Part shown: one piece after another, positions 1-42,480 of the stretch | Layout: each line of letters starts with the position of its first letter | How positions within the stretch are numbered: the first letter of the stretch is position 1 | IMG/VR virus record: IMGVR_UViG_3300006874_000032 | Span: 1 to 42,480 of that record | Strand: one strand, 5' to 3' | DNA length: 42,480 nt | Source of the DNA: a virus | Position numbers and translations under genes: made by a program | Notes under the pieces: model-generated | What the model saw: the letters and a program-made list of their open reading frames with translations, nothing else | Database searches by the model: none | Told to the model about the DNA's origin: nothing

Positions 1-1830
1 GCTGGAACTATAACAACCACTAAACTAAGCGGGAATCCAGGAACAGGTACAGCGGGACAAGTTTTACTATCTAATGGAGCAGGCGGTTTTTCTTGGGGTA
101 CTGATCAAGACGATAATGATAATTACTACTTATCTAGTGTAACCAGACCCAATGGTTCTAGCAGTGACGTGCTATTCACTATCACAGGTGGAACAAATGT
201 TACAGCTACTATATTTGGTGAGGGTGCTTTTATGTCAAAAGCAGAGATAAGAACAGATATAGAAAACAACGCATCTTTCGAAGCTAGTGACTTTACTTTT
301 TTAGGAGATCTAGCGACTAAAGACTTAGTAGATACAGTTGACATCAAACAAAACTCTATTGATGCAACTAAAATTAAAGATAATATAATTACCGAGGATA
401 AGCTTAAAATAATTAACGATCCAGTAGACGGCTATGTTTTAACCGCGGATGGAACTAACGGTAATATGGAGTGGGTTGCAAACTCCGCTTCAAACTATTA
501 TTTAAATGCTATCTCTAGAGGAGGCGATGATAATAGAACTTTAACTTTTGATGTATTAGGGGTGTCAAGTGATCCAACCTATACATTCGGTGATGGGGCA
601 TTCGCTTTATTTGCCGGAAGCGGTGATAATTTTGGCTCAGGAGATACTGTAGCGAGAGGAGATCATAACCACGCAATTGGCGATTTGACTGGTGCGGGCG
701 CTTTAGCATCTAAAGATACGGCTGGAACTAATGAAATTACCAATAAGGCTGTCACAGCTGGAAAACTATCACCAGCAGTAGCAGGTGTAGACGGGCAAGT
801 ATTATCAATTAATTCTTCTGGTGAACTAATTTGGTTAAATGCTTCTGGAACCGTAATACCAGATGCTAGAATATTACCTGCTACAGTAGGCAATACAAAT
901 GCTGATGCAAATGATGGCTTAGGCAGCCAGGTGCTTCGCGTTAACTCTGCAGGAACAGGTGTAGAATATATTGATTTATCTGTAGAGAAAAATGAAATTA
1001 ATACTGGCAATAACCCATCGGCTGGAAAAATATTGGGAATTGATGCAAATGGAGATATGCAATGGGTTGGTTCGCCTTCGGTTGATATAGGAGCTGATAG
1101 CATTACCGCCGCAAAAATAAACTTTATTGATGATAATTTATCAGCAGCTACAGCGGGTCACATACTGGTAAGCGATGGTACAGATTTCGGGAACGTAGCT
1201 ATGTCAGGTGATGCAAACATTGATGGCACAGGCGCTTTAACTCTGCAACCTGCGGCAATAAACAGCCAATCAAACTTAAGTAGTATTAGCAGTCAAGACT
1301 CTTTTTTAATCTATGATGTTAGCACTAGTTCTTTAAAGAAAACAACATATTCAACCATTGCTAGTTATGTTTATTTCGGGATGAGTGGTGATATTGATGT
1401 TCAAACAGATGGAACTGCATATTTAAACATAGAGTACGATCAATTGGGAAATGAATTTACGGACACTAAAACGCAGGTTTTAACCACCTTTAACCCTCTA
1501 TGCGATTTTGGCCAAGATGCTATTTTTGACTTAACTCTGCCTGGTTCAGCCGCTAATCTTTCTATAAACATGGCAAGCGCAAAAACCGGTATGACAAAAG
1601 TTTTCATTATAAGAACCAACGCATCTACGGATTATACGGGCACATTGACGTTTGATGTAACAGATGCTGCTGCCAACCCATTGACAGGCACACCTACATT
1701 CGTTAGGCTTTCGTCTGATGATATTGTAAAAACAGCCAATACCGTGAATTATATGCAGATAACATGCGTTGCGGAAGGATCAGATGCTGGTGACAGAACA
1801 TTCATATACACAGTAGGAACAGCACAATAA
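1..1830 (+). CDS. Modular tail fibre / adhesin, 5'-truncated
   Basis: The frame is open from base 1, so the true start lies left of the window; the GTG at 169 is only an internal codon. The visible 609 residues are low-complexity, rich in Gly, Thr, Asn and Asp, with almost no Cys. They hold at least six short modules of the form G-Q-V-L-x-x-N-G-x-G-x-x-x-W, typical of phage tail fibres of Bacteroidota and marine phages. A G-D-H-N-H motif near base 660 is of the kind seen in fibre shafts. The last 110 residues form a beta-rich tip domain that resembles the small proteins at 13233 and 13592. The next gene starts 1 base after the stop. The role is inferred to be receptor binding. Confidence is high for a fibre and low for the receptor. 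Confidence 0.8.
   Translation, partial: AGTITTTKLSGNPGTGTAGQVLLSNGAGGFSWGTDQDDNDNYYLSSVTRPNGSSSDVLFTITGGTNVTATIFGEGAFMSKAEIRTDIENNASFEASDFTFLGDLATKDLVDTVDIKQNSIDATKIKDNIITEDKLKIINDPVDGYVLTADGTNGNMEWVANSASNYYLNAISRGGDDNRTLTFDVLGVSSDPTYTFGDGAFALFAGSGDNFGSGDTVARGDHNHAIGDLTGAGALASKDTAGTNEITNKAVTAGKLSPAVAGVDGQVLSINSSGELIWLNASGTVIPDARILPATVGNTNADANDGLGSQVLRVNSAGTGVEYIDLSVEKNEINTGNNPSAGKILGIDANGDMQWVGSPSVDIGADSITAAKINFIDDNLSAATAGHILVSDGTDFGNVAMSGDANIDGTGALTLQPAAINSQSNLSSISSQDSFLIYDVSTSSLKKTTYSTIASYVYFGMSGDIDVQTDGTAYLNIEYDQLGNEFTDTKTQVLTTFNPLCDFGQDAIFDLTLPGSAANLSINMASAKTGMTKVFIIRTNASTDYTGTLTFDVTDAAANPLTGTPTFVRLSSDDIVKTANTVNYMQITCVAEGSDAGDRTFIYTVGTAQ
49..1210 (+). repeat. Six degenerate G-x-V/I-L-x-x-x-G-x-x-x-W modules in the fibre gene
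   Basis: Short modules recur at about bases 52, 430, 790, 925, 1024 and 1153, encoding variants of G-Q-V-L-x-x-N-G. Four of the six end in Trp. The first two belong to a longer unit of about 55 residues: after the module comes N-Y-Y-L, then a beta-strand stretch ending in G-x-G-A-F. The repeats are at protein level and diverged at DNA level. They suggest growth of the fibre by duplication. Confidence 0.6.
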
Positions 1831-1831
1831 T

Positions 1832-2692
1832 ATGTTTATATTAAAAAATATTTCCACTTTAGCAGAGCAGACTCCAGCACCGTTATATAACGCTTTACCT
1901 AATAACAGAATATTTATCTTCCCAACGGCAGATGATGTTACATACGGAGCGAATCTTTATCCTGGCTATAGGGAATATGAAAAAAGTGGCGGAGGCTTTT
2001 ATTTTGCAGCTGTAGCATCAAAAAGTTCAGGACTATATGCGGATTATGGTGATCTAGCAACTGGGGTAACATGGGGCAACACAGGCCCGGCTACTTTAAC
2101 TTTTAATAATACAGAATCACAAAATTTTGCAAAAACAAATTCAGTAAATGCGTCAACAGCAACAACTGGGGTGTATACGGTTACAGCATCGGCAGCAGGC
2201 CTTACATCTGGGACAACACAAATAGTGAAAGGAACGCCAGCGGGTACAAGATATAAATCAACCTTTACATTAAACTTTGCTAAAACAGGTACAGGGGTAG
2301 TTCCTTTTGTTGCCGCGTTTGATCATACCTCTGCAACAGGCCTTCATTGGAATGCATCCCCCGCTCCATTAGCACTTTTTTCAATAGGGCCTTTTGAACA
2401 AAGCCAAAAGGGTGTTATAATGGTGCCATTATCTACAGATAATACTGTTGATTTTAGTGGGTCCACTACTGCACAATTTAATGGGGGAGTATTTGATCCT
2501 ATTAATTTAGATGTGTCCATTACAGGAAAAACAGAAGGCGTTGATTACGACTACTATATAGCTACAGAGGCAATGGGTATTTGGGGGAGCATTGGTCCCG
2601 TGCCGGCTGTGATAATAGAAGCGGACCCTTACGTATTAAATGGGGGAAGCAGCTCAGCAACTCATACCTTAAATATAACATATAACTATTAA
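1832..2692 (+). CDS. Putative tail fibre-associated structural protein
   Basis: A 286-residue protein that I do not recognise as a named family. It starts with ATG 1 base after the fibre stop codon. Composition is rich in Ala, Thr, Gly and Ser, with many short beta-strand-like stretches and no signal peptide or membrane segment. The middle (residues about 85-150) is Thr/Ala-rich and resembles an Ig-like or fibre shaft region. The C-terminus, with alternating hydrophobic residues ending in T-Y-N-Y, looks like a beta-sandwich. Its place between a fibre gene and another small structural gene suggests a fibre partner, receptor-binding tip or virion decoration protein. Function is inferred from context and composition only. 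Confidence 0.6.
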   Translation: MFILKNISTLAEQTPAPLYNALPNNRIFIFPTADDVTYGANLYPGYREYEKSGGGFYFAAVASKSSGLYADYGDLATGVTWGNTGPATLTFNNTESQNFAKTNSVNASTATTGVYTVTASAAGLTSGTTQIVKGTPAGTRYKSTFTLNFAKTGTGVVPFVAAFDHTSATGLHWNASPAPLALFSIGPFEQSQKGVIMVPLSTDNTVDFSGSTTAQFNGGVFDPINLDVSITGKTEGVDYDYYIATEAMGIWGSIGPVPAVIIEADPYVLNGGSSSATHTLNITYNY

Positions 2693-2694
2693 TT

Positions 2695-2913
2695 ATGGCT
2701 CAAGCTACTTTATATGGTACTAACCAAATAGCTCAAGGAACTACCTTTATTCCAGATTCACAAGTTTCAATAGATTCTATAACTAATCCGCTTAATTTAA
2801 ATTTAAATTTCCAAGAAGCTGATATAGTAGAGCCAGGTACTGAATTGAAAATAACTGAGGGATATGATTCAACAGATACATCAGAAGTTACAATAACTTA
2901 TACGCAATTATAG
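2695..2913 (+). CDS. Small hypothetical protein of the fibre cluster
   Basis: A 72-residue acidic protein starting with Met-Ala two bases after the previous stop. It has alternating polar and hydrophobic residues (L-N-L-N-L-N-F) consistent with a single small beta-domain. No catalytic or membrane motif is seen. Tight coupling to the two upstream fibre genes argues for a virion or fibre-assembly role. It is the last gene of the left fibre cluster before the 73-base AT-rich gap. Function unknown. Confidence 0.55.
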   Translation: MAQATLYGTNQIAQGTTFIPDSQVSIDSITNPLNLNLNFQEADIVEPGTELKITEGYDSTDTSEVTITYTQL

Positions 2914-2986
2914 TACTTAGATAAATAAAATAATTTTAATGTAATATAATTATATAACCAAAATTAATTAACCAAAACCTTTTATT
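2914..2986 (+). promoter_or_regulatory. AT-rich gap, candidate promoter/operator before the chaperonin island
   Basis: At 73 bases this is one of the two longest gene-free gaps in the window. It contains a 12-base perfect palindrome, ATATAATTATAT (2944-2955), followed by a direct repeat of AACCAAAA at 2956 and 2970. The 13-mer ACCAAAACCTTTT at 2971 occurs again at 3050 inside the next gene. I see no clear Bacteroidota -7 box (TAnnTTTG), so a promoter is a guess from position and composition. It separates fibre genes from the GroEL/lysis island. Confidence 0.3.
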
Positions 2987-3274
2987 ATGACCTATTTTTA
3001 TTACAAGTCCAGTACGCTGGCAAACCAACAACCAAAGCTAGACGAAGAAACCAAAACCTTTTGGGAAACCTTAGCTTTAAAAGAAAATTGGCGAATTGTC
3101 CAACTGCCTAACGGTTATTATCAAACAGAATATGAGATAGATGACAAGTGGGTGGACGTAACAAGACGCGAAACTATTGAAGGCGCTGAGCAAGCAATTG
3201 ATTCATCAGTCGAACATTTTAAAAGAAAACTAAAAGCGTTTGACGGGCCAACAGTAGTTAAAACATTTAAATAA
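2987..3274 (+). CDS. Conserved hypothetical protein, first gene of the chaperonin/lysis island
   Basis: A 95-residue soluble protein with a mixed alpha/beta look. Residues 30-60 hold W-R-I-V-Q-L-P-N-G-Y-Y-Q-T-E-Y and a second beta-like stretch with W-V-D-V-T-R-R. Residues 63-95 form a charged helix (E-G-A-E-Q-A-I-D) followed by F-K-R-K-L-K and ending in G-P-T-V-V-K-T-F-K. I recall similar small proteins in other Bacteroidota phages, but no function is known to me. It lies 17 bases upstream of groEL and downstream of the candidate promoter gap, so it is probably co-transcribed with the chaperonins. The ATG at 2987 is the first in frame and follows an A/T-rich leader. Confidence 0.6.
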   Translation: MTYFYYKSSTLANQQPKLDEETKTFWETLALKENWRIVQLPNGYYQTEYEIDDKWVDVTRRETIEGAEQAIDSSVEHFKRKLKAFDGPTVVKTFK

Positions 3275-3291
3275 TATAATACTTTAATTTA

Positions 3292-4848
3292 ATGGAATTT
3301 AATCACACAAGCAATATTGTTAAAGATTTAAACTTTGGCAATAATGCAAGTAGTAAAATTATGGCTGGAGTTAACAAGCTTAACGACGCCGTAAAATCAA
3401 CATTAGGGGCATCGGGAAAATGTGTTATTTATGAAGACGCATTAGGTAGACCGATCGTCACAAAAGATGGTGTAACTGTAGCGAATAGCGTAATCTTACG
3501 GGACCCGGTAGAAAACATTGGCGCCACCCTTATAAAAGAAGCTGCTCAAAAAACAGTAAAAGAGGCAGGCGACGGAACTACCACCTCAACGGTCCTTGCC
3601 TCTGCCATCTTAAATGAGTATTACCAGAGTGGTAAAACAAATGTTAGAGGTATCAAAAAAGGAATTGACAATGCACTAGCCAAAGCATTAAAATACCTTG
3701 ATAAAATTAAAGTTCCGGTAGAAGGGGCTATGCTTAATCACGTTGCAAACATTTCTGCTAATAATGACAAAGTGCTAGCAGAAATTATAGCGAACGCATA
3801 CGAACTTGTTGGAAATAACGGTGTGGTATTGATGGAAGAGTCTGAAACAGCAGACACGCACGTTGAAATCGTAGATGGAGTGCAATTTGATTCAGGCTTA
3901 AAATCGCCGCATTTCATAACTGACAAAGAAAAAGGTAAAGCTGTATTAGAAGACCCTTTAGTTCTTTTAGTTGAATCTGAAATAAACACTATAAGAAAGA
4001 TTCAAACGGTTTTAGAATATGCCATAAAAGAAAAGCGCAGTATACTTATAATTGGCAATATTGCACAACAGCCAATGTCCGCTTTAGTAATGAATAAGGC
4101 TAAAGGCAATATAAGGGTAAACGTTATCGATTCTCCTGGCTTCTCATTAACTAGAAAAGAATTAATGGAAGATTTAGCAGCTATAACTGGTGCTACTATC
4201 ATAAACGAAGATTTAGGAGATGATCTTGACTTAATTGGTATAGAGCATTTAGGCGTTTGTAAAAAAGCTGTTACTGATGATAATAATACTATTATTACAG
4301 TAGAAGATATTAATGAAAAAATTACTGGTCGTATTGAATCAATTGAAAAACAATTGAAAGAAGAAAAAAACGACTACGTAATTAAAAAGCTAGAAGAGCG
4401 CAAAGCAATGCTTTCGGGATCTGTTGGAATTATAAAAGTTGGGGCAGATAGCAAAGTTGCATTAAAAGAAAAGAAAGATAGAGTTGAAGACGCTATCTAT
4501 GCCGTTAAAGCAGCTTTAAAAGAAGGTATTGTGCCGGGGGGTGGAATCGCTTTATGTAACGCAGCCAATAGTATTAAACCAGCTTGTCCGGGGGAACAAA
4601 TTTTAATAGCAGCAATGAAACAGCCGTTTGCTACTATATTGAGCAATTCAGGCGTGACTGGCGATGTGTATAGCAAAGGCAAAGGAATTGATGTTACAAC
4701 AGGAAAAGTTGTTAATATGATTAGGGCTGGAATTATTGATCCAGTTCTAGTAACAAAAACAGCTTTAAAAAACGCTGCTTCGGTAGCTTCTACTATTATA
4801 TCCGCTGATTGTGTAATTTCAAATGTAAGAGAAGATGCAAGCAATTAA
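3292..4848 (+). CDS. groEL: Phage-encoded group I chaperonin GroEL (Hsp60)
   Basis: ATP-driven folding chamber subunit, 518 residues (the Escherichia coli protein has 548). The equatorial, intermediate and apical domains are all present in order. ATPase residues are kept: T-K-D-G-V-T-V-A with D59 (E. coli D52), A-G-D-G-T-T-T with D94 (E. coli D87), R-V-E-D-A with D400 (E. coli D398), and G-I-V-P-G-G-G. The apical helix region retains S-P-G-F (KAPGF in E. coli). The protein lacks the Gly-Gly-Met tail and ends N-V-R-E-D-A-S-N. By eye, some apical substrate/GroES contacts differ (Y199 to Leu, Y203 to His, L234 to Gln), while F204, L237 and V263 are kept. It overlaps groES by 14 bases, forming an operon. 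It probably helps fold capsid or giant tail proteins. Identity is very secure; the client is unknown. Confidence 0.97.
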   Translation: MEFNHTSNIVKDLNFGNNASSKIMAGVNKLNDAVKSTLGASGKCVIYEDALGRPIVTKDGVTVANSVILRDPVENIGATLIKEAAQKTVKEAGDGTTTSTVLASAILNEYYQSGKTNVRGIKKGIDNALAKALKYLDKIKVPVEGAMLNHVANISANNDKVLAEIIANAYELVGNNGVVLMEESETADTHVEIVDGVQFDSGLKSPHFITDKEKGKAVLEDPLVLLVESEINTIRKIQTVLEYAIKEKRSILIIGNIAQQPMSALVMNKAKGNIRVNVIDSPGFSLTRKELMEDLAAITGATIINEDLGDDLDLIGIEHLGVCKKAVTDDNNTIITVEDINEKITGRIESIEKQLKEEKNDYVIKKLEERKAMLSGSVGIIKVGADSKVALKEKKDRVEDAIYAVKAALKEGIVPGGGIALCNAANSIKPACPGEQILIAAMKQPFATILSNSGVTGDVYSKGKGIDVTTGKVVNMIRAGIIDPVLVTKTALKNAASVASTIISADCVISNVREDASN

Positions 4849-5092
4849 TAGATATATAATAATAGATAGAATAAAAGAAGAACCAAAGAAAACAAATGGT
4901 TTACTTTTGAATGAAAAGCATCAAGACGATGTCCGCTATAGAAAAGGCAAAGTTGTTTCTATAGGCAATTTAGTTGAGGGGCTTAACCAGGAAGCTTTGA
5001 TATATTACGACAAACATGCTGGGTACGGAATAGAGTTTGATGACAAGCTTTATTTCGTTATAAAAGAATCCGACGTTATTGCTGTACTATGA
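4835..5092 (+). CDS. groES: Phage co-chaperonin GroES (Chaperonin_10 family)
   Basis: An 85-residue co-chaperonin, slightly shorter than bacterial GroES (about 97). It begins with a first beta-strand pattern, N-R-Y-I-I-I-D-R-I, followed by a mobile-loop-like segment with the hydrophobic tripeptide L23-L24-L25 after N-G, matching the I-V-L of E. coli GroES. Next come the core G-K-V-V-S-I-G strand and, at the end, K-E-S-D-V-I-A-V-L, the hallmark E-S-D-I-L-A-like terminus. The ATG lies inside the groEL end (14-base overlap), so translation is probably coupled. It should cap the neighbouring GroEL. The loss of about 10 residues falls in the roof/middle region. Confidence is high from motif order and context. 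Confidence 0.93.
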   Translation: MQAINRYIIIDRIKEEPKKTNGLLLNEKHQDDVRYRKGKVVSIGNLVEGLNQEALIYYDKHAGYGIEFDDKLYFVIKESDVIAVL

Positions 5093-5529
5093 GGCTAGAA
5101 GCGGCTGATTTAAGAGAAATGAATATACTAAAGTATTACAGGCTTATCAGAAGATGGGCCTGTAAAACTTATAATCTTAAAGATGCTGATTTAGAATTAC
5201 TTATATATTTTGATTGCGTAGGTTTGTTTACGCGTAATGATTATATTAAAGGCACCTATACATTTTCTTGGGATAAAAAACGATGGGAGCGGCTTCGCCG
5301 CGAAGGGTGGATTGAAATCTACGCAGAACGTAACCAAACAACAATAAAATATAATGTGTTTAAAACTTCAACAAAATGCAAACACCTTATAACAAGAATG
5401 TATAAAATAATGTTGGGCGAAGAAGACTTACCTATGTCTGAGCGCAGCGTATTTTTTAAAAACAAATCATATACAGATAAAGTTTATAATAAAGCTATTG
5501 ACGATATGTTTAAAGATACTACAAGATAA
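5089..5529 (+). CDS. Winged-helix (MarR-like) putative DNA-binding protein
   Basis: A 146-residue basic protein that overlaps groES by 4 bases (ATGA). Helical segments at residues 8-30 and 35-50 are followed by a wing-like strand pair: S-W-D-K-K-R-W-E-R-L-R-R-E-G-W-I at about residues 63-78, then Y-A-E-R-N-Q-T-T-I-K-Y. A later part, L-I-T-R-M-Y-K-I-M-L-G-E-E, is helical. This layout matches MarR-type winged helix proteins common in Bacteroidota phages. Its position between chaperonins and lysis genes makes a late-gene regulator plausible, but a packaging or structural role is not excluded. I assign the fold with moderate confidence and no regulon. Confidence 0.6.
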   Translation: MRLEAADLREMNILKYYRLIRRWACKTYNLKDADLELLIYFDCVGLFTRNDYIKGTYTFSWDKKRWERLRREGWIEIYAERNQTTIKYNVFKTSTKCKHLITRMYKIMLGEEDLPMSERSVFFKNKSYTDKVYNKAIDDMFKDTTR

Positions 5530-5849
5530 TGGGATACAAAATGAAAACCAATATCAAATCATTGATAATGGATCATGGCCTGGTAACAGAGGAAGACGGA
5601 ATGGGTAAGGTTGAAGGTGTTACCTTAAATGACGGTACCATTGTTGTAAATAAAAATTTATCTAAGAAGAAGAAAGATATAGCTAAAAGTCATGAAAAAG
5701 TGCATCGTGACCAAATACTTAGAGGGGATTTGTCATATGATGATGAGAATGTATATTGGAAAGGAAACAAGCACCCAAGAGTACTTATGAAAGAAGGCTC
5801 TAGTAATCTGCCTTGGGAAAAAGAAGCATATAAAAAACAAAAAAAATAA
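5529..5849 (+). CDS. Small HExxH zincin-like protein
   Basis: A 106-residue protein starting at the last base of the upstream stop (TAATG). It carries H55-E56-K57-V58-H59 followed by R-D-Q-I, the zinc-binding helix signature of metallopeptidases. A later L-P-W-E-K-E-A-Y at residues 94-101 may supply the third ligand (E97 or E99). There is no signal peptide or membrane segment. It is far smaller than ordinary zinc peptidases, resembling minimal phage zincins. An alternative start is Met5. Neighbours are a winged-helix protein and an M15 endolysin, so a role in lysis, virion maturation or host takeover is possible. The motif is directly visible; activity is inferred. Confidence 0.6.
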   Translation: MGYKMKTNIKSLIMDHGLVTEEDGMGKVEGVTLNDGTIVVNKNLSKKKKDIAKSHEKVHRDQILRGDLSYDDENVYWKGNKHPRVLMKEGSSNLPWEKEAYKKQKK

Positions 5850-5852
5850 ATT

Positions 5853-6008
5853 ATGGGAATGTCAGGACCAAAAGCAACGCCAATTACTCAAAAAGTACAC
5901 GCAAAAACTTCTGCTAATAAAGAAGCAATTTGTGAGACTTGCAAAAAACCAATTGGGTCTCAATGCAAATGCTCTAGCGGATATATTCACGTAAGAGGTG
6001 GAAATTAA
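5853..6008 (+). CDS. Cys-rich micro-protein (51 aa), possible zinc knuckle
   Basis: A 51-residue ORF in the gap between the zincin-like gene and the endolysin. It has ATG at 5853 and TAA at 6006-6008, with an A/T-rich leader. The second half holds C-E-T-C-K-K-P-I-G-S-Q-C-K-C, a C-x2-C-x6-C-x-C arrangement that could bind one zinc ion, followed by G-Y-I-H-V-R. The N-terminal half is Lys/Thr/Ala-rich and probably disordered. It overlaps the endolysin start by 11 bases, suggesting coupled translation. Cys is rare in neighbouring proteins, so the cluster of four is notable. Function unknown. Confidence 0.6.
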   Translation: MGMSGPKATPITQKVHAKTSANKEAICETCKKPIGSQCKCSSGYIHVRGGN

Positions 6009-6465
6009 AATAAGTAAACACATATCAATCAAAGAGGCAACACGTTCTAATACAGCTGAAAGATTAGGTATTGATAATTTTCCAAACAGCCCTACGCTTG
6101 TTAATATGCAAGCTTTGGCTGAAAACGTATTTGAGCCCCTTAGAGAGCACTTTGGGCACCCAATATATATAACTAGCTTCTATCGTAGTCCAGAGCTGAA
6201 TAAGGCTATCGGAGGCAGTTCTAAGAGCCAGCACTGCAAAGGGCAAGCTATTGATATTGACGATGTTATAGGGGGATCAAAAAATGCTGATTTTTTTAAT
6301 TATATAAAAGATAATTTAGAGTTTGATCAATTAATCTGGGAATTTGGAAATGATGATAGTCCTAGCTGGGTGCATGTTAGCTATAATGCTTCTAATAATA
6401 GAGGTAACATCTTAAAAGCTATAAAAGAAAACGGAAAAACAAAATATACTATATGGAACCAATAA
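5998..6465 (+). CDS. M15 family (Peptidase_M15_3) peptidase, likely endolysin
   Basis: A 155-residue zinc peptidase predicted to cleave peptidoglycan stem peptides, of the D-Ala-D-Ala carboxypeptidase/endopeptidase group. The N-terminus I-S-K-H-I-S-I-K-E-A-T-R-S matches the family start. The motif S-x-H-x-x-G-x-A-x-D is present as S77 to D86, with zinc ligands H79 and D86. E115 in L-I-W-E-F and H126 in W-V-H-V-S complete the site. The start is GTG at 5998: an in-frame TAA lies one codon upstream, and the first ATG would remove the conserved N-terminus. No signal peptide is seen, so release should depend on the holin at 16625. It overlaps the genes before (11 bases) and after (13 bases). Confidence 0.9.
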   Translation: MEIKISKHISIKEATRSNTAERLGIDNFPNSPTLVNMQALAENVFEPLREHFGHPIYITSFYRSPELNKAIGGSSKSQHCKGQAIDIDDVIGGSKNADFFNYIKDNLEFDQLIWEFGNDDSPSWVHVSYNASNNRGNILKAIKENGKTKYTIWNQ

Positions 6466-6776
6466 CAAGAAGAATAAAAGCAGAGCCGCTAATGAAAAAG
6501 CCACCTGCTCCTTCAAAGAAAAAGTCTTTAGGATATTACAACGAAGCAAACCCGACAGGAACAGGGGCTGCCGCCGGGGGCGGTATGTCCCGTAAAGGCG
6601 TGCAAAAATATAAAAAAGACAACCCTGGTTCTAAGCTAAAAACAGCGGTAACAACACCCCCGAGTAAACTTGACCCTAACAGCAAAGCTGCTAAAAGGCG
6701 TAAGTCTTTTTGTGCAAGATCAAAAAGCTGGACTTCAGAAAGAGGCAAAGCGGCAAGACGCCGTTGGAATTGTTAA
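6453..6776 (+). CDS. Basic DUF6321-like protein
   Basis: A 107-residue protein, very rich in Lys and Arg. It contains the conserved stretch M-S-R-K-G-V-Q-K-Y, then N-P-G-S-K-L-K-T-A-V-T-T, S-K-A-A-K-R-R-K-S-F-C-A-R-S and a terminal R-R-R-W-N-C. This is the signature I know from DUF6321 proteins of marine phages. The two Cys residues in F-C-A-R and W-N-C are part of the conserved pattern. The charge suggests nucleic-acid binding or a virion-internal role, but the function is not known. It starts within the endolysin end (13-base overlap) and is the last gene before the large fibre gene. Confidence 0.75.
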   Translation: MEPITRRIKAEPLMKKPPAPSKKKSLGYYNEANPTGTGAAAGGGMSRKGVQKYKKDNPGSKLKTAVTTPPSKLDPNSKAAKRRKSFCARSKSWTSERGKAARRRWNC

Positions 6777-6797
6777 TATAAAACATATTTTTTAAAT

Positions 6798-9700
6798 ATG
6801 GCTAGAATAAAATCATATGACCAAGACTCTACGCTCAACAAAGCGGATAAAGTATTAGGTACAGACTCTGCCACAGGCAAGACTAAAAACTATACAATAG
6901 AGTCAATACTAAGTGTAGCTAACGAAGACAACTTAGTTGAGGTTTTTGATGGTGCTGCCTTTGAATTTCAAGACTATGTAAACCCAGCCGGAGAAGTAAA
7001 CGGAGTATTAAATTTAAATGCCGGTATAGCTACAAATGCTGCTTTTAGCGCAATAAGTGTTTTATATATTAGCGTTAACGATAAATCTGGGAACTCTTTA
7101 CGTGAGTATTTAGAAAATGCTGATAATGATTTTATTAAAATCAGCAAGACAGATAACCTCAACCAGTTTGGTATTTATGAAGTTACAGGCATTGAAGATT
7201 ATGGAAGCAATAAATATAAAAAGCTTACATTAACGCCTAGGGGTACAAATGGTACTTTAACAGTCGGTACAAAATACTTTGTAGCAAATTATTCTGCATT
7301 ATATGATCAAGACTTTTCTGATGATTCTGTTACTGAATTTGGTGATGTAAGCAAGGCTGGTTCTGGAGAAATTATTACAACCATTGAAAGAGGGCAATTA
7401 CAAAGCTTAAATGCAAATGCTTTGTTACATAGCGATGTAGTGGACAATACAACCTCAACAGCTACAGATTTACCTTTATCAGCAAATCAAGGTAAGGTGC
7501 TAAAGGATCTTATTAATGCAATCAATACACTTTTAACAAGTGATAATATTGCTCTTGATACATTGCAGGAAGTTGTAAATTATATTGAAACCAATAGAGA
7601 AACATTAGATGCTTTGAGCGTATCTAGTATTCCAGGGCTTCAAGCTGCTTTAGATTTAAAACAAAACACTGAGGCTGGTAAAGGTTTATCTGCTAATGAC
7701 TTTACAGATGTATTGCTAGCTAAGTTAAACAGTATTGCGGAAAATGCGGAAGTGAATGTAAATGCTAATTGGTCTGCTACTTCAGGGGATGCGTTTATTG
7801 AAAACAAGCCAACCGATTTAACTAACTTAACTATCCATGATGTAGAAGAACTACGCGATATTAGTAGTGCTGGTTCCGGGGCTATTATAACAGGGGACGA
7901 AAGAAACAGAATTAGTCCCAGTCACGAAACGTTTATTGGCTTATCTACAGCGGAAAGAACAAAATTAACAGGAATTGATGTTAATGCTATTACAAGAGTA
8001 GTAACTGATGGTGCAGATAGTATTACTGTCCCCCCCGATAATGCGCAGCAAAATGTAAAAGCTGACTGGGATGAAGATGACGTTAATAGCGATGCGTTTA
8101 TCCAAAACAAACCAACAGATTTAACTAATATAAGTTTATATAATGTAATAGACTTAGGAGATGTTTCAAGTGCTGGGTCTGGTGAGATTATAACAGGAGA
8201 CGAAAGAACAAAATTAAATAGTATTGAAGAAGGGGCTGAGGTTAATATAAAACCAAATTGGAATGCTGCCACAGGAGACGATGCTGAAATACTAAATAAA
8301 CCTAGTATTGCCTTAAGTACTACTACAATAGAAGTTCAAGGTACAACTAATGAAATAGAGGTATCTCCGGTTGGACCACAAGATTTATCTGCTAATAGAA
8401 CTTTTACCGTTGGGTTACCAAATGATGTTACAGTAGGACAAGACCTTACTGTGACAAGAGATGTTACGGTAACTGAAAATTTAGCTGTTGGAGATACTAT
8501 TGAGCTTTTAAATAATCAAACAACAACTCCTACTTTTGATAACGGTATATATTACACCACAGAAGGCACACATGATACATTACATTTTAGGTACCATGGA
8601 CATGATATAAGTATTGATAAATTTACAGAAGTATTACCTTCGGGTATTTTAAATGGCGGTGAGTTATCTACAACGGCAGGATCAACTACATTTACTATTG
8701 CCGCAGGTAATGGTATAATAAACGATTTAAATAAATCAGCTGGATCAGAGCCACATCCAGAAATTATAAATATAGAGTGGTCTGCACAGACTATTACAGT
8801 ATTTAATTTAGATTCTAATAATTCAGATCAATTAAATGCTTGGGTATACATAGATAACACTGGAACAGTGCGACAACAAGCGGGTGCTTTTACAGAGGCA
8901 CAGTTTAGAACACATATACCGGTGGGGTCTATTATACACACATCAGGAACAACACAGTTTGCGCGTACTTTTCCTAGAACAGCATATAACTCAATGGCAC
9001 AGCACAATGAGTTTATAGCTGCTTTCGGGCCTTTAAAAAAATCAGGGCATGCTATAACAGCTAATGGTGCAAACCTTAGCCTTGATAGATCTTCTGGCGT
9101 TGCTTTTGCTTTAGGAAGAAACTATGCAATAGACCCTGAAAATCCTTCTACTGTATCTGATGGTGCAAGAACAGCTGCATTAATGCATAGGTATTATAGC
9201 AATGGTAGCGGAGGATTTGTTAAAGATAACAATGGAGGAGCTGGTTACACCGGCGTTGACCCTACCAAATACGATAATGGTACCGGCACATTGGTTACTG
9301 TTCCCGGTGGTAGTTATACTGTACAAAGATTATTCTATTTTCCAGGCACACCGAATATATTAATTTCATATTACGGGAAAGCTACATATGCAAATCTTGA
9401 TACTGCTGAAAGAAGTTATTTATTAGAAAGCTTTCAAGAAGATGATAACACATCTCAACAAGCAATATATGTTGGGGCAATTATTATGAAAGCTGGCGCT
9501 ACTGCGTTAAATGACCCAGCAGATGCTAAAATATTAATAGCTGGACAGTTTAGAAGCTTGGCTGCAACTAATTTAGGTGGCGTTGCCGCTTCAGCTGCTA
9601 TTGGAGATTTAACAGATGTATCTATTACAGGCGTTTCTAATGACCATTTCTTACGGTACAATAGCTCAAGCACAAACTGGGAAAATACAGCTATAACTTC

Positions 9701-11543
9701 TGACAATATTACAGAAGGCACTAGTAATTTATATTATCCCGCAGCTGATTCTACAAAAGTTGGTTTTATATCTGTAACGCAAGCTGTTGATTTAGACACA
9801 ATAGAATCTGATACAGCCACTAATAATAGTAAAGTTACATTTCCAGGTTTTGGTACAATAGCCGGAACAGCTTTAGAAGGTGGTACAACTACTGACGATA
9901 TTACTGAGGGCACTAATAATCTATATTATACAGAAGCGAAAGTTTCTGCTAATACTAATGTTGCCGCTAATACAAGCAAAGTTTCATTTCCTGGATTTGG
10001 AACATCGGCAGGCACTGCTTTAGAAGGCAATACGCAATTTGTAGACGGTACAGGTACTGCTGGTAGCTTACCAAAATTTAGCGATACAGACACTTTAACA
10101 GACTCAGCTATATCTGAATCAGGTGAAGTAGTAGATATTGCAACTACGGGGGCCATACGCGTTCCAGATGGTACTACAGCAGAAAGACCCGGTACTCCAG
10201 TTGCTGGAATGTTCAGGTATAATACTGAAGATAACCAATTTGAAGGCTACACTACAGAGTGGGGTGCAATTGCTGGTGGTGGCGGAGGAACTGGCGAAAT
10301 TGTTAAAGAAACATTTAGTGGAACTGGGTTGCAAGCTTCTTTTAATTTATCAGATACTATAGTCGATATAGATAATATAAATGTATATGTTGATGGTGTG
10401 TATCAATATCCATCTAACTATACGGTAAGTGGCAATACGGTTACATTTGCTTCTGGTTCAATTCCAGCTTCCGGAACTGATAATGTTCACGTAAGACACA
10501 ATGTAAACGCACCTACTTTAACTGAGGGTGCTGCATTTAGCACATCCGGAAGTTTAGTCGGGGATGGTGCAACATTATCTTTTTCTTTAGGTGGAACGCC
10601 AAGATCGTCTGATCATACAATGGTATTTTTAGAGGGTGTGTATCAAGAAAAAGAAAACTATTCTATATCTGGTTCTAATATTGTATTTACAACAGCCCCA
10701 CCTAATGGCTATAGTATTGAAGTTAAATATGTAAGTGGTCTTTTAGATTTAACTAGTGTAGGAGAGATTGTTTTAGATGAGCTTACAGGTGATGGGACAA
10801 CTACTTATGCGCTTTCATCAGCACCGCTTTCTGAAAACTACACCAATGTATACATAGAGGGCGTATACCAAGAAAAAGGAACTTACAGTATTGCTGGGTC
10901 TAATATTGTATTTAGTTCTAACGTACCCGTTGGCTATAGTATTGAAGTAAGTATATATAAAACTATACCATCTGGCAGTGTAACTCAAACAACATTTCAA
11001 ACAGATACTTTTACAGCGAACGGAACTGAAACAGACTTTGCACTTGTAAATGGTTCACCGGCTAGTAAAGCCCTTACAATGGTGTTTATACAAGGTGTAT
11101 ATCAAGCTAAGTCTAATTATAATTTAGTTTCAAACGAAATACAATTTACAGCTGGAACACCTGCAGAAGATGATGTTATTGAAGTTATTTCAATTAGCGC
11201 CATCAATACTGCTAGTTCACCTGTAACAAGTGTTAACGGAGAAGTTGGTGCTGTAACAGTGCAATCAAAACATAGTGTTTCTGTTATAGGCGCAAATACA
11301 AATGCGGTCGCAAATACAGTTTATGTATTTACAGCTTCATTAACATTAACTTTGCCAGCATCCCCAGGGCTTGGTGACTCAATAAAAATATCTAACCTAT
11401 CTGGAGTTGATACGTGTGTATTAGGTAGCAATGGAAATAAAATAATGGACGCAGCAGCAGATCTTACTTTAGATACAGCTTCTGCTAGTTTTGAATTGAT
11501 TTGGTCTGGTTCATCAAAAGGCTGGGTAATAATAGGACAATAA
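6798..11543 (+). CDS. Large modular tail fibre / spike protein (1581 aa)
   Basis: An extended, repeat-rich fibre protein. Residues 1-110 form a unique N-terminal, virion-attachment-like part. Residues about 175-505 hold three copies of a module with D-V-S-x-A-G-S-G-E-I-I and N-K-P-T-D-L-T-N. Residues about 555-590 have short D-V-T-V repeats (shaft). Residues about 600-930 are a larger globular region. Residues about 1167-1467 hold four tandem beta-modules, each with G-V-Y-Q. The last 75 residues form a tip domain ending in G-W-V-I-I-G-Q, similar in style to other fibre ends in this window. There are no enzymatic motifs. The next fibre gene starts one base after the stop. Its role is host recognition, inferred from architecture. 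Confidence 0.85.
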   Translation: MARIKSYDQDSTLNKADKVLGTDSATGKTKNYTIESILSVANEDNLVEVFDGAAFEFQDYVNPAGEVNGVLNLNAGIATNAAFSAISVLYISVNDKSGNSLREYLENADNDFIKISKTDNLNQFGIYEVTGIEDYGSNKYKKLTLTPRGTNGTLTVGTKYFVANYSALYDQDFSDDSVTEFGDVSKAGSGEIITTIERGQLQSLNANALLHSDVVDNTTSTATDLPLSANQGKVLKDLINAINTLLTSDNIALDTLQEVVNYIETNRETLDALSVSSIPGLQAALDLKQNTEAGKGLSANDFTDVLLAKLNSIAENAEVNVNANWSATSGDAFIENKPTDLTNLTIHDVEELRDISSAGSGAIITGDERNRISPSHETFIGLSTAERTKLTGIDVNAITRVVTDGADSITVPPDNAQQNVKADWDEDDVNSDAFIQNKPTDLTNISLYNVIDLGDVSSAGSGEIITGDERTKLNSIEEGAEVNIKPNWNAATGDDAEILNKPSIALSTTTIEVQGTTNEIEVSPVGPQDLSANRTFTVGLPNDVTVGQDLTVTRDVTVTENLAVGDTIELLNNQTTTPTFDNGIYYTTEGTHDTLHFRYHGHDISIDKFTEVLPSGILNGGELSTTAGSTTFTIAAGNGIINDLNKSAGSEPHPEIINIEWSAQTITVFNLDSNNSDQLNAWVYIDNTGTVRQQAGAFTEAQFRTHIPVGSIIHTSGTTQFARTFPRTAYNSMAQHNEFIAAFGPLKKSGHAITANGANLSLDRSSGVAFALGRNYAIDPENPSTVSDGARTAALMHRYYSNGSGGFVKDNNGGAGYTGVDPTKYDNGTGTLVTVPGGSYTVQRLFYFPGTPNILISYYGKATYANLDTAERSYLLESFQEDDNTSQQAIYVGAIIMKAGATALNDPADAKILIAGQFRSLAATNLGGVAASAAIGDLTDVSITGVSNDHFLRYNSSSTNWENTAITSDNITEGTSNLYYPAADSTKVGFISVTQAVDLDTIESDTATNNSKVTFPGFGTIAGTALEGGTTTDDITEGTNNLYYTEAKVSANTNVAANTSKVSFPGFGTSAGTALEGNTQFVDGTGTAGSLPKFSDTDTLTDSAISESGEVVDIATTGAIRVPDGTTAERPGTPVAGMFRYNTEDNQFEGYTTEWGAIAGGGGGTGEIVKETFSGTGLQASFNLSDTIVDIDNINVYVDGVYQYPSNYTVSGNTVTFASGSIPASGTDNVHVRHNVNAPTLTEGAAFSTSGSLVGDGATLSFSLGGTPRSSDHTMVFLEGVYQEKENYSISGSNIVFTTAPPNGYSIEVKYVSGLLDLTSVGEIVLDELTGDGTTTYALSSAPLSENYTNVYIEGVYQEKGTYSIAGSNIVFSSNVPVGYSIEVSIYKTIPSGSVTQTTFQTDTFTANGTETDFALVNGSPASKALTMVFIQGVYQAKSNYNLVSNEIQFTAGTPAEDDVIEVISISAINTASSPVTSVNGEVGAVTVQSKHSVSVIGANTNAVANTVYVFTASLTLTLPASPGLGDSIKISNLSGVDTCVLGSNGNKIMDAAADLTLDTASASFELIWSGSSKGWVIIGQ
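7320..8310 (+). repeat. Three copies of a DVSxAGSG / NKPTDLTN module
   Basis: Protein-level repeats inside the large fibre gene. D-V/I-S-x-A-G-S-G is encoded near 7340, 7855 and 8158. Each is followed by E-R-x-K-L-x-x-I and N-W-x-x-x-x-G-D-A, with N-K-P-T-D-L-T-N in two copies and a shortened N-K-P in the third. Similar modules occur in fibres of many marine phages, and this is consistent with duplication within the shaft. Confidence 0.65.
10297..11200 (+). repeat. Four tandem ~77-residue GVYQ beta-modules in the fibre
   Basis: G-V-Y-Q is encoded near 10396, 10633, 10860 and 11094, spaced about 227-237 bases apart. Each unit has the pattern G-x-G-x-x-x-x-F-x-L, then V-F/Y-x-x-G-V-Y-Q, an N-Y/T-Y-S strand, I-V/Q-F and I-E-V. 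Units 2 and 3 are most alike (E-G-V-Y-Q-E-K; S-I-x-G-S-N-I-V-F), suggesting the most recent duplication. They look like beta-sandwich modules near the fibre tip. Confidence 0.75.
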
Positions 11544-11544
11544 T

Positions 11545-12132
11545 ATGGGAAATTTAACAGATCATTTTGCTAGTAGCGGCGGAGGAAATAATATTTTAGA
11601 ACAATTATCTTTTAATTGTGATAATCAAACTATTTCAACGCTACAAGGGGATATTACAGTGCCTAATTGCACAGTTTATCAAAACGTAACTTCCACATCA
11701 TTAGTTGACGTAACCAATAGCTCGTTTGCATATCAGCCTCCTACTGGCACTACAAAAGTTGTTATTGAGTATAGATTTCATCAAGCAAATGACGAGGTAG
11801 CTAATTATTCTACACTAGGTTCAATGCTAGGAAACGTAGACGGTATAGATGTTGTAACTTCAAAAATACAATGGATGGATTATGGCTATAGCAACTACGA
11901 AAGAAGTGCTCAGATTAGAGATATTAGGTGCGAGATTAAAATTAATGGACAAACTGATGATATTGCTAACGGAACAATGAATACTTGGGATTCTCCTAAA
12001 GATATAAAGATACGTGCAGCATGCTACGATTCTTCAACATATAATTATTGGTTGCATAGAACAAATTATTGGATTACTAGTAGTAATGAACAATTTGTAA
12101 TACCATCATATACTATAACAGCTTACACTTAA
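11545..12132 (+). CDS. Putative virion/fibre accessory protein
   Basis: A 195-residue protein starting one base after the large fibre stop. Residues 45-100 (V-D-V-T-N-S-S-F-A-Y-Q-P, V-V-I-E-Y-R-F-H) match a beta-sandwich pattern that I know from small structural proteins of marine tailed phages, where T-S-L-V-D-V is followed by G-T-T-K-V-V-I-E-Y. The rest is beta-rich with W-x-x-P-K-D-I-K-I-R-A. No membrane or catalytic motif is seen. It lies inside the fibre cluster, so it is probably a fibre tip, collar or decoration protein. No specific function can be given. Confidence 0.6.
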   Translation: MGNLTDHFASSGGGNNILEQLSFNCDNQTISTLQGDITVPNCTVYQNVTSTSLVDVTNSSFAYQPPTGTTKVVIEYRFHQANDEVANYSTLGSMLGNVDGIDVVTSKIQWMDYGYSNYERSAQIRDIRCEIKINGQTDDIANGTMNTWDSPKDIKIRAACYDSSTYNYWLHRTNYWITSSNEQFVIPSYTITAYT

Positions 12133-12147
12133 AACAATACAAGCAGT

Positions 12148-12456
12148 ATGGCAAATACATATACACATAGAATAGTTTCTTTAAAAAAAGAAAATGGCGT
12201 TTACCTTAATATGATTAAGAGCTTTATAATTGAAGTAACGGCATCTAATGGGTCAAACCAGATTTCTGAAGAGTATAAGATTGATTTGCCAGATCCAGAA
12301 ATGGATTTTACTGAATATCAAAATTTGCAAGAATCAGATTTAATAACCTGGTATGAAAATGATTCTATTCAAAAAGATTTTGTAACACGTGATATTGATA
12401 AAAAGCTTCAAGAAAGTACACAAGATAATGTTGAATCAAACTTTCCTTGGTTATGA
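12148..12456 (+). CDS. DUF7936-like small phage protein
   Basis: A 102-residue acidic protein starting with Met-Ala. The N-terminal 45 residues are a beta-hairpin-like region (Y-T-H-R-I-V-S-L-K-K, F-I-I-E-V-T-A). The second half is helical and ends in N-F-P-W-L, with an earlier I-T-W-Y-E. This arrangement recalls the DUF7936 family (N-terminal strands, a W-Y/W motif, and a terminal P-W) found near fibre or structural genes in cyanophages and other marine phages. Function is unknown. It overlaps the next gene by 4 bases (ATGA). Confidence 0.55.
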   Translation: MANTYTHRIVSLKKENGVYLNMIKSFIIEVTASNGSNQISEEYKIDLPDPEMDFTEYQNLQESDLITWYENDSIQKDFVTRDIDKKLQESTQDNVESNFPWL

Positions 12457-13229
12457 TAGGTGTTACACAATTGCTATCAAAGCCACTTAGTTATATCCCA
12501 GGAAACGGCACTCAAGGCAATCCTTTTACATCATATGAAGAGGTAGCCTCAAGTAGCCAACCAAATGGAGTTTATTATTTTGATGATGGTACAAGAATAA
12601 GACAAATGTATCTTGACATTGACGGCACTGAAAACGGTACAGGCACCAGAGGGTGGGCTAGAATTGATTCTTCTATAGGAACACCGTATTTAGGACAAGA
12701 ATGCACTAGTAGCGCAGCTGGTATAACGGCTAATGGTCTTATAACCGTTCAAGCTCAAACGACTCCATTAGGTAGTGGTAGTCATGGAGGTTGTGGAACT
12801 GGATTTAATTCAACGTATATTAAAGCTAGAAAGTTTGCTATGAGTAATATATCTTCAAATAGCAGTCCTAGTTATAAAACAACATATTTTGCTGTAGTAA
12901 CCTCACCAACTACATTAAGAAGTGATTGGTATGGTAATCAATCAGGAAACGGAGGTTATTATTATCCAGGTGCATATCTTTTTACAAACCCTGCCGGAGC
13001 AGCATGGCAACTGTATAATTACACAAGTAACTCACTACAACCACCGACCAACGTAACTTCTTTAGCTAACTCAGCTAACGGAGAATTTAATGGCGGCGTG
13101 CGATATGGTATGTTTACAGGAGTTGTTTATGATCTATTTGATACTCAAGATAGAACAATACATATAGGACAATCAACATACCCTGGCACAAACACATTGT
13201 GGAGCGCAAAGATATGGTTTAAATATTAA
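12453..13229 (+). CDS. Putative fibre tip protein with fibrinogen-like N-terminal fold
   Basis: A 258-residue protein. I prefer the ATG at 12453, which overlaps the previous TGA as ATGA, over the ATG six bases earlier. Residues about 20-70 hold G-N-P-F-T-S-Y-E-E-V, then G-V-Y-Y-F-D-D-G and a Gly/Trp turn (R-G-W-A-R-I). This resembles the start of fibrinogen C-terminal-like domains found in phage proteins (S-G-x-Y, then C-D-M, then G-G-W). The rest is Gly/Ser/Tyr/Asn-rich with I-W-F-K-Y at the end. It is probably a receptor- or sugar-binding protein; the fold call is tentative. Confidence 0.5.
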   Translation: MIGVTQLLSKPLSYIPGNGTQGNPFTSYEEVASSSQPNGVYYFDDGTRIRQMYLDIDGTENGTGTRGWARIDSSIGTPYLGQECTSSAAGITANGLITVQAQTTPLGSGSHGGCGTGFNSTYIKARKFAMSNISSNSSPSYKTTYFAVVTSPTTLRSDWYGNQSGNGGYYYPGAYLFTNPAGAAWQLYNYTSNSLQPPTNVTSLANSANGEFNGGVRYGMFTGVVYDLFDTQDRTIHIGQSTYPGTNTLWSAKIWFKY

Positions 13230-13232
13230 AAT

Positions 13233-13589
13233 ATGGCATTAACAAAAATAACGTCAGGTGTAATAGCCTCTGAATTTCAAACCTCAGCTAATATTAGTGG
13301 GTCATCATCGCCGCAAACGGTAGATTGGAATAGTTCACAAATATTTAGAATTACACCAAACGCTCCTATTACATTAAACTTTACTGATTACAAAATTGGT
13401 ATGGTTAAAATAATTGTAGCAACTGGAGATGGTGTAGCTGCTAATGTTCTTACGTTTCCAAGTGAAGCAATATTATTAGGCGGTGAATTTGATACTACTT
13501 TAGGAACAAAAAACTTTATACAAATAGTCTGTACAGATGACAATGGAACACCAGAGTTTTTCTATACAATATCACAACAAGCAACATAA
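13233..13589 (+). CDS. Fibre tip domain protein, paralogue A
   Basis: A 118-residue beta-rich protein starting M-A-L-T-K-I. The pattern D-W-N-S-S-Q-I-F, then I-T-L-N-F-T-D, G-M-V-K-I-I-V, L-T-F-P, N-F-I-Q-I-V-C-T-D-D and F-Y-T-I-S is shared in the same order with the next gene, and more distantly with the C-terminus of the first gene in the window. Such domains often end tail fibres of marine phages. A stand-alone copy directly behind fibre genes suggests a detachable tip or an exchangeable receptor-binding unit. No enzymatic motifs are seen. Confidence 0.6.
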   Translation: MALTKITSGVIASEFQTSANISGSSSPQTVDWNSSQIFRITPNAPITLNFTDYKIGMVKIIVATGDGVAANVLTFPSEAILLGGEFDTTLGTKNFIQIVCTDDNGTPEFFYTISQQAT

Positions 13590-13591
13590 TT

Positions 13592-13915
13592 ATGGCATTT
13601 ACAAAAGTAAAAAGCGAAGTTTTAGCGGATGAGTTTTTTTCATCTAGCACAATTACAACAGACGTTGATTGGACAGCTTCATCTGTGTTTACAAAAACAT
13701 GTACCGCTGATACTACCCTTACATTTTCTAATGTAAAAACGGGTATGGTTAAAACATTAGTTATTGACGGAAATTATGCAATAACATGGCCTGCTGGAGT
13801 TAAATGGCTTAATGGTGAATATAGTGGTACGGCTACAAAAAACATTATTCAGTTAATATCAACAAATGATGATACTGAAATATTTGGAACAATTTCAAAC
13901 TACACTGCAGTATAA
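13592..13915 (+). CDS. Fibre tip domain protein, paralogue B
   Basis: A 107-residue paralogue of the preceding gene, two bases behind it. It shares M-A-F-T-K-V, D-W-T-A-S-S-V-F, T-L-T-F-S-N, G-M-V-K-T-L-V, a W-P-A-G-V-K-W strand, N-I-I-Q-L-I-S-T-N-D-D and I-F-G-T-I-S. About a third of positions look identical by eye. The pair probably arose by tandem duplication followed by divergence, giving two alternative or cooperating tip units. Function is inferred from architecture and place. Confidence 0.6.
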   Translation: MAFTKVKSEVLADEFFSSSTITTDVDWTASSVFTKTCTADTTLTFSNVKTGMVKTLVIDGNYAITWPAGVKWLNGEYSGTATKNIIQLISTNDDTEIFGTISNYTAV

Positions 13916-14163
13916 TGAAAGCACGCTTAGAAGCAGGTAAGGTTGTAAAGTACAATACTATACCAAACATACTATCAAACGGAAACAAAAGTATTACTAA
14001 TGCAAATAGAGCATCTGATGAGGTGCTCGAAGAATTTGGATTTTTTAATGTTGTTGTTCCGGATTATGATATTGGAACACAAGCAATAAATAATTTACAC
14101 TTTAGTGCAACAAATAATTACTTTACCTACGATGTCGTAGCTAGAGAAATAGAAACAGAGTAA
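13915..14163 (+). CDS. Small hypothetical protein in fibre cluster
   Basis: An 82-residue protein whose ATG shares one base with the upstream TAA (TAATG). It begins M-K-A-R-L-E-A-G-K-V-V-K-Y-N and has F-G-F-F-N-V-V-V-P-D-Y-D near residues 41-52. The composition is soluble and mixed. The start and length recall small proteins that sit beside fibres in other phages, such as fibre-assembly helpers, but I cannot place it in a family. Tight spacing on both sides argues that it is co-expressed with the fibres. Confidence 0.5.
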   Translation: MKARLEAGKVVKYNTIPNILSNGNKSITNANRASDEVLEEFGFFNVVVPDYDIGTQAINNLHFSATNNYFTYDVVAREIETE

Positions 14164-14164
14164 T

Positions 14165-16558
14165 ATGGCTATTAACGAACGTCTAATACATACCGCAGCA
14201 GCAGCAGAAGCAGGTAATGCAGGTGAAGAAGGACTTATCCTACACTTAGACGCTAACGATGTAGATAGCTACGATGGCGATGGTTCTGTATGGTATGACA
14301 TAAAAGACCACGAATATACTCCTGCTACAAATGTAGACGAGCATTTTAATACTGTTACTTATACAGGGGCATCAGCACCGCACGTAATTGACACCGTTGG
14401 TTTTCAACCTGACTTAATCTGGATAAAAAATAGAGATACAACAGATTCACACGCTATTGTAGATTCAGTAAGAGGTATCACATCTCCCGCACCTTACCTT
14501 GCATCAGACCAAAGCGCTGCACAAGCCACGTCTACTAATATGCCCACGTCTGTTCAACCAGAAGGATTTACCATAACAGGTAACGGAGGTAGAACTAACA
14601 CAATCGGAGAAGATTATGTTGCTTGGTGTTTTAAAGCTGGAGGTGCAGCAGTATCTAATACAAATGGAGATATTACATCACAGGTTAGTGTAAATAATGA
14701 TTTAGGTTTTAGTATAGTTAGTTATACAGGGAATAGTTCTTTTGGACAAACAGTAGGACACGGATTAGATGTTCAGCCTCAAATGGTTATTCACAAAAAC
14801 CTAAGCAATGCTAGAAATTGGAGAACTTATGTAGAACCATTAGGAGCTACAAAATACATCAATTTAGATGAAACTGCAGCAGCAGGAACATACGGCTCTT
14901 TTAACAACACCGCACCTACACCTACCGTTTTTTCTACAACTAGTTCTGTAGCGGACAGGGCAACAAATTTTAATGGTGATAACTATATAGCCTACTGCTT
15001 TACATCTAAAAGAGGTGTATCTAAAGTAGGTAGTTATACCGGAACAGGGGGCAATATGACTGTAAATGTTGGATTTGAACCAGCGTTTGTTATGATAAAA
15101 AATACTTCAGCTGCTGCTTCTTGGCATATTTTTGACAACAAAAGAACAGCAGCCAACCCATCAACAGGAGCTTTATTTCCTAATGAAACTTTACAAGAAT
15201 TAGATTATAATGGTACTTTTGAATTTACTTCTACTGGATTTAATAACAAAGTAGCTAGTGGGTCTTTAAACACTAGTGGTAGTTCTTATATCTACTACGC
15301 AGTAGCTAAAAACACAAAAGAAACATCTTTAATACCCGACACAGATTTAGAACTACATTTAGATGCAGGCGATGATACTACTGTTTCAACATCTACTTGG
15401 ACTGACTTAACTACTAATAGTTATGATGGAACTTTTACCAATTTTAGTTCAACATTAATAGACTTTTATGAAAAAGAGTTAGGGAACTTTATTACGTTCG
15501 ATGGAACTAATGACTATGTTAAAATAAACAATACAGGTCTAACAAAAAATAGCGGTACTGACTTTGCTGTTGAAGTTTGGGCAAGAATGCACACAACAGG
15601 AACAGCAGACTATATAGTTTCTCAAACAACTGATGACGGTAACACTCAGAATTGGCTTTTACGTTTTCATTCAGATAATAAAATTAAGTTCTTTGTATAT
15701 GGCACAGATGAGTACCTTTCTACAAGTTCAACCTATTCAGCTAACGTATGGTATCATATTGTTGGTTTAGTAGAGTCTAATGGAATAGTTAGAATATATG
15801 TCAATGGAACATTAGAGGTTTCTTCATCTAGTGGTAAAAGTGCCGACACAAACGCTTATAATACTTTTATAGGTTCTTTGGGTGGAAGTAGTACTGGACG
15901 CCTTGACGGAGATATAGGACAAGTGAGAATATATCATACAGCCCTTACACAAGACCAAATAAGACAAAACTATAACTTCACTAAGAATAACTATCCTAAT
16001 GGGAATGATGGTACTATAAGCGGTGCTACTTTCTTACCTTCGGCAGTTAGCTTTGATTTTGATGGAAACAATGATTACGTTAGTTTAGATTCTTCTTTTA
16101 GAAATGCGTTTGACCAACCTTATAGAAGTTTATCTATGTGGTTAAAATGGGATGGTAAATCAATAGCATTCGGAATGCCTTTTTGGATGACAGGAGCAGG
16201 ATTAACTAACGGAAGGTTCGCTTTACAATTAAATCACAGTAATGGTCAACTTGATTTTATTGTGGGTGGTGCAGGAAGTTACCCACTAGCAACACTAACC
16301 GCTAATACTTGGACACACATAGCCGTTGTTCAGTCAGGCAATTCTTATGAGGCTTTTGTAAATGATACTTCTGTTGGAACAGCAACTAACGACAATTACA
16401 CAGATACAGCATCTAGTGCGACATCTTATATTGGTTCTTATCAAGGCACTAACCATTATTGGAGCGGTGAAATTTCAGATGTTAAGTTTTATAGTAGAGC
16501 ATTAACAGATGCAGAAGTAACAGCAGAATACAGCAAAGGATATAACGGAATTGGATAA
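14165..16558 (+). CDS. LamG-domain adhesin with DUF7483-like repeats (797 aa)
   Basis: Predicted carbohydrate-binding fibre or adhesin. Residues 15-45 hold a H-L-D-A lead-in. Residues about 62-385 contain three repeats of a DUF7483-like unit (G-F-Q-P-D-L-I-W-I-K-N, then W-x-x-x-D-x-x-R, ending in D-Y-V-A-W-C-F-K or an equivalent). Residues about 430-605 form a first LamG/concanavalin-like domain (F-D-G-T-N-D-Y-V, W-Y-H-I-V-G-L-V, I-G-Q-V-R-I-Y). Residues about 628-797 form a second (F-D-G-N-N-D-Y-V, W-T-H-I-A-V-V, I-S-D-V-K-F-Y-S-R-A-L). No catalytic residues are evident. It closes the fibre cluster. Domains of this type are common in aquatic phage fibres. Confidence is high for LamG and good for the repeats. 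Confidence 0.85.
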   Translation: MAINERLIHTAAAAEAGNAGEEGLILHLDANDVDSYDGDGSVWYDIKDHEYTPATNVDEHFNTVTYTGASAPHVIDTVGFQPDLIWIKNRDTTDSHAIVDSVRGITSPAPYLASDQSAAQATSTNMPTSVQPEGFTITGNGGRTNTIGEDYVAWCFKAGGAAVSNTNGDITSQVSVNNDLGFSIVSYTGNSSFGQTVGHGLDVQPQMVIHKNLSNARNWRTYVEPLGATKYINLDETAAAGTYGSFNNTAPTPTVFSTTSSVADRATNFNGDNYIAYCFTSKRGVSKVGSYTGTGGNMTVNVGFEPAFVMIKNTSAAASWHIFDNKRTAANPSTGALFPNETLQELDYNGTFEFTSTGFNNKVASGSLNTSGSSYIYYAVAKNTKETSLIPDTDLELHLDAGDDTTVSTSTWTDLTTNSYDGTFTNFSSTLIDFYEKELGNFITFDGTNDYVKINNTGLTKNSGTDFAVEVWARMHTTGTADYIVSQTTDDGNTQNWLLRFHSDNKIKFFVYGTDEYLSTSSTYSANVWYHIVGLVESNGIVRIYVNGTLEVSSSSGKSADTNAYNTFIGSLGGSSTGRLDGDIGQVRIYHTALTQDQIRQNYNFTKNNYPNGNDGTISGATFLPSAVSFDFDGNNDYVSLDSSFRNAFDQPYRSLSMWLKWDGKSIAFGMPFWMTGAGLTNGRFALQLNHSNGQLDFIVGGAGSYPLATLTANTWTHIAVVQSGNSYEAFVNDTSVGTATNDNYTDTASSATSYIGSYQGTNHYWSGEISDVKFYSRALTDAEVTAEYSKGYNGIG

Positions 16559-16632
16559 TGGAAAATTTAAAGATATACGGATTGAACATAGGAGCGTTAG
16601 CATTTAGCTTAACAGAAATTAATAATGGCTAA
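16558..16632 (+). CDS. 24-aa ORF, possible remnant of a small membrane protein
   Basis: A short ORF from the last base of the adhesin stop (TAATG) into the first bases of the holin gene. It encodes M-E-N-L-K-I-Y-G-L-N-I-G-A-L-A-F-S-L-T-E. This beginning resembles a family of roughly 45-50-residue single-span proteins that I know from marine phages, in which a hydrophobic helix follows. Here a stop comes after N-N-G, where the holin start begins. It may be a deletion remnant or a leader that couples holin translation. Confidence in expression is low. Confidence 0.3.
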   Translation: MENLKIYGLNIGALAFSLTEINNG

Positions 16633-17038
16633 AAAAAAATTTAAAGACACCAACGTTGGGAAATTTTTATTAGAAAAGATTCCTAACGTTGTTGGAGCCA
16701 TTGCTGGTGATACACCGGTTGGCTCTGTAATAGAAGCAATAATTGGTGGCAGTGATATGCCACAAGAAGATAAAGAAGTAGCTCTTGAAAAATTAAGATT
16801 AGAACGATCTGAAATAGATGGAACTACAAGAAGATGGGTTGCTGATGCTAGATCAGGAAATTGGCTTGCTGCTAATGTACGCCCATTAATATTAATATTT
16901 TTAACAGTTTCTTATGTTTCGGGTTGGTATTTAAATTACCCACTCGATGATATAACAGGATTACTCACTATAGTTATTGGTGGTTATTTTGGATCGCGAG
17001 GTGTTGAAAAAGTATTTGGAAATAATAAACACAAATAA
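16625..17038 (+). CDS. Holin of the 3TM / GTA_holin_3TM type
   Basis: A 137-residue protein that should form lesions in the inner membrane to release the endolysin. It begins with a Lys-rich head (M-A-K-K-K-F-K), then a hydrophobic amphipathic stretch (residues 20-42). An acidic linker holds E-V-A-L-E-K-L-R-L-E. The family motif D-A-R-S-G-N-W-L-A-A-N-V-R-P precedes a clear membrane helix (about residues 84-102). A second hydrophobic stretch (about residues 109-123) leads to a basic tail. The W-x-x-N-x-R-P element is typical of this family. The endolysin lies about 10 kb upstream, so the lysis genes are split by the fibre cluster. Confidence 0.85.
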   Translation: MAKKKFKDTNVGKFLLEKIPNVVGAIAGDTPVGSVIEAIIGGSDMPQEDKEVALEKLRLERSEIDGTTRRWVADARSGNWLAANVRPLILIFLTVSYVSGWYLNYPLDDITGLLTIVIGGYFGSRGVEKVFGNNKHK

Positions 17039-17078
17039 CACGTAATAATCAAATATACACTAATTTAAATTTAATAAA

Positions 17079-17237
17079 ATGAAAAGAATTTTAACACAAG
17101 AACAATTAACTGAAATTACAGCAATTTTAAATGAAATGCCTATTAAAGAATTTAATCGAGTAAAGGCAATTATTGAAGTATTTAATAACGCTGAGATATT
17201 AAATGAAAATCAAGATGAATCTAATACGGAAGATTAG
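17079..17237 (+). CDS. Small helical hypothetical protein (52 aa)
   Basis: A short ORF with ATG at 17079 after an A/T-rich 40-base gap containing AATTTAAATT. It encodes 52 residues. The first 38 form a likely amphipathic helix pair (T-Q-E-Q-L-T-E-I-T-A-I-L-N and R-V-K-A-I-I-E-V-F-N), and the last 14 are acidic. It has no signal or membrane segment. It overlaps the next gene by 35 bases in another frame, so one of the two starts may be further right. Codon use is like that of its neighbours, and I consider it a probable gene of unknown function. Confidence 0.5.
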   Translation: MKRILTQEQLTEITAILNEMPIKEFNRVKAIIEVFNNAEILNENQDESNTED

Positions 17238-17433
17238 CATTGGGAGAGATTATAAAAACGATGCAATGCATTATTCTATAGGACAAGAAGTATTTGGCGG
17301 TCATAGAATAGTTGAAATAATAGAAGAAGACGAAAGCTATAATATATTTATTGAAAAAAGCGAAGAGGTTTTGCCTTGGAAAACATTTAATAAAAATATG
17401 GCTATTGCAATTGAATACAATTTAGAATATTAA
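17203..17433 (+). CDS. Hypothetical protein (76 aa) before the GroES-like gene
   Basis: A 76-residue protein, or 72 residues if translation begins at Met5 (17215), which would shorten the overlap with the previous gene from 35 to 23 bases. It has a beta-like core (Q-E-V-F-G-G-H-R-I-V-E-I-I-E-E) and then V-L-P-W-K-T-F. The G-H-R-I-V-E-I strand recalls SH3-like small barrels, but I cannot assign a family. It shares one base with the next ORF (TAATG), consistent with translational coupling within the run toward the terminase. Confidence 0.5.
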   Translation: MKIKMNLIRKISIGRDYKNDAMHYSIGQEVFGGHRIVEIIEEDESYNIFIEKSEEVLPWKTFNKNMAIAIEYNLEY

Positions 17434-18026
17434 TGAAACATTTACATGCCTATTTAATAGAGCCTTTAGATGGAAGGTATACAAATAATAAAAAAATAGG
17501 TGACTCTAATTTAATTTTAAATACGCAGATAGAAGATCATAAGTTTGTTAACAGACAAGCTAAAATTGTTGAAACACCAATTAATAATTCTTTTTTACAA
17601 AAAAATGATTTAGTAATTGTACATCATAATGTTTTTAGAAGATATTTTGATGTTAGAGGCCAAGAAAGAAATAGTAGCAACTATTTCAAGCACAACCTTT
17701 ATATGTGTTATGATGATCAAATATTCTTATACAAACGCAATGGCAAGTGGTTCACATTACCGGGTTATTGCTTTGTAAAACCACTAAAGCAAGACAATAG
17801 CTTTCTAAATGATAAAGAAAGAGCCAATATAGGCGTTTTAAAGCACCTAGGGGACGATTTAAGAAGCTTTAATCTTGATAGTAATGATTTAGTCGGCTTT
17901 ACACCAAATAGCGAGTATGAGTTTGTTATTGATGGCGAAAGATTATATAGAGTCCCTTTAAATTCTATAGCAATAAAATATGAAATACGAGGAACTGAGA
18001 AAGAATATAATCCAAGCTGGGTATAA
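17433..18026 (+). CDS. Second GroES-fold-like protein (divergent co-chaperonin candidate)
   Basis: A 197-residue protein. The first 115 residues follow the GroES order: an opening strand (H-A-Y-L-I-E-P-L-D), a loop with the hydrophobic triplet L27-I28-L29, then F-V-N-R-Q-A-K-I-V-E-T-P in place of the G-x-V-x-x-V-G strand. Next come N-D-L-V-I-V-H-H-N-V-F (GroES: G-D-I-V-I-F-N-D) and a closing strand (F-T-L-P-G-Y-C-F-V-K-P-L). An insertion with R-R-Y-F-D-V-R-G and N-S-S-N-Y-F is phage-specific. The C-terminal 80 residues repeat a strand pattern (D-L-V-G-F, V-D-G-E-R-L-Y-R-V). I recall such proteins being annotated GroES-like in Bacteroidota phages. It lies upstream of the terminase, far from groEL. 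The fold call is moderate; function is open. Confidence 0.55.
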   Translation: MKHLHAYLIEPLDGRYTNNKKIGDSNLILNTQIEDHKFVNRQAKIVETPINNSFLQKNDLVIVHHNVFRRYFDVRGQERNSSNYFKHNLYMCYDDQIFLYKRNGKWFTLPGYCFVKPLKQDNSFLNDKERANIGVLKHLGDDLRSFNLDSNDLVGFTPNSEYEFVIDGERLYRVPLNSIAIKYEIRGTEKEYNPSWV

Positions 18027-18255
18027 AGCTGTTGATGAATTAATAAGAGTTGCAGAAGAAAAAATAATAATAGGTGACCCAGAGGAAGACTTGGCTGCTG
18101 ATAGATTAAAAAATGCTGCCGCAACAAAAAAATTAGCAATATTTGATGCTTTTGAAATACTTTCAAGAGTTGAAAATGAAAAAAATATGCTTGACGCCTC
18201 TAAATTACAAGCCGGTACAGGTTTTAAAGGTTTTGCTGAAGGAAGATCAAAATAA
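17980..18255 (+). CDS. Candidate small terminase subunit
   Basis: A 91-residue, almost wholly helical protein with D-P-E-E-D-L-A-A-D-R-L-K-N-A-A-A followed by K-L-A-I-F-D-A-F-E-I-L and a charged linker. It starts inside the upstream gene (47-base overlap) and shares one base with the large terminase start (TAATG). Small size, helical oligomer-like character and position directly before TerL fit a small terminase. There is no recognisable helix-turn-helix. I have seen the D-L-A-A-D-R-L-K-N-A pattern in the same position in related phages. It could also be a TerL-coupled accessory protein. Moderate confidence. Confidence 0.55.
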   Translation: MKYEELRKNIIQAGYKAVDELIRVAEEKIIIGDPEEDLAADRLKNAAATKKLAIFDAFEILSRVENEKNMLDASKLQAGTGFKGFAEGRSK

Positions 18256-20462
18256 TGTACGAACAAAATTTAATTAAATCAGTTAGCCCTATTCGTTTAA
18301 ACACTATTAAAAGATTTAATAAGTTAAATAAATGGGAGTATGGTTATAATAAAGATTACGATGTTGTAATTATAAGCAAAACCGGTAAGATAGGAGAAAT
18401 TGTAGAAATACAAAATTTAAAAATAGCGTTACCGTTGGCTCCAAATAATATTAATAAAGAAAATAATAGATGGACAGCTGATGAATACCCAAAAGAATTA
18501 AGTAAAATAAAAACTAGATTTGATTGGGAAACTTACCCAGATGCTTTTAAAAATAAATGGTATGCGTATATTGACAGAGAATTTACCAGGCGTGAAGAAG
18601 GTTATTGGTTTTATAACAAAGACGTCATTACTTATATTACTGGTTCTCATTACATGTACTTGCAGTGGGCTAAAATTGATGTTGGGAAGCCAGACTTCAG
18701 AGAAGCTAATAGAATTTTCTTTATTTTCTGGGAAGCGTGTAAAGCCGATTTTAGGGCTTATGGAATGTGCTATCTTAAAAACCGCCGATCCGGATTTAGT
18801 TTTATGTCTTCAGCGGAATCAGTCAATTTGGCAACAATTACAAAAGATGCACGGTTTGGAATATTGTCCAAATCTGGAGCTGACGCTAAAAAAATGTTCA
18901 CAGATAAGGTTGTACCAATATCCCTTAACTACCCGTTCTTTTTTAAACCAATACAAGACGGAATGGATAGACCAAAATCAGAGCTTGCATTTAGAGTACC
19001 AGCATCAAAACTTACAAAAAAATCAATAGTACAAGTATCTGAAGAAAATGAGTTGGAAGGGTTAGATACAACCATTGACTGGAAAAATACTGGTGATAAC
19101 AGTTACGATGGTGAAAAGCTTAGTTTATTAGTTCACGATGAATCTGGAAAGTGGGAAAGACCAGATAATATATTAAATAACTGGCGTGTTACTAAAACAA
19201 CATTAAGACTAGGTAGTAAGATTATTGGAAAGTGTATGATGGGTTCAACATCAAATTCGCTTGAAAAAGGAGGTTCTAACTTTCAAAAATTATATAATGA
19301 TTCAGATGTCACAAGAAGAAACCGCAATGGACAGACTAGTTCAGGATTATATTCTTTGTTCATACCTATGGAATGGAACTACGAAGGATTCATTGATTCT
19401 TATGGACACCCTGTATTTGAAACTCCAGAAAAACCAATTAAAGGAAATGATGGGGCTGAAATAGAAACCGGTGTTATTAAGTTTTGGGAAAATGAAGTAG
19501 AAGGGCTAAAACACGATAGCGATGGTTTAAATGAATATTACAGACAATTCCCGAGAACGGAAGAACACGCATTTAGAGACGAGGCCAAAAATAGTATATT
19601 TAATTTAACAAAAATATACGAGCAAATAGATTTTAATGAAGATTTAACAAGAAAGGGGTATGTAACAAAAGGTTCTTTTTCTTGGGAAAATGGGATTAAA
19701 GATTCTAAAGTAATGTTTACACCCAATCCAAATGGTAGATTTTTAGTATCCTGGACACCATCTAAAAACATAGAAAACAATGTGATACTTAAAAATGGCA
19801 CCAAATACCCTGGAAATGAACACATGGGGGCTTTCGGTTGTGACTCATATGATATATCAGGCACAACAGATGGGCAAGGATCAAAAGGTGCATTACACGG
19901 TTTAACAAAATTTAGCATGGAGGATGCTCCCGCTAATACATTTTTTTTAGAATATGTTGCACGCCCACAAACTGCTGAAATGTTTTTTGAAGATGTTCTT
20001 ATGGCTTTGGTTTACTATGGTATGCCAATTTTGGCAGAGAATAACAAGCCACGGCTATTGTATCACCTTAAACGTAGAGGCTATAGAGGATTTTCAATGA
20101 ATCGACCAGACAAAGTTTGGAACAAATTGTCAGTAACTGAAAGAGAAATTGGTGGTATTCCAAATACATCTGAAGATATAAAACAAGCTCACGCTGCGGC
20201 TATTGAAACATATATTAATAACCATGTTGGCATCACCCCTGAAGGCGGGGGTAATATATATTTTAATAGAACATTAAATGATTGGGCTAAATTTGATATA
20301 AATAAAAGAACAAAATTTGATGCTGCTATAAGTTCAGGCTTAGCGATTATGGCTTGTAACAGGCATTTATATCATCCTAAACCTAAAGTAGAAAAACAAG
20401 CATTAAATTTAAAAATTTCACGATATAATAATAAAGGATCGCATTCAACAATAATAAAATAG
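18255..20462 (+). CDS. terL: Terminase large subunit (crAss-like type)
   Basis: ATP-driven DNA packaging motor and nuclease, 735 residues. The P-loop region is atypical: L-K-N-R-R-S-G-F-S at about residues 174-182, without the usual G-K-S/T. Walker B is L-L-V-H-D-E, with D295 and E296. The nuclease domain has G-C-D-S-Y-D-I with D530, and R-T-K-F-D-A-A-I near the end with D689, fitting the acidic triad of terminase nucleases. Length and wording match TerL of crAss-like and other Bacteroidota podoviruses. It is preceded by the small-terminase candidate and followed two bases later by the portal gene. Identity is secure; the P-loop variant is noted separately. Confidence 0.9.
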   Translation: MYEQNLIKSVSPIRLNTIKRFNKLNKWEYGYNKDYDVVIISKTGKIGEIVEIQNLKIALPLAPNNINKENNRWTADEYPKELSKIKTRFDWETYPDAFKNKWYAYIDREFTRREEGYWFYNKDVITYITGSHYMYLQWAKIDVGKPDFREANRIFFIFWEACKADFRAYGMCYLKNRRSGFSFMSSAESVNLATITKDARFGILSKSGADAKKMFTDKVVPISLNYPFFFKPIQDGMDRPKSELAFRVPASKLTKKSIVQVSEENELEGLDTTIDWKNTGDNSYDGEKLSLLVHDESGKWERPDNILNNWRVTKTTLRLGSKIIGKCMMGSTSNSLEKGGSNFQKLYNDSDVTRRNRNGQTSSGLYSLFIPMEWNYEGFIDSYGHPVFETPEKPIKGNDGAEIETGVIKFWENEVEGLKHDSDGLNEYYRQFPRTEEHAFRDEAKNSIFNLTKIYEQIDFNEDLTRKGYVTKGSFSWENGIKDSKVMFTPNPNGRFLVSWTPSKNIENNVILKNGTKYPGNEHMGAFGCDSYDISGTTDGQGSKGALHGLTKFSMEDAPANTFFLEYVARPQTAEMFFEDVLMALVYYGMPILAENNKPRLLYHLKRRGYRGFSMNRPDKVWNKLSVTEREIGGIPNTSEDIKQAHAAAIETYINNHVGITPEGGGNIYFNRTLNDWAKFDINKRTKFDAAISSGLAIMACNRHLYHPKPKVEKQALNLKISRYNNKGSHSTIIK

Positions 20463-20463
20463 C

Positions 20464-22887
20464 ATGGCGGAAACAATATTAAAGTCTTCTTTCCCGAGCC
20501 AAATTGCTTCAGACGAAGAAAAAGCAAGCTCAGAGTACGGATTAAAAGTAGCCCGCGCTATTGAGCATGAGTGGTTCAAAAGAGATTCAGGCGCAACAAG
20601 ATTCTACTCTAATAGAGATGAGTTCCACAGATTAAGATTATATGCAAGAGGTGAACAGTCTGTAAAAAAATATAAAGATGAATTATCAATAAACGGTGAT
20701 TTATCATACTTAAATTTAGATTGGAAACCGGTACCAATCATTCCTAAGTTTGTAGACATAGTTGTTAACGGGATGTCAGATAGAGCTTTTGACATTAAAG
20801 CTTTTTCGCAGGACCCATCATCTGTAAAGCAGCGTTCCGAATATGTAGAAAGTATTACTCGCGATATGCAAACACGTGAGCTGAATGATGCAATACAAGA
20901 ACAGCTTGGAATAAATGTGTATAGCAACGATAAAGATAAGTTGCCAGAGGATGAAAATGAGTTAGCATTGCATATGCAACTTGAATATAAACAAGCTATT
21001 GAAATTGCTGAAGAGCAAGCAATAAATTCTATACTAAACCAGAATAACTATGAGTTAACAAAAAGACGTGTTAACTATGATTTAACAGTATTAGGTATAG
21101 CTGCGTTAAAAAACCACTTTAATAAATCAGAAGGGATTAAAGTTGAATATGTAGATCCCGCAGATTTAGTTTACTCTTATACTTATTCACCATATTTTGA
21201 CGATGTATATTACGTTGGGGAAGTAAAAAGCGTTACAATAAACGAACTTAAGAAACAATTTCCTAATTTAACAGACGAAGACTTAAGTAACATAACAAAA
21301 CAAGGCGTGCAAACAGCAGCGTCTCATAATAGATATATTAATGAAGACTCAGTATTAGATGCAAACACGATACAGATTCTTTATTTTAATTACAAAACTT
21401 ATAACAATGAAGTTTACAAAATTAAAACAACAGCTACGGGAGCTTCAAAAGCGATTGAAAAAAATGATCAATTCAATCCGCCAAAAGATCCAAGATCTCT
21501 TTTTGAAAAAGTAAGTCGTTCTGTTGAAGTAGTTTATGATGGCGCGTTTGTATTAGGGACACAACAAATACTTAAGTGGGAACTTGCCAAAAATATGGTA
21601 CGTCCTAAAAGTGATACAACAAAGGTAATGATGAATTACAATATTGTTGCTCCTAGAATATACAAAGGTAGAATAGAATCATTAGTTAGTAGAATTACAA
21701 GTTTTGCTGATATGATTCAACTCACGCATTTAAAACTTCAGCAAGTTATGTCAAGAATGATACCTGACGGTGTTTATCTTGATGCTGATGGATTAGCTGA
21801 AATAGATTTAGGTAATGGTACTAACTATAATCCACAAGAAGCATTAAATATGTTCTTCCAAACAGGTTCTGTTATTGGTAGATCATTAACTGTGGACGGG
21901 GATATGAACCCGGGTAAGGTACCTATTCAAGAGCTAACATCCAATGGTGGTAATAATAAAATAAGTTCTTTGATAAGTACTTATAATTATTACCTTCAAA
22001 TGATTCGCGACGTTACGGGGTTAAACGAAGCACGTGATGGTAGTGTTCCAGATCAATATGCGTTAGTAGGCGTTCAAAAATTAGCAGCAGCAAATTCTAA
22101 TACAGCAACGCGCCATATATTACAGTCGGGATTATATTTAACAGCAAAAACAGCTGAGTCGATTTCATTACGTATTTCTGATATATTAGAATATAGTCCA
22201 ACTAGAGATGCATTTATATCTAGCATTGGAAGATTTAATGTTGGCACGCTTGATGACATTAAGAACATGCACTTGCATGACTTTGGTATTTTTATTGAGT
22301 TAGCTCCAGACGATGAAGAAAAAGCAATGCTCGAGAATAATATTCAAGCGGCCTTAGCTAAGGATCAAATATATTTAGAAGATGCTATTGATATTAGAGA
22401 AATAAAAAATATTAAATTAGCTAACCAGTTATTAAAGGTGCGTCGTAAGAAAAAATTCCAGCAAGATAGACAAGTACAGCAGGAAAATATTCAAATGCAA
22501 AGTCAAAGCAATGCTCAAGCAGCACAAGTAGCGGCGCAGGCTGATATACAAAAGCAGCAAGCTATAACGCAACAAAAAGCAGAGTTAGCACAAATTCAGG
22601 CTGACTTAGAAATGCGAAAACTTCAAAATGAAAAAGAGCTTAAAAAAGAACTTATGAAATATGAGTTTGATCTTAATATGGCTATAAAAGACAAGGAAGC
22701 AGAAGCGTTTACTAATAAAGAAAAGTATAAAGAAGACAGGAAAGACGAAAGAACTCGTATTCAAGCTACTCAGCAATCTCAACTAATAGAGCAAAGAAAA
22801 GACAGAAAAGGTGAACAAGCATTTGAATCCGCGGGTAATGACACAATGGGGAGCGGATTTAATTTAGAAATGTTTGAACCCAGATAA
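20464..22887 (+). CDS. Portal protein
   Basis: An 807-residue portal forming the dodecameric DNA entry ring at one capsid vertex. It starts with Met-Ala two bases after TerL. The N-terminal half has E-H-E-W-F-K-R-D and a stem region with A-R-G-E-Q. Residues about 160-260 include L-T-V-L-G-I-A-A-L-K-N and Y-V-D-P-A-D-L-V-Y, as in large portals of Bacteroidota podoviruses. Residues about 510-540 hold D-V-T-G-L-N-E-A-R-D. From about 655 to 790 the chain is Gln/Ala/Lys-rich and predicted coiled coil, likely the barrel or an internal extension. Position after TerL and before scaffold and capsid supports the call. Confidence 0.85.
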   Translation: MAETILKSSFPSQIASDEEKASSEYGLKVARAIEHEWFKRDSGATRFYSNRDEFHRLRLYARGEQSVKKYKDELSINGDLSYLNLDWKPVPIIPKFVDIVVNGMSDRAFDIKAFSQDPSSVKQRSEYVESITRDMQTRELNDAIQEQLGINVYSNDKDKLPEDENELALHMQLEYKQAIEIAEEQAINSILNQNNYELTKRRVNYDLTVLGIAALKNHFNKSEGIKVEYVDPADLVYSYTYSPYFDDVYYVGEVKSVTINELKKQFPNLTDEDLSNITKQGVQTAASHNRYINEDSVLDANTIQILYFNYKTYNNEVYKIKTTATGASKAIEKNDQFNPPKDPRSLFEKVSRSVEVVYDGAFVLGTQQILKWELAKNMVRPKSDTTKVMMNYNIVAPRIYKGRIESLVSRITSFADMIQLTHLKLQQVMSRMIPDGVYLDADGLAEIDLGNGTNYNPQEALNMFFQTGSVIGRSLTVDGDMNPGKVPIQELTSNGGNNKISSLISTYNYYLQMIRDVTGLNEARDGSVPDQYALVGVQKLAAANSNTATRHILQSGLYLTAKTAESISLRISDILEYSPTRDAFISSIGRFNVGTLDDIKNMHLHDFGIFIELAPDDEEKAMLENNIQAALAKDQIYLEDAIDIREIKNIKLANQLLKVRRKKKFQQDRQVQQENIQMQSQSNAQAAQVAAQADIQKQQAITQQKAELAQIQADLEMRKLQNEKELKKELMKYEFDLNMAIKDKEAEAFTNKEKYKEDRKDERTRIQATQQSQLIEQRKDRKGEQAFESAGNDTMGSGFNLEMFEPR

Positions 22888-22922
22888 TAAAACCCATTTT
22901 TTTAATTTTATAATATTTTATC
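22888..22922 (+). promoter_or_regulatory. AT-rich leader before the scaffold gene, possible promoter
   Basis: A 35-base gap with a T-tract and TATAAT at about 22909-22914. It has no hairpin. Position before the scaffold/capsid pair would suit a late promoter, but the composition of all gaps is similar, so this is weak. Confidence 0.2.
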
Positions 22923-24152
22923 ATGGCAGAAGAAACCCAAGAACAAGAAGTAATTCAGGAGGCGCAAGAAATAACTCCTGAACCACAAGAGTCATCACCA
23001 ACAAATACAATTGATGATGACGGAACTATTAAATTAGATTTAAGAAATTTTACAGAAGATGCCGTTCAAAAGCAAAGCACAGATGAGATTCCTGTACGCA
23101 ACGAACCCGAAATTAGCGGAGAAGTACAAGAACAAAACATCGAAACAACAGATGAGCAGCCTACCGGAGAAAGCAACACCGATAACGAAGAAGATGCGGT
23201 GCTCGAACTCATACAGGATGAAGAGGTAGAAAAACCAGCAACATTAGCTGATAAAATAAAAGATATTCCAAATAAGCTTAAAGAAGAATCTGAAAGCGTA
23301 AATAATAATCAAGAGCCTGCTCGTGAGCTTCCTGAAAATATAGATAAGCTAGTTAAGTTTATGGAAGATACGGGCGGGAGTGTTGAAGATTATGTAAATC
23401 TCAACAAAGATTATGAAGGAATGGCTGATATGGATTTGCTACGCGAATACTATCGTCAGTCAAAACCACATTTATCGCCAGACGAAGTTGACTTTTTAAT
23501 AGAAGATAACTTTTCTTATGATGAAGATGTGGATGAAGAGCGTGACATAAAGCGCAAAAAACTAGCATTTAAAGAATCAATTGCTGAAGCTAAATCAAAT
23601 CTTAATAACCTTAAGGGTAAATATTACGAAGATCTTAAGTTAAGTTCTAAGTTAACCCCTGAGCAACGAGAAGCGGTTGAGTTTTACAACGATTATAAAC
23701 AAGATCAAGAATCACGATCACAAATTGCAGAACAACAAAGATCTATATTTAAAGAAAAAACAAATGAATTGTTTGCCAATGAATTCAAAGGTTTTGATTT
23801 TAAAGTTGGTGATAATAAATATAGATTTAAAGTTAAAGATGTAAATAGCGTAAAAGAATCCCAATCTGACATTAATACGCTTGTTAGCAAGTTTGTTAAC
23901 GAAAGCAACGAAATGGAAGATGCTGCGGGTTACCATAAAGCGTTATTTACAGCTATGAATGCAGATGCAGTTGCAAACCATTTTTATGAACAAGGACGTG
24001 CCGACGCACTTAAAACGCAAATGGCTAAATCAAAAAATATTGATATGAACCCACGCTCTGGTCATGAAAAAGTTACAACTACATCAGGTATGCAAGTTCG
24101 CGCAATAACTGGGGATAATCTTGATCGATTAAAAATTAAAATTAAAAAATAA
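22923..24152 (+). CDS. Capsid scaffold-like protein
   Basis: A 409-residue acidic protein directly between portal and major capsid genes, the usual place of the scaffold. Residues 1-125 are Glu/Gln/Pro/Thr-rich and probably disordered. Residues about 140-230 are helical (L-V-K-F-M-E-D-T-G-G, D-L-L-R-E-Y-Y, D-F-L-I-E-D-N-F), followed by E-R-D-I-K-R-K-K-L-A-F-K-E and coiled-coil-like stretches. The C-terminal part ends in a basic tail (L-K-I-K-I-K-K) that could bind the capsid shell. No protease motif is seen. The assignment rests on position, charge pattern and helix content, plus similarity in style to scaffold candidates in crAss-like phages. Confidence 0.7.
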   Translation: MAEETQEQEVIQEAQEITPEPQESSPTNTIDDDGTIKLDLRNFTEDAVQKQSTDEIPVRNEPEISGEVQEQNIETTDEQPTGESNTDNEEDAVLELIQDEEVEKPATLADKIKDIPNKLKEESESVNNNQEPARELPENIDKLVKFMEDTGGSVEDYVNLNKDYEGMADMDLLREYYRQSKPHLSPDEVDFLIEDNFSYDEDVDEERDIKRKKLAFKESIAEAKSNLNNLKGKYYEDLKLSSKLTPEQREAVEFYNDYKQDQESRSQIAEQQRSIFKEKTNELFANEFKGFDFKVGDNKYRFKVKDVNSVKESQSDINTLVSKFVNESNEMEDAAGYHKALFTAMNADAVANHFYEQGRADALKTQMAKSKNIDMNPRSGHEKVTTTSGMQVRAITGDNLDRLKIKIKK

Positions 24153-24171
24153 CTTTTAAACCTAAAATAAA

Positions 24172-25611
24172 ATGGGATTATTTGAAACAGGTGGATCGTT
24201 TCCAGCAGGATTAACTCCATCACCAACCAAATCATTATTTGGTTCAAACTATTTAACTTTTGACTCTGCCTCTGGAGGTGGAACATTTGCACAACAATTT
24301 TTACCAGACGTATACGAAAAAGAAGTTGAGCGTTACGGAAATCGCTCTGTATCTTCTTTCTTACGTATGGTAGGAGCTGAAATTCCTTCTGCTTCAGACC
24401 AAGTAATTTGGTCAGAGCAAGGAAGATTGCACATCGCATATGATGCTGCCGCTGCTAACACAGGAACTAACGTAATTACTCAGGCTGGACACGCTGTACG
24501 AGCTGGCCAAACCGTAGCTGTTGCTGAGGGACTTGTAACTGTAAAAGGAGTTGTTATTTCTGTAACTACTGATACATTTACTGTTGCTCCTTATGGTGGA
24601 CAAACTCTTGATGCCGCTGGTCTTTCAACTGGTGCTGCTGTAGCTGTAAAAGTATTTGTTTACGGTTCTGAATTTGCTAAAGGAACTGCCGGTATGACAG
24701 GATCTGTAGACGCTGGTTTCCAACAATTTAGCAATTCACCAATCATTATCAAAGATAAATATAATATCTCTGGTTCTGATGCTGCACAAATTGGGTGGGT
24801 AGAAGTAACTACTGAGAACGGAGCTTCTGGGTACTTATGGTATTTAAAATCAGAGCACGAAACTCGTTTACGTTTTGAAGATTATCTTGAAATGTCAATG
24901 GTTGAAGGTGAATTAGCTGCTACTACTGGCGCTGGTTCTGAAGCTAATGATCAAGGATATAAAGGTACTGAAGGTCTTTTTGCTGCTATTGAAAGCCGTG
25001 GAAACATCTATCAAAACTTTAATTCAGGTGAAGCTACTTTAGCTAACGCTGGTGCAGATCGTACTGCCCTTCAAGACTTTGATGAAATTCTTAAGAATCT
25101 TGACAAGCAAGGAGCTATTGAAGAAAACATGCTTTTCTTAAACCGTGCAACTGCATTAGCTTTTGATGATATGTTAGGTGCTGTAAATGCTCACTATAAC
25201 GGAGGTAGCTCTTTTGGGGTATTTGACAATAGCGAGGATATGGCTATCAACTTAGGATTTAGCGGTTTCCGTAGAGGATCTTATGACTTTTACAAAACTG
25301 ACTGGAAATATTTAAATGATGCCGCTACACGTGGACTTACTGAAGATATTGATGGTGTTATGGTACCAGCTGGTACTTCAACAGTATACGATCAGCAACT
25401 AGGTAAGAACATTAAGCGTCCTTTCTTACACGTGCGTTACCGCGCTTCTGAAGCAGATGATAGAAAAATGAAGTCTTGGATCACTGGATCTGTAGGCGGA
25501 GTTTATACTTCTGACGTTGATGAAATGAACGTACACTTCTTATCAGAAAGATGTTTATGTGTTCAAGGTGCTAACAACTTTGTATTATTCAAGTCTGTTA
25601 CTCAAGCATAA
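24172..25611 (+). CDS. Major capsid protein
   Basis: A 479-residue capsid subunit, probably of HK97 fold. The N-terminal arm (residues 1-70) leads to the P-domain-like helix (E-K-E-V-E-R-Y-G-N-R). A beta-rich insertion (residues about 90-185) is Ala/Val/Gly/Thr-rich. Then come G-Y-L-W-Y, a helical spine (R-L-R-F-E-D-Y-L-E-M), and the A-domain with E-N-M-L-F-L-N-R and W-I-T-G-S-V-G-G. Arg codons are mostly CGT/CGC (13 of 18 by my count), unlike the AGA-rich neighbours, as expected of the most highly expressed gene. A strong intrinsic terminator follows 18 bases after the stop. Position after scaffold and style match crAss-like capsid proteins. Confidence 0.88.
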   Translation: MGLFETGGSFPAGLTPSPTKSLFGSNYLTFDSASGGGTFAQQFLPDVYEKEVERYGNRSVSSFLRMVGAEIPSASDQVIWSEQGRLHIAYDAAAANTGTNVITQAGHAVRAGQTVAVAEGLVTVKGVVISVTTDTFTVAPYGGQTLDAAGLSTGAAVAVKVFVYGSEFAKGTAGMTGSVDAGFQQFSNSPIIIKDKYNISGSDAAQIGWVEVTTENGASGYLWYLKSEHETRLRFEDYLEMSMVEGELAATTGAGSEANDQGYKGTEGLFAAIESRGNIYQNFNSGEATLANAGADRTALQDFDEILKNLDKQGAIEENMLFLNRATALAFDDMLGAVNAHYNGGSSFGVFDNSEDMAINLGFSGFRRGSYDFYKTDWKYLNDAATRGLTEDIDGVMVPAGTSTVYDQQLGKNIKRPFLHVRYRASEADDRKMKSWITGSVGGVYTSDVDEMNVHFLSERCLCVQGANNFVLFKSVTQA

Positions 25612-25628
25612 TTACTAATGTAAGATTT

Positions 25629-25664
25629 ACCCCTGATGAATCTTCAGGGGTAGGTTTTACTTTT
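25629..25664 (+). terminator. Intrinsic terminator behind the capsid gene
   Basis: A perfect 8-base-pair stem, ACCCCTGA with TCAGGGGT, spans 25629-25651 around a 7-base loop. It is followed by AGGTTTTACTTTT, a broken T-tract. This probably limits read-through from the capsid gene. Confidence 0.75.
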
Positions 25665-25686
25665 AACAATTTTATTATATTATATT

Positions 25687-26517
25687 ATGGCAAAAAAGAA
25701 AGATGCTGTAGAGACTTTAGAAGTTTCAGCAGCCCAAATAGTAGAAACACCAAAACCAATTAAACCCGCTCAGAAAAAAGATGAATGGGCAATTAAGGAT
25801 AGAACTTACGTGTTAAAAGGCAATAAAGCGCCTATAACATATACGTTAGCTTCTAGACATCATGGCAGAAACCCATTGATGTGGTTTGATGAAGGGAAAG
25901 GTTTAAATAGAGAATTGCGTTACGCTAGTAACCAAAATTCCCCGTTTAAAGACGAGCAGCAGGGATATTCAACTTTAAAACATATTGTTTTTAAAAACGG
26001 ATCTTTATTTGTTCCAAAATCTGACCAAGCCTTACAAAAATTATTATCATTATATCATCCGCAACGTAACAAAACATATTATGAAGTAGATAACGTTGCT
26101 GTTGCTAAATATGAATTACAAGATTTAGAACTAGAAATTGAAGCACTAAATTTAGCTAAAGGCTTAGATGTTGATCATGCTGAAGCGGTTTTACGGGTTG
26201 AACAAGGCTCAAGTGTTAGTAAAATGACTAGTCAAGAAATTAGAAGAGACTTATTATTATTTGCTAGAAATAATGCGGAGCTATTTGTTGAGTTAGTGAA
26301 TGATGATAATGTACAATTAAGAAACTTTGGAATTAAAGCGGCTGAAGCTGGCATTATTTCGCTATCACAAGATCAAAGAACTTTTTCTTGGAGTAGTACA
26401 AATAGAAAGCTTATGACGGTGCCATTTGATGAAAACCCATACTCTGCACTTGCGGCGTGGTTTAAAACAGATGAAGGGACTGAAGTTTACAAATCAATAG
26501 AGAAAAAACTTAAGTAA
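25687..26517 (+). CDS. Putative virion protein between capsid and connector genes
   Basis: A 276-residue protein. The N-terminus is Lys/Ala-rich (M-A-K-K-K-D-A), followed by an all-beta part with L-K-G-N-K-A-P-I-T-Y and L-M-W-F-D-E-G (residues about 45-85). The middle has F-V-P-K-S-D-Q-A-L-Q-K-L-L-S-L-Y-H-P. From residue 150 the chain is helical with D-D-N-V-Q-L-R-N-F-G and W-S-S-T-N-R-K-L, ending P-F-D-E-N-P-Y-S-A-L and a charged tail. I know proteins of this look downstream of capsid genes in Bacteroidota phages, but not their role; a head or decoration protein is likely. It is framed by two hairpin terminators, so its level may be set separately. Confidence 0.6.
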   Translation: MAKKKDAVETLEVSAAQIVETPKPIKPAQKKDEWAIKDRTYVLKGNKAPITYTLASRHHGRNPLMWFDEGKGLNRELRYASNQNSPFKDEQQGYSTLKHIVFKNGSLFVPKSDQALQKLLSLYHPQRNKTYYEVDNVAVAKYELQDLELEIEALNLAKGLDVDHAEAVLRVEQGSSVSKMTSQEIRRDLLLFARNNAELFVELVNDDNVQLRNFGIKAAEAGIISLSQDQRTFSWSSTNRKLMTVPFDENPYSALAAWFKTDEGTEVYKSIEKKLK

Positions 26518-26524
26518 ACCGTGG

Positions 26525-26560
26525 TGATAAGGGTCACTTCGGTGGCCCTTATTATTATAA
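26525..26560 (+). terminator. Intrinsic terminator with UUCG tetraloop
   Basis: The stem ATAAGGG/CCCTTAT plus a G-U pair and CAC/GTG closes on a C(UUCG)G loop (26527-26552). The stem can extend two pairs outward and is followed by T/A-rich TATTATAA. Its position inside the extension that a GTG at 26521 would create argues that translation of the next gene starts at 26569. Confidence 0.8.
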
Positions 26561-26568
26561 ATATAGAT

Positions 26569-27255
26569 ATGGCAGTTAACATTAATACGGTATATAACAG
26601 AGTATTAGCAATTTCAAATAAAGAAAATAGGGGTTATATAACACCACAAGAATTTAATTTGTTAGCTAATCAAGCCCAATTAGAAATATTTGAGCAATAT
26701 TTTTATGATCTTAACCAATTTAATAGAATGGGTGAGATTAATAATGAGCATGCTAATATCATAAAAAATATAAAAGAAAAAATCAATTTGTTTAGAAAAT
26801 CAACAGATTTGACTTATTCTAATCCATTATTTGCAATGCCAACTGACTTATATAGGCTAGGAACAGTATTCTACAATAATGCAACAGAAATTGAGGAAAT
26901 AGCTCAAAATGAGTATTTATATATAAATGCCTCACCTTTAACAAAACCCACAACAGCTAGACCTGTGTTTATCAGAGAAGGAGGATATATTAATGTGTAC
27001 CCTACTACAATAACTTCAGCGGTAAAATGTTCTTATATAAAAATACCAGCTGAGGTAGGTTGGGGATATACAGATGTAGATAATGTTAGTTTATATGACT
27101 CATCCACTACAACTGATTTTGAGCTCCATGAAAGCGAAGAAACTGTTCTGGTATATAAAATATTAGCTTATGCGGGAATAGTCATTAGACAGCCCGAAAT
27201 AAGCCAAATAGCGGATCAAAAAGACGCTTTAAAAGTACAAAAAGAAAAATCTTAA
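26569..27255 (+). CDS. Head-tail connector / ring protein candidate
   Basis: A 228-residue protein. The chosen start is the ATG at 26569 (M-A-V-N-I-N-T-V-Y-N-R-V-L). An in-frame GTG at 26521 would add 16 residues that cross the terminator hairpin. The N-terminal 80 residues are helical (I-T-P-Q-E-F-N-L-L-A-N-Q-A-Q-L-E-I-F-E-Q-Y). The middle has L-F-A-M-P-T-D-L-Y-R-L. Then comes a beta region with P-V-F-I-R-E-G-G-Y-I-N-V-Y-P, and a helical end. This is the layout of tail tubular A-like or connector proteins in podoviruses of Bacteroidota. Five bases separate it from the next, probably interacting, gene. Confidence 0.65.
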   Translation: MAVNINTVYNRVLAISNKENRGYITPQEFNLLANQAQLEIFEQYFYDLNQFNRMGEINNEHANIIKNIKEKINLFRKSTDLTYSNPLFAMPTDLYRLGTVFYNNATEIEEIAQNEYLYINASPLTKPTTARPVFIREGGYINVYPTTITSAVKCSYIKIPAEVGWGYTDVDNVSLYDSSTTTDFELHESEETVLVYKILAYAGIVIRQPEISQIADQKDALKVQKEKS

Positions 27256-27259
27256 ATAA

Positions 27260-28144
27260 ATGGCATTAGGAACGCAAACACCAAAAGAATATTACGGAGG
27301 ATCGGCCAAGGGCGATTACCAGTATATAACAGCCACTGATATTATAAATAACTTTATTGTTTCTCAAGTTGGAGATGATAAGATTATTAAAAGTGCAAAA
27401 CGTGCTGAGGTTGCATTCCACGCACAGCGAGGTATACAAGAGTTAAACTATGATACTGTAAATAGTCTTAAAACTCAAGAAATTGAATTACCTCCGTCTT
27501 TATCTGTAGACTTGCCACACGATTTTGTTAGCTATGTTAAGATAACATACGTAGATGATGCTGGAATTGAAAGAGCTATAAAGCCAGCGCCTTTATCAAC
27601 AGCCCCTACTGCTATACTACAAGATGATAATTATAATTATTTATTTGATGACCAAGGGAATTTGCTAATAGGTTCTGAGTCTACAACAGTAAGTCGGTTT
27701 CAAAAGTCTAGTTCTGACAATGTTCAACGAGACACTATAGATAATTTAGAAGAAGGGTATGGTTATAATGTTGATTTTGGCAAACGTTATGGTTTAAACC
27801 CTCAATTAGCAACCAAAACCGGTTTTTTTATAATTGATGATACTAATGGAATAATTAGCTTTTCAAGCGATTTAAAAGACAAAATAATTATTGTAAAGTA
27901 TATATCAGATGGTTTATTTGCTGAAGGTGATATGCGTATTCATAAATTTGCGGAAGAGGCTTTGTATAAGTTTATAGCACACGGCATTATTACAGCAAAA
28001 GCAAATGTACCAGAATACCAAGTAAACCGGCTGAAAAAAGAAAAACGAGCAGCTATTCGCTCGGCTAAATTAAGACTAGCAAATATTAGCATAGAGGATC
28101 TTACTCAAATCATGCGCGGAAAATCGCAGCAAATTAAGCACTAA
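27260..28144 (+). CDS. Head-tail connector / tail tubular A-like protein
   Basis: A 294-residue protein following the connector candidate and directly before the giant stabilisation gene. It opens with I-N-N-F-I-V-S-Q-V-G-D-D, then R-A-E-V-A-F-H-A-Q-R-G-I-Q-E-L-N-Y-D, a helix typical of T7 gp11-like gatekeepers. A P-H-D-F-V-S-Y-V-K-I strand follows, and I-I-V-K-Y-I-S-D-G leads into a C-terminal helical and basic part (K-K-E-K-R-A-A-I-R-S-A-K-L-R-L-A). The P-x-D-F/L-x-x-x-V-K element is common in such proteins. It probably forms one of the rings below the portal. Function is inferred from motifs and neighbours. Confidence 0.7.
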   Translation: MALGTQTPKEYYGGSAKGDYQYITATDIINNFIVSQVGDDKIIKSAKRAEVAFHAQRGIQELNYDTVNSLKTQEIELPPSLSVDLPHDFVSYVKITYVDDAGIERAIKPAPLSTAPTAILQDDNYNYLFDDQGNLLIGSESTTVSRFQKSSSDNVQRDTIDNLEEGYGYNVDFGKRYGLNPQLATKTGFFIIDDTNGIISFSSDLKDKIIIVKYISDGLFAEGDMRIHKFAEEALYKFIAHGIITAKANVPEYQVNRLKKEKRAAIRSAKLRLANISIEDLTQIMRGKSQQIKH

Positions 28145-28147
28145 TAA

Positions 28148-31100
28148 ATGGCAGAACTTAAGCATACATTTGTTAAAGGTCGAATGAATAAAGACCTTGA
28201 CGAAAGACTTATACCTAATGGTGAATATAGAGACGCTTTAAATATTCAAATATCTAGTTCAGAAGGTTCTGATGCTGGTGCTATTGAAAATGTATTGGGT
28301 AATGAAAAAGTTTTTGATTTAGGTTTAACAAATGCAACTTGTATAGGTACAGCCAAAGATACTCTTAATAAAAAAATATATTGGTTTGTTAATTCTGAAG
28401 AATTAAATGGCATTTACGAATATGATATTGTTAATAATATTATTGACCCAATATTAATAGATTTAAAAACTTTTACTGAGGTAACTATTGATAGTTTAAG
28501 AATTGACCCATCTGATGACGGCCTTATCTTAAGGGGGATGAGTTTGGACGAAAGAAAGGATATATTTTTTAATTTTAAACAAGATCCTCCGGTTTATGAT
28601 CAAAGTCTTAAGCAATCCACCCAAGCTTTATGTCGTAATAGCATAAAAATATCTTCCGTATTACCTCCGCTAGAATTTAATGTGCCTAAAAATACAATAA
28701 TAACTACTCCTAAAAATGATACTTCAAATTCTTTAATACTTAATAATGTTTCTTATACTGGCGAAATACAAGCGGGTGTTACTTTTGCTTTTGAATATTT
28801 TAAAGAAAGTGTATTAAATTTTGATTCAAAATATTTTATTTTAGGTGCAAATATTATTGATGGCTTATTATTTTTTACAGATGGATTAAATGAGCCAAAA
28901 GTTATTGATATAGAAAAGTTTAAGCACTATTCAAATAATTTAAAACAAGCCGACGGAACAATACTAAAACAAAATACAATTATAAGATTGTATGATGGAT
29001 CTACAAGAAACATTTTAGAAGAAGATATATGCGTAGCTAAAAAAGCCCCTCAAAAATCTCCTGAATTAAGAATGTCAACTACACTTAGAGATAATGTAGT
29101 AGTTTCAAGTGGTACTTTTAATTTTTATAAAGATGGAGCATTAGTATTACCTTCTAATGAAAATCCAACTATAACAGCGGGGCAAAATTTATATCCAGCT
29201 GCCGGGTGGAAAGAGGGAGATATTATTATTTTTGATTTTGAAAACAATGACAAAACATATGAGGCCACATTAAAAATAAATAGTATAGCCTCTACAACTA
29301 CAGTATTTCAAGTTATTTCTTATAGTGAGCAACCCGAAAACATAGATTATAGTGTTACTGCTACATTGCGGGAAAATGACCCTATATATGAATTAAAATT
29401 TCCAAGATTTGCATATAGATGGAAATACTTAGATAATACATATTCAACATTTTCACCATTTTCAATGCCCGCTTTTATCCCGGGTGAATTTGAATATGAC
29501 GGAAAGAAAGGATTTAATGAAGGCCTTGTAAATAATTTAAGAAGGTTAACATTATTAAACATTGATAAAGGTAATGATACTGTTAAATCGATTGATATTC
29601 TTTTAAAGTTTGATGATGACAATAATGTTTATATTGTTGATACTAAAAAAAGAAAAGATGTTGAAGGAGTAAATTTATCTTTTGAGATAACAAAAGAAAC
29701 AATAAAATCTACTGTACCAAATATTCAGTTACTAAGGCAATGGGACAATGTACCTAAAAAAGCACTTGCGCAAGAAATTGTTGGGAATAGAATAATATAT
29801 GGTAATTATTATCAAAATTATGATATTCCATATGATCCTAAGTTTTCAGTAGCCCCTGTGATTACTGACGGGCTTTTTAAACGAAGTATTAAGTCTAATA
29901 GAAATTATGAGTTAGGCGTTGTTTATGTTGATAAATTTAATAGGCAAACGCCTGTTTTGTCAAATAATTCTGGATCGTATTTTTTAGATAAATCATTTGC
30001 CAATAAAAATACAGCATTATCTGTTAAACTAAATAGCGTTCCCCCAGCGTGGGCCACCCATTTCAAATTTTTTGTAAAAGAAACATCGGCAGAATATTAT
30101 AATATAGCAGCCGATAGGGTGTATTTTGATGACGACAATGGATTTGCTTTTGTTTCATTCCCTTCTTCAGAAAGAAATAAAATTAATGAAGATAGCTATA
30201 TATTATTAAAAAAGAGCCACGGGAAAAATGAAGCTATTAATAGTCCTGACAATAGGTATAAAGTTATTGATATATTTAGTGAGCCTCCAGAATTTGTTCA
30301 TGAAAAAATTGAGCAAGTTGGTATTTTTGGTAATGTTTTATTTTCTGCTTCTTATGGAGATCAAACATTAACGACTGTAAAAAAAGCAGGCTCTACTCCC
30401 ACTAAAGATAATACTACTATATTAATAAGTTCTATTAACTCAAAAGGAACTATTACTTCCCCTCCTACTGCAGACGACGAGAAAGGCGTTGACGACGAGT
30501 CTAAAAAACAATTAGCTGTTGGTAGATACGTGAAATTTGCTAAAGATAATAAAAAATCAAAACTATATAAGATCGCTAGCATTAGATACCACTTAGATGG
30601 TGCCGATGAAGCGGAAATAAAATTTACTGAACCTTTTGGAGATGATATAGATTTTTTATACACTGGAACAAATGACACTATTAGACCTGGTATTGATATG
30701 CGTATATATGAGGATAGCGCTAATGCAGGTGACCCAGAGTTTAATGGAAGGTTTTTTGTAAAGCTTGAATCAAACGGGCTGTTAAAAAAGGCAACAGAAC
30801 AATCTACCTTAAATGACGGTGATATAGAATATTATGCTAAATATTCCGCTAGTTTTGATGGCAAAGATAGAAACCCCAAAAATGCAGATGGAATTAGAAT
30901 TGTACCATTTTTTGTTCGATGGGGTGGAACACCTACAGCGGGTAGCAATTCGACCAGTGGACAAAGACAAACATTTGGGGGAAAACAGTTCCATATTTCT
31001 TTAGAAGTGACCGGGCCAGATGACGATAATATATTATTACAAAATATAGAAACAGGTTCTAAAATACAATTTTCAAACCACGAAACAATATATAGAGTTG

Positions 31101-34100
31101 GTCAGGTTTATGTTCAAACTTTAACATCATTTCCCCAAATTTATCACTTAAGATTTGAGAATGAGGACGGCATTGAGCAAAATTTAACAGAAACGGTTAC
31201 AACAAATAAAACAGATTTAGAACCAAATTTTATAACTTTAAGTTTATTAGCCGAAAGAGACGAAGAAGAAAAAGGCAGTTTTGTTTCAAACCCCGCTATT
31301 TTTGAAACCGAACCAGTTAGACAAAAAACAGAACTTGATATTTATTATGAAAATGACATTGCATATCCAATATCAAAACATTATGACACGCATGTGCTAA
31401 ATTGGTACAATTGTTTCAACTTTAACAACGGCGTTGAAAGCAATAGAATACGAGATGATTTTAATGCTCCTTTTATTAAAAATGGTGTTAAGGCATCTAC
31501 TGTTTTAGAAGAAGGCTATCAAGAAGAACATAAATTTAATGGGCTTATTTGGTCTGGAATTATTAATTCTAAATCTTCTATAAATAATTCTAATCAATTT
31601 ATTCAAGCAGAAACAATAACAAAAGACTTTTTGCCCTCTTACGGTAAAATACAAAAATTGCATACATGGGACAATGCAATGGTTATATTTTTAGAAAATA
31701 AAGTAGTAAGAGTATATGCAAATAAATCTCAATTATTTGACGCAAATGGAAATGGTACTTTAACTTCTACCAATAGAGTTATTGGGGATGCACAAGAGTA
31801 TAATGGTGAATACGGTATTTCAAATGACCCACAATCATTTGCTGCTTTTGGGTTTAGATGTTATTTTGTAGACAGAAAAAACGGTAAAGTTTTACGACTT
31901 TCAAAAGATGGATTAACGCCTATATCAGATGTTAATATGAACGATTTTTTTAGAGATCGTTTAGAAACTAATCAAAAAATATTTGGCTCGTTTAATGAAA
32001 GAGACGAAATATATAATATTTCTTTTGCTGATGATAATGATACAGTTTCATTTTCAGAAAACGTTAATGGCTGGGTAACTAGAAAATCATTTGTTCCTCA
32101 AAATGCTATTTCAATTAATTCAAAATATTTTACATTTAACAATGCAAATTTATGGAAGCATGCATCGACCTTATCTCCGAGAAATAATTTTTATGGAGTA
32201 CAGGGCGAATCGTTTGTAGAATTTGAAATTAATGATGAGCCTTCTGCGATAAAAAGATTTAAAACAATTAGTTACGAAGGAACTAAAGACTGGATTGCGA
32301 CTGTACAAACTGACCAAGAAAAATCAGCTGAAATATCTTTCATAAATAAAGAAAACAAATATTTTTCAAATATTAAAGGAGAAGCAAAGTTTGATTCTGA
32401 AACAGGGGGTAATCTTGATTTAAAAAAGTTTAATTTTCAAGGTTTAGGAAAATCTTCAGAGCAAGACGTTATAGAAGACACAAGAGTTAGAACAGACCTT
32501 ATTTTTGGTATTGATTTAACAATAATAGAGGCTAGCCAATATAATGTTGGAATAACAACACAATCTAAGGTTTTAACCAATTTGCTACCAGGAGAATTAA
32601 TTCCAGCAAATAAAAACACTGTTTCTTTAAATATAACACCTCCAAATAATTATAAATTATTAGCTAGTGATTTTACAGGAACTAACTGTACTTTTGTTCA
32701 AAATGGAGATGGGGTTACTGTAACATATACCCATGGTATAACTTATCAACCAAATATAGATACAACAATACTAATACCTATAAGTGGTGGTAGATTGATA
32801 TTAAAAGAAATTGAGGTTACGATTACTCGTGCTGTTGTATTAAGTAATTCCAATAGCTTGGTAGATTCTAGAGAATTTATTATATCTGGAAGACCAGGAG
32901 AGGTTTATTTAATAACAAATGATCTTTTAACTGCTGATGAAGGATTTGAACTGTTGTCTGGTAATGTTACTATTAGTAATTCTAATATTAATGCTAACTC
33001 GCAAATATCTCAAACAGGGGGAAGCACAACAGAGGTAGCTACTGCGGAATATATTTTAATAGAAAACGGTACAACTTCTATTAATTATACCGTAACTGCA
33101 CGGGCTAGACAGGTAATTATTCCTAATAAAATTGTTCAAAGCAAAAATATAGATACTGGGGCTTTAGAAAATAATCAAGAGCAAAGAAGCCTAAAAATAA
33201 TTGGCGAGCCTGGAGCTATCGTTAGATATGTTTTAAACGATAGTGTATCTAATATACAAGAAGAAACATTAACAATTCCAGGTGGTGGTTTTGTAGATGT
33301 ATTTTTAGATTTTACCGCTACTGACGATAATTATAATATTGCAAAAACATATACATTAATATTTTCTGTAGGAGAAAAAACAGAGTTTGGCGAAAGCTTT
33401 GGTTCTAGAACAGTTACTTTCAATAGATTAGCTAAATCACAAAAAACATTACAAATTAAAGCTTACCATGCGGACTCTGTTAATAATGCTATTAAAACAA
33501 AAAGTTATATTGGTTTTGGTGGCGATGAAATAGATAATGATGAAGTTGAATTTGAATTTACTTTAAACTCAAGTTATGATTATGACATAATTAGTCAACC
33601 CTCATCAAGCAATTTTGTATTTAGCAATGGTAATAAGAATAATGTAACAATCAGTAATGTATCAATAAGTGTTGATCCGGTTAATGAACATATAGTTACT
33701 TTAAATTTTACTGTTGATACTGATGCTATTAATTTTAATGAGTTAGTAACTATTAATTTAGATAGCTTTGTTAATAGAAAAATAACATTAACAATAAGTT
33801 ATAGCGATGTAAATCAAGGCACAGATTACAACGGTTCATTTATAAATAGCTTATCAACAATTCAGGGAATTGCTGGTAGCACAAATAGTAGTCTAAATAG
33901 TATACAGTATAAAATACTAATGGTGGGCAAACAACTATTAGATGGAGTAGGGGAAGACGCTTTACAGCCTAATGAGTTTAGGCTATACGATGCTTTAGTA
34001 AGCGGTAACGATGTTACCGAAACCTATGATGATAACAACGAACTATATTTGACACTTAATGATGTAACAGTAGGTGCTACAATAACATTGCAGCCTAGCG

Positions 34101-35611
34101 CGTTTATTTTCCCAAATGCAGATGCAACCCTTTACATAAGACCATCAAGAGATATAACAGAAGATTTGCCAGTAACTTTACCAAATGACTTCATAGTGGA
34201 AGTAACAGGTATATCACCGGAGTCTGAATTATATCCTCACGAAGGTGGAACGCAACTATGGCAAAAGCCAGTATTCCGCGGTTCTGCTGGTTCCCCAATA
34301 CTTTGGCCAAATGGGCATTTTTCTAGTAGAAGAAGCGATGTGATTACAGAGGTGTCAAATGTAGTTAATACAAAAAGATTGGTACAATTTGTTTATGAAA
34401 TTGATAGAACTATTATAGATACTCGTAGTTTGCATGTCTCTAAATGGGCTCCCTATTCAAATAATAATTACAGTTTATTGCTTGTAAATAGTAATATTAT
34501 AGAAGAAGCTGCAAGTGGTACGTACACGGCTATTGATGGAAATAGTGTTACGGTAACTGGCCCTTATGTAATTACTAATAACGGTTTAACTTTAACTGTT
34601 AATTTATTAGTTGATATTGAATATGTGACAACAAATAGTGAAACCTTTACCAGCCTAGTAATTAGAACAGCAATAGATCATAGAGCAAGTTCTTACCCAA
34701 GAAGCGGCACAGAAGGTGAGTCTGAGCAATTTGTTTTCAGCACTAAAAATGAGGCGTGTAACGCAACAAGTGACCCACTTATATGGAAAGTATATAATAC
34801 TGATGGAAAAACAGGTAATCCTAAAGTAGGTTCATTTATTTCTGGTAATTTGTCGCCTACCTCAATTAGTTCTAATTCTCCAATCAAAATTTTTGTACCT
34901 CGATTAGGACAGCATATAAGAGTTCCTTTAGAAAATAGATACTTTAAAGACTTTACAAATTCAAAAATATATAAGTTAGACAATAAAGGAGTTATTGAGG
35001 ATATTATGGATTTGTGCACTTCATCAGACGACTCTGCTGTCCCAATTAAAGGAAACATAAATGTTTACCCATTAGATATTCAAAGATCTAGTTTGGGGGC
35101 AAATGTTTCTGACGTTGATTTTGATTCTCAATCCCAATTTCAAGGCATTACAAAGTCTTTTTTTGAATATAGAATTAAAATGAGATTTGATGGGGAATAT
35201 CCTTGGCAGGTAGGCACAGCCACTGAAGATGTATTTTTTACGATTAGGCTTAAATTACAAGATTTTACAGGACAAAATGATTCATTTTTTGATTGGTTTA
35301 ATCCAATTCACGCATTTAAAGTTGAAAATGATAATAACACTATACGAAGTTTTGATATAGTCAATTTTAATGACGATTATGTAGATATTAAAGTTACTTT
35401 TGCATCAAAAAATTTAAATGGAATTGATGACACGTTCAAATTATATGTTAATCCTAAAAAAGGCGCAATTTCTCCACTATCAGATAGAAGTATTTTTAAT
35501 TTATATGTTGATGTAGTTTTAGATTTTCCAGAAGAAACAAACATGGAGACCAATCTATTTAACCCATATAATTTGGGAGCAATTTTGTATCGAGAAGGAT
35601 TTGGGTTTTAA
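28148..35611 (+). CDS. Giant tail stabilisation / tail tubular B-like protein (2487 aa)
   Basis: A very long virion protein. The N-terminus K-G-R-M-N-K-D-L-D-E-R-L-I-P-N-G-E-Y-R-D is a hallmark of podovirus stabilisation proteins (T7 gp12-like) in Bacteroidota phages. Residues about 50-1290 are beta-rich, propeller-like, with Y-G-I-S-N-D-P-Q-S-F-A and R-C-Y-F-V-D-R-K-N-G-K-V-L-R-L-S near 1225-1260. Residues about 1480-2300 look like a string of Ig/fibronectin-like or bacterial adhesin modules, rich in Asn, Ser, Thr, Ile. The last 180 residues form a compact end ending in Y-R-E-G-F-G-F. No signal peptide or membrane segment is seen. Such C-terminal extensions may form the tail hub or spikes. 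It is coupled to the upstream ring gene by a 3-base gap. Confidence 0.8.
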   Translation: MAELKHTFVKGRMNKDLDERLIPNGEYRDALNIQISSSEGSDAGAIENVLGNEKVFDLGLTNATCIGTAKDTLNKKIYWFVNSEELNGIYEYDIVNNIIDPILIDLKTFTEVTIDSLRIDPSDDGLILRGMSLDERKDIFFNFKQDPPVYDQSLKQSTQALCRNSIKISSVLPPLEFNVPKNTIITTPKNDTSNSLILNNVSYTGEIQAGVTFAFEYFKESVLNFDSKYFILGANIIDGLLFFTDGLNEPKVIDIEKFKHYSNNLKQADGTILKQNTIIRLYDGSTRNILEEDICVAKKAPQKSPELRMSTTLRDNVVVSSGTFNFYKDGALVLPSNENPTITAGQNLYPAAGWKEGDIIIFDFENNDKTYEATLKINSIASTTTVFQVISYSEQPENIDYSVTATLRENDPIYELKFPRFAYRWKYLDNTYSTFSPFSMPAFIPGEFEYDGKKGFNEGLVNNLRRLTLLNIDKGNDTVKSIDILLKFDDDNNVYIVDTKKRKDVEGVNLSFEITKETIKSTVPNIQLLRQWDNVPKKALAQEIVGNRIIYGNYYQNYDIPYDPKFSVAPVITDGLFKRSIKSNRNYELGVVYVDKFNRQTPVLSNNSGSYFLDKSFANKNTALSVKLNSVPPAWATHFKFFVKETSAEYYNIAADRVYFDDDNGFAFVSFPSSERNKINEDSYILLKKSHGKNEAINSPDNRYKVIDIFSEPPEFVHEKIEQVGIFGNVLFSASYGDQTLTTVKKAGSTPTKDNTTILISSINSKGTITSPPTADDEKGVDDESKKQLAVGRYVKFAKDNKKSKLYKIASIRYHLDGADEAEIKFTEPFGDDIDFLYTGTNDTIRPGIDMRIYEDSANAGDPEFNGRFFVKLESNGLLKKATEQSTLNDGDIEYYAKYSASFDGKDRNPKNADGIRIVPFFVRWGGTPTAGSNSTSGQRQTFGGKQFHISLEVTGPDDDNILLQNIETGSKIQFSNHETIYRVGQVYVQTLTSFPQIYHLRFENEDGIEQNLTETVTTNKTDLEPNFITLSLLAERDEEEKGSFVSNPAIFETEPVRQKTELDIYYENDIAYPISKHYDTHVLNWYNCFNFNNGVESNRIRDDFNAPFIKNGVKASTVLEEGYQEEHKFNGLIWSGIINSKSSINNSNQFIQAETITKDFLPSYGKIQKLHTWDNAMVIFLENKVVRVYANKSQLFDANGNGTLTSTNRVIGDAQEYNGEYGISNDPQSFAAFGFRCYFVDRKNGKVLRLSKDGLTPISDVNMNDFFRDRLETNQKIFGSFNERDEIYNISFADDNDTVSFSENVNGWVTRKSFVPQNAISINSKYFTFNNANLWKHASTLSPRNNFYGVQGESFVEFEINDEPSAIKRFKTISYEGTKDWIATVQTDQEKSAEISFINKENKYFSNIKGEAKFDSETGGNLDLKKFNFQGLGKSSEQDVIEDTRVRTDLIFGIDLTIIEASQYNVGITTQSKVLTNLLPGELIPANKNTVSLNITPPNNYKLLASDFTGTNCTFVQNGDGVTVTYTHGITYQPNIDTTILIPISGGRLILKEIEVTITRAVVLSNSNSLVDSREFIISGRPGEVYLITNDLLTADEGFELLSGNVTISNSNINANSQISQTGGSTTEVATAEYILIENGTTSINYTVTARARQVIIPNKIVQSKNIDTGALENNQEQRSLKIIGEPGAIVRYVLNDSVSNIQEETLTIPGGGFVDVFLDFTATDDNYNIAKTYTLIFSVGEKTEFGESFGSRTVTFNRLAKSQKTLQIKAYHADSVNNAIKTKSYIGFGGDEIDNDEVEFEFTLNSSYDYDIISQPSSSNFVFSNGNKNNVTISNVSISVDPVNEHIVTLNFTVDTDAINFNELVTINLDSFVNRKITLTISYSDVNQGTDYNGSFINSLSTIQGIAGSTNSSLNSIQYKILMVGKQLLDGVGEDALQPNEFRLYDALVSGNDVTETYDDNNELYLTLNDVTVGATITLQPSAFIFPNADATLYIRPSRDITEDLPVTLPNDFIVEVTGISPESELYPHEGGTQLWQKPVFRGSAGSPILWPNGHFSSRRSDVITEVSNVVNTKRLVQFVYEIDRTIIDTRSLHVSKWAPYSNNNYSLLLVNSNIIEEAASGTYTAIDGNSVTVTGPYVITNNGLTLTVNLLVDIEYVTTNSETFTSLVIRTAIDHRASSYPRSGTEGESEQFVFSTKNEACNATSDPLIWKVYNTDGKTGNPKVGSFISGNLSPTSISSNSPIKIFVPRLGQHIRVPLENRYFKDFTNSKIYKLDNKGVIEDIMDLCTSSDDSAVPIKGNINVYPLDIQRSSLGANVSDVDFDSQSQFQGITKSFFEYRIKMRFDGEYPWQVGTATEDVFFTIRLKLQDFTGQNDSFFDWFNPIHAFKVENDNNTIRSFDIVNFNDDYVDIKVTFASKNLNGIDDTFKLYVNPKKGAISPLSDRSIFNLYVDVVLDFPEETNMETNLFNPYNLGAILYREGFGF

Positions 35612-35626
35612 TAAAAAATATTAAAA

Positions 35627-35950
35627 ATGGCAAATAAAACAATAACATTCGATAAACCGTTAAATACATCGTTGCAAGCAACAGATATTATATATTATTT
35701 AGACTTAAGCAATGTTAAGCAAAGGTTAGGTAAGTGTGTTAGTGTATCAGCCGATAGACTTTCTTTTGTAGTTGATGTTGAAACTACAGCTAAACCGCCC
35801 CAAGAAGATGCTTATTTTATGTTTAATAAAAACAATGTAATAAATAGTAATGGGCTTATTGGTTACCACGCAACAGTTAAAATAAAAAACACATCAACAG
35901 AATTTTGCGAGCTTTACGCGGTAAATTCCGAAGTAAGCTTTAGCAGTTAA
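35627..35950 (+). CDS. Small conserved virion protein
   Basis: A 107-residue beta-rich protein starting M-A-N-K-T-I-T-F-D. It contains Y-Y-L-D-L-S-N, a turn with P-P-Q-E-D-A-Y-F-M-F-N-K, then G-L-I-G-Y-H-A-T-V-K-I-K-N-T and a closing E-L-Y-A-V-N-S-E-V. This G-L-x-G-Y-x-A then E-L-x-A-V-x-S-E pattern is conserved in many marine tailed phages, and I know it as a small structural protein with no assigned function. It follows the stabilisation protein by 15 bases and precedes the internal virion proteins. Confidence 0.65.
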   Translation: MANKTITFDKPLNTSLQATDIIYYLDLSNVKQRLGKCVSVSADRLSFVVDVETTAKPPQEDAYFMFNKNNVINSNGLIGYHATVKIKNTSTEFCELYAVNSEVSFSS

Positions 35951-35961
35951 ATATAATAATT

Positions 35962-36642
35962 ATGGCAGGAGATATATCAGGTTTTGGTAAAGCTATGCAA
36001 GGCACAGCAAAAAGCGACCCTGGGGCTTTTGGACAAATAGCTGAAGGATTAGCGGGCATGGCCGGTGGATTAATCGGTGGTAGAGCAAGAAGGAAGGAAC
36101 AGCGTGCCGCCAGACAAGAACTTAAACAACAAAGACAAGCGTATGAAACTTTTGAGTTTAAGGATCCGTCTGCTAACTTAACTAACCCCTTTGAAGATTT
36201 AACAGTAAATCAACAACAAGCACAATTTGCGGCTCAACAACAACAACAGGGTTTAGCTAGCGCACTTGGTGGTTTGCAACAAGCGGCTGGAGGATCTGGC
36301 ATTGCTGCATTAGCACAAACTTTAGCGCAACAACAATCTGCTAATTTACAGCAAGCTTCTGCTAGTATTGGTCAGCAAGAAGCTGCTAATCAAATGGCTA
36401 GAGCAAGAGGGCAACAAACTTTAGAACAGCAAAGAGCAGCTGGTACGGCTGCACTAGAAGCAAAAGAATTTGGTAGAACAGAAACATTATTCGGTATGGC
36501 TCAGCAGCGTAAAGCCGCAGCAGATGAAGCAAGGCGTGCCGCAACTGAAGGTTTAGTTGGTGGAATAGCAAATATAGCTGTAGGCGCTGGACGAGTAGTT
36601 GCTGGGGCAGCAACCGGAGGCGCTTCTGAATTAGGCAGCTAA
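35962..36642 (+). CDS. Internal virion protein (T7 gp14-like role)
   Basis: A 226-residue Gln/Ala/Gly-rich protein. A Gly-rich hydrophobic stretch (residues 25-40, L-A-G-M-A-G-G-L-I-G-G) is followed by basic R-R-K-E-Q-R-A-A-R. Then comes N-P-F-E-D-L-T-V-N-Q-Q-Q-A-Q-F, known to me from marine phage internal proteins, and Q-Q-A-A-G-G-S-G-I-A-A-L-A-Q with A-S-I-G-Q-Q-E-A-A-N. The C-terminal 35 residues are again Gly/Ala/Val-rich (I-A-V-G-A-G-R-V-V-A-G-A). These amphipathic and hydrophobic ends suit a protein that leaves the capsid and enters the cell envelope during ejection. Role inferred. Confidence 0.7.
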   Translation: MAGDISGFGKAMQGTAKSDPGAFGQIAEGLAGMAGGLIGGRARRKEQRAARQELKQQRQAYETFEFKDPSANLTNPFEDLTVNQQQAQFAAQQQQQGLASALGGLQQAAGGSGIAALAQTLAQQQSANLQQASASIGQQEAANQMARARGQQTLEQQRAAGTAALEAKEFGRTETLFGMAQQRKAAADEARRAATEGLVGGIANIAVGAGRVVAGAATGGASELGS

Positions 36643-36655
36643 TAAAATAAAAAAA

Positions 36656-38008
36656 ATGGCAAATCAACAATTAATTAGAGGCGCGCGACAAGCAGCAGGT
36701 AAATTTACTGACGTAACAGGGCAGGTGCGACAAGCTGTTCTACGTGGGGAACAAGCTTTATTGCGTAGAAAAGCAGAAGAACAGAGATTACAAGAAAATA
36801 ATGCTCGTGCTATTGCCCAACTACCGCAGCTAGATGAAAGTCAAGTACCTATCCAAATGAGGGAATGGGCTACCGGAGAGGCAATGAAATTGCGAGATGA
36901 AGCTATTAACGCAATAAGTAATCCTGATTTAAGCCCTGTTGAAAAACAAATGGCAATTAGCCAATCTATTGCTAAAATAAATGGTGTAGCCGCAAAAACA
37001 AATGATTTTAAGCAATGGATAGTAAATGTAGCGGACCTCCAACAAGAAGATTTAAGCAAACTAAACAGCGAAACTCTTTATGGAAGAATAAACGATATAT
37101 ATGAGGGCAATTTTAAGGTAGCTGACGGTAAATTTATATTTTCAGATGGGGAAGAAAAGGACTTTAATTCTTTGGTAAACACAAGACCTATAACAAGAAG
37201 GTCAGACGCATACCAATCACAAGTAAAAGCATTGGGCGAACAATTTGAAAAATATGCGCTCCAAGGATGGAATGAAGATGAATTTAATTCTAAAATTGAC
37301 CAAGTACTCAGTGATGAAAAATATACTGACGGAGATATCGCTAGTATTGCTGTTGACGAACTAGGTTTATCACCGGAGCTTGCTAAAAATATTCAAGATG
37401 ACTTTGAAGATAATGGCCGCCTTGACAAGGTAAACAAAGAAGAATTAGTCTTTAAAATAAAAGAACAATATAAAATAGCTGCAAAAACAGCATATGATAG
37501 GGCAAAAAGTTTATATGATCGCAAAACGGCTATTAAAAAAACAGAAAAGCCGCCAAAACCCATGGACCCTAATATTATTCTTGGAGCTGAAGAAGCCGCT
37601 AAATTTATAAACGATCCTTTAGCATATTTTAGATCTGTTTCGGGTGATAAAGCTACATATGACGAAAATGATAAAATATTTCAGTTAATTACATATGATA
37701 AAGAAGGGAACGAAACACCTATTTCATATGACCTAACGAACGAAAGCGATATAATAAGGCTTTTTAATGAAATACAAGCTAACAAAGCTTATTCTCCTTC
37801 ACAGCGTGTGAAAATTGAACAAGGACTAAAAAAATTATTAAAAAGCCCTGAGTTTAAGGAATATATGCAATCTGTACAAACACAACTAAGTCAAAGGGAA
37901 AAACAAGCCAAAGCAGAAACGCAAGGAGTTATTGATAAGCTAAAAGGAAAATCAAATAATGCCGGAACAGTAAATACGGGCAATTTACCAATTGAAACAC
38001 AAGAATAG
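36656..38008 (+). CDS. Helical internal virion / ejection protein
   Basis: A 450-residue protein, nearly all helical, starting M-A-N-Q-Q-L-I-R-G-A-R-Q-A-A-G. Residues 20-60 are a charged coiled coil (E-Q-A-L-L-R-R-K-A-E-E-Q-R-L-Q-E). Residues about 185-215 and 225-260 have Asp/Glu-rich helices. A Lys/Pro linker near residue 300 (E-K-P-P-K-P-M-D-P-N) separates a C-terminal part with D-P-L-A-Y-F-R-S-V-S-G-D and a last helical tail (Q-L-S-Q-R-E-K-Q). No enzymatic motif is seen. Its place between the gp14-like gene and the giant multidomain gene suggests an ejection-channel component. The next gene starts one base after the stop. Confidence 0.6.
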   Translation: MANQQLIRGARQAAGKFTDVTGQVRQAVLRGEQALLRRKAEEQRLQENNARAIAQLPQLDESQVPIQMREWATGEAMKLRDEAINAISNPDLSPVEKQMAISQSIAKINGVAAKTNDFKQWIVNVADLQQEDLSKLNSETLYGRINDIYEGNFKVADGKFIFSDGEEKDFNSLVNTRPITRRSDAYQSQVKALGEQFEKYALQGWNEDEFNSKIDQVLSDEKYTDGDIASIAVDELGLSPELAKNIQDDFEDNGRLDKVNKEELVFKIKEQYKIAAKTAYDRAKSLYDRKTAIKKTEKPPKPMDPNIILGAEEAAKFINDPLAYFRSVSGDKATYDENDKIFQLITYDKEGNETPISYDLTNESDIIRLFNEIQANKAYSPSQRVKIEQGLKKLLKSPEFKEYMQSVQTQLSQREKQAKAETQGVIDKLKGKSNNAGTVNTGNLPIETQE

Positions 38009-38009
38009 C

Positions 38010-41000
38010 ATGTTTGAATTTAATAACGAAGAATATACGCTTGAACAAATAGAAGCAGCTGCTCAACAATCTAATATAGCCGTAGAAGATTATATTAAAA
38101 AATATAATATTAAAGAGCTGGGAAAGACAACGACCACATCACCGGGTGCGGATGTGGAGGAAACTGCAGCGCTCGAAACACCAAGTATGGCATCCAGCTT
38201 GGAAGATATTTCTTTGGAATCACCTCAAACAGAAACAGTTGACTCTACTGTAGATTTACAACCAAAAGATGATAGAGCCGGTTTTTTAGGGTCTATAGCT
38301 TTATCTCCATCTAAAATACCCGCTAATATACAGAAGCAGGAGATTGGGCTTAGAGATATGGTTTTATTAAGCATTGATAGATGGATAAATCCAGAGCTTA
38401 GTAGAAAAGAACGCGTTGCTAAACTTAATGAGTATTTTAATACTGACGATGACCCAATTGCTGGGTATCCTGGTTTAGGTTTTATAAGAACAGCTGATAC
38501 AAAAAGCGAAGCAGAAGAGGTTATAAAAGAAATAAGAGATAAACAATTAAAAACAGAATCTCAAAGTATTTCTGAATCTATTGAAAAAGGTAATGTAGTT
38601 GATGCGGCTTTTTTAGCAGCTGACGGTTTAATACAAACAATACCTTCAATAGTCTTTAGCGCATACGGCGGTGGTGGTATTGTCACTCATGGAGCATTAA
38701 TTGCTGGTGAAAAATTTAATGATGAGTATTTAAATAATCCAAAAGCTTCAGAATCTGCGATTATAGCTAACGCTCTTGGAACAGGGGCTATTCAAGCTGG
38801 GGCAGATTTTTTATTTAGAGGTTTAATGAAAACCACCGGAGTTATTGCTAAAGAAGGATCTGCACAACAAGCTAAGCAATTTCTTAGTAATGGAATATCA
38901 AGAATAGCATTAAAATATTTAGCAGTTCCTGCAGAAGGTTTAGTTGAAGTAACTCAAGATTTAGCAACAAAAGGTCTTGATGATTTAACGTTAGGAAGAG
39001 ATTTTTATAAGAATATAAACAAGTATGAACTTTTAGATAATTTTCTTTTAGGCACACTAATGCAGGGCGGTGTTACTGTCACCTCTTATATGTCAGGAGC
39101 TAATGCAGACCAAGTAGCTTATGCTGAAGGATTATTAATGCCAGAAAACGTAAAACCTGTTTTAGAGTCTTATGCTGAAAATTATTCTAATATAGCTAAT
39201 CAAATAAGTAAGGAACAAAACCCTGAAGCTCAACAAATATTAAAAAATCAATTATTAAATATTGAAGGCAAAATATCTACGTTAAGAAGGAAATATAGGA
39301 CTTCTTTATATGCAATGAATGATGCTGAGCTAACTGAGTATGCCACAAATAAAGATAGAATAGAAAAAATAAAGTCAGGTGTACAAAATACCACAACACA
39401 AGAGGGAAGGAAAATTTTATTTAAAGAAATAGACAATTTAAATAAAGCAAACGCGGAAATACTTAAAGATGCTACAACAAGAAAGTTTGAGGAGACTACA
39501 GCTAAAGCAGAGGCTGATGCTAAAAAACTTGGTGTAGATTTTACTGTTATAGAAACAGCTCAAGAATTTGATGAATATATAAAATCAAAAGGTGGTGATA
39601 GCGAAGCGTTGTACAGCGGAAATGATGGTGCAATTTTACCATTACCAGGCAATAAGCAAGAAATAGTAATAAACCAAGAAATAGCCCTACAAGAACAAGC
39701 TGTAAATGTTGCATCTCACGAATTATTGCATGCTGTTCTTAATCAAACTTTATTAAGAAAAGGTGCAGCTTCTAAAAATTTAGCAAATGCTTTAATTGAA
39801 GAACTGGGCAAAATAGATATAAATAAAGTTGCAGATTCAGATTTAGCTAGAAGGTTACGGGCTTATTCTAAAGAGCCTGAAGCTGTTCAATATGAAGAGG
39901 TTCTTACTTTGTTTTCTGACGCTTTAGCCACAGGCGATATAAAATTTAACGAAGGAATTTTTACTAAAATAGGCGATAGCACAAGAAGATTATTTAGAGG
40001 TTTTGGTAAAGAAATTAAATTTAATTCAGGCAGGGACGTATTTAATTTCATAAAAGATTTTAATAATAGTATAGATGAAGGAATAATAAAAGGAGCTAAA
40101 GAAGGATTTAAAGGAAAGCTTGTTAATGTACAAAAAATTGGAAAAGAAATAGAAGAAGAAATAAGATTATTTTCTAAATCTAAAGAAGCATCTGAAAAAG
40201 TACAACGAATATACGAAGAAAAAGGAAAAAAAGGAGAGGCCGAAATATTAGAGCTATATAGACCAATGGCTAATAAAATTGCAGATAAATATCGCAATGT
40301 TCCTGGATTTGATAAACAATTATTATCTGATGAAATACTAACTGGCAAGCGTGGAATATTTGATTTAATAAGATCATATAAACCAGAAGAAAACCCAGGT
40401 GTACCTATTGCAGCCTACGTAAACAAACTTGCAAGAAAAAGAGCAATTGAGGCGGCAAATCGTATTTTAGACACGGAATTTACGGAAGACATTACAGGGG
40501 CTAAAGGTGTCACAGATACAACTACAGAAGAAGTAACTGAGCGCATTGAAGATAAAAAACCAAAAGAAAAAGTTAGTCTAAGAAAACAATTAGGACTAGA
40601 TGAAACAATAAAGCCTACTGTTGTAAATGCTGTAAAGAAAACATTTGGAACAAAAATACCTGAAGTAACATCAAATAAGTTTAGACCTGAACTAGAAAAA
40701 AGTTTTAGAACAGAACTTAAAAAACCGTTGGCTAAGCTAATGGGTAGAACAGAAGATTATAGATCTTTTCTTTCTAACAATTTTGAAGCTATATACGAAG
40801 CTATACCCCAATATGTTATAAATAAAAGGTTTAATGCTTTTGCAGAAGCTGCTGTAGACGCAAACGGGAAGCCTTTAAGAGAAAAAACAGCTGAAGGCAA
40901 GAAAATATTTACTAAGAAAAAAATCGTAAAAGCAGAGTGGCTAAAATACTTTTTAGGTAATGATGTTGGCCGTTCTACTCAAGGTACTCGCAAAACTGCT

Positions 41001-42480
41001 TTAGCTGAAGCTTTAGCCGAACAGTTTGCTTACGATGCTACCATGGAAGTTTTAGCTGATCCTAATATTATTGAAAAAATTAAAGGTATTAGCGAATTAA
41101 CTGGACAGAAGTTTGTTGATAATTACTTAGATGAGGTAAGTAAAGCAATTGAAAGACCAACAACATTTAAATTTAGCCTTAGCACTAAAATTGATTCTGA
41201 TTGGGTAACAGACCCATTAAATCCTTTGAGTAGCGATAAAAAATATAATTTTACTGTTGGAAAAATACCTTTTGAATCTAAAGTATTTGATGAGCCTGAT
41301 TTTGAATATGAAATATTTGAAGGTACGTTTGGCATTGAAGATGGAACATTAGCTAATGACCCTAAATCTGTATTATTAGCTTTTTCAGACAAAGAAACGG
41401 GAAGCACAGAAATATTAGGAACCGCTACACAAGGATTGACTAGTGCATTTCAAGTTTTTGGAACGGTTGCAAATAGCACAATAGACTTAGTTAAAAAAGA
41501 AAAATTAAATTCTGTAGCATTTACGGCTAAAGAAAAAAGCAGAATACGATTATATAATGCTTTAGCACATAAATTTGCAAAAGAACTTGGATGGGATTAT
41601 TATGCTTTTCCCCTTAATGAAGGAGAAACTGGCTTTATTACTTATGACCCTAAAATAATTCCAAGCGACGAAAATTCTAACGTATCAAAGGACGTAATAA
41701 AATTTTCTAAATCAACAAGCATATTTGACAAAAATGCAAATAAAGTTTTATTTAAAGACGAATTAGGGAATGTTTTTAGTATTGTTAGTGAGCAAATAAA
41801 ATTAAACCCTAAAACAAAATTTACTTCTTTTGAAAAAGCATTTTTAGATTATTCTAAAAATAATTTTAAAAGAGGTGATGGTAATCCTTATAATGCAAAA
41901 GTATACCGATCAATAGCTTGGGAATACTACGCAGGAAAGCAAATTGAATTTCTTAATCCAGATTTAAAACTAGTAAGTGATTTTAAAGGATTTTCTAATA
42001 AGGGCATTGGTGATTTAGAGTTTTTGCATGAACCTTCTGGTAAAAAAATATATGCTGAAGTTAAGCTCTTAAGTAAAAGAGGTAAGTGGCCTCAAATGGG
42101 GAGTGGCGGAATTGTGTTTGACTATGGTTCAGATACATTCGTTAAGCCAGAAAGAGGGAACCCAATAGAAATATTTGATTATGTTGTGGCTGTACTTAAG
42201 AAAGAAGGTTATAACAATAAATTAAAAAAAGTACTAGATAAGCTAGGCATTGAGAATTTAGCTGATTTAACACCAGAAATGGTACCATTATTTGATAAAA
42301 TTAAAAAAGAATTAAATATAACAATACCTCTAGGTGATGCAACTAATATAATTAATTCATATGCAAAAAAGGGTGTAAATTTAATGGTTAGTGGTAACGA
42401 TATTTCTAACTTACAAATACATTCATTAGATGCAAATAATTATGGCTTAAATATTCCTACTTTAAAAGGAAACGGCTCGC
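38010..42480 (+). CDS. Giant multidomain internal virion / polyvalent-type protein, 3'-truncated
   Basis: Open from the ATG at 38010 to the right edge (1490 codons visible, no stop). Residues 1-100 are acidic and disordered. Residues about 210-380 are Gly/Ala-rich with hydrophobic helices, like ejection proteins. H570-E571-L-L-H574 with E629/E630 downstream looks like a zincin. Residues about 745-825 resemble sigma-70 region 2 (P-M-A-N-K-I-A-D-K-Y, G-I-F-D-L-I). A conserved phage module (about 845-1010) follows. Residues about 1118-1195 look GNAT-like (R-I-R-L-Y-N-A-L-A). D1335 with E1350-V-K1352 fits a PD-(D/E)XK nuclease. This mix recalls polyvalent proteins described by Iyer, Aravind and co-workers. 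It is probably ejected with DNA. All activities are inferred. Confidence 0.75.
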   Translation, partial: MFEFNNEEYTLEQIEAAAQQSNIAVEDYIKKYNIKELGKTTTTSPGADVEETAALETPSMASSLEDISLESPQTETVDSTVDLQPKDDRAGFLGSIALSPSKIPANIQKQEIGLRDMVLLSIDRWINPELSRKERVAKLNEYFNTDDDPIAGYPGLGFIRTADTKSEAEEVIKEIRDKQLKTESQSISESIEKGNVVDAAFLAADGLIQTIPSIVFSAYGGGGIVTHGALIAGEKFNDEYLNNPKASESAIIANALGTGAIQAGADFLFRGLMKTTGVIAKEGSAQQAKQFLSNGISRIALKYLAVPAEGLVEVTQDLATKGLDDLTLGRDFYKNINKYELLDNFLLGTLMQGGVTVTSYMSGANADQVAYAEGLLMPENVKPVLESYAENYSNIANQISKEQNPEAQQILKNQLLNIEGKISTLRRKYRTSLYAMNDAELTEYATNKDRIEKIKSGVQNTTTQEGRKILFKEIDNLNKANAEILKDATTRKFEETTAKAEADAKKLGVDFTVIETAQEFDEYIKSKGGDSEALYSGNDGAILPLPGNKQEIVINQEIALQEQAVNVASHELLHAVLNQTLLRKGAASKNLANALIEELGKIDINKVADSDLARRLRAYSKEPEAVQYEEVLTLFSDALATGDIKFNEGIFTKIGDSTRRLFRGFGKEIKFNSGRDVFNFIKDFNNSIDEGIIKGAKEGFKGKLVNVQKIGKEIEEEIRLFSKSKEASEKVQRIYEEKGKKGEAEILELYRPMANKIADKYRNVPGFDKQLLSDEILTGKRGIFDLIRSYKPEENPGVPIAAYVNKLARKRAIEAANRILDTEFTEDITGAKGVTDTTTEEVTERIEDKKPKEKVSLRKQLGLDETIKPTVVNAVKKTFGTKIPEVTSNKFRPELEKSFRTELKKPLAKLMGRTEDYRSFLSNNFEAIYEAIPQYVINKRFNAFAEAAVDANGKPLREKTAEGKKIFTKKKIVKAEWLKYFLGNDVGRSTQGTRKTALAEALAEQFAYDATMEVLADPNIIEKIKGISELTGQKFVDNYLDEVSKAIERPTTFKFSLSTKIDSDWVTDPLNPLSSDKKYNFTVGKIPFESKVFDEPDFEYEIFEGTFGIEDGTLANDPKSVLLAFSDKETGSTEILGTATQGLTSAFQVFGTVANSTIDLVKKEKLNSVAFTAKEKSRIRLYNALAHKFAKELGWDYYAFPLNEGETGFITYDPKIIPSDENSNVSKDVIKFSKSTSIFDKNANKVLFKDELGNVFSIVSEQIKLNPKTKFTSFEKAFLDYSKNNFKRGDGNPYNAKVYRSIAWEYYAGKQIEFLNPDLKLVSDFKGFSNKGIGDLEFLHEPSGKKIYAEVKLLSKRGKWPQMGSGGIVFDYGSDTFVKPERGNPIEIFDYVVAVLKKEGYNNKLKKVLDKLGIENLADLTPEMVPLFDKIKKELNITIPLGDATNIINSYAKKGVNLMVSGNDISNLQIHSLDANNYGLNIPTLKGNGS

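What the first reader, a model, noticed from the sequence alone, without database searches (positions are those of the whole stretch)
38010..42480. Very large internal protein with several unrelated enzyme-like segments
At least 1490 residues in one chain combine ejection-protein-like hydrophobic regions with zincin-like, sigma-factor-like, GNAT-like and nuclease-like segments. The design matches polyvalent proteins delivered with phage or plasmid DNA to act on the host at once. This specific combination, at the end of the virion gene run, is not one I know as described.
Basis: partly seen in the sequence, partly recalled or inferred. Interest (0 to 1): 0.7.

Follow-up and report, generated by a model that had tools for sequence, protein, structure and literature searches.

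The report
Modular giant phage protein, probably injected
Marine phages, probably infecting Bacteroidota, carry a very large multi-part protein at the end of their particle genes that joins a metal-dependent protease, a piece resembling a bacterial transcription factor, and exchangeable enzyme parts; it is probably injected into the host with the DNA, a known strategy with an unusual set of parts.

Summary
An ATG-started frame (38010-42480) encodes at least 1,490 residues and runs off the contig's right end. Forty-one relatives from viral contigs (complete ones 1,878-3,366 aa) show what is missing: a conserved C-terminal core of about 640 aa.

Of the four named segments:
- Zincin (aa 551-688): strongly supported. 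In 28 aligned members only H, E, H and a downstream E are invariant.
- Sigma-like (aa 735-830): supported as remote homology to sigma-70 region 2. A blind PDB profile search returns sigma factors first, but key sigma functional residues are mostly lost.
- Nuclease-like (aa 1251-1490): supported as PD-(D/E)xK by motif; homologues sit in the same slot in other members.
- GNAT-like (aa 1057-1234): weak. It resembles DUF6934; the model is poor.

The gene closes a virion block after two smaller genes, as in Cellulophaga, Flavobacterium and Tenacibaculum podophages. It is a recombination hotspot: a phage 95.8% identical over 7 kb upstream shares, in this gene's DNA, only a 275-bp island, the sigma-like module.

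Best reading: a polyvalent protein packaged as the giant third ejection protein, with a fixed sigma-like module and swappable effector cassettes. It is a new variant of a known kind. Packaging and host action are untested.

The parts
38010..42480 (+). Giant multidomain protein gene, 5' complete, 3' cut by the contig end (1,490 codons present; full length predicted at roughly 2,150-2,300 aa by analogy)
38010..38228 (+). Conserved N-terminal segment (aa 1-73), found in 26 of 42 giants
38502..39119 (+). Gly/Ala-rich, moderately hydrophobic region (aa 165-370); part of it homologous to the elemoA giant structural protein
   Evidence: no classical TM helix found
39660..40073 (+). Zincin-like metallopeptidase (aa 551-688); HELLH at 39717-39731 (H570, E571, H574) and E630 at 39897-39899
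   Evidence: the four residues are invariant in 31/31 and 28/28 members
40212..40499 (+). Sigma-70 region-2-like module (aa 735-830); a 275-bp DNA island (40209-40483) is 91.6% identical to a phage otherwise dissimilar in the DNA of this gene
40500..41177 (+). Conserved domain following the sigma-like module (aa 831-1056), fold family unknown; from about aa 860 confidently modelled (pLDDT mostly above 85), no significant PDB match
41178..41711 (+). Variable cassette, part 1: DUF6934/GNAT-like (aa 1057-1234), also in L008, L009, L012 and L015
   Evidence: (DUF6934 E 3.8e-5, below curated cut-off)
41760..42479 (+). Variable cassette, part 2: PD-(D/E)xK nuclease-like (aa 1251-1490); E1305, D1335, E1350, K1352, plus a partly present C-terminal accessory element
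36656..38008 (+). Upstream 450-aa protein, second of the putative ejection triad
35962..36642 (+). Upstream 226-aa Ala/Gln/Gly-rich protein, first of the putative ejection triad; homologue upstream of 34 of 38 relatives checked
28148..35611 (+). 2,487-aa virion structural protein (PHROG 14478) in the same virion block
18255..22887 (+). Terminase large subunit and portal, placing the phage with Bacteroidota podophages

Best explanation
The gene encodes the giant third member of an ejection-protein set (226 aa, 450 aa, giant) of a marine podovirus related to phages of Flavobacteriia. The protein is packaged in the virion and leaves with, or just ahead of, the DNA. It is a polyvalent protein. A fixed frame (N-terminal segment, helical region, sigma-region-2-like module with its following domain, and a C-terminal core of about 640 aa beyond the contig edge) carries exchangeable parts: a zincin in most members, and one cassette between the sigma-like module and the core that here holds a DUF6934/GNAT-like and a PD-(D/E)xK-like domain. 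Most likely sequence of events: after ejection the zincin cuts the chain, or a host protein, releasing the parts; the sigma-like module contacts host RNA polymerase, or another partner, to steer or block early host transcription; the cassette enzymes act on host nucleic acid or defence in the first minutes. Shown here: the chain, its modules, catalytic-residue conservation, position, homology and recombination. Inferred: packaging, ejection, cleavage, RNA polymerase contact and targets.
For: Modules: zincin catalytic residues invariant, weak Pfam matches to several metallopeptidase families, homology to zincin regions of the elemoA and Manatee Spring giants. Sigma-like: first two PDB profile hits are sigma factors, E 0.0036 and 0.0088, eight of 34 hits in all; hhalign to E. 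coli sigmas P 0.0011, probability 20.8 against at most 4.8 in 100 column shuffles; phage sigma factors among the viral fold matches. Nuclease: E, D, E-x-K, G, S invariant in seven cassettes, Hjc resolvase among weak PDB hits. Position: last gene of the virion block, same place as giant 'structural protein' genes of phi38:1, elemoA, phi19:3 and Gundel, with remote sequence homology to several of them. Recombination: L058/L026 is 95.8% identical at DNA level from 29538, then unrelated after 37655 except 40209-40483; L002, about 70-79% identical upstream, is 83.6% identical from 37999 to 41054. Cassette diversity. Polyvalent proteins with zincin hubs and GNATs are described in PMC5512222.
Against: No virion proteomics was available for this phage, and none covering the giants of its relatives was found in the papers read; 'structural protein' is the depositors' label. 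Residues of sigma region 2 that bind core RNAP or melt promoters are mostly replaced. No sigma region 4 helix-turn-helix was identified. The GNAT assignment is weak and the second structure model is poor (mean pLDDT 39). The C-terminal core is missing from the window, so the whole protein was not seen.
Confidence: 0.68

Rival explanations
1. It is only a structural ejection-channel protein, like T7 gp16 without host-directed enzymes. The zincin processes the chain during assembly or ejection, and the sigma-like and nuclease-like folds are worn-down remnants used as structural filler.
For: The position and the conserved triad fit a channel protein. Sigma functional residues are mostly lost. The GNAT-like part lacks a clear acetyl-CoA loop.
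Against: Catalytic residues of the zincin and of the nuclease-like cassettes are the invariant ones, and eight other cassettes keep a HAD motif. Cassettes are swapped between near-identical phages, which is unexpected for pure structure.
Confidence: 0.2
2. The protein is made late and acts inside the infected cell or during virion maturation (protease, nuclease), without being packaged.
For: It sits in the late gene block, and zincin or nuclease functions would suit maturation. No packaging data were found.
Against: Genes in the same place are labelled virion or structural proteins in cultured relatives, and the two preceding genes and the order resemble ejection sets such as the crassvirus cargo described in PMC10172136.
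Confidence: 0.1
3. The sigma-like module is not related to sigma factors; a helical domain of another family gives chance similarity. The rest of the polyvalent reading stands.
For: Single-sequence Pfam scans give no sigma match. Foldseek against PDB gives no significant match. HHalign probability is only 21%.
Against: An unbiased PDB profile search ranks sigma factors first and second, in the correct region and register. Column shuffles, a reversed profile and the zincin profile do not match sigmas. Viral fold matches include several sigma factors.
Confidence: 0.2

Closest known systems
Polyvalent proteins of phages and conjugative elements (Iyer et al. 2017, PMC5512222)
   Same: Large multidomain chain from a phage, zincin metallopeptidase as common hub, unrelated enzyme domains combined and exchanged, genes beside virion genes.
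   Different: A sigma-region-2-like module kept in 39 of 42 members; the word sigma does not occur in that paper. The cassette set seen here (DUF6934, PD-(D/E)xK, HAD) was not matched to an architecture in that paper.
Giant terminal 'structural protein' genes of Cellulophaga phi38:1 (gp101), Flavobacterium elemoA (gp21), Tenacibaculum Gundel (gp074), Cellulophaga phi19:3 (gp129)
   Same: Same place after the same virion genes, similar size. Remote homology in the helical region (elemoA), zincin (elemoA) and C-terminal core (Gundel); phi38:1 gp101 matches the N-terminal half of a relative (L008).
   Different: The sigma-like module is not convincingly detected in them; the other domains differ.
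Crassvirus cargo proteins and virion RNA polymerase (PMC10172136)
   Same: Several proteins of increasing size stored in the virion and ejected before the DNA, in podoviruses of Bacteroidota.
   Different: Crassviruses carry their own RNA polymerase proteins; none was recognised in the parts examined here, and the giant has a sigma-like piece instead.
T7 gp14/gp15/gp16 ejection set (from general knowledge)
   Same: Three consecutive internal-protein genes, increasing in size, at the end of the structural block.
   Different: No lysozyme or transglycosylase domain recognised in the Pfam scans; no sequence homology to gp16 found.

Membership tests
Polyvalent proteins | At least two unrelated enzyme or effector domains in one chain encoded by a phage | tested here: met
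   Zincin and PD-(D/E)xK-like motif in one reading frame
Polyvalent proteins | Domain shuffling between otherwise related elements | tested here: met
Polyvalent proteins | Delivered into the host with the DNA | not testable with these tools
   Inferred from position only
Zincin metallopeptidases | HExxH plus a downstream glutamate | tested here: met
   H570, E571, H574, E630 invariant in 31/31
Zincin metallopeptidases | Significant match to a known zincin family profile or structure | tested here: inconclusive
   Best Pfam match among members E 1.9e-4 (M78), below the curated cut-off for the window itself; no PDB match by sequence
Sigma-70 family | Region 2 homology | tested here: met
   Remote level only:
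Sigma-70 family | Core-binding residues of region 2.2 and promoter-melting aromatics of region 2.3 | tested here: not met
   Position aligned to D403 is D in 31/39 and that aligned to Y430 is Y in 35/39; positions aligned to Q406, E407, N409, W433 and W434 differ (residue roles from general knowledge)
Sigma-70 family | Region 4 helix-turn-helix | tested here: not met
   No Pfam match in the window protein or the two complete relatives scanned
PD-(D/E)xK nucleases | Conserved E ... D ... E-x-K catalytic set | tested here: met
   Invariant in seven divergent cassettes
PD-(D/E)xK nucleases | Fold | tested here: inconclusive
   Model poor; weak PDB profile hits to Hjc resolvase, E 0.67-1.0
GNAT acetyltransferases | GNAT fold with acetyl-CoA loop | tested here: inconclusive
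   Low-confidence beta-beta-alpha-beta-alpha-beta-beta order; DUF6934 below cut-off; two acetyltransferases among non-significant fold hits
Podovirus ejection-protein sets (T7 type) | Three consecutive internal-protein genes ending the structural block | tested here: met
   Gene order in the window and relatives; that the genes encode internal proteins is inferred
Podovirus ejection-protein sets (T7 type) | Presence inside the virion | not testable with these tools
   No proteomics for this phage

The most novel reading that the evidence does not exclude
A phage lineage ships a ready-made sigma-region-2-like domain into the host inside an ejected giant protein, so that host RNA polymerase is captured before any phage gene is expressed, while neighbouring cassettes of the same chain are exchanged between phages as effectors.
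Probability: 0.25. Interest if true: 0.78.

Novelty: new variant of a known kind. Interest (0 to 1): 0.58.

Why it matters
If right, it adds a transcription-factor-like piece to the known stock of injected phage proteins and gives a natural series of about 40 variants in which one gene, between near-identical neighbours, exchanges its effector parts. That makes the early minutes of infection in marine Bacteroidota testable with cultured relatives of the same gene order.

Tried and rejected
No match of the window protein in 50,697 phage records by tblastn, nor of the cassette in plasmids. One genome-contig scan with the sigma-like module found no cellular relative. A viral-contig scan with the nuclease segment alone found none; its relatives appeared only when cassettes of homologous giants were compared. 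A PDB search with the zincin profile gave no protease, so that assignment rests on the motif, weak family matches and homologues. The second structure model (GNAT and nuclease) was too poor to use. Joining the contig's two ends to complete the gene was considered and dropped: the open frame at the left edge is not the frame the giant would need.

Full report
What is there. The frame 38010-42480 starts with ATG two bases after the preceding gene, almost as in the relative L002, and is open to the last base. The window is the complete virus record, so the 3' end is lost. Terminase and portal match Bacteroidota podophages (Flavobacterium elemo, Cellulophaga, Tenacibaculum, and an uncultured genome from Manatee Spring at 65% terminase identity), which suggests a host in that phylum.

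Relatives. Scans with the protein, its sigma-like module and the C-terminal core returned 41 distinct homologous giants. Five are cut at the 3' side by a contig end and one has an open 5' end; the complete ones are 1,878-3,366 aa. Profiles built here locate an N-terminal segment in 26 of the 42 sequences (window included), a zincin in 31, the sigma-like module with its following domain in 39, and the core in all 41 relatives. The window is the only member without the core, so it very probably has it beyond the edge.

Zincin. In 28 aligned members, mostly about 20-40% identical to the window, the only invariant columns are H, E, H and E; the wider set gives 31 of 31. Members match several metallopeptidase families weakly. 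The region is also homologous to parts of the elemoA and Manatee Spring giants (E 6.6e-10 and 6.1e-7), and an elemo structural protein is among the viral fold matches (probability 0.95, E 0.4).

Sigma-like module. A profile of 30 members searched blindly against all PDB chains put RNA polymerase sigma factors first and second (E 0.0036 and 0.0088), with FliA and RpoS further down, eight of 34 hits. Profile comparison with five E. coli sigmas gave P 0.0011 and probability 20.8; 100 column shuffles reached at most 4.8, and reversed and zincin profiles gave under 1. Viral fold matches include several phage sigma factors, none individually significant. The homology is thus supported but distant. 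Function is another matter: by the alignments, positions equivalent to D403 and Y430 of E. coli sigma-70 are kept, whereas those equivalent to Q406, E407, N409, W433 and W434 are not (residue roles from general knowledge of sigma-70). Promoter melting is therefore unlikely, and RNA polymerase binding is a hypothesis.

Cassette. Between the sigma-like module and the core the members differ. The window has a DUF6934/GNAT-like part shared with L008, L009, L012 and L015 and then a nuclease-like part. Comparison with cassettes of L045, L046, L049, L019, L060 and L061 leaves seven invariant columns, E, D, G, E, K, G, S, which fit the PD-(D/E)xK catalytic set. The seven sequences were picked partly by a motif search for the D and E-x-K, so the invariance of those residues is in part built in; the E before them, the G-S after them and the shared C-terminal element, which begins at the window's end, were not part of the search. 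Hjc resolvase is among the weak PDB profile hits. Eight other giants carry a HAD-type FDFDDTL or similar motif, and six cassettes match a polynucleotide kinase family.

Recombination. L058/L026, one phage, is 95.8% identical in DNA to window 29538-36607 and 96.5% to 36643-37655, then shares no detectable DNA similarity in the giant gene except 40209-40483 at 91.6% identity, residues 734-825, the sigma-like module itself (protein similarity of 55% extends over residues 686-1053). L002 is 70-79% identical in parts of the upstream genes but 83.6% identical over 37999-41054, up to near the cassette. Replacement of the gene, and of parts within it, roughly follows domain borders.

Context and mechanism. 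The gene is last in a virion block after a 2,487-aa structural protein, a 226-aa Ala/Gln/Gly-rich protein (homologue upstream of 34 of 38 relatives checked) and a 450-aa protein. The same order, ending in a giant labelled structural protein, is found in phi38:1, elemoA, phi19:3 and Gundel; sequence links exist for the helical region, zincin and core. Crassvirus cargo (PMC10172136) and polyvalent proteins (PMC5512222) are the nearest described systems. I conclude that this is a polyvalent ejection protein, with packaging and action inferred, not shown.

Noticed in passing
window 3292-4848: Phage-encoded GroEL-type chaperonin (Pfam Cpn60 E 1.8e-52, PHROG 5725).
   Followed up: no
window 6798-11543: 1,581-aa protein with four DUF4183 stretches and a tail-fibre repeat match.
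   Followed up: no
window 14165-16558: 797-aa tail-fibre-like protein with DUF7483 and laminin-G/concanavalin-like domains.
   Followed up: no
L017, L030, L031, L041, L048, L050, L051, L052 cassettes: HAD-type phosphatase motif (FDFDDTLA or similar) between the sigma-like module and the core, where the window has its nuclease; a polynucleotide kinase family matches some cassettes.
   Followed up: partly
L002 17079-20341 (minus strand): Downstream of the giant in a relative, opposite-strand genes that look like ribonucleotide reductase subunits (by eye).
   Followed up: no
L052 5177-15274: The longest giant found, 3,366 aa, with sigma-like module and core but no zincin detected by the profile.
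   Followed up: no
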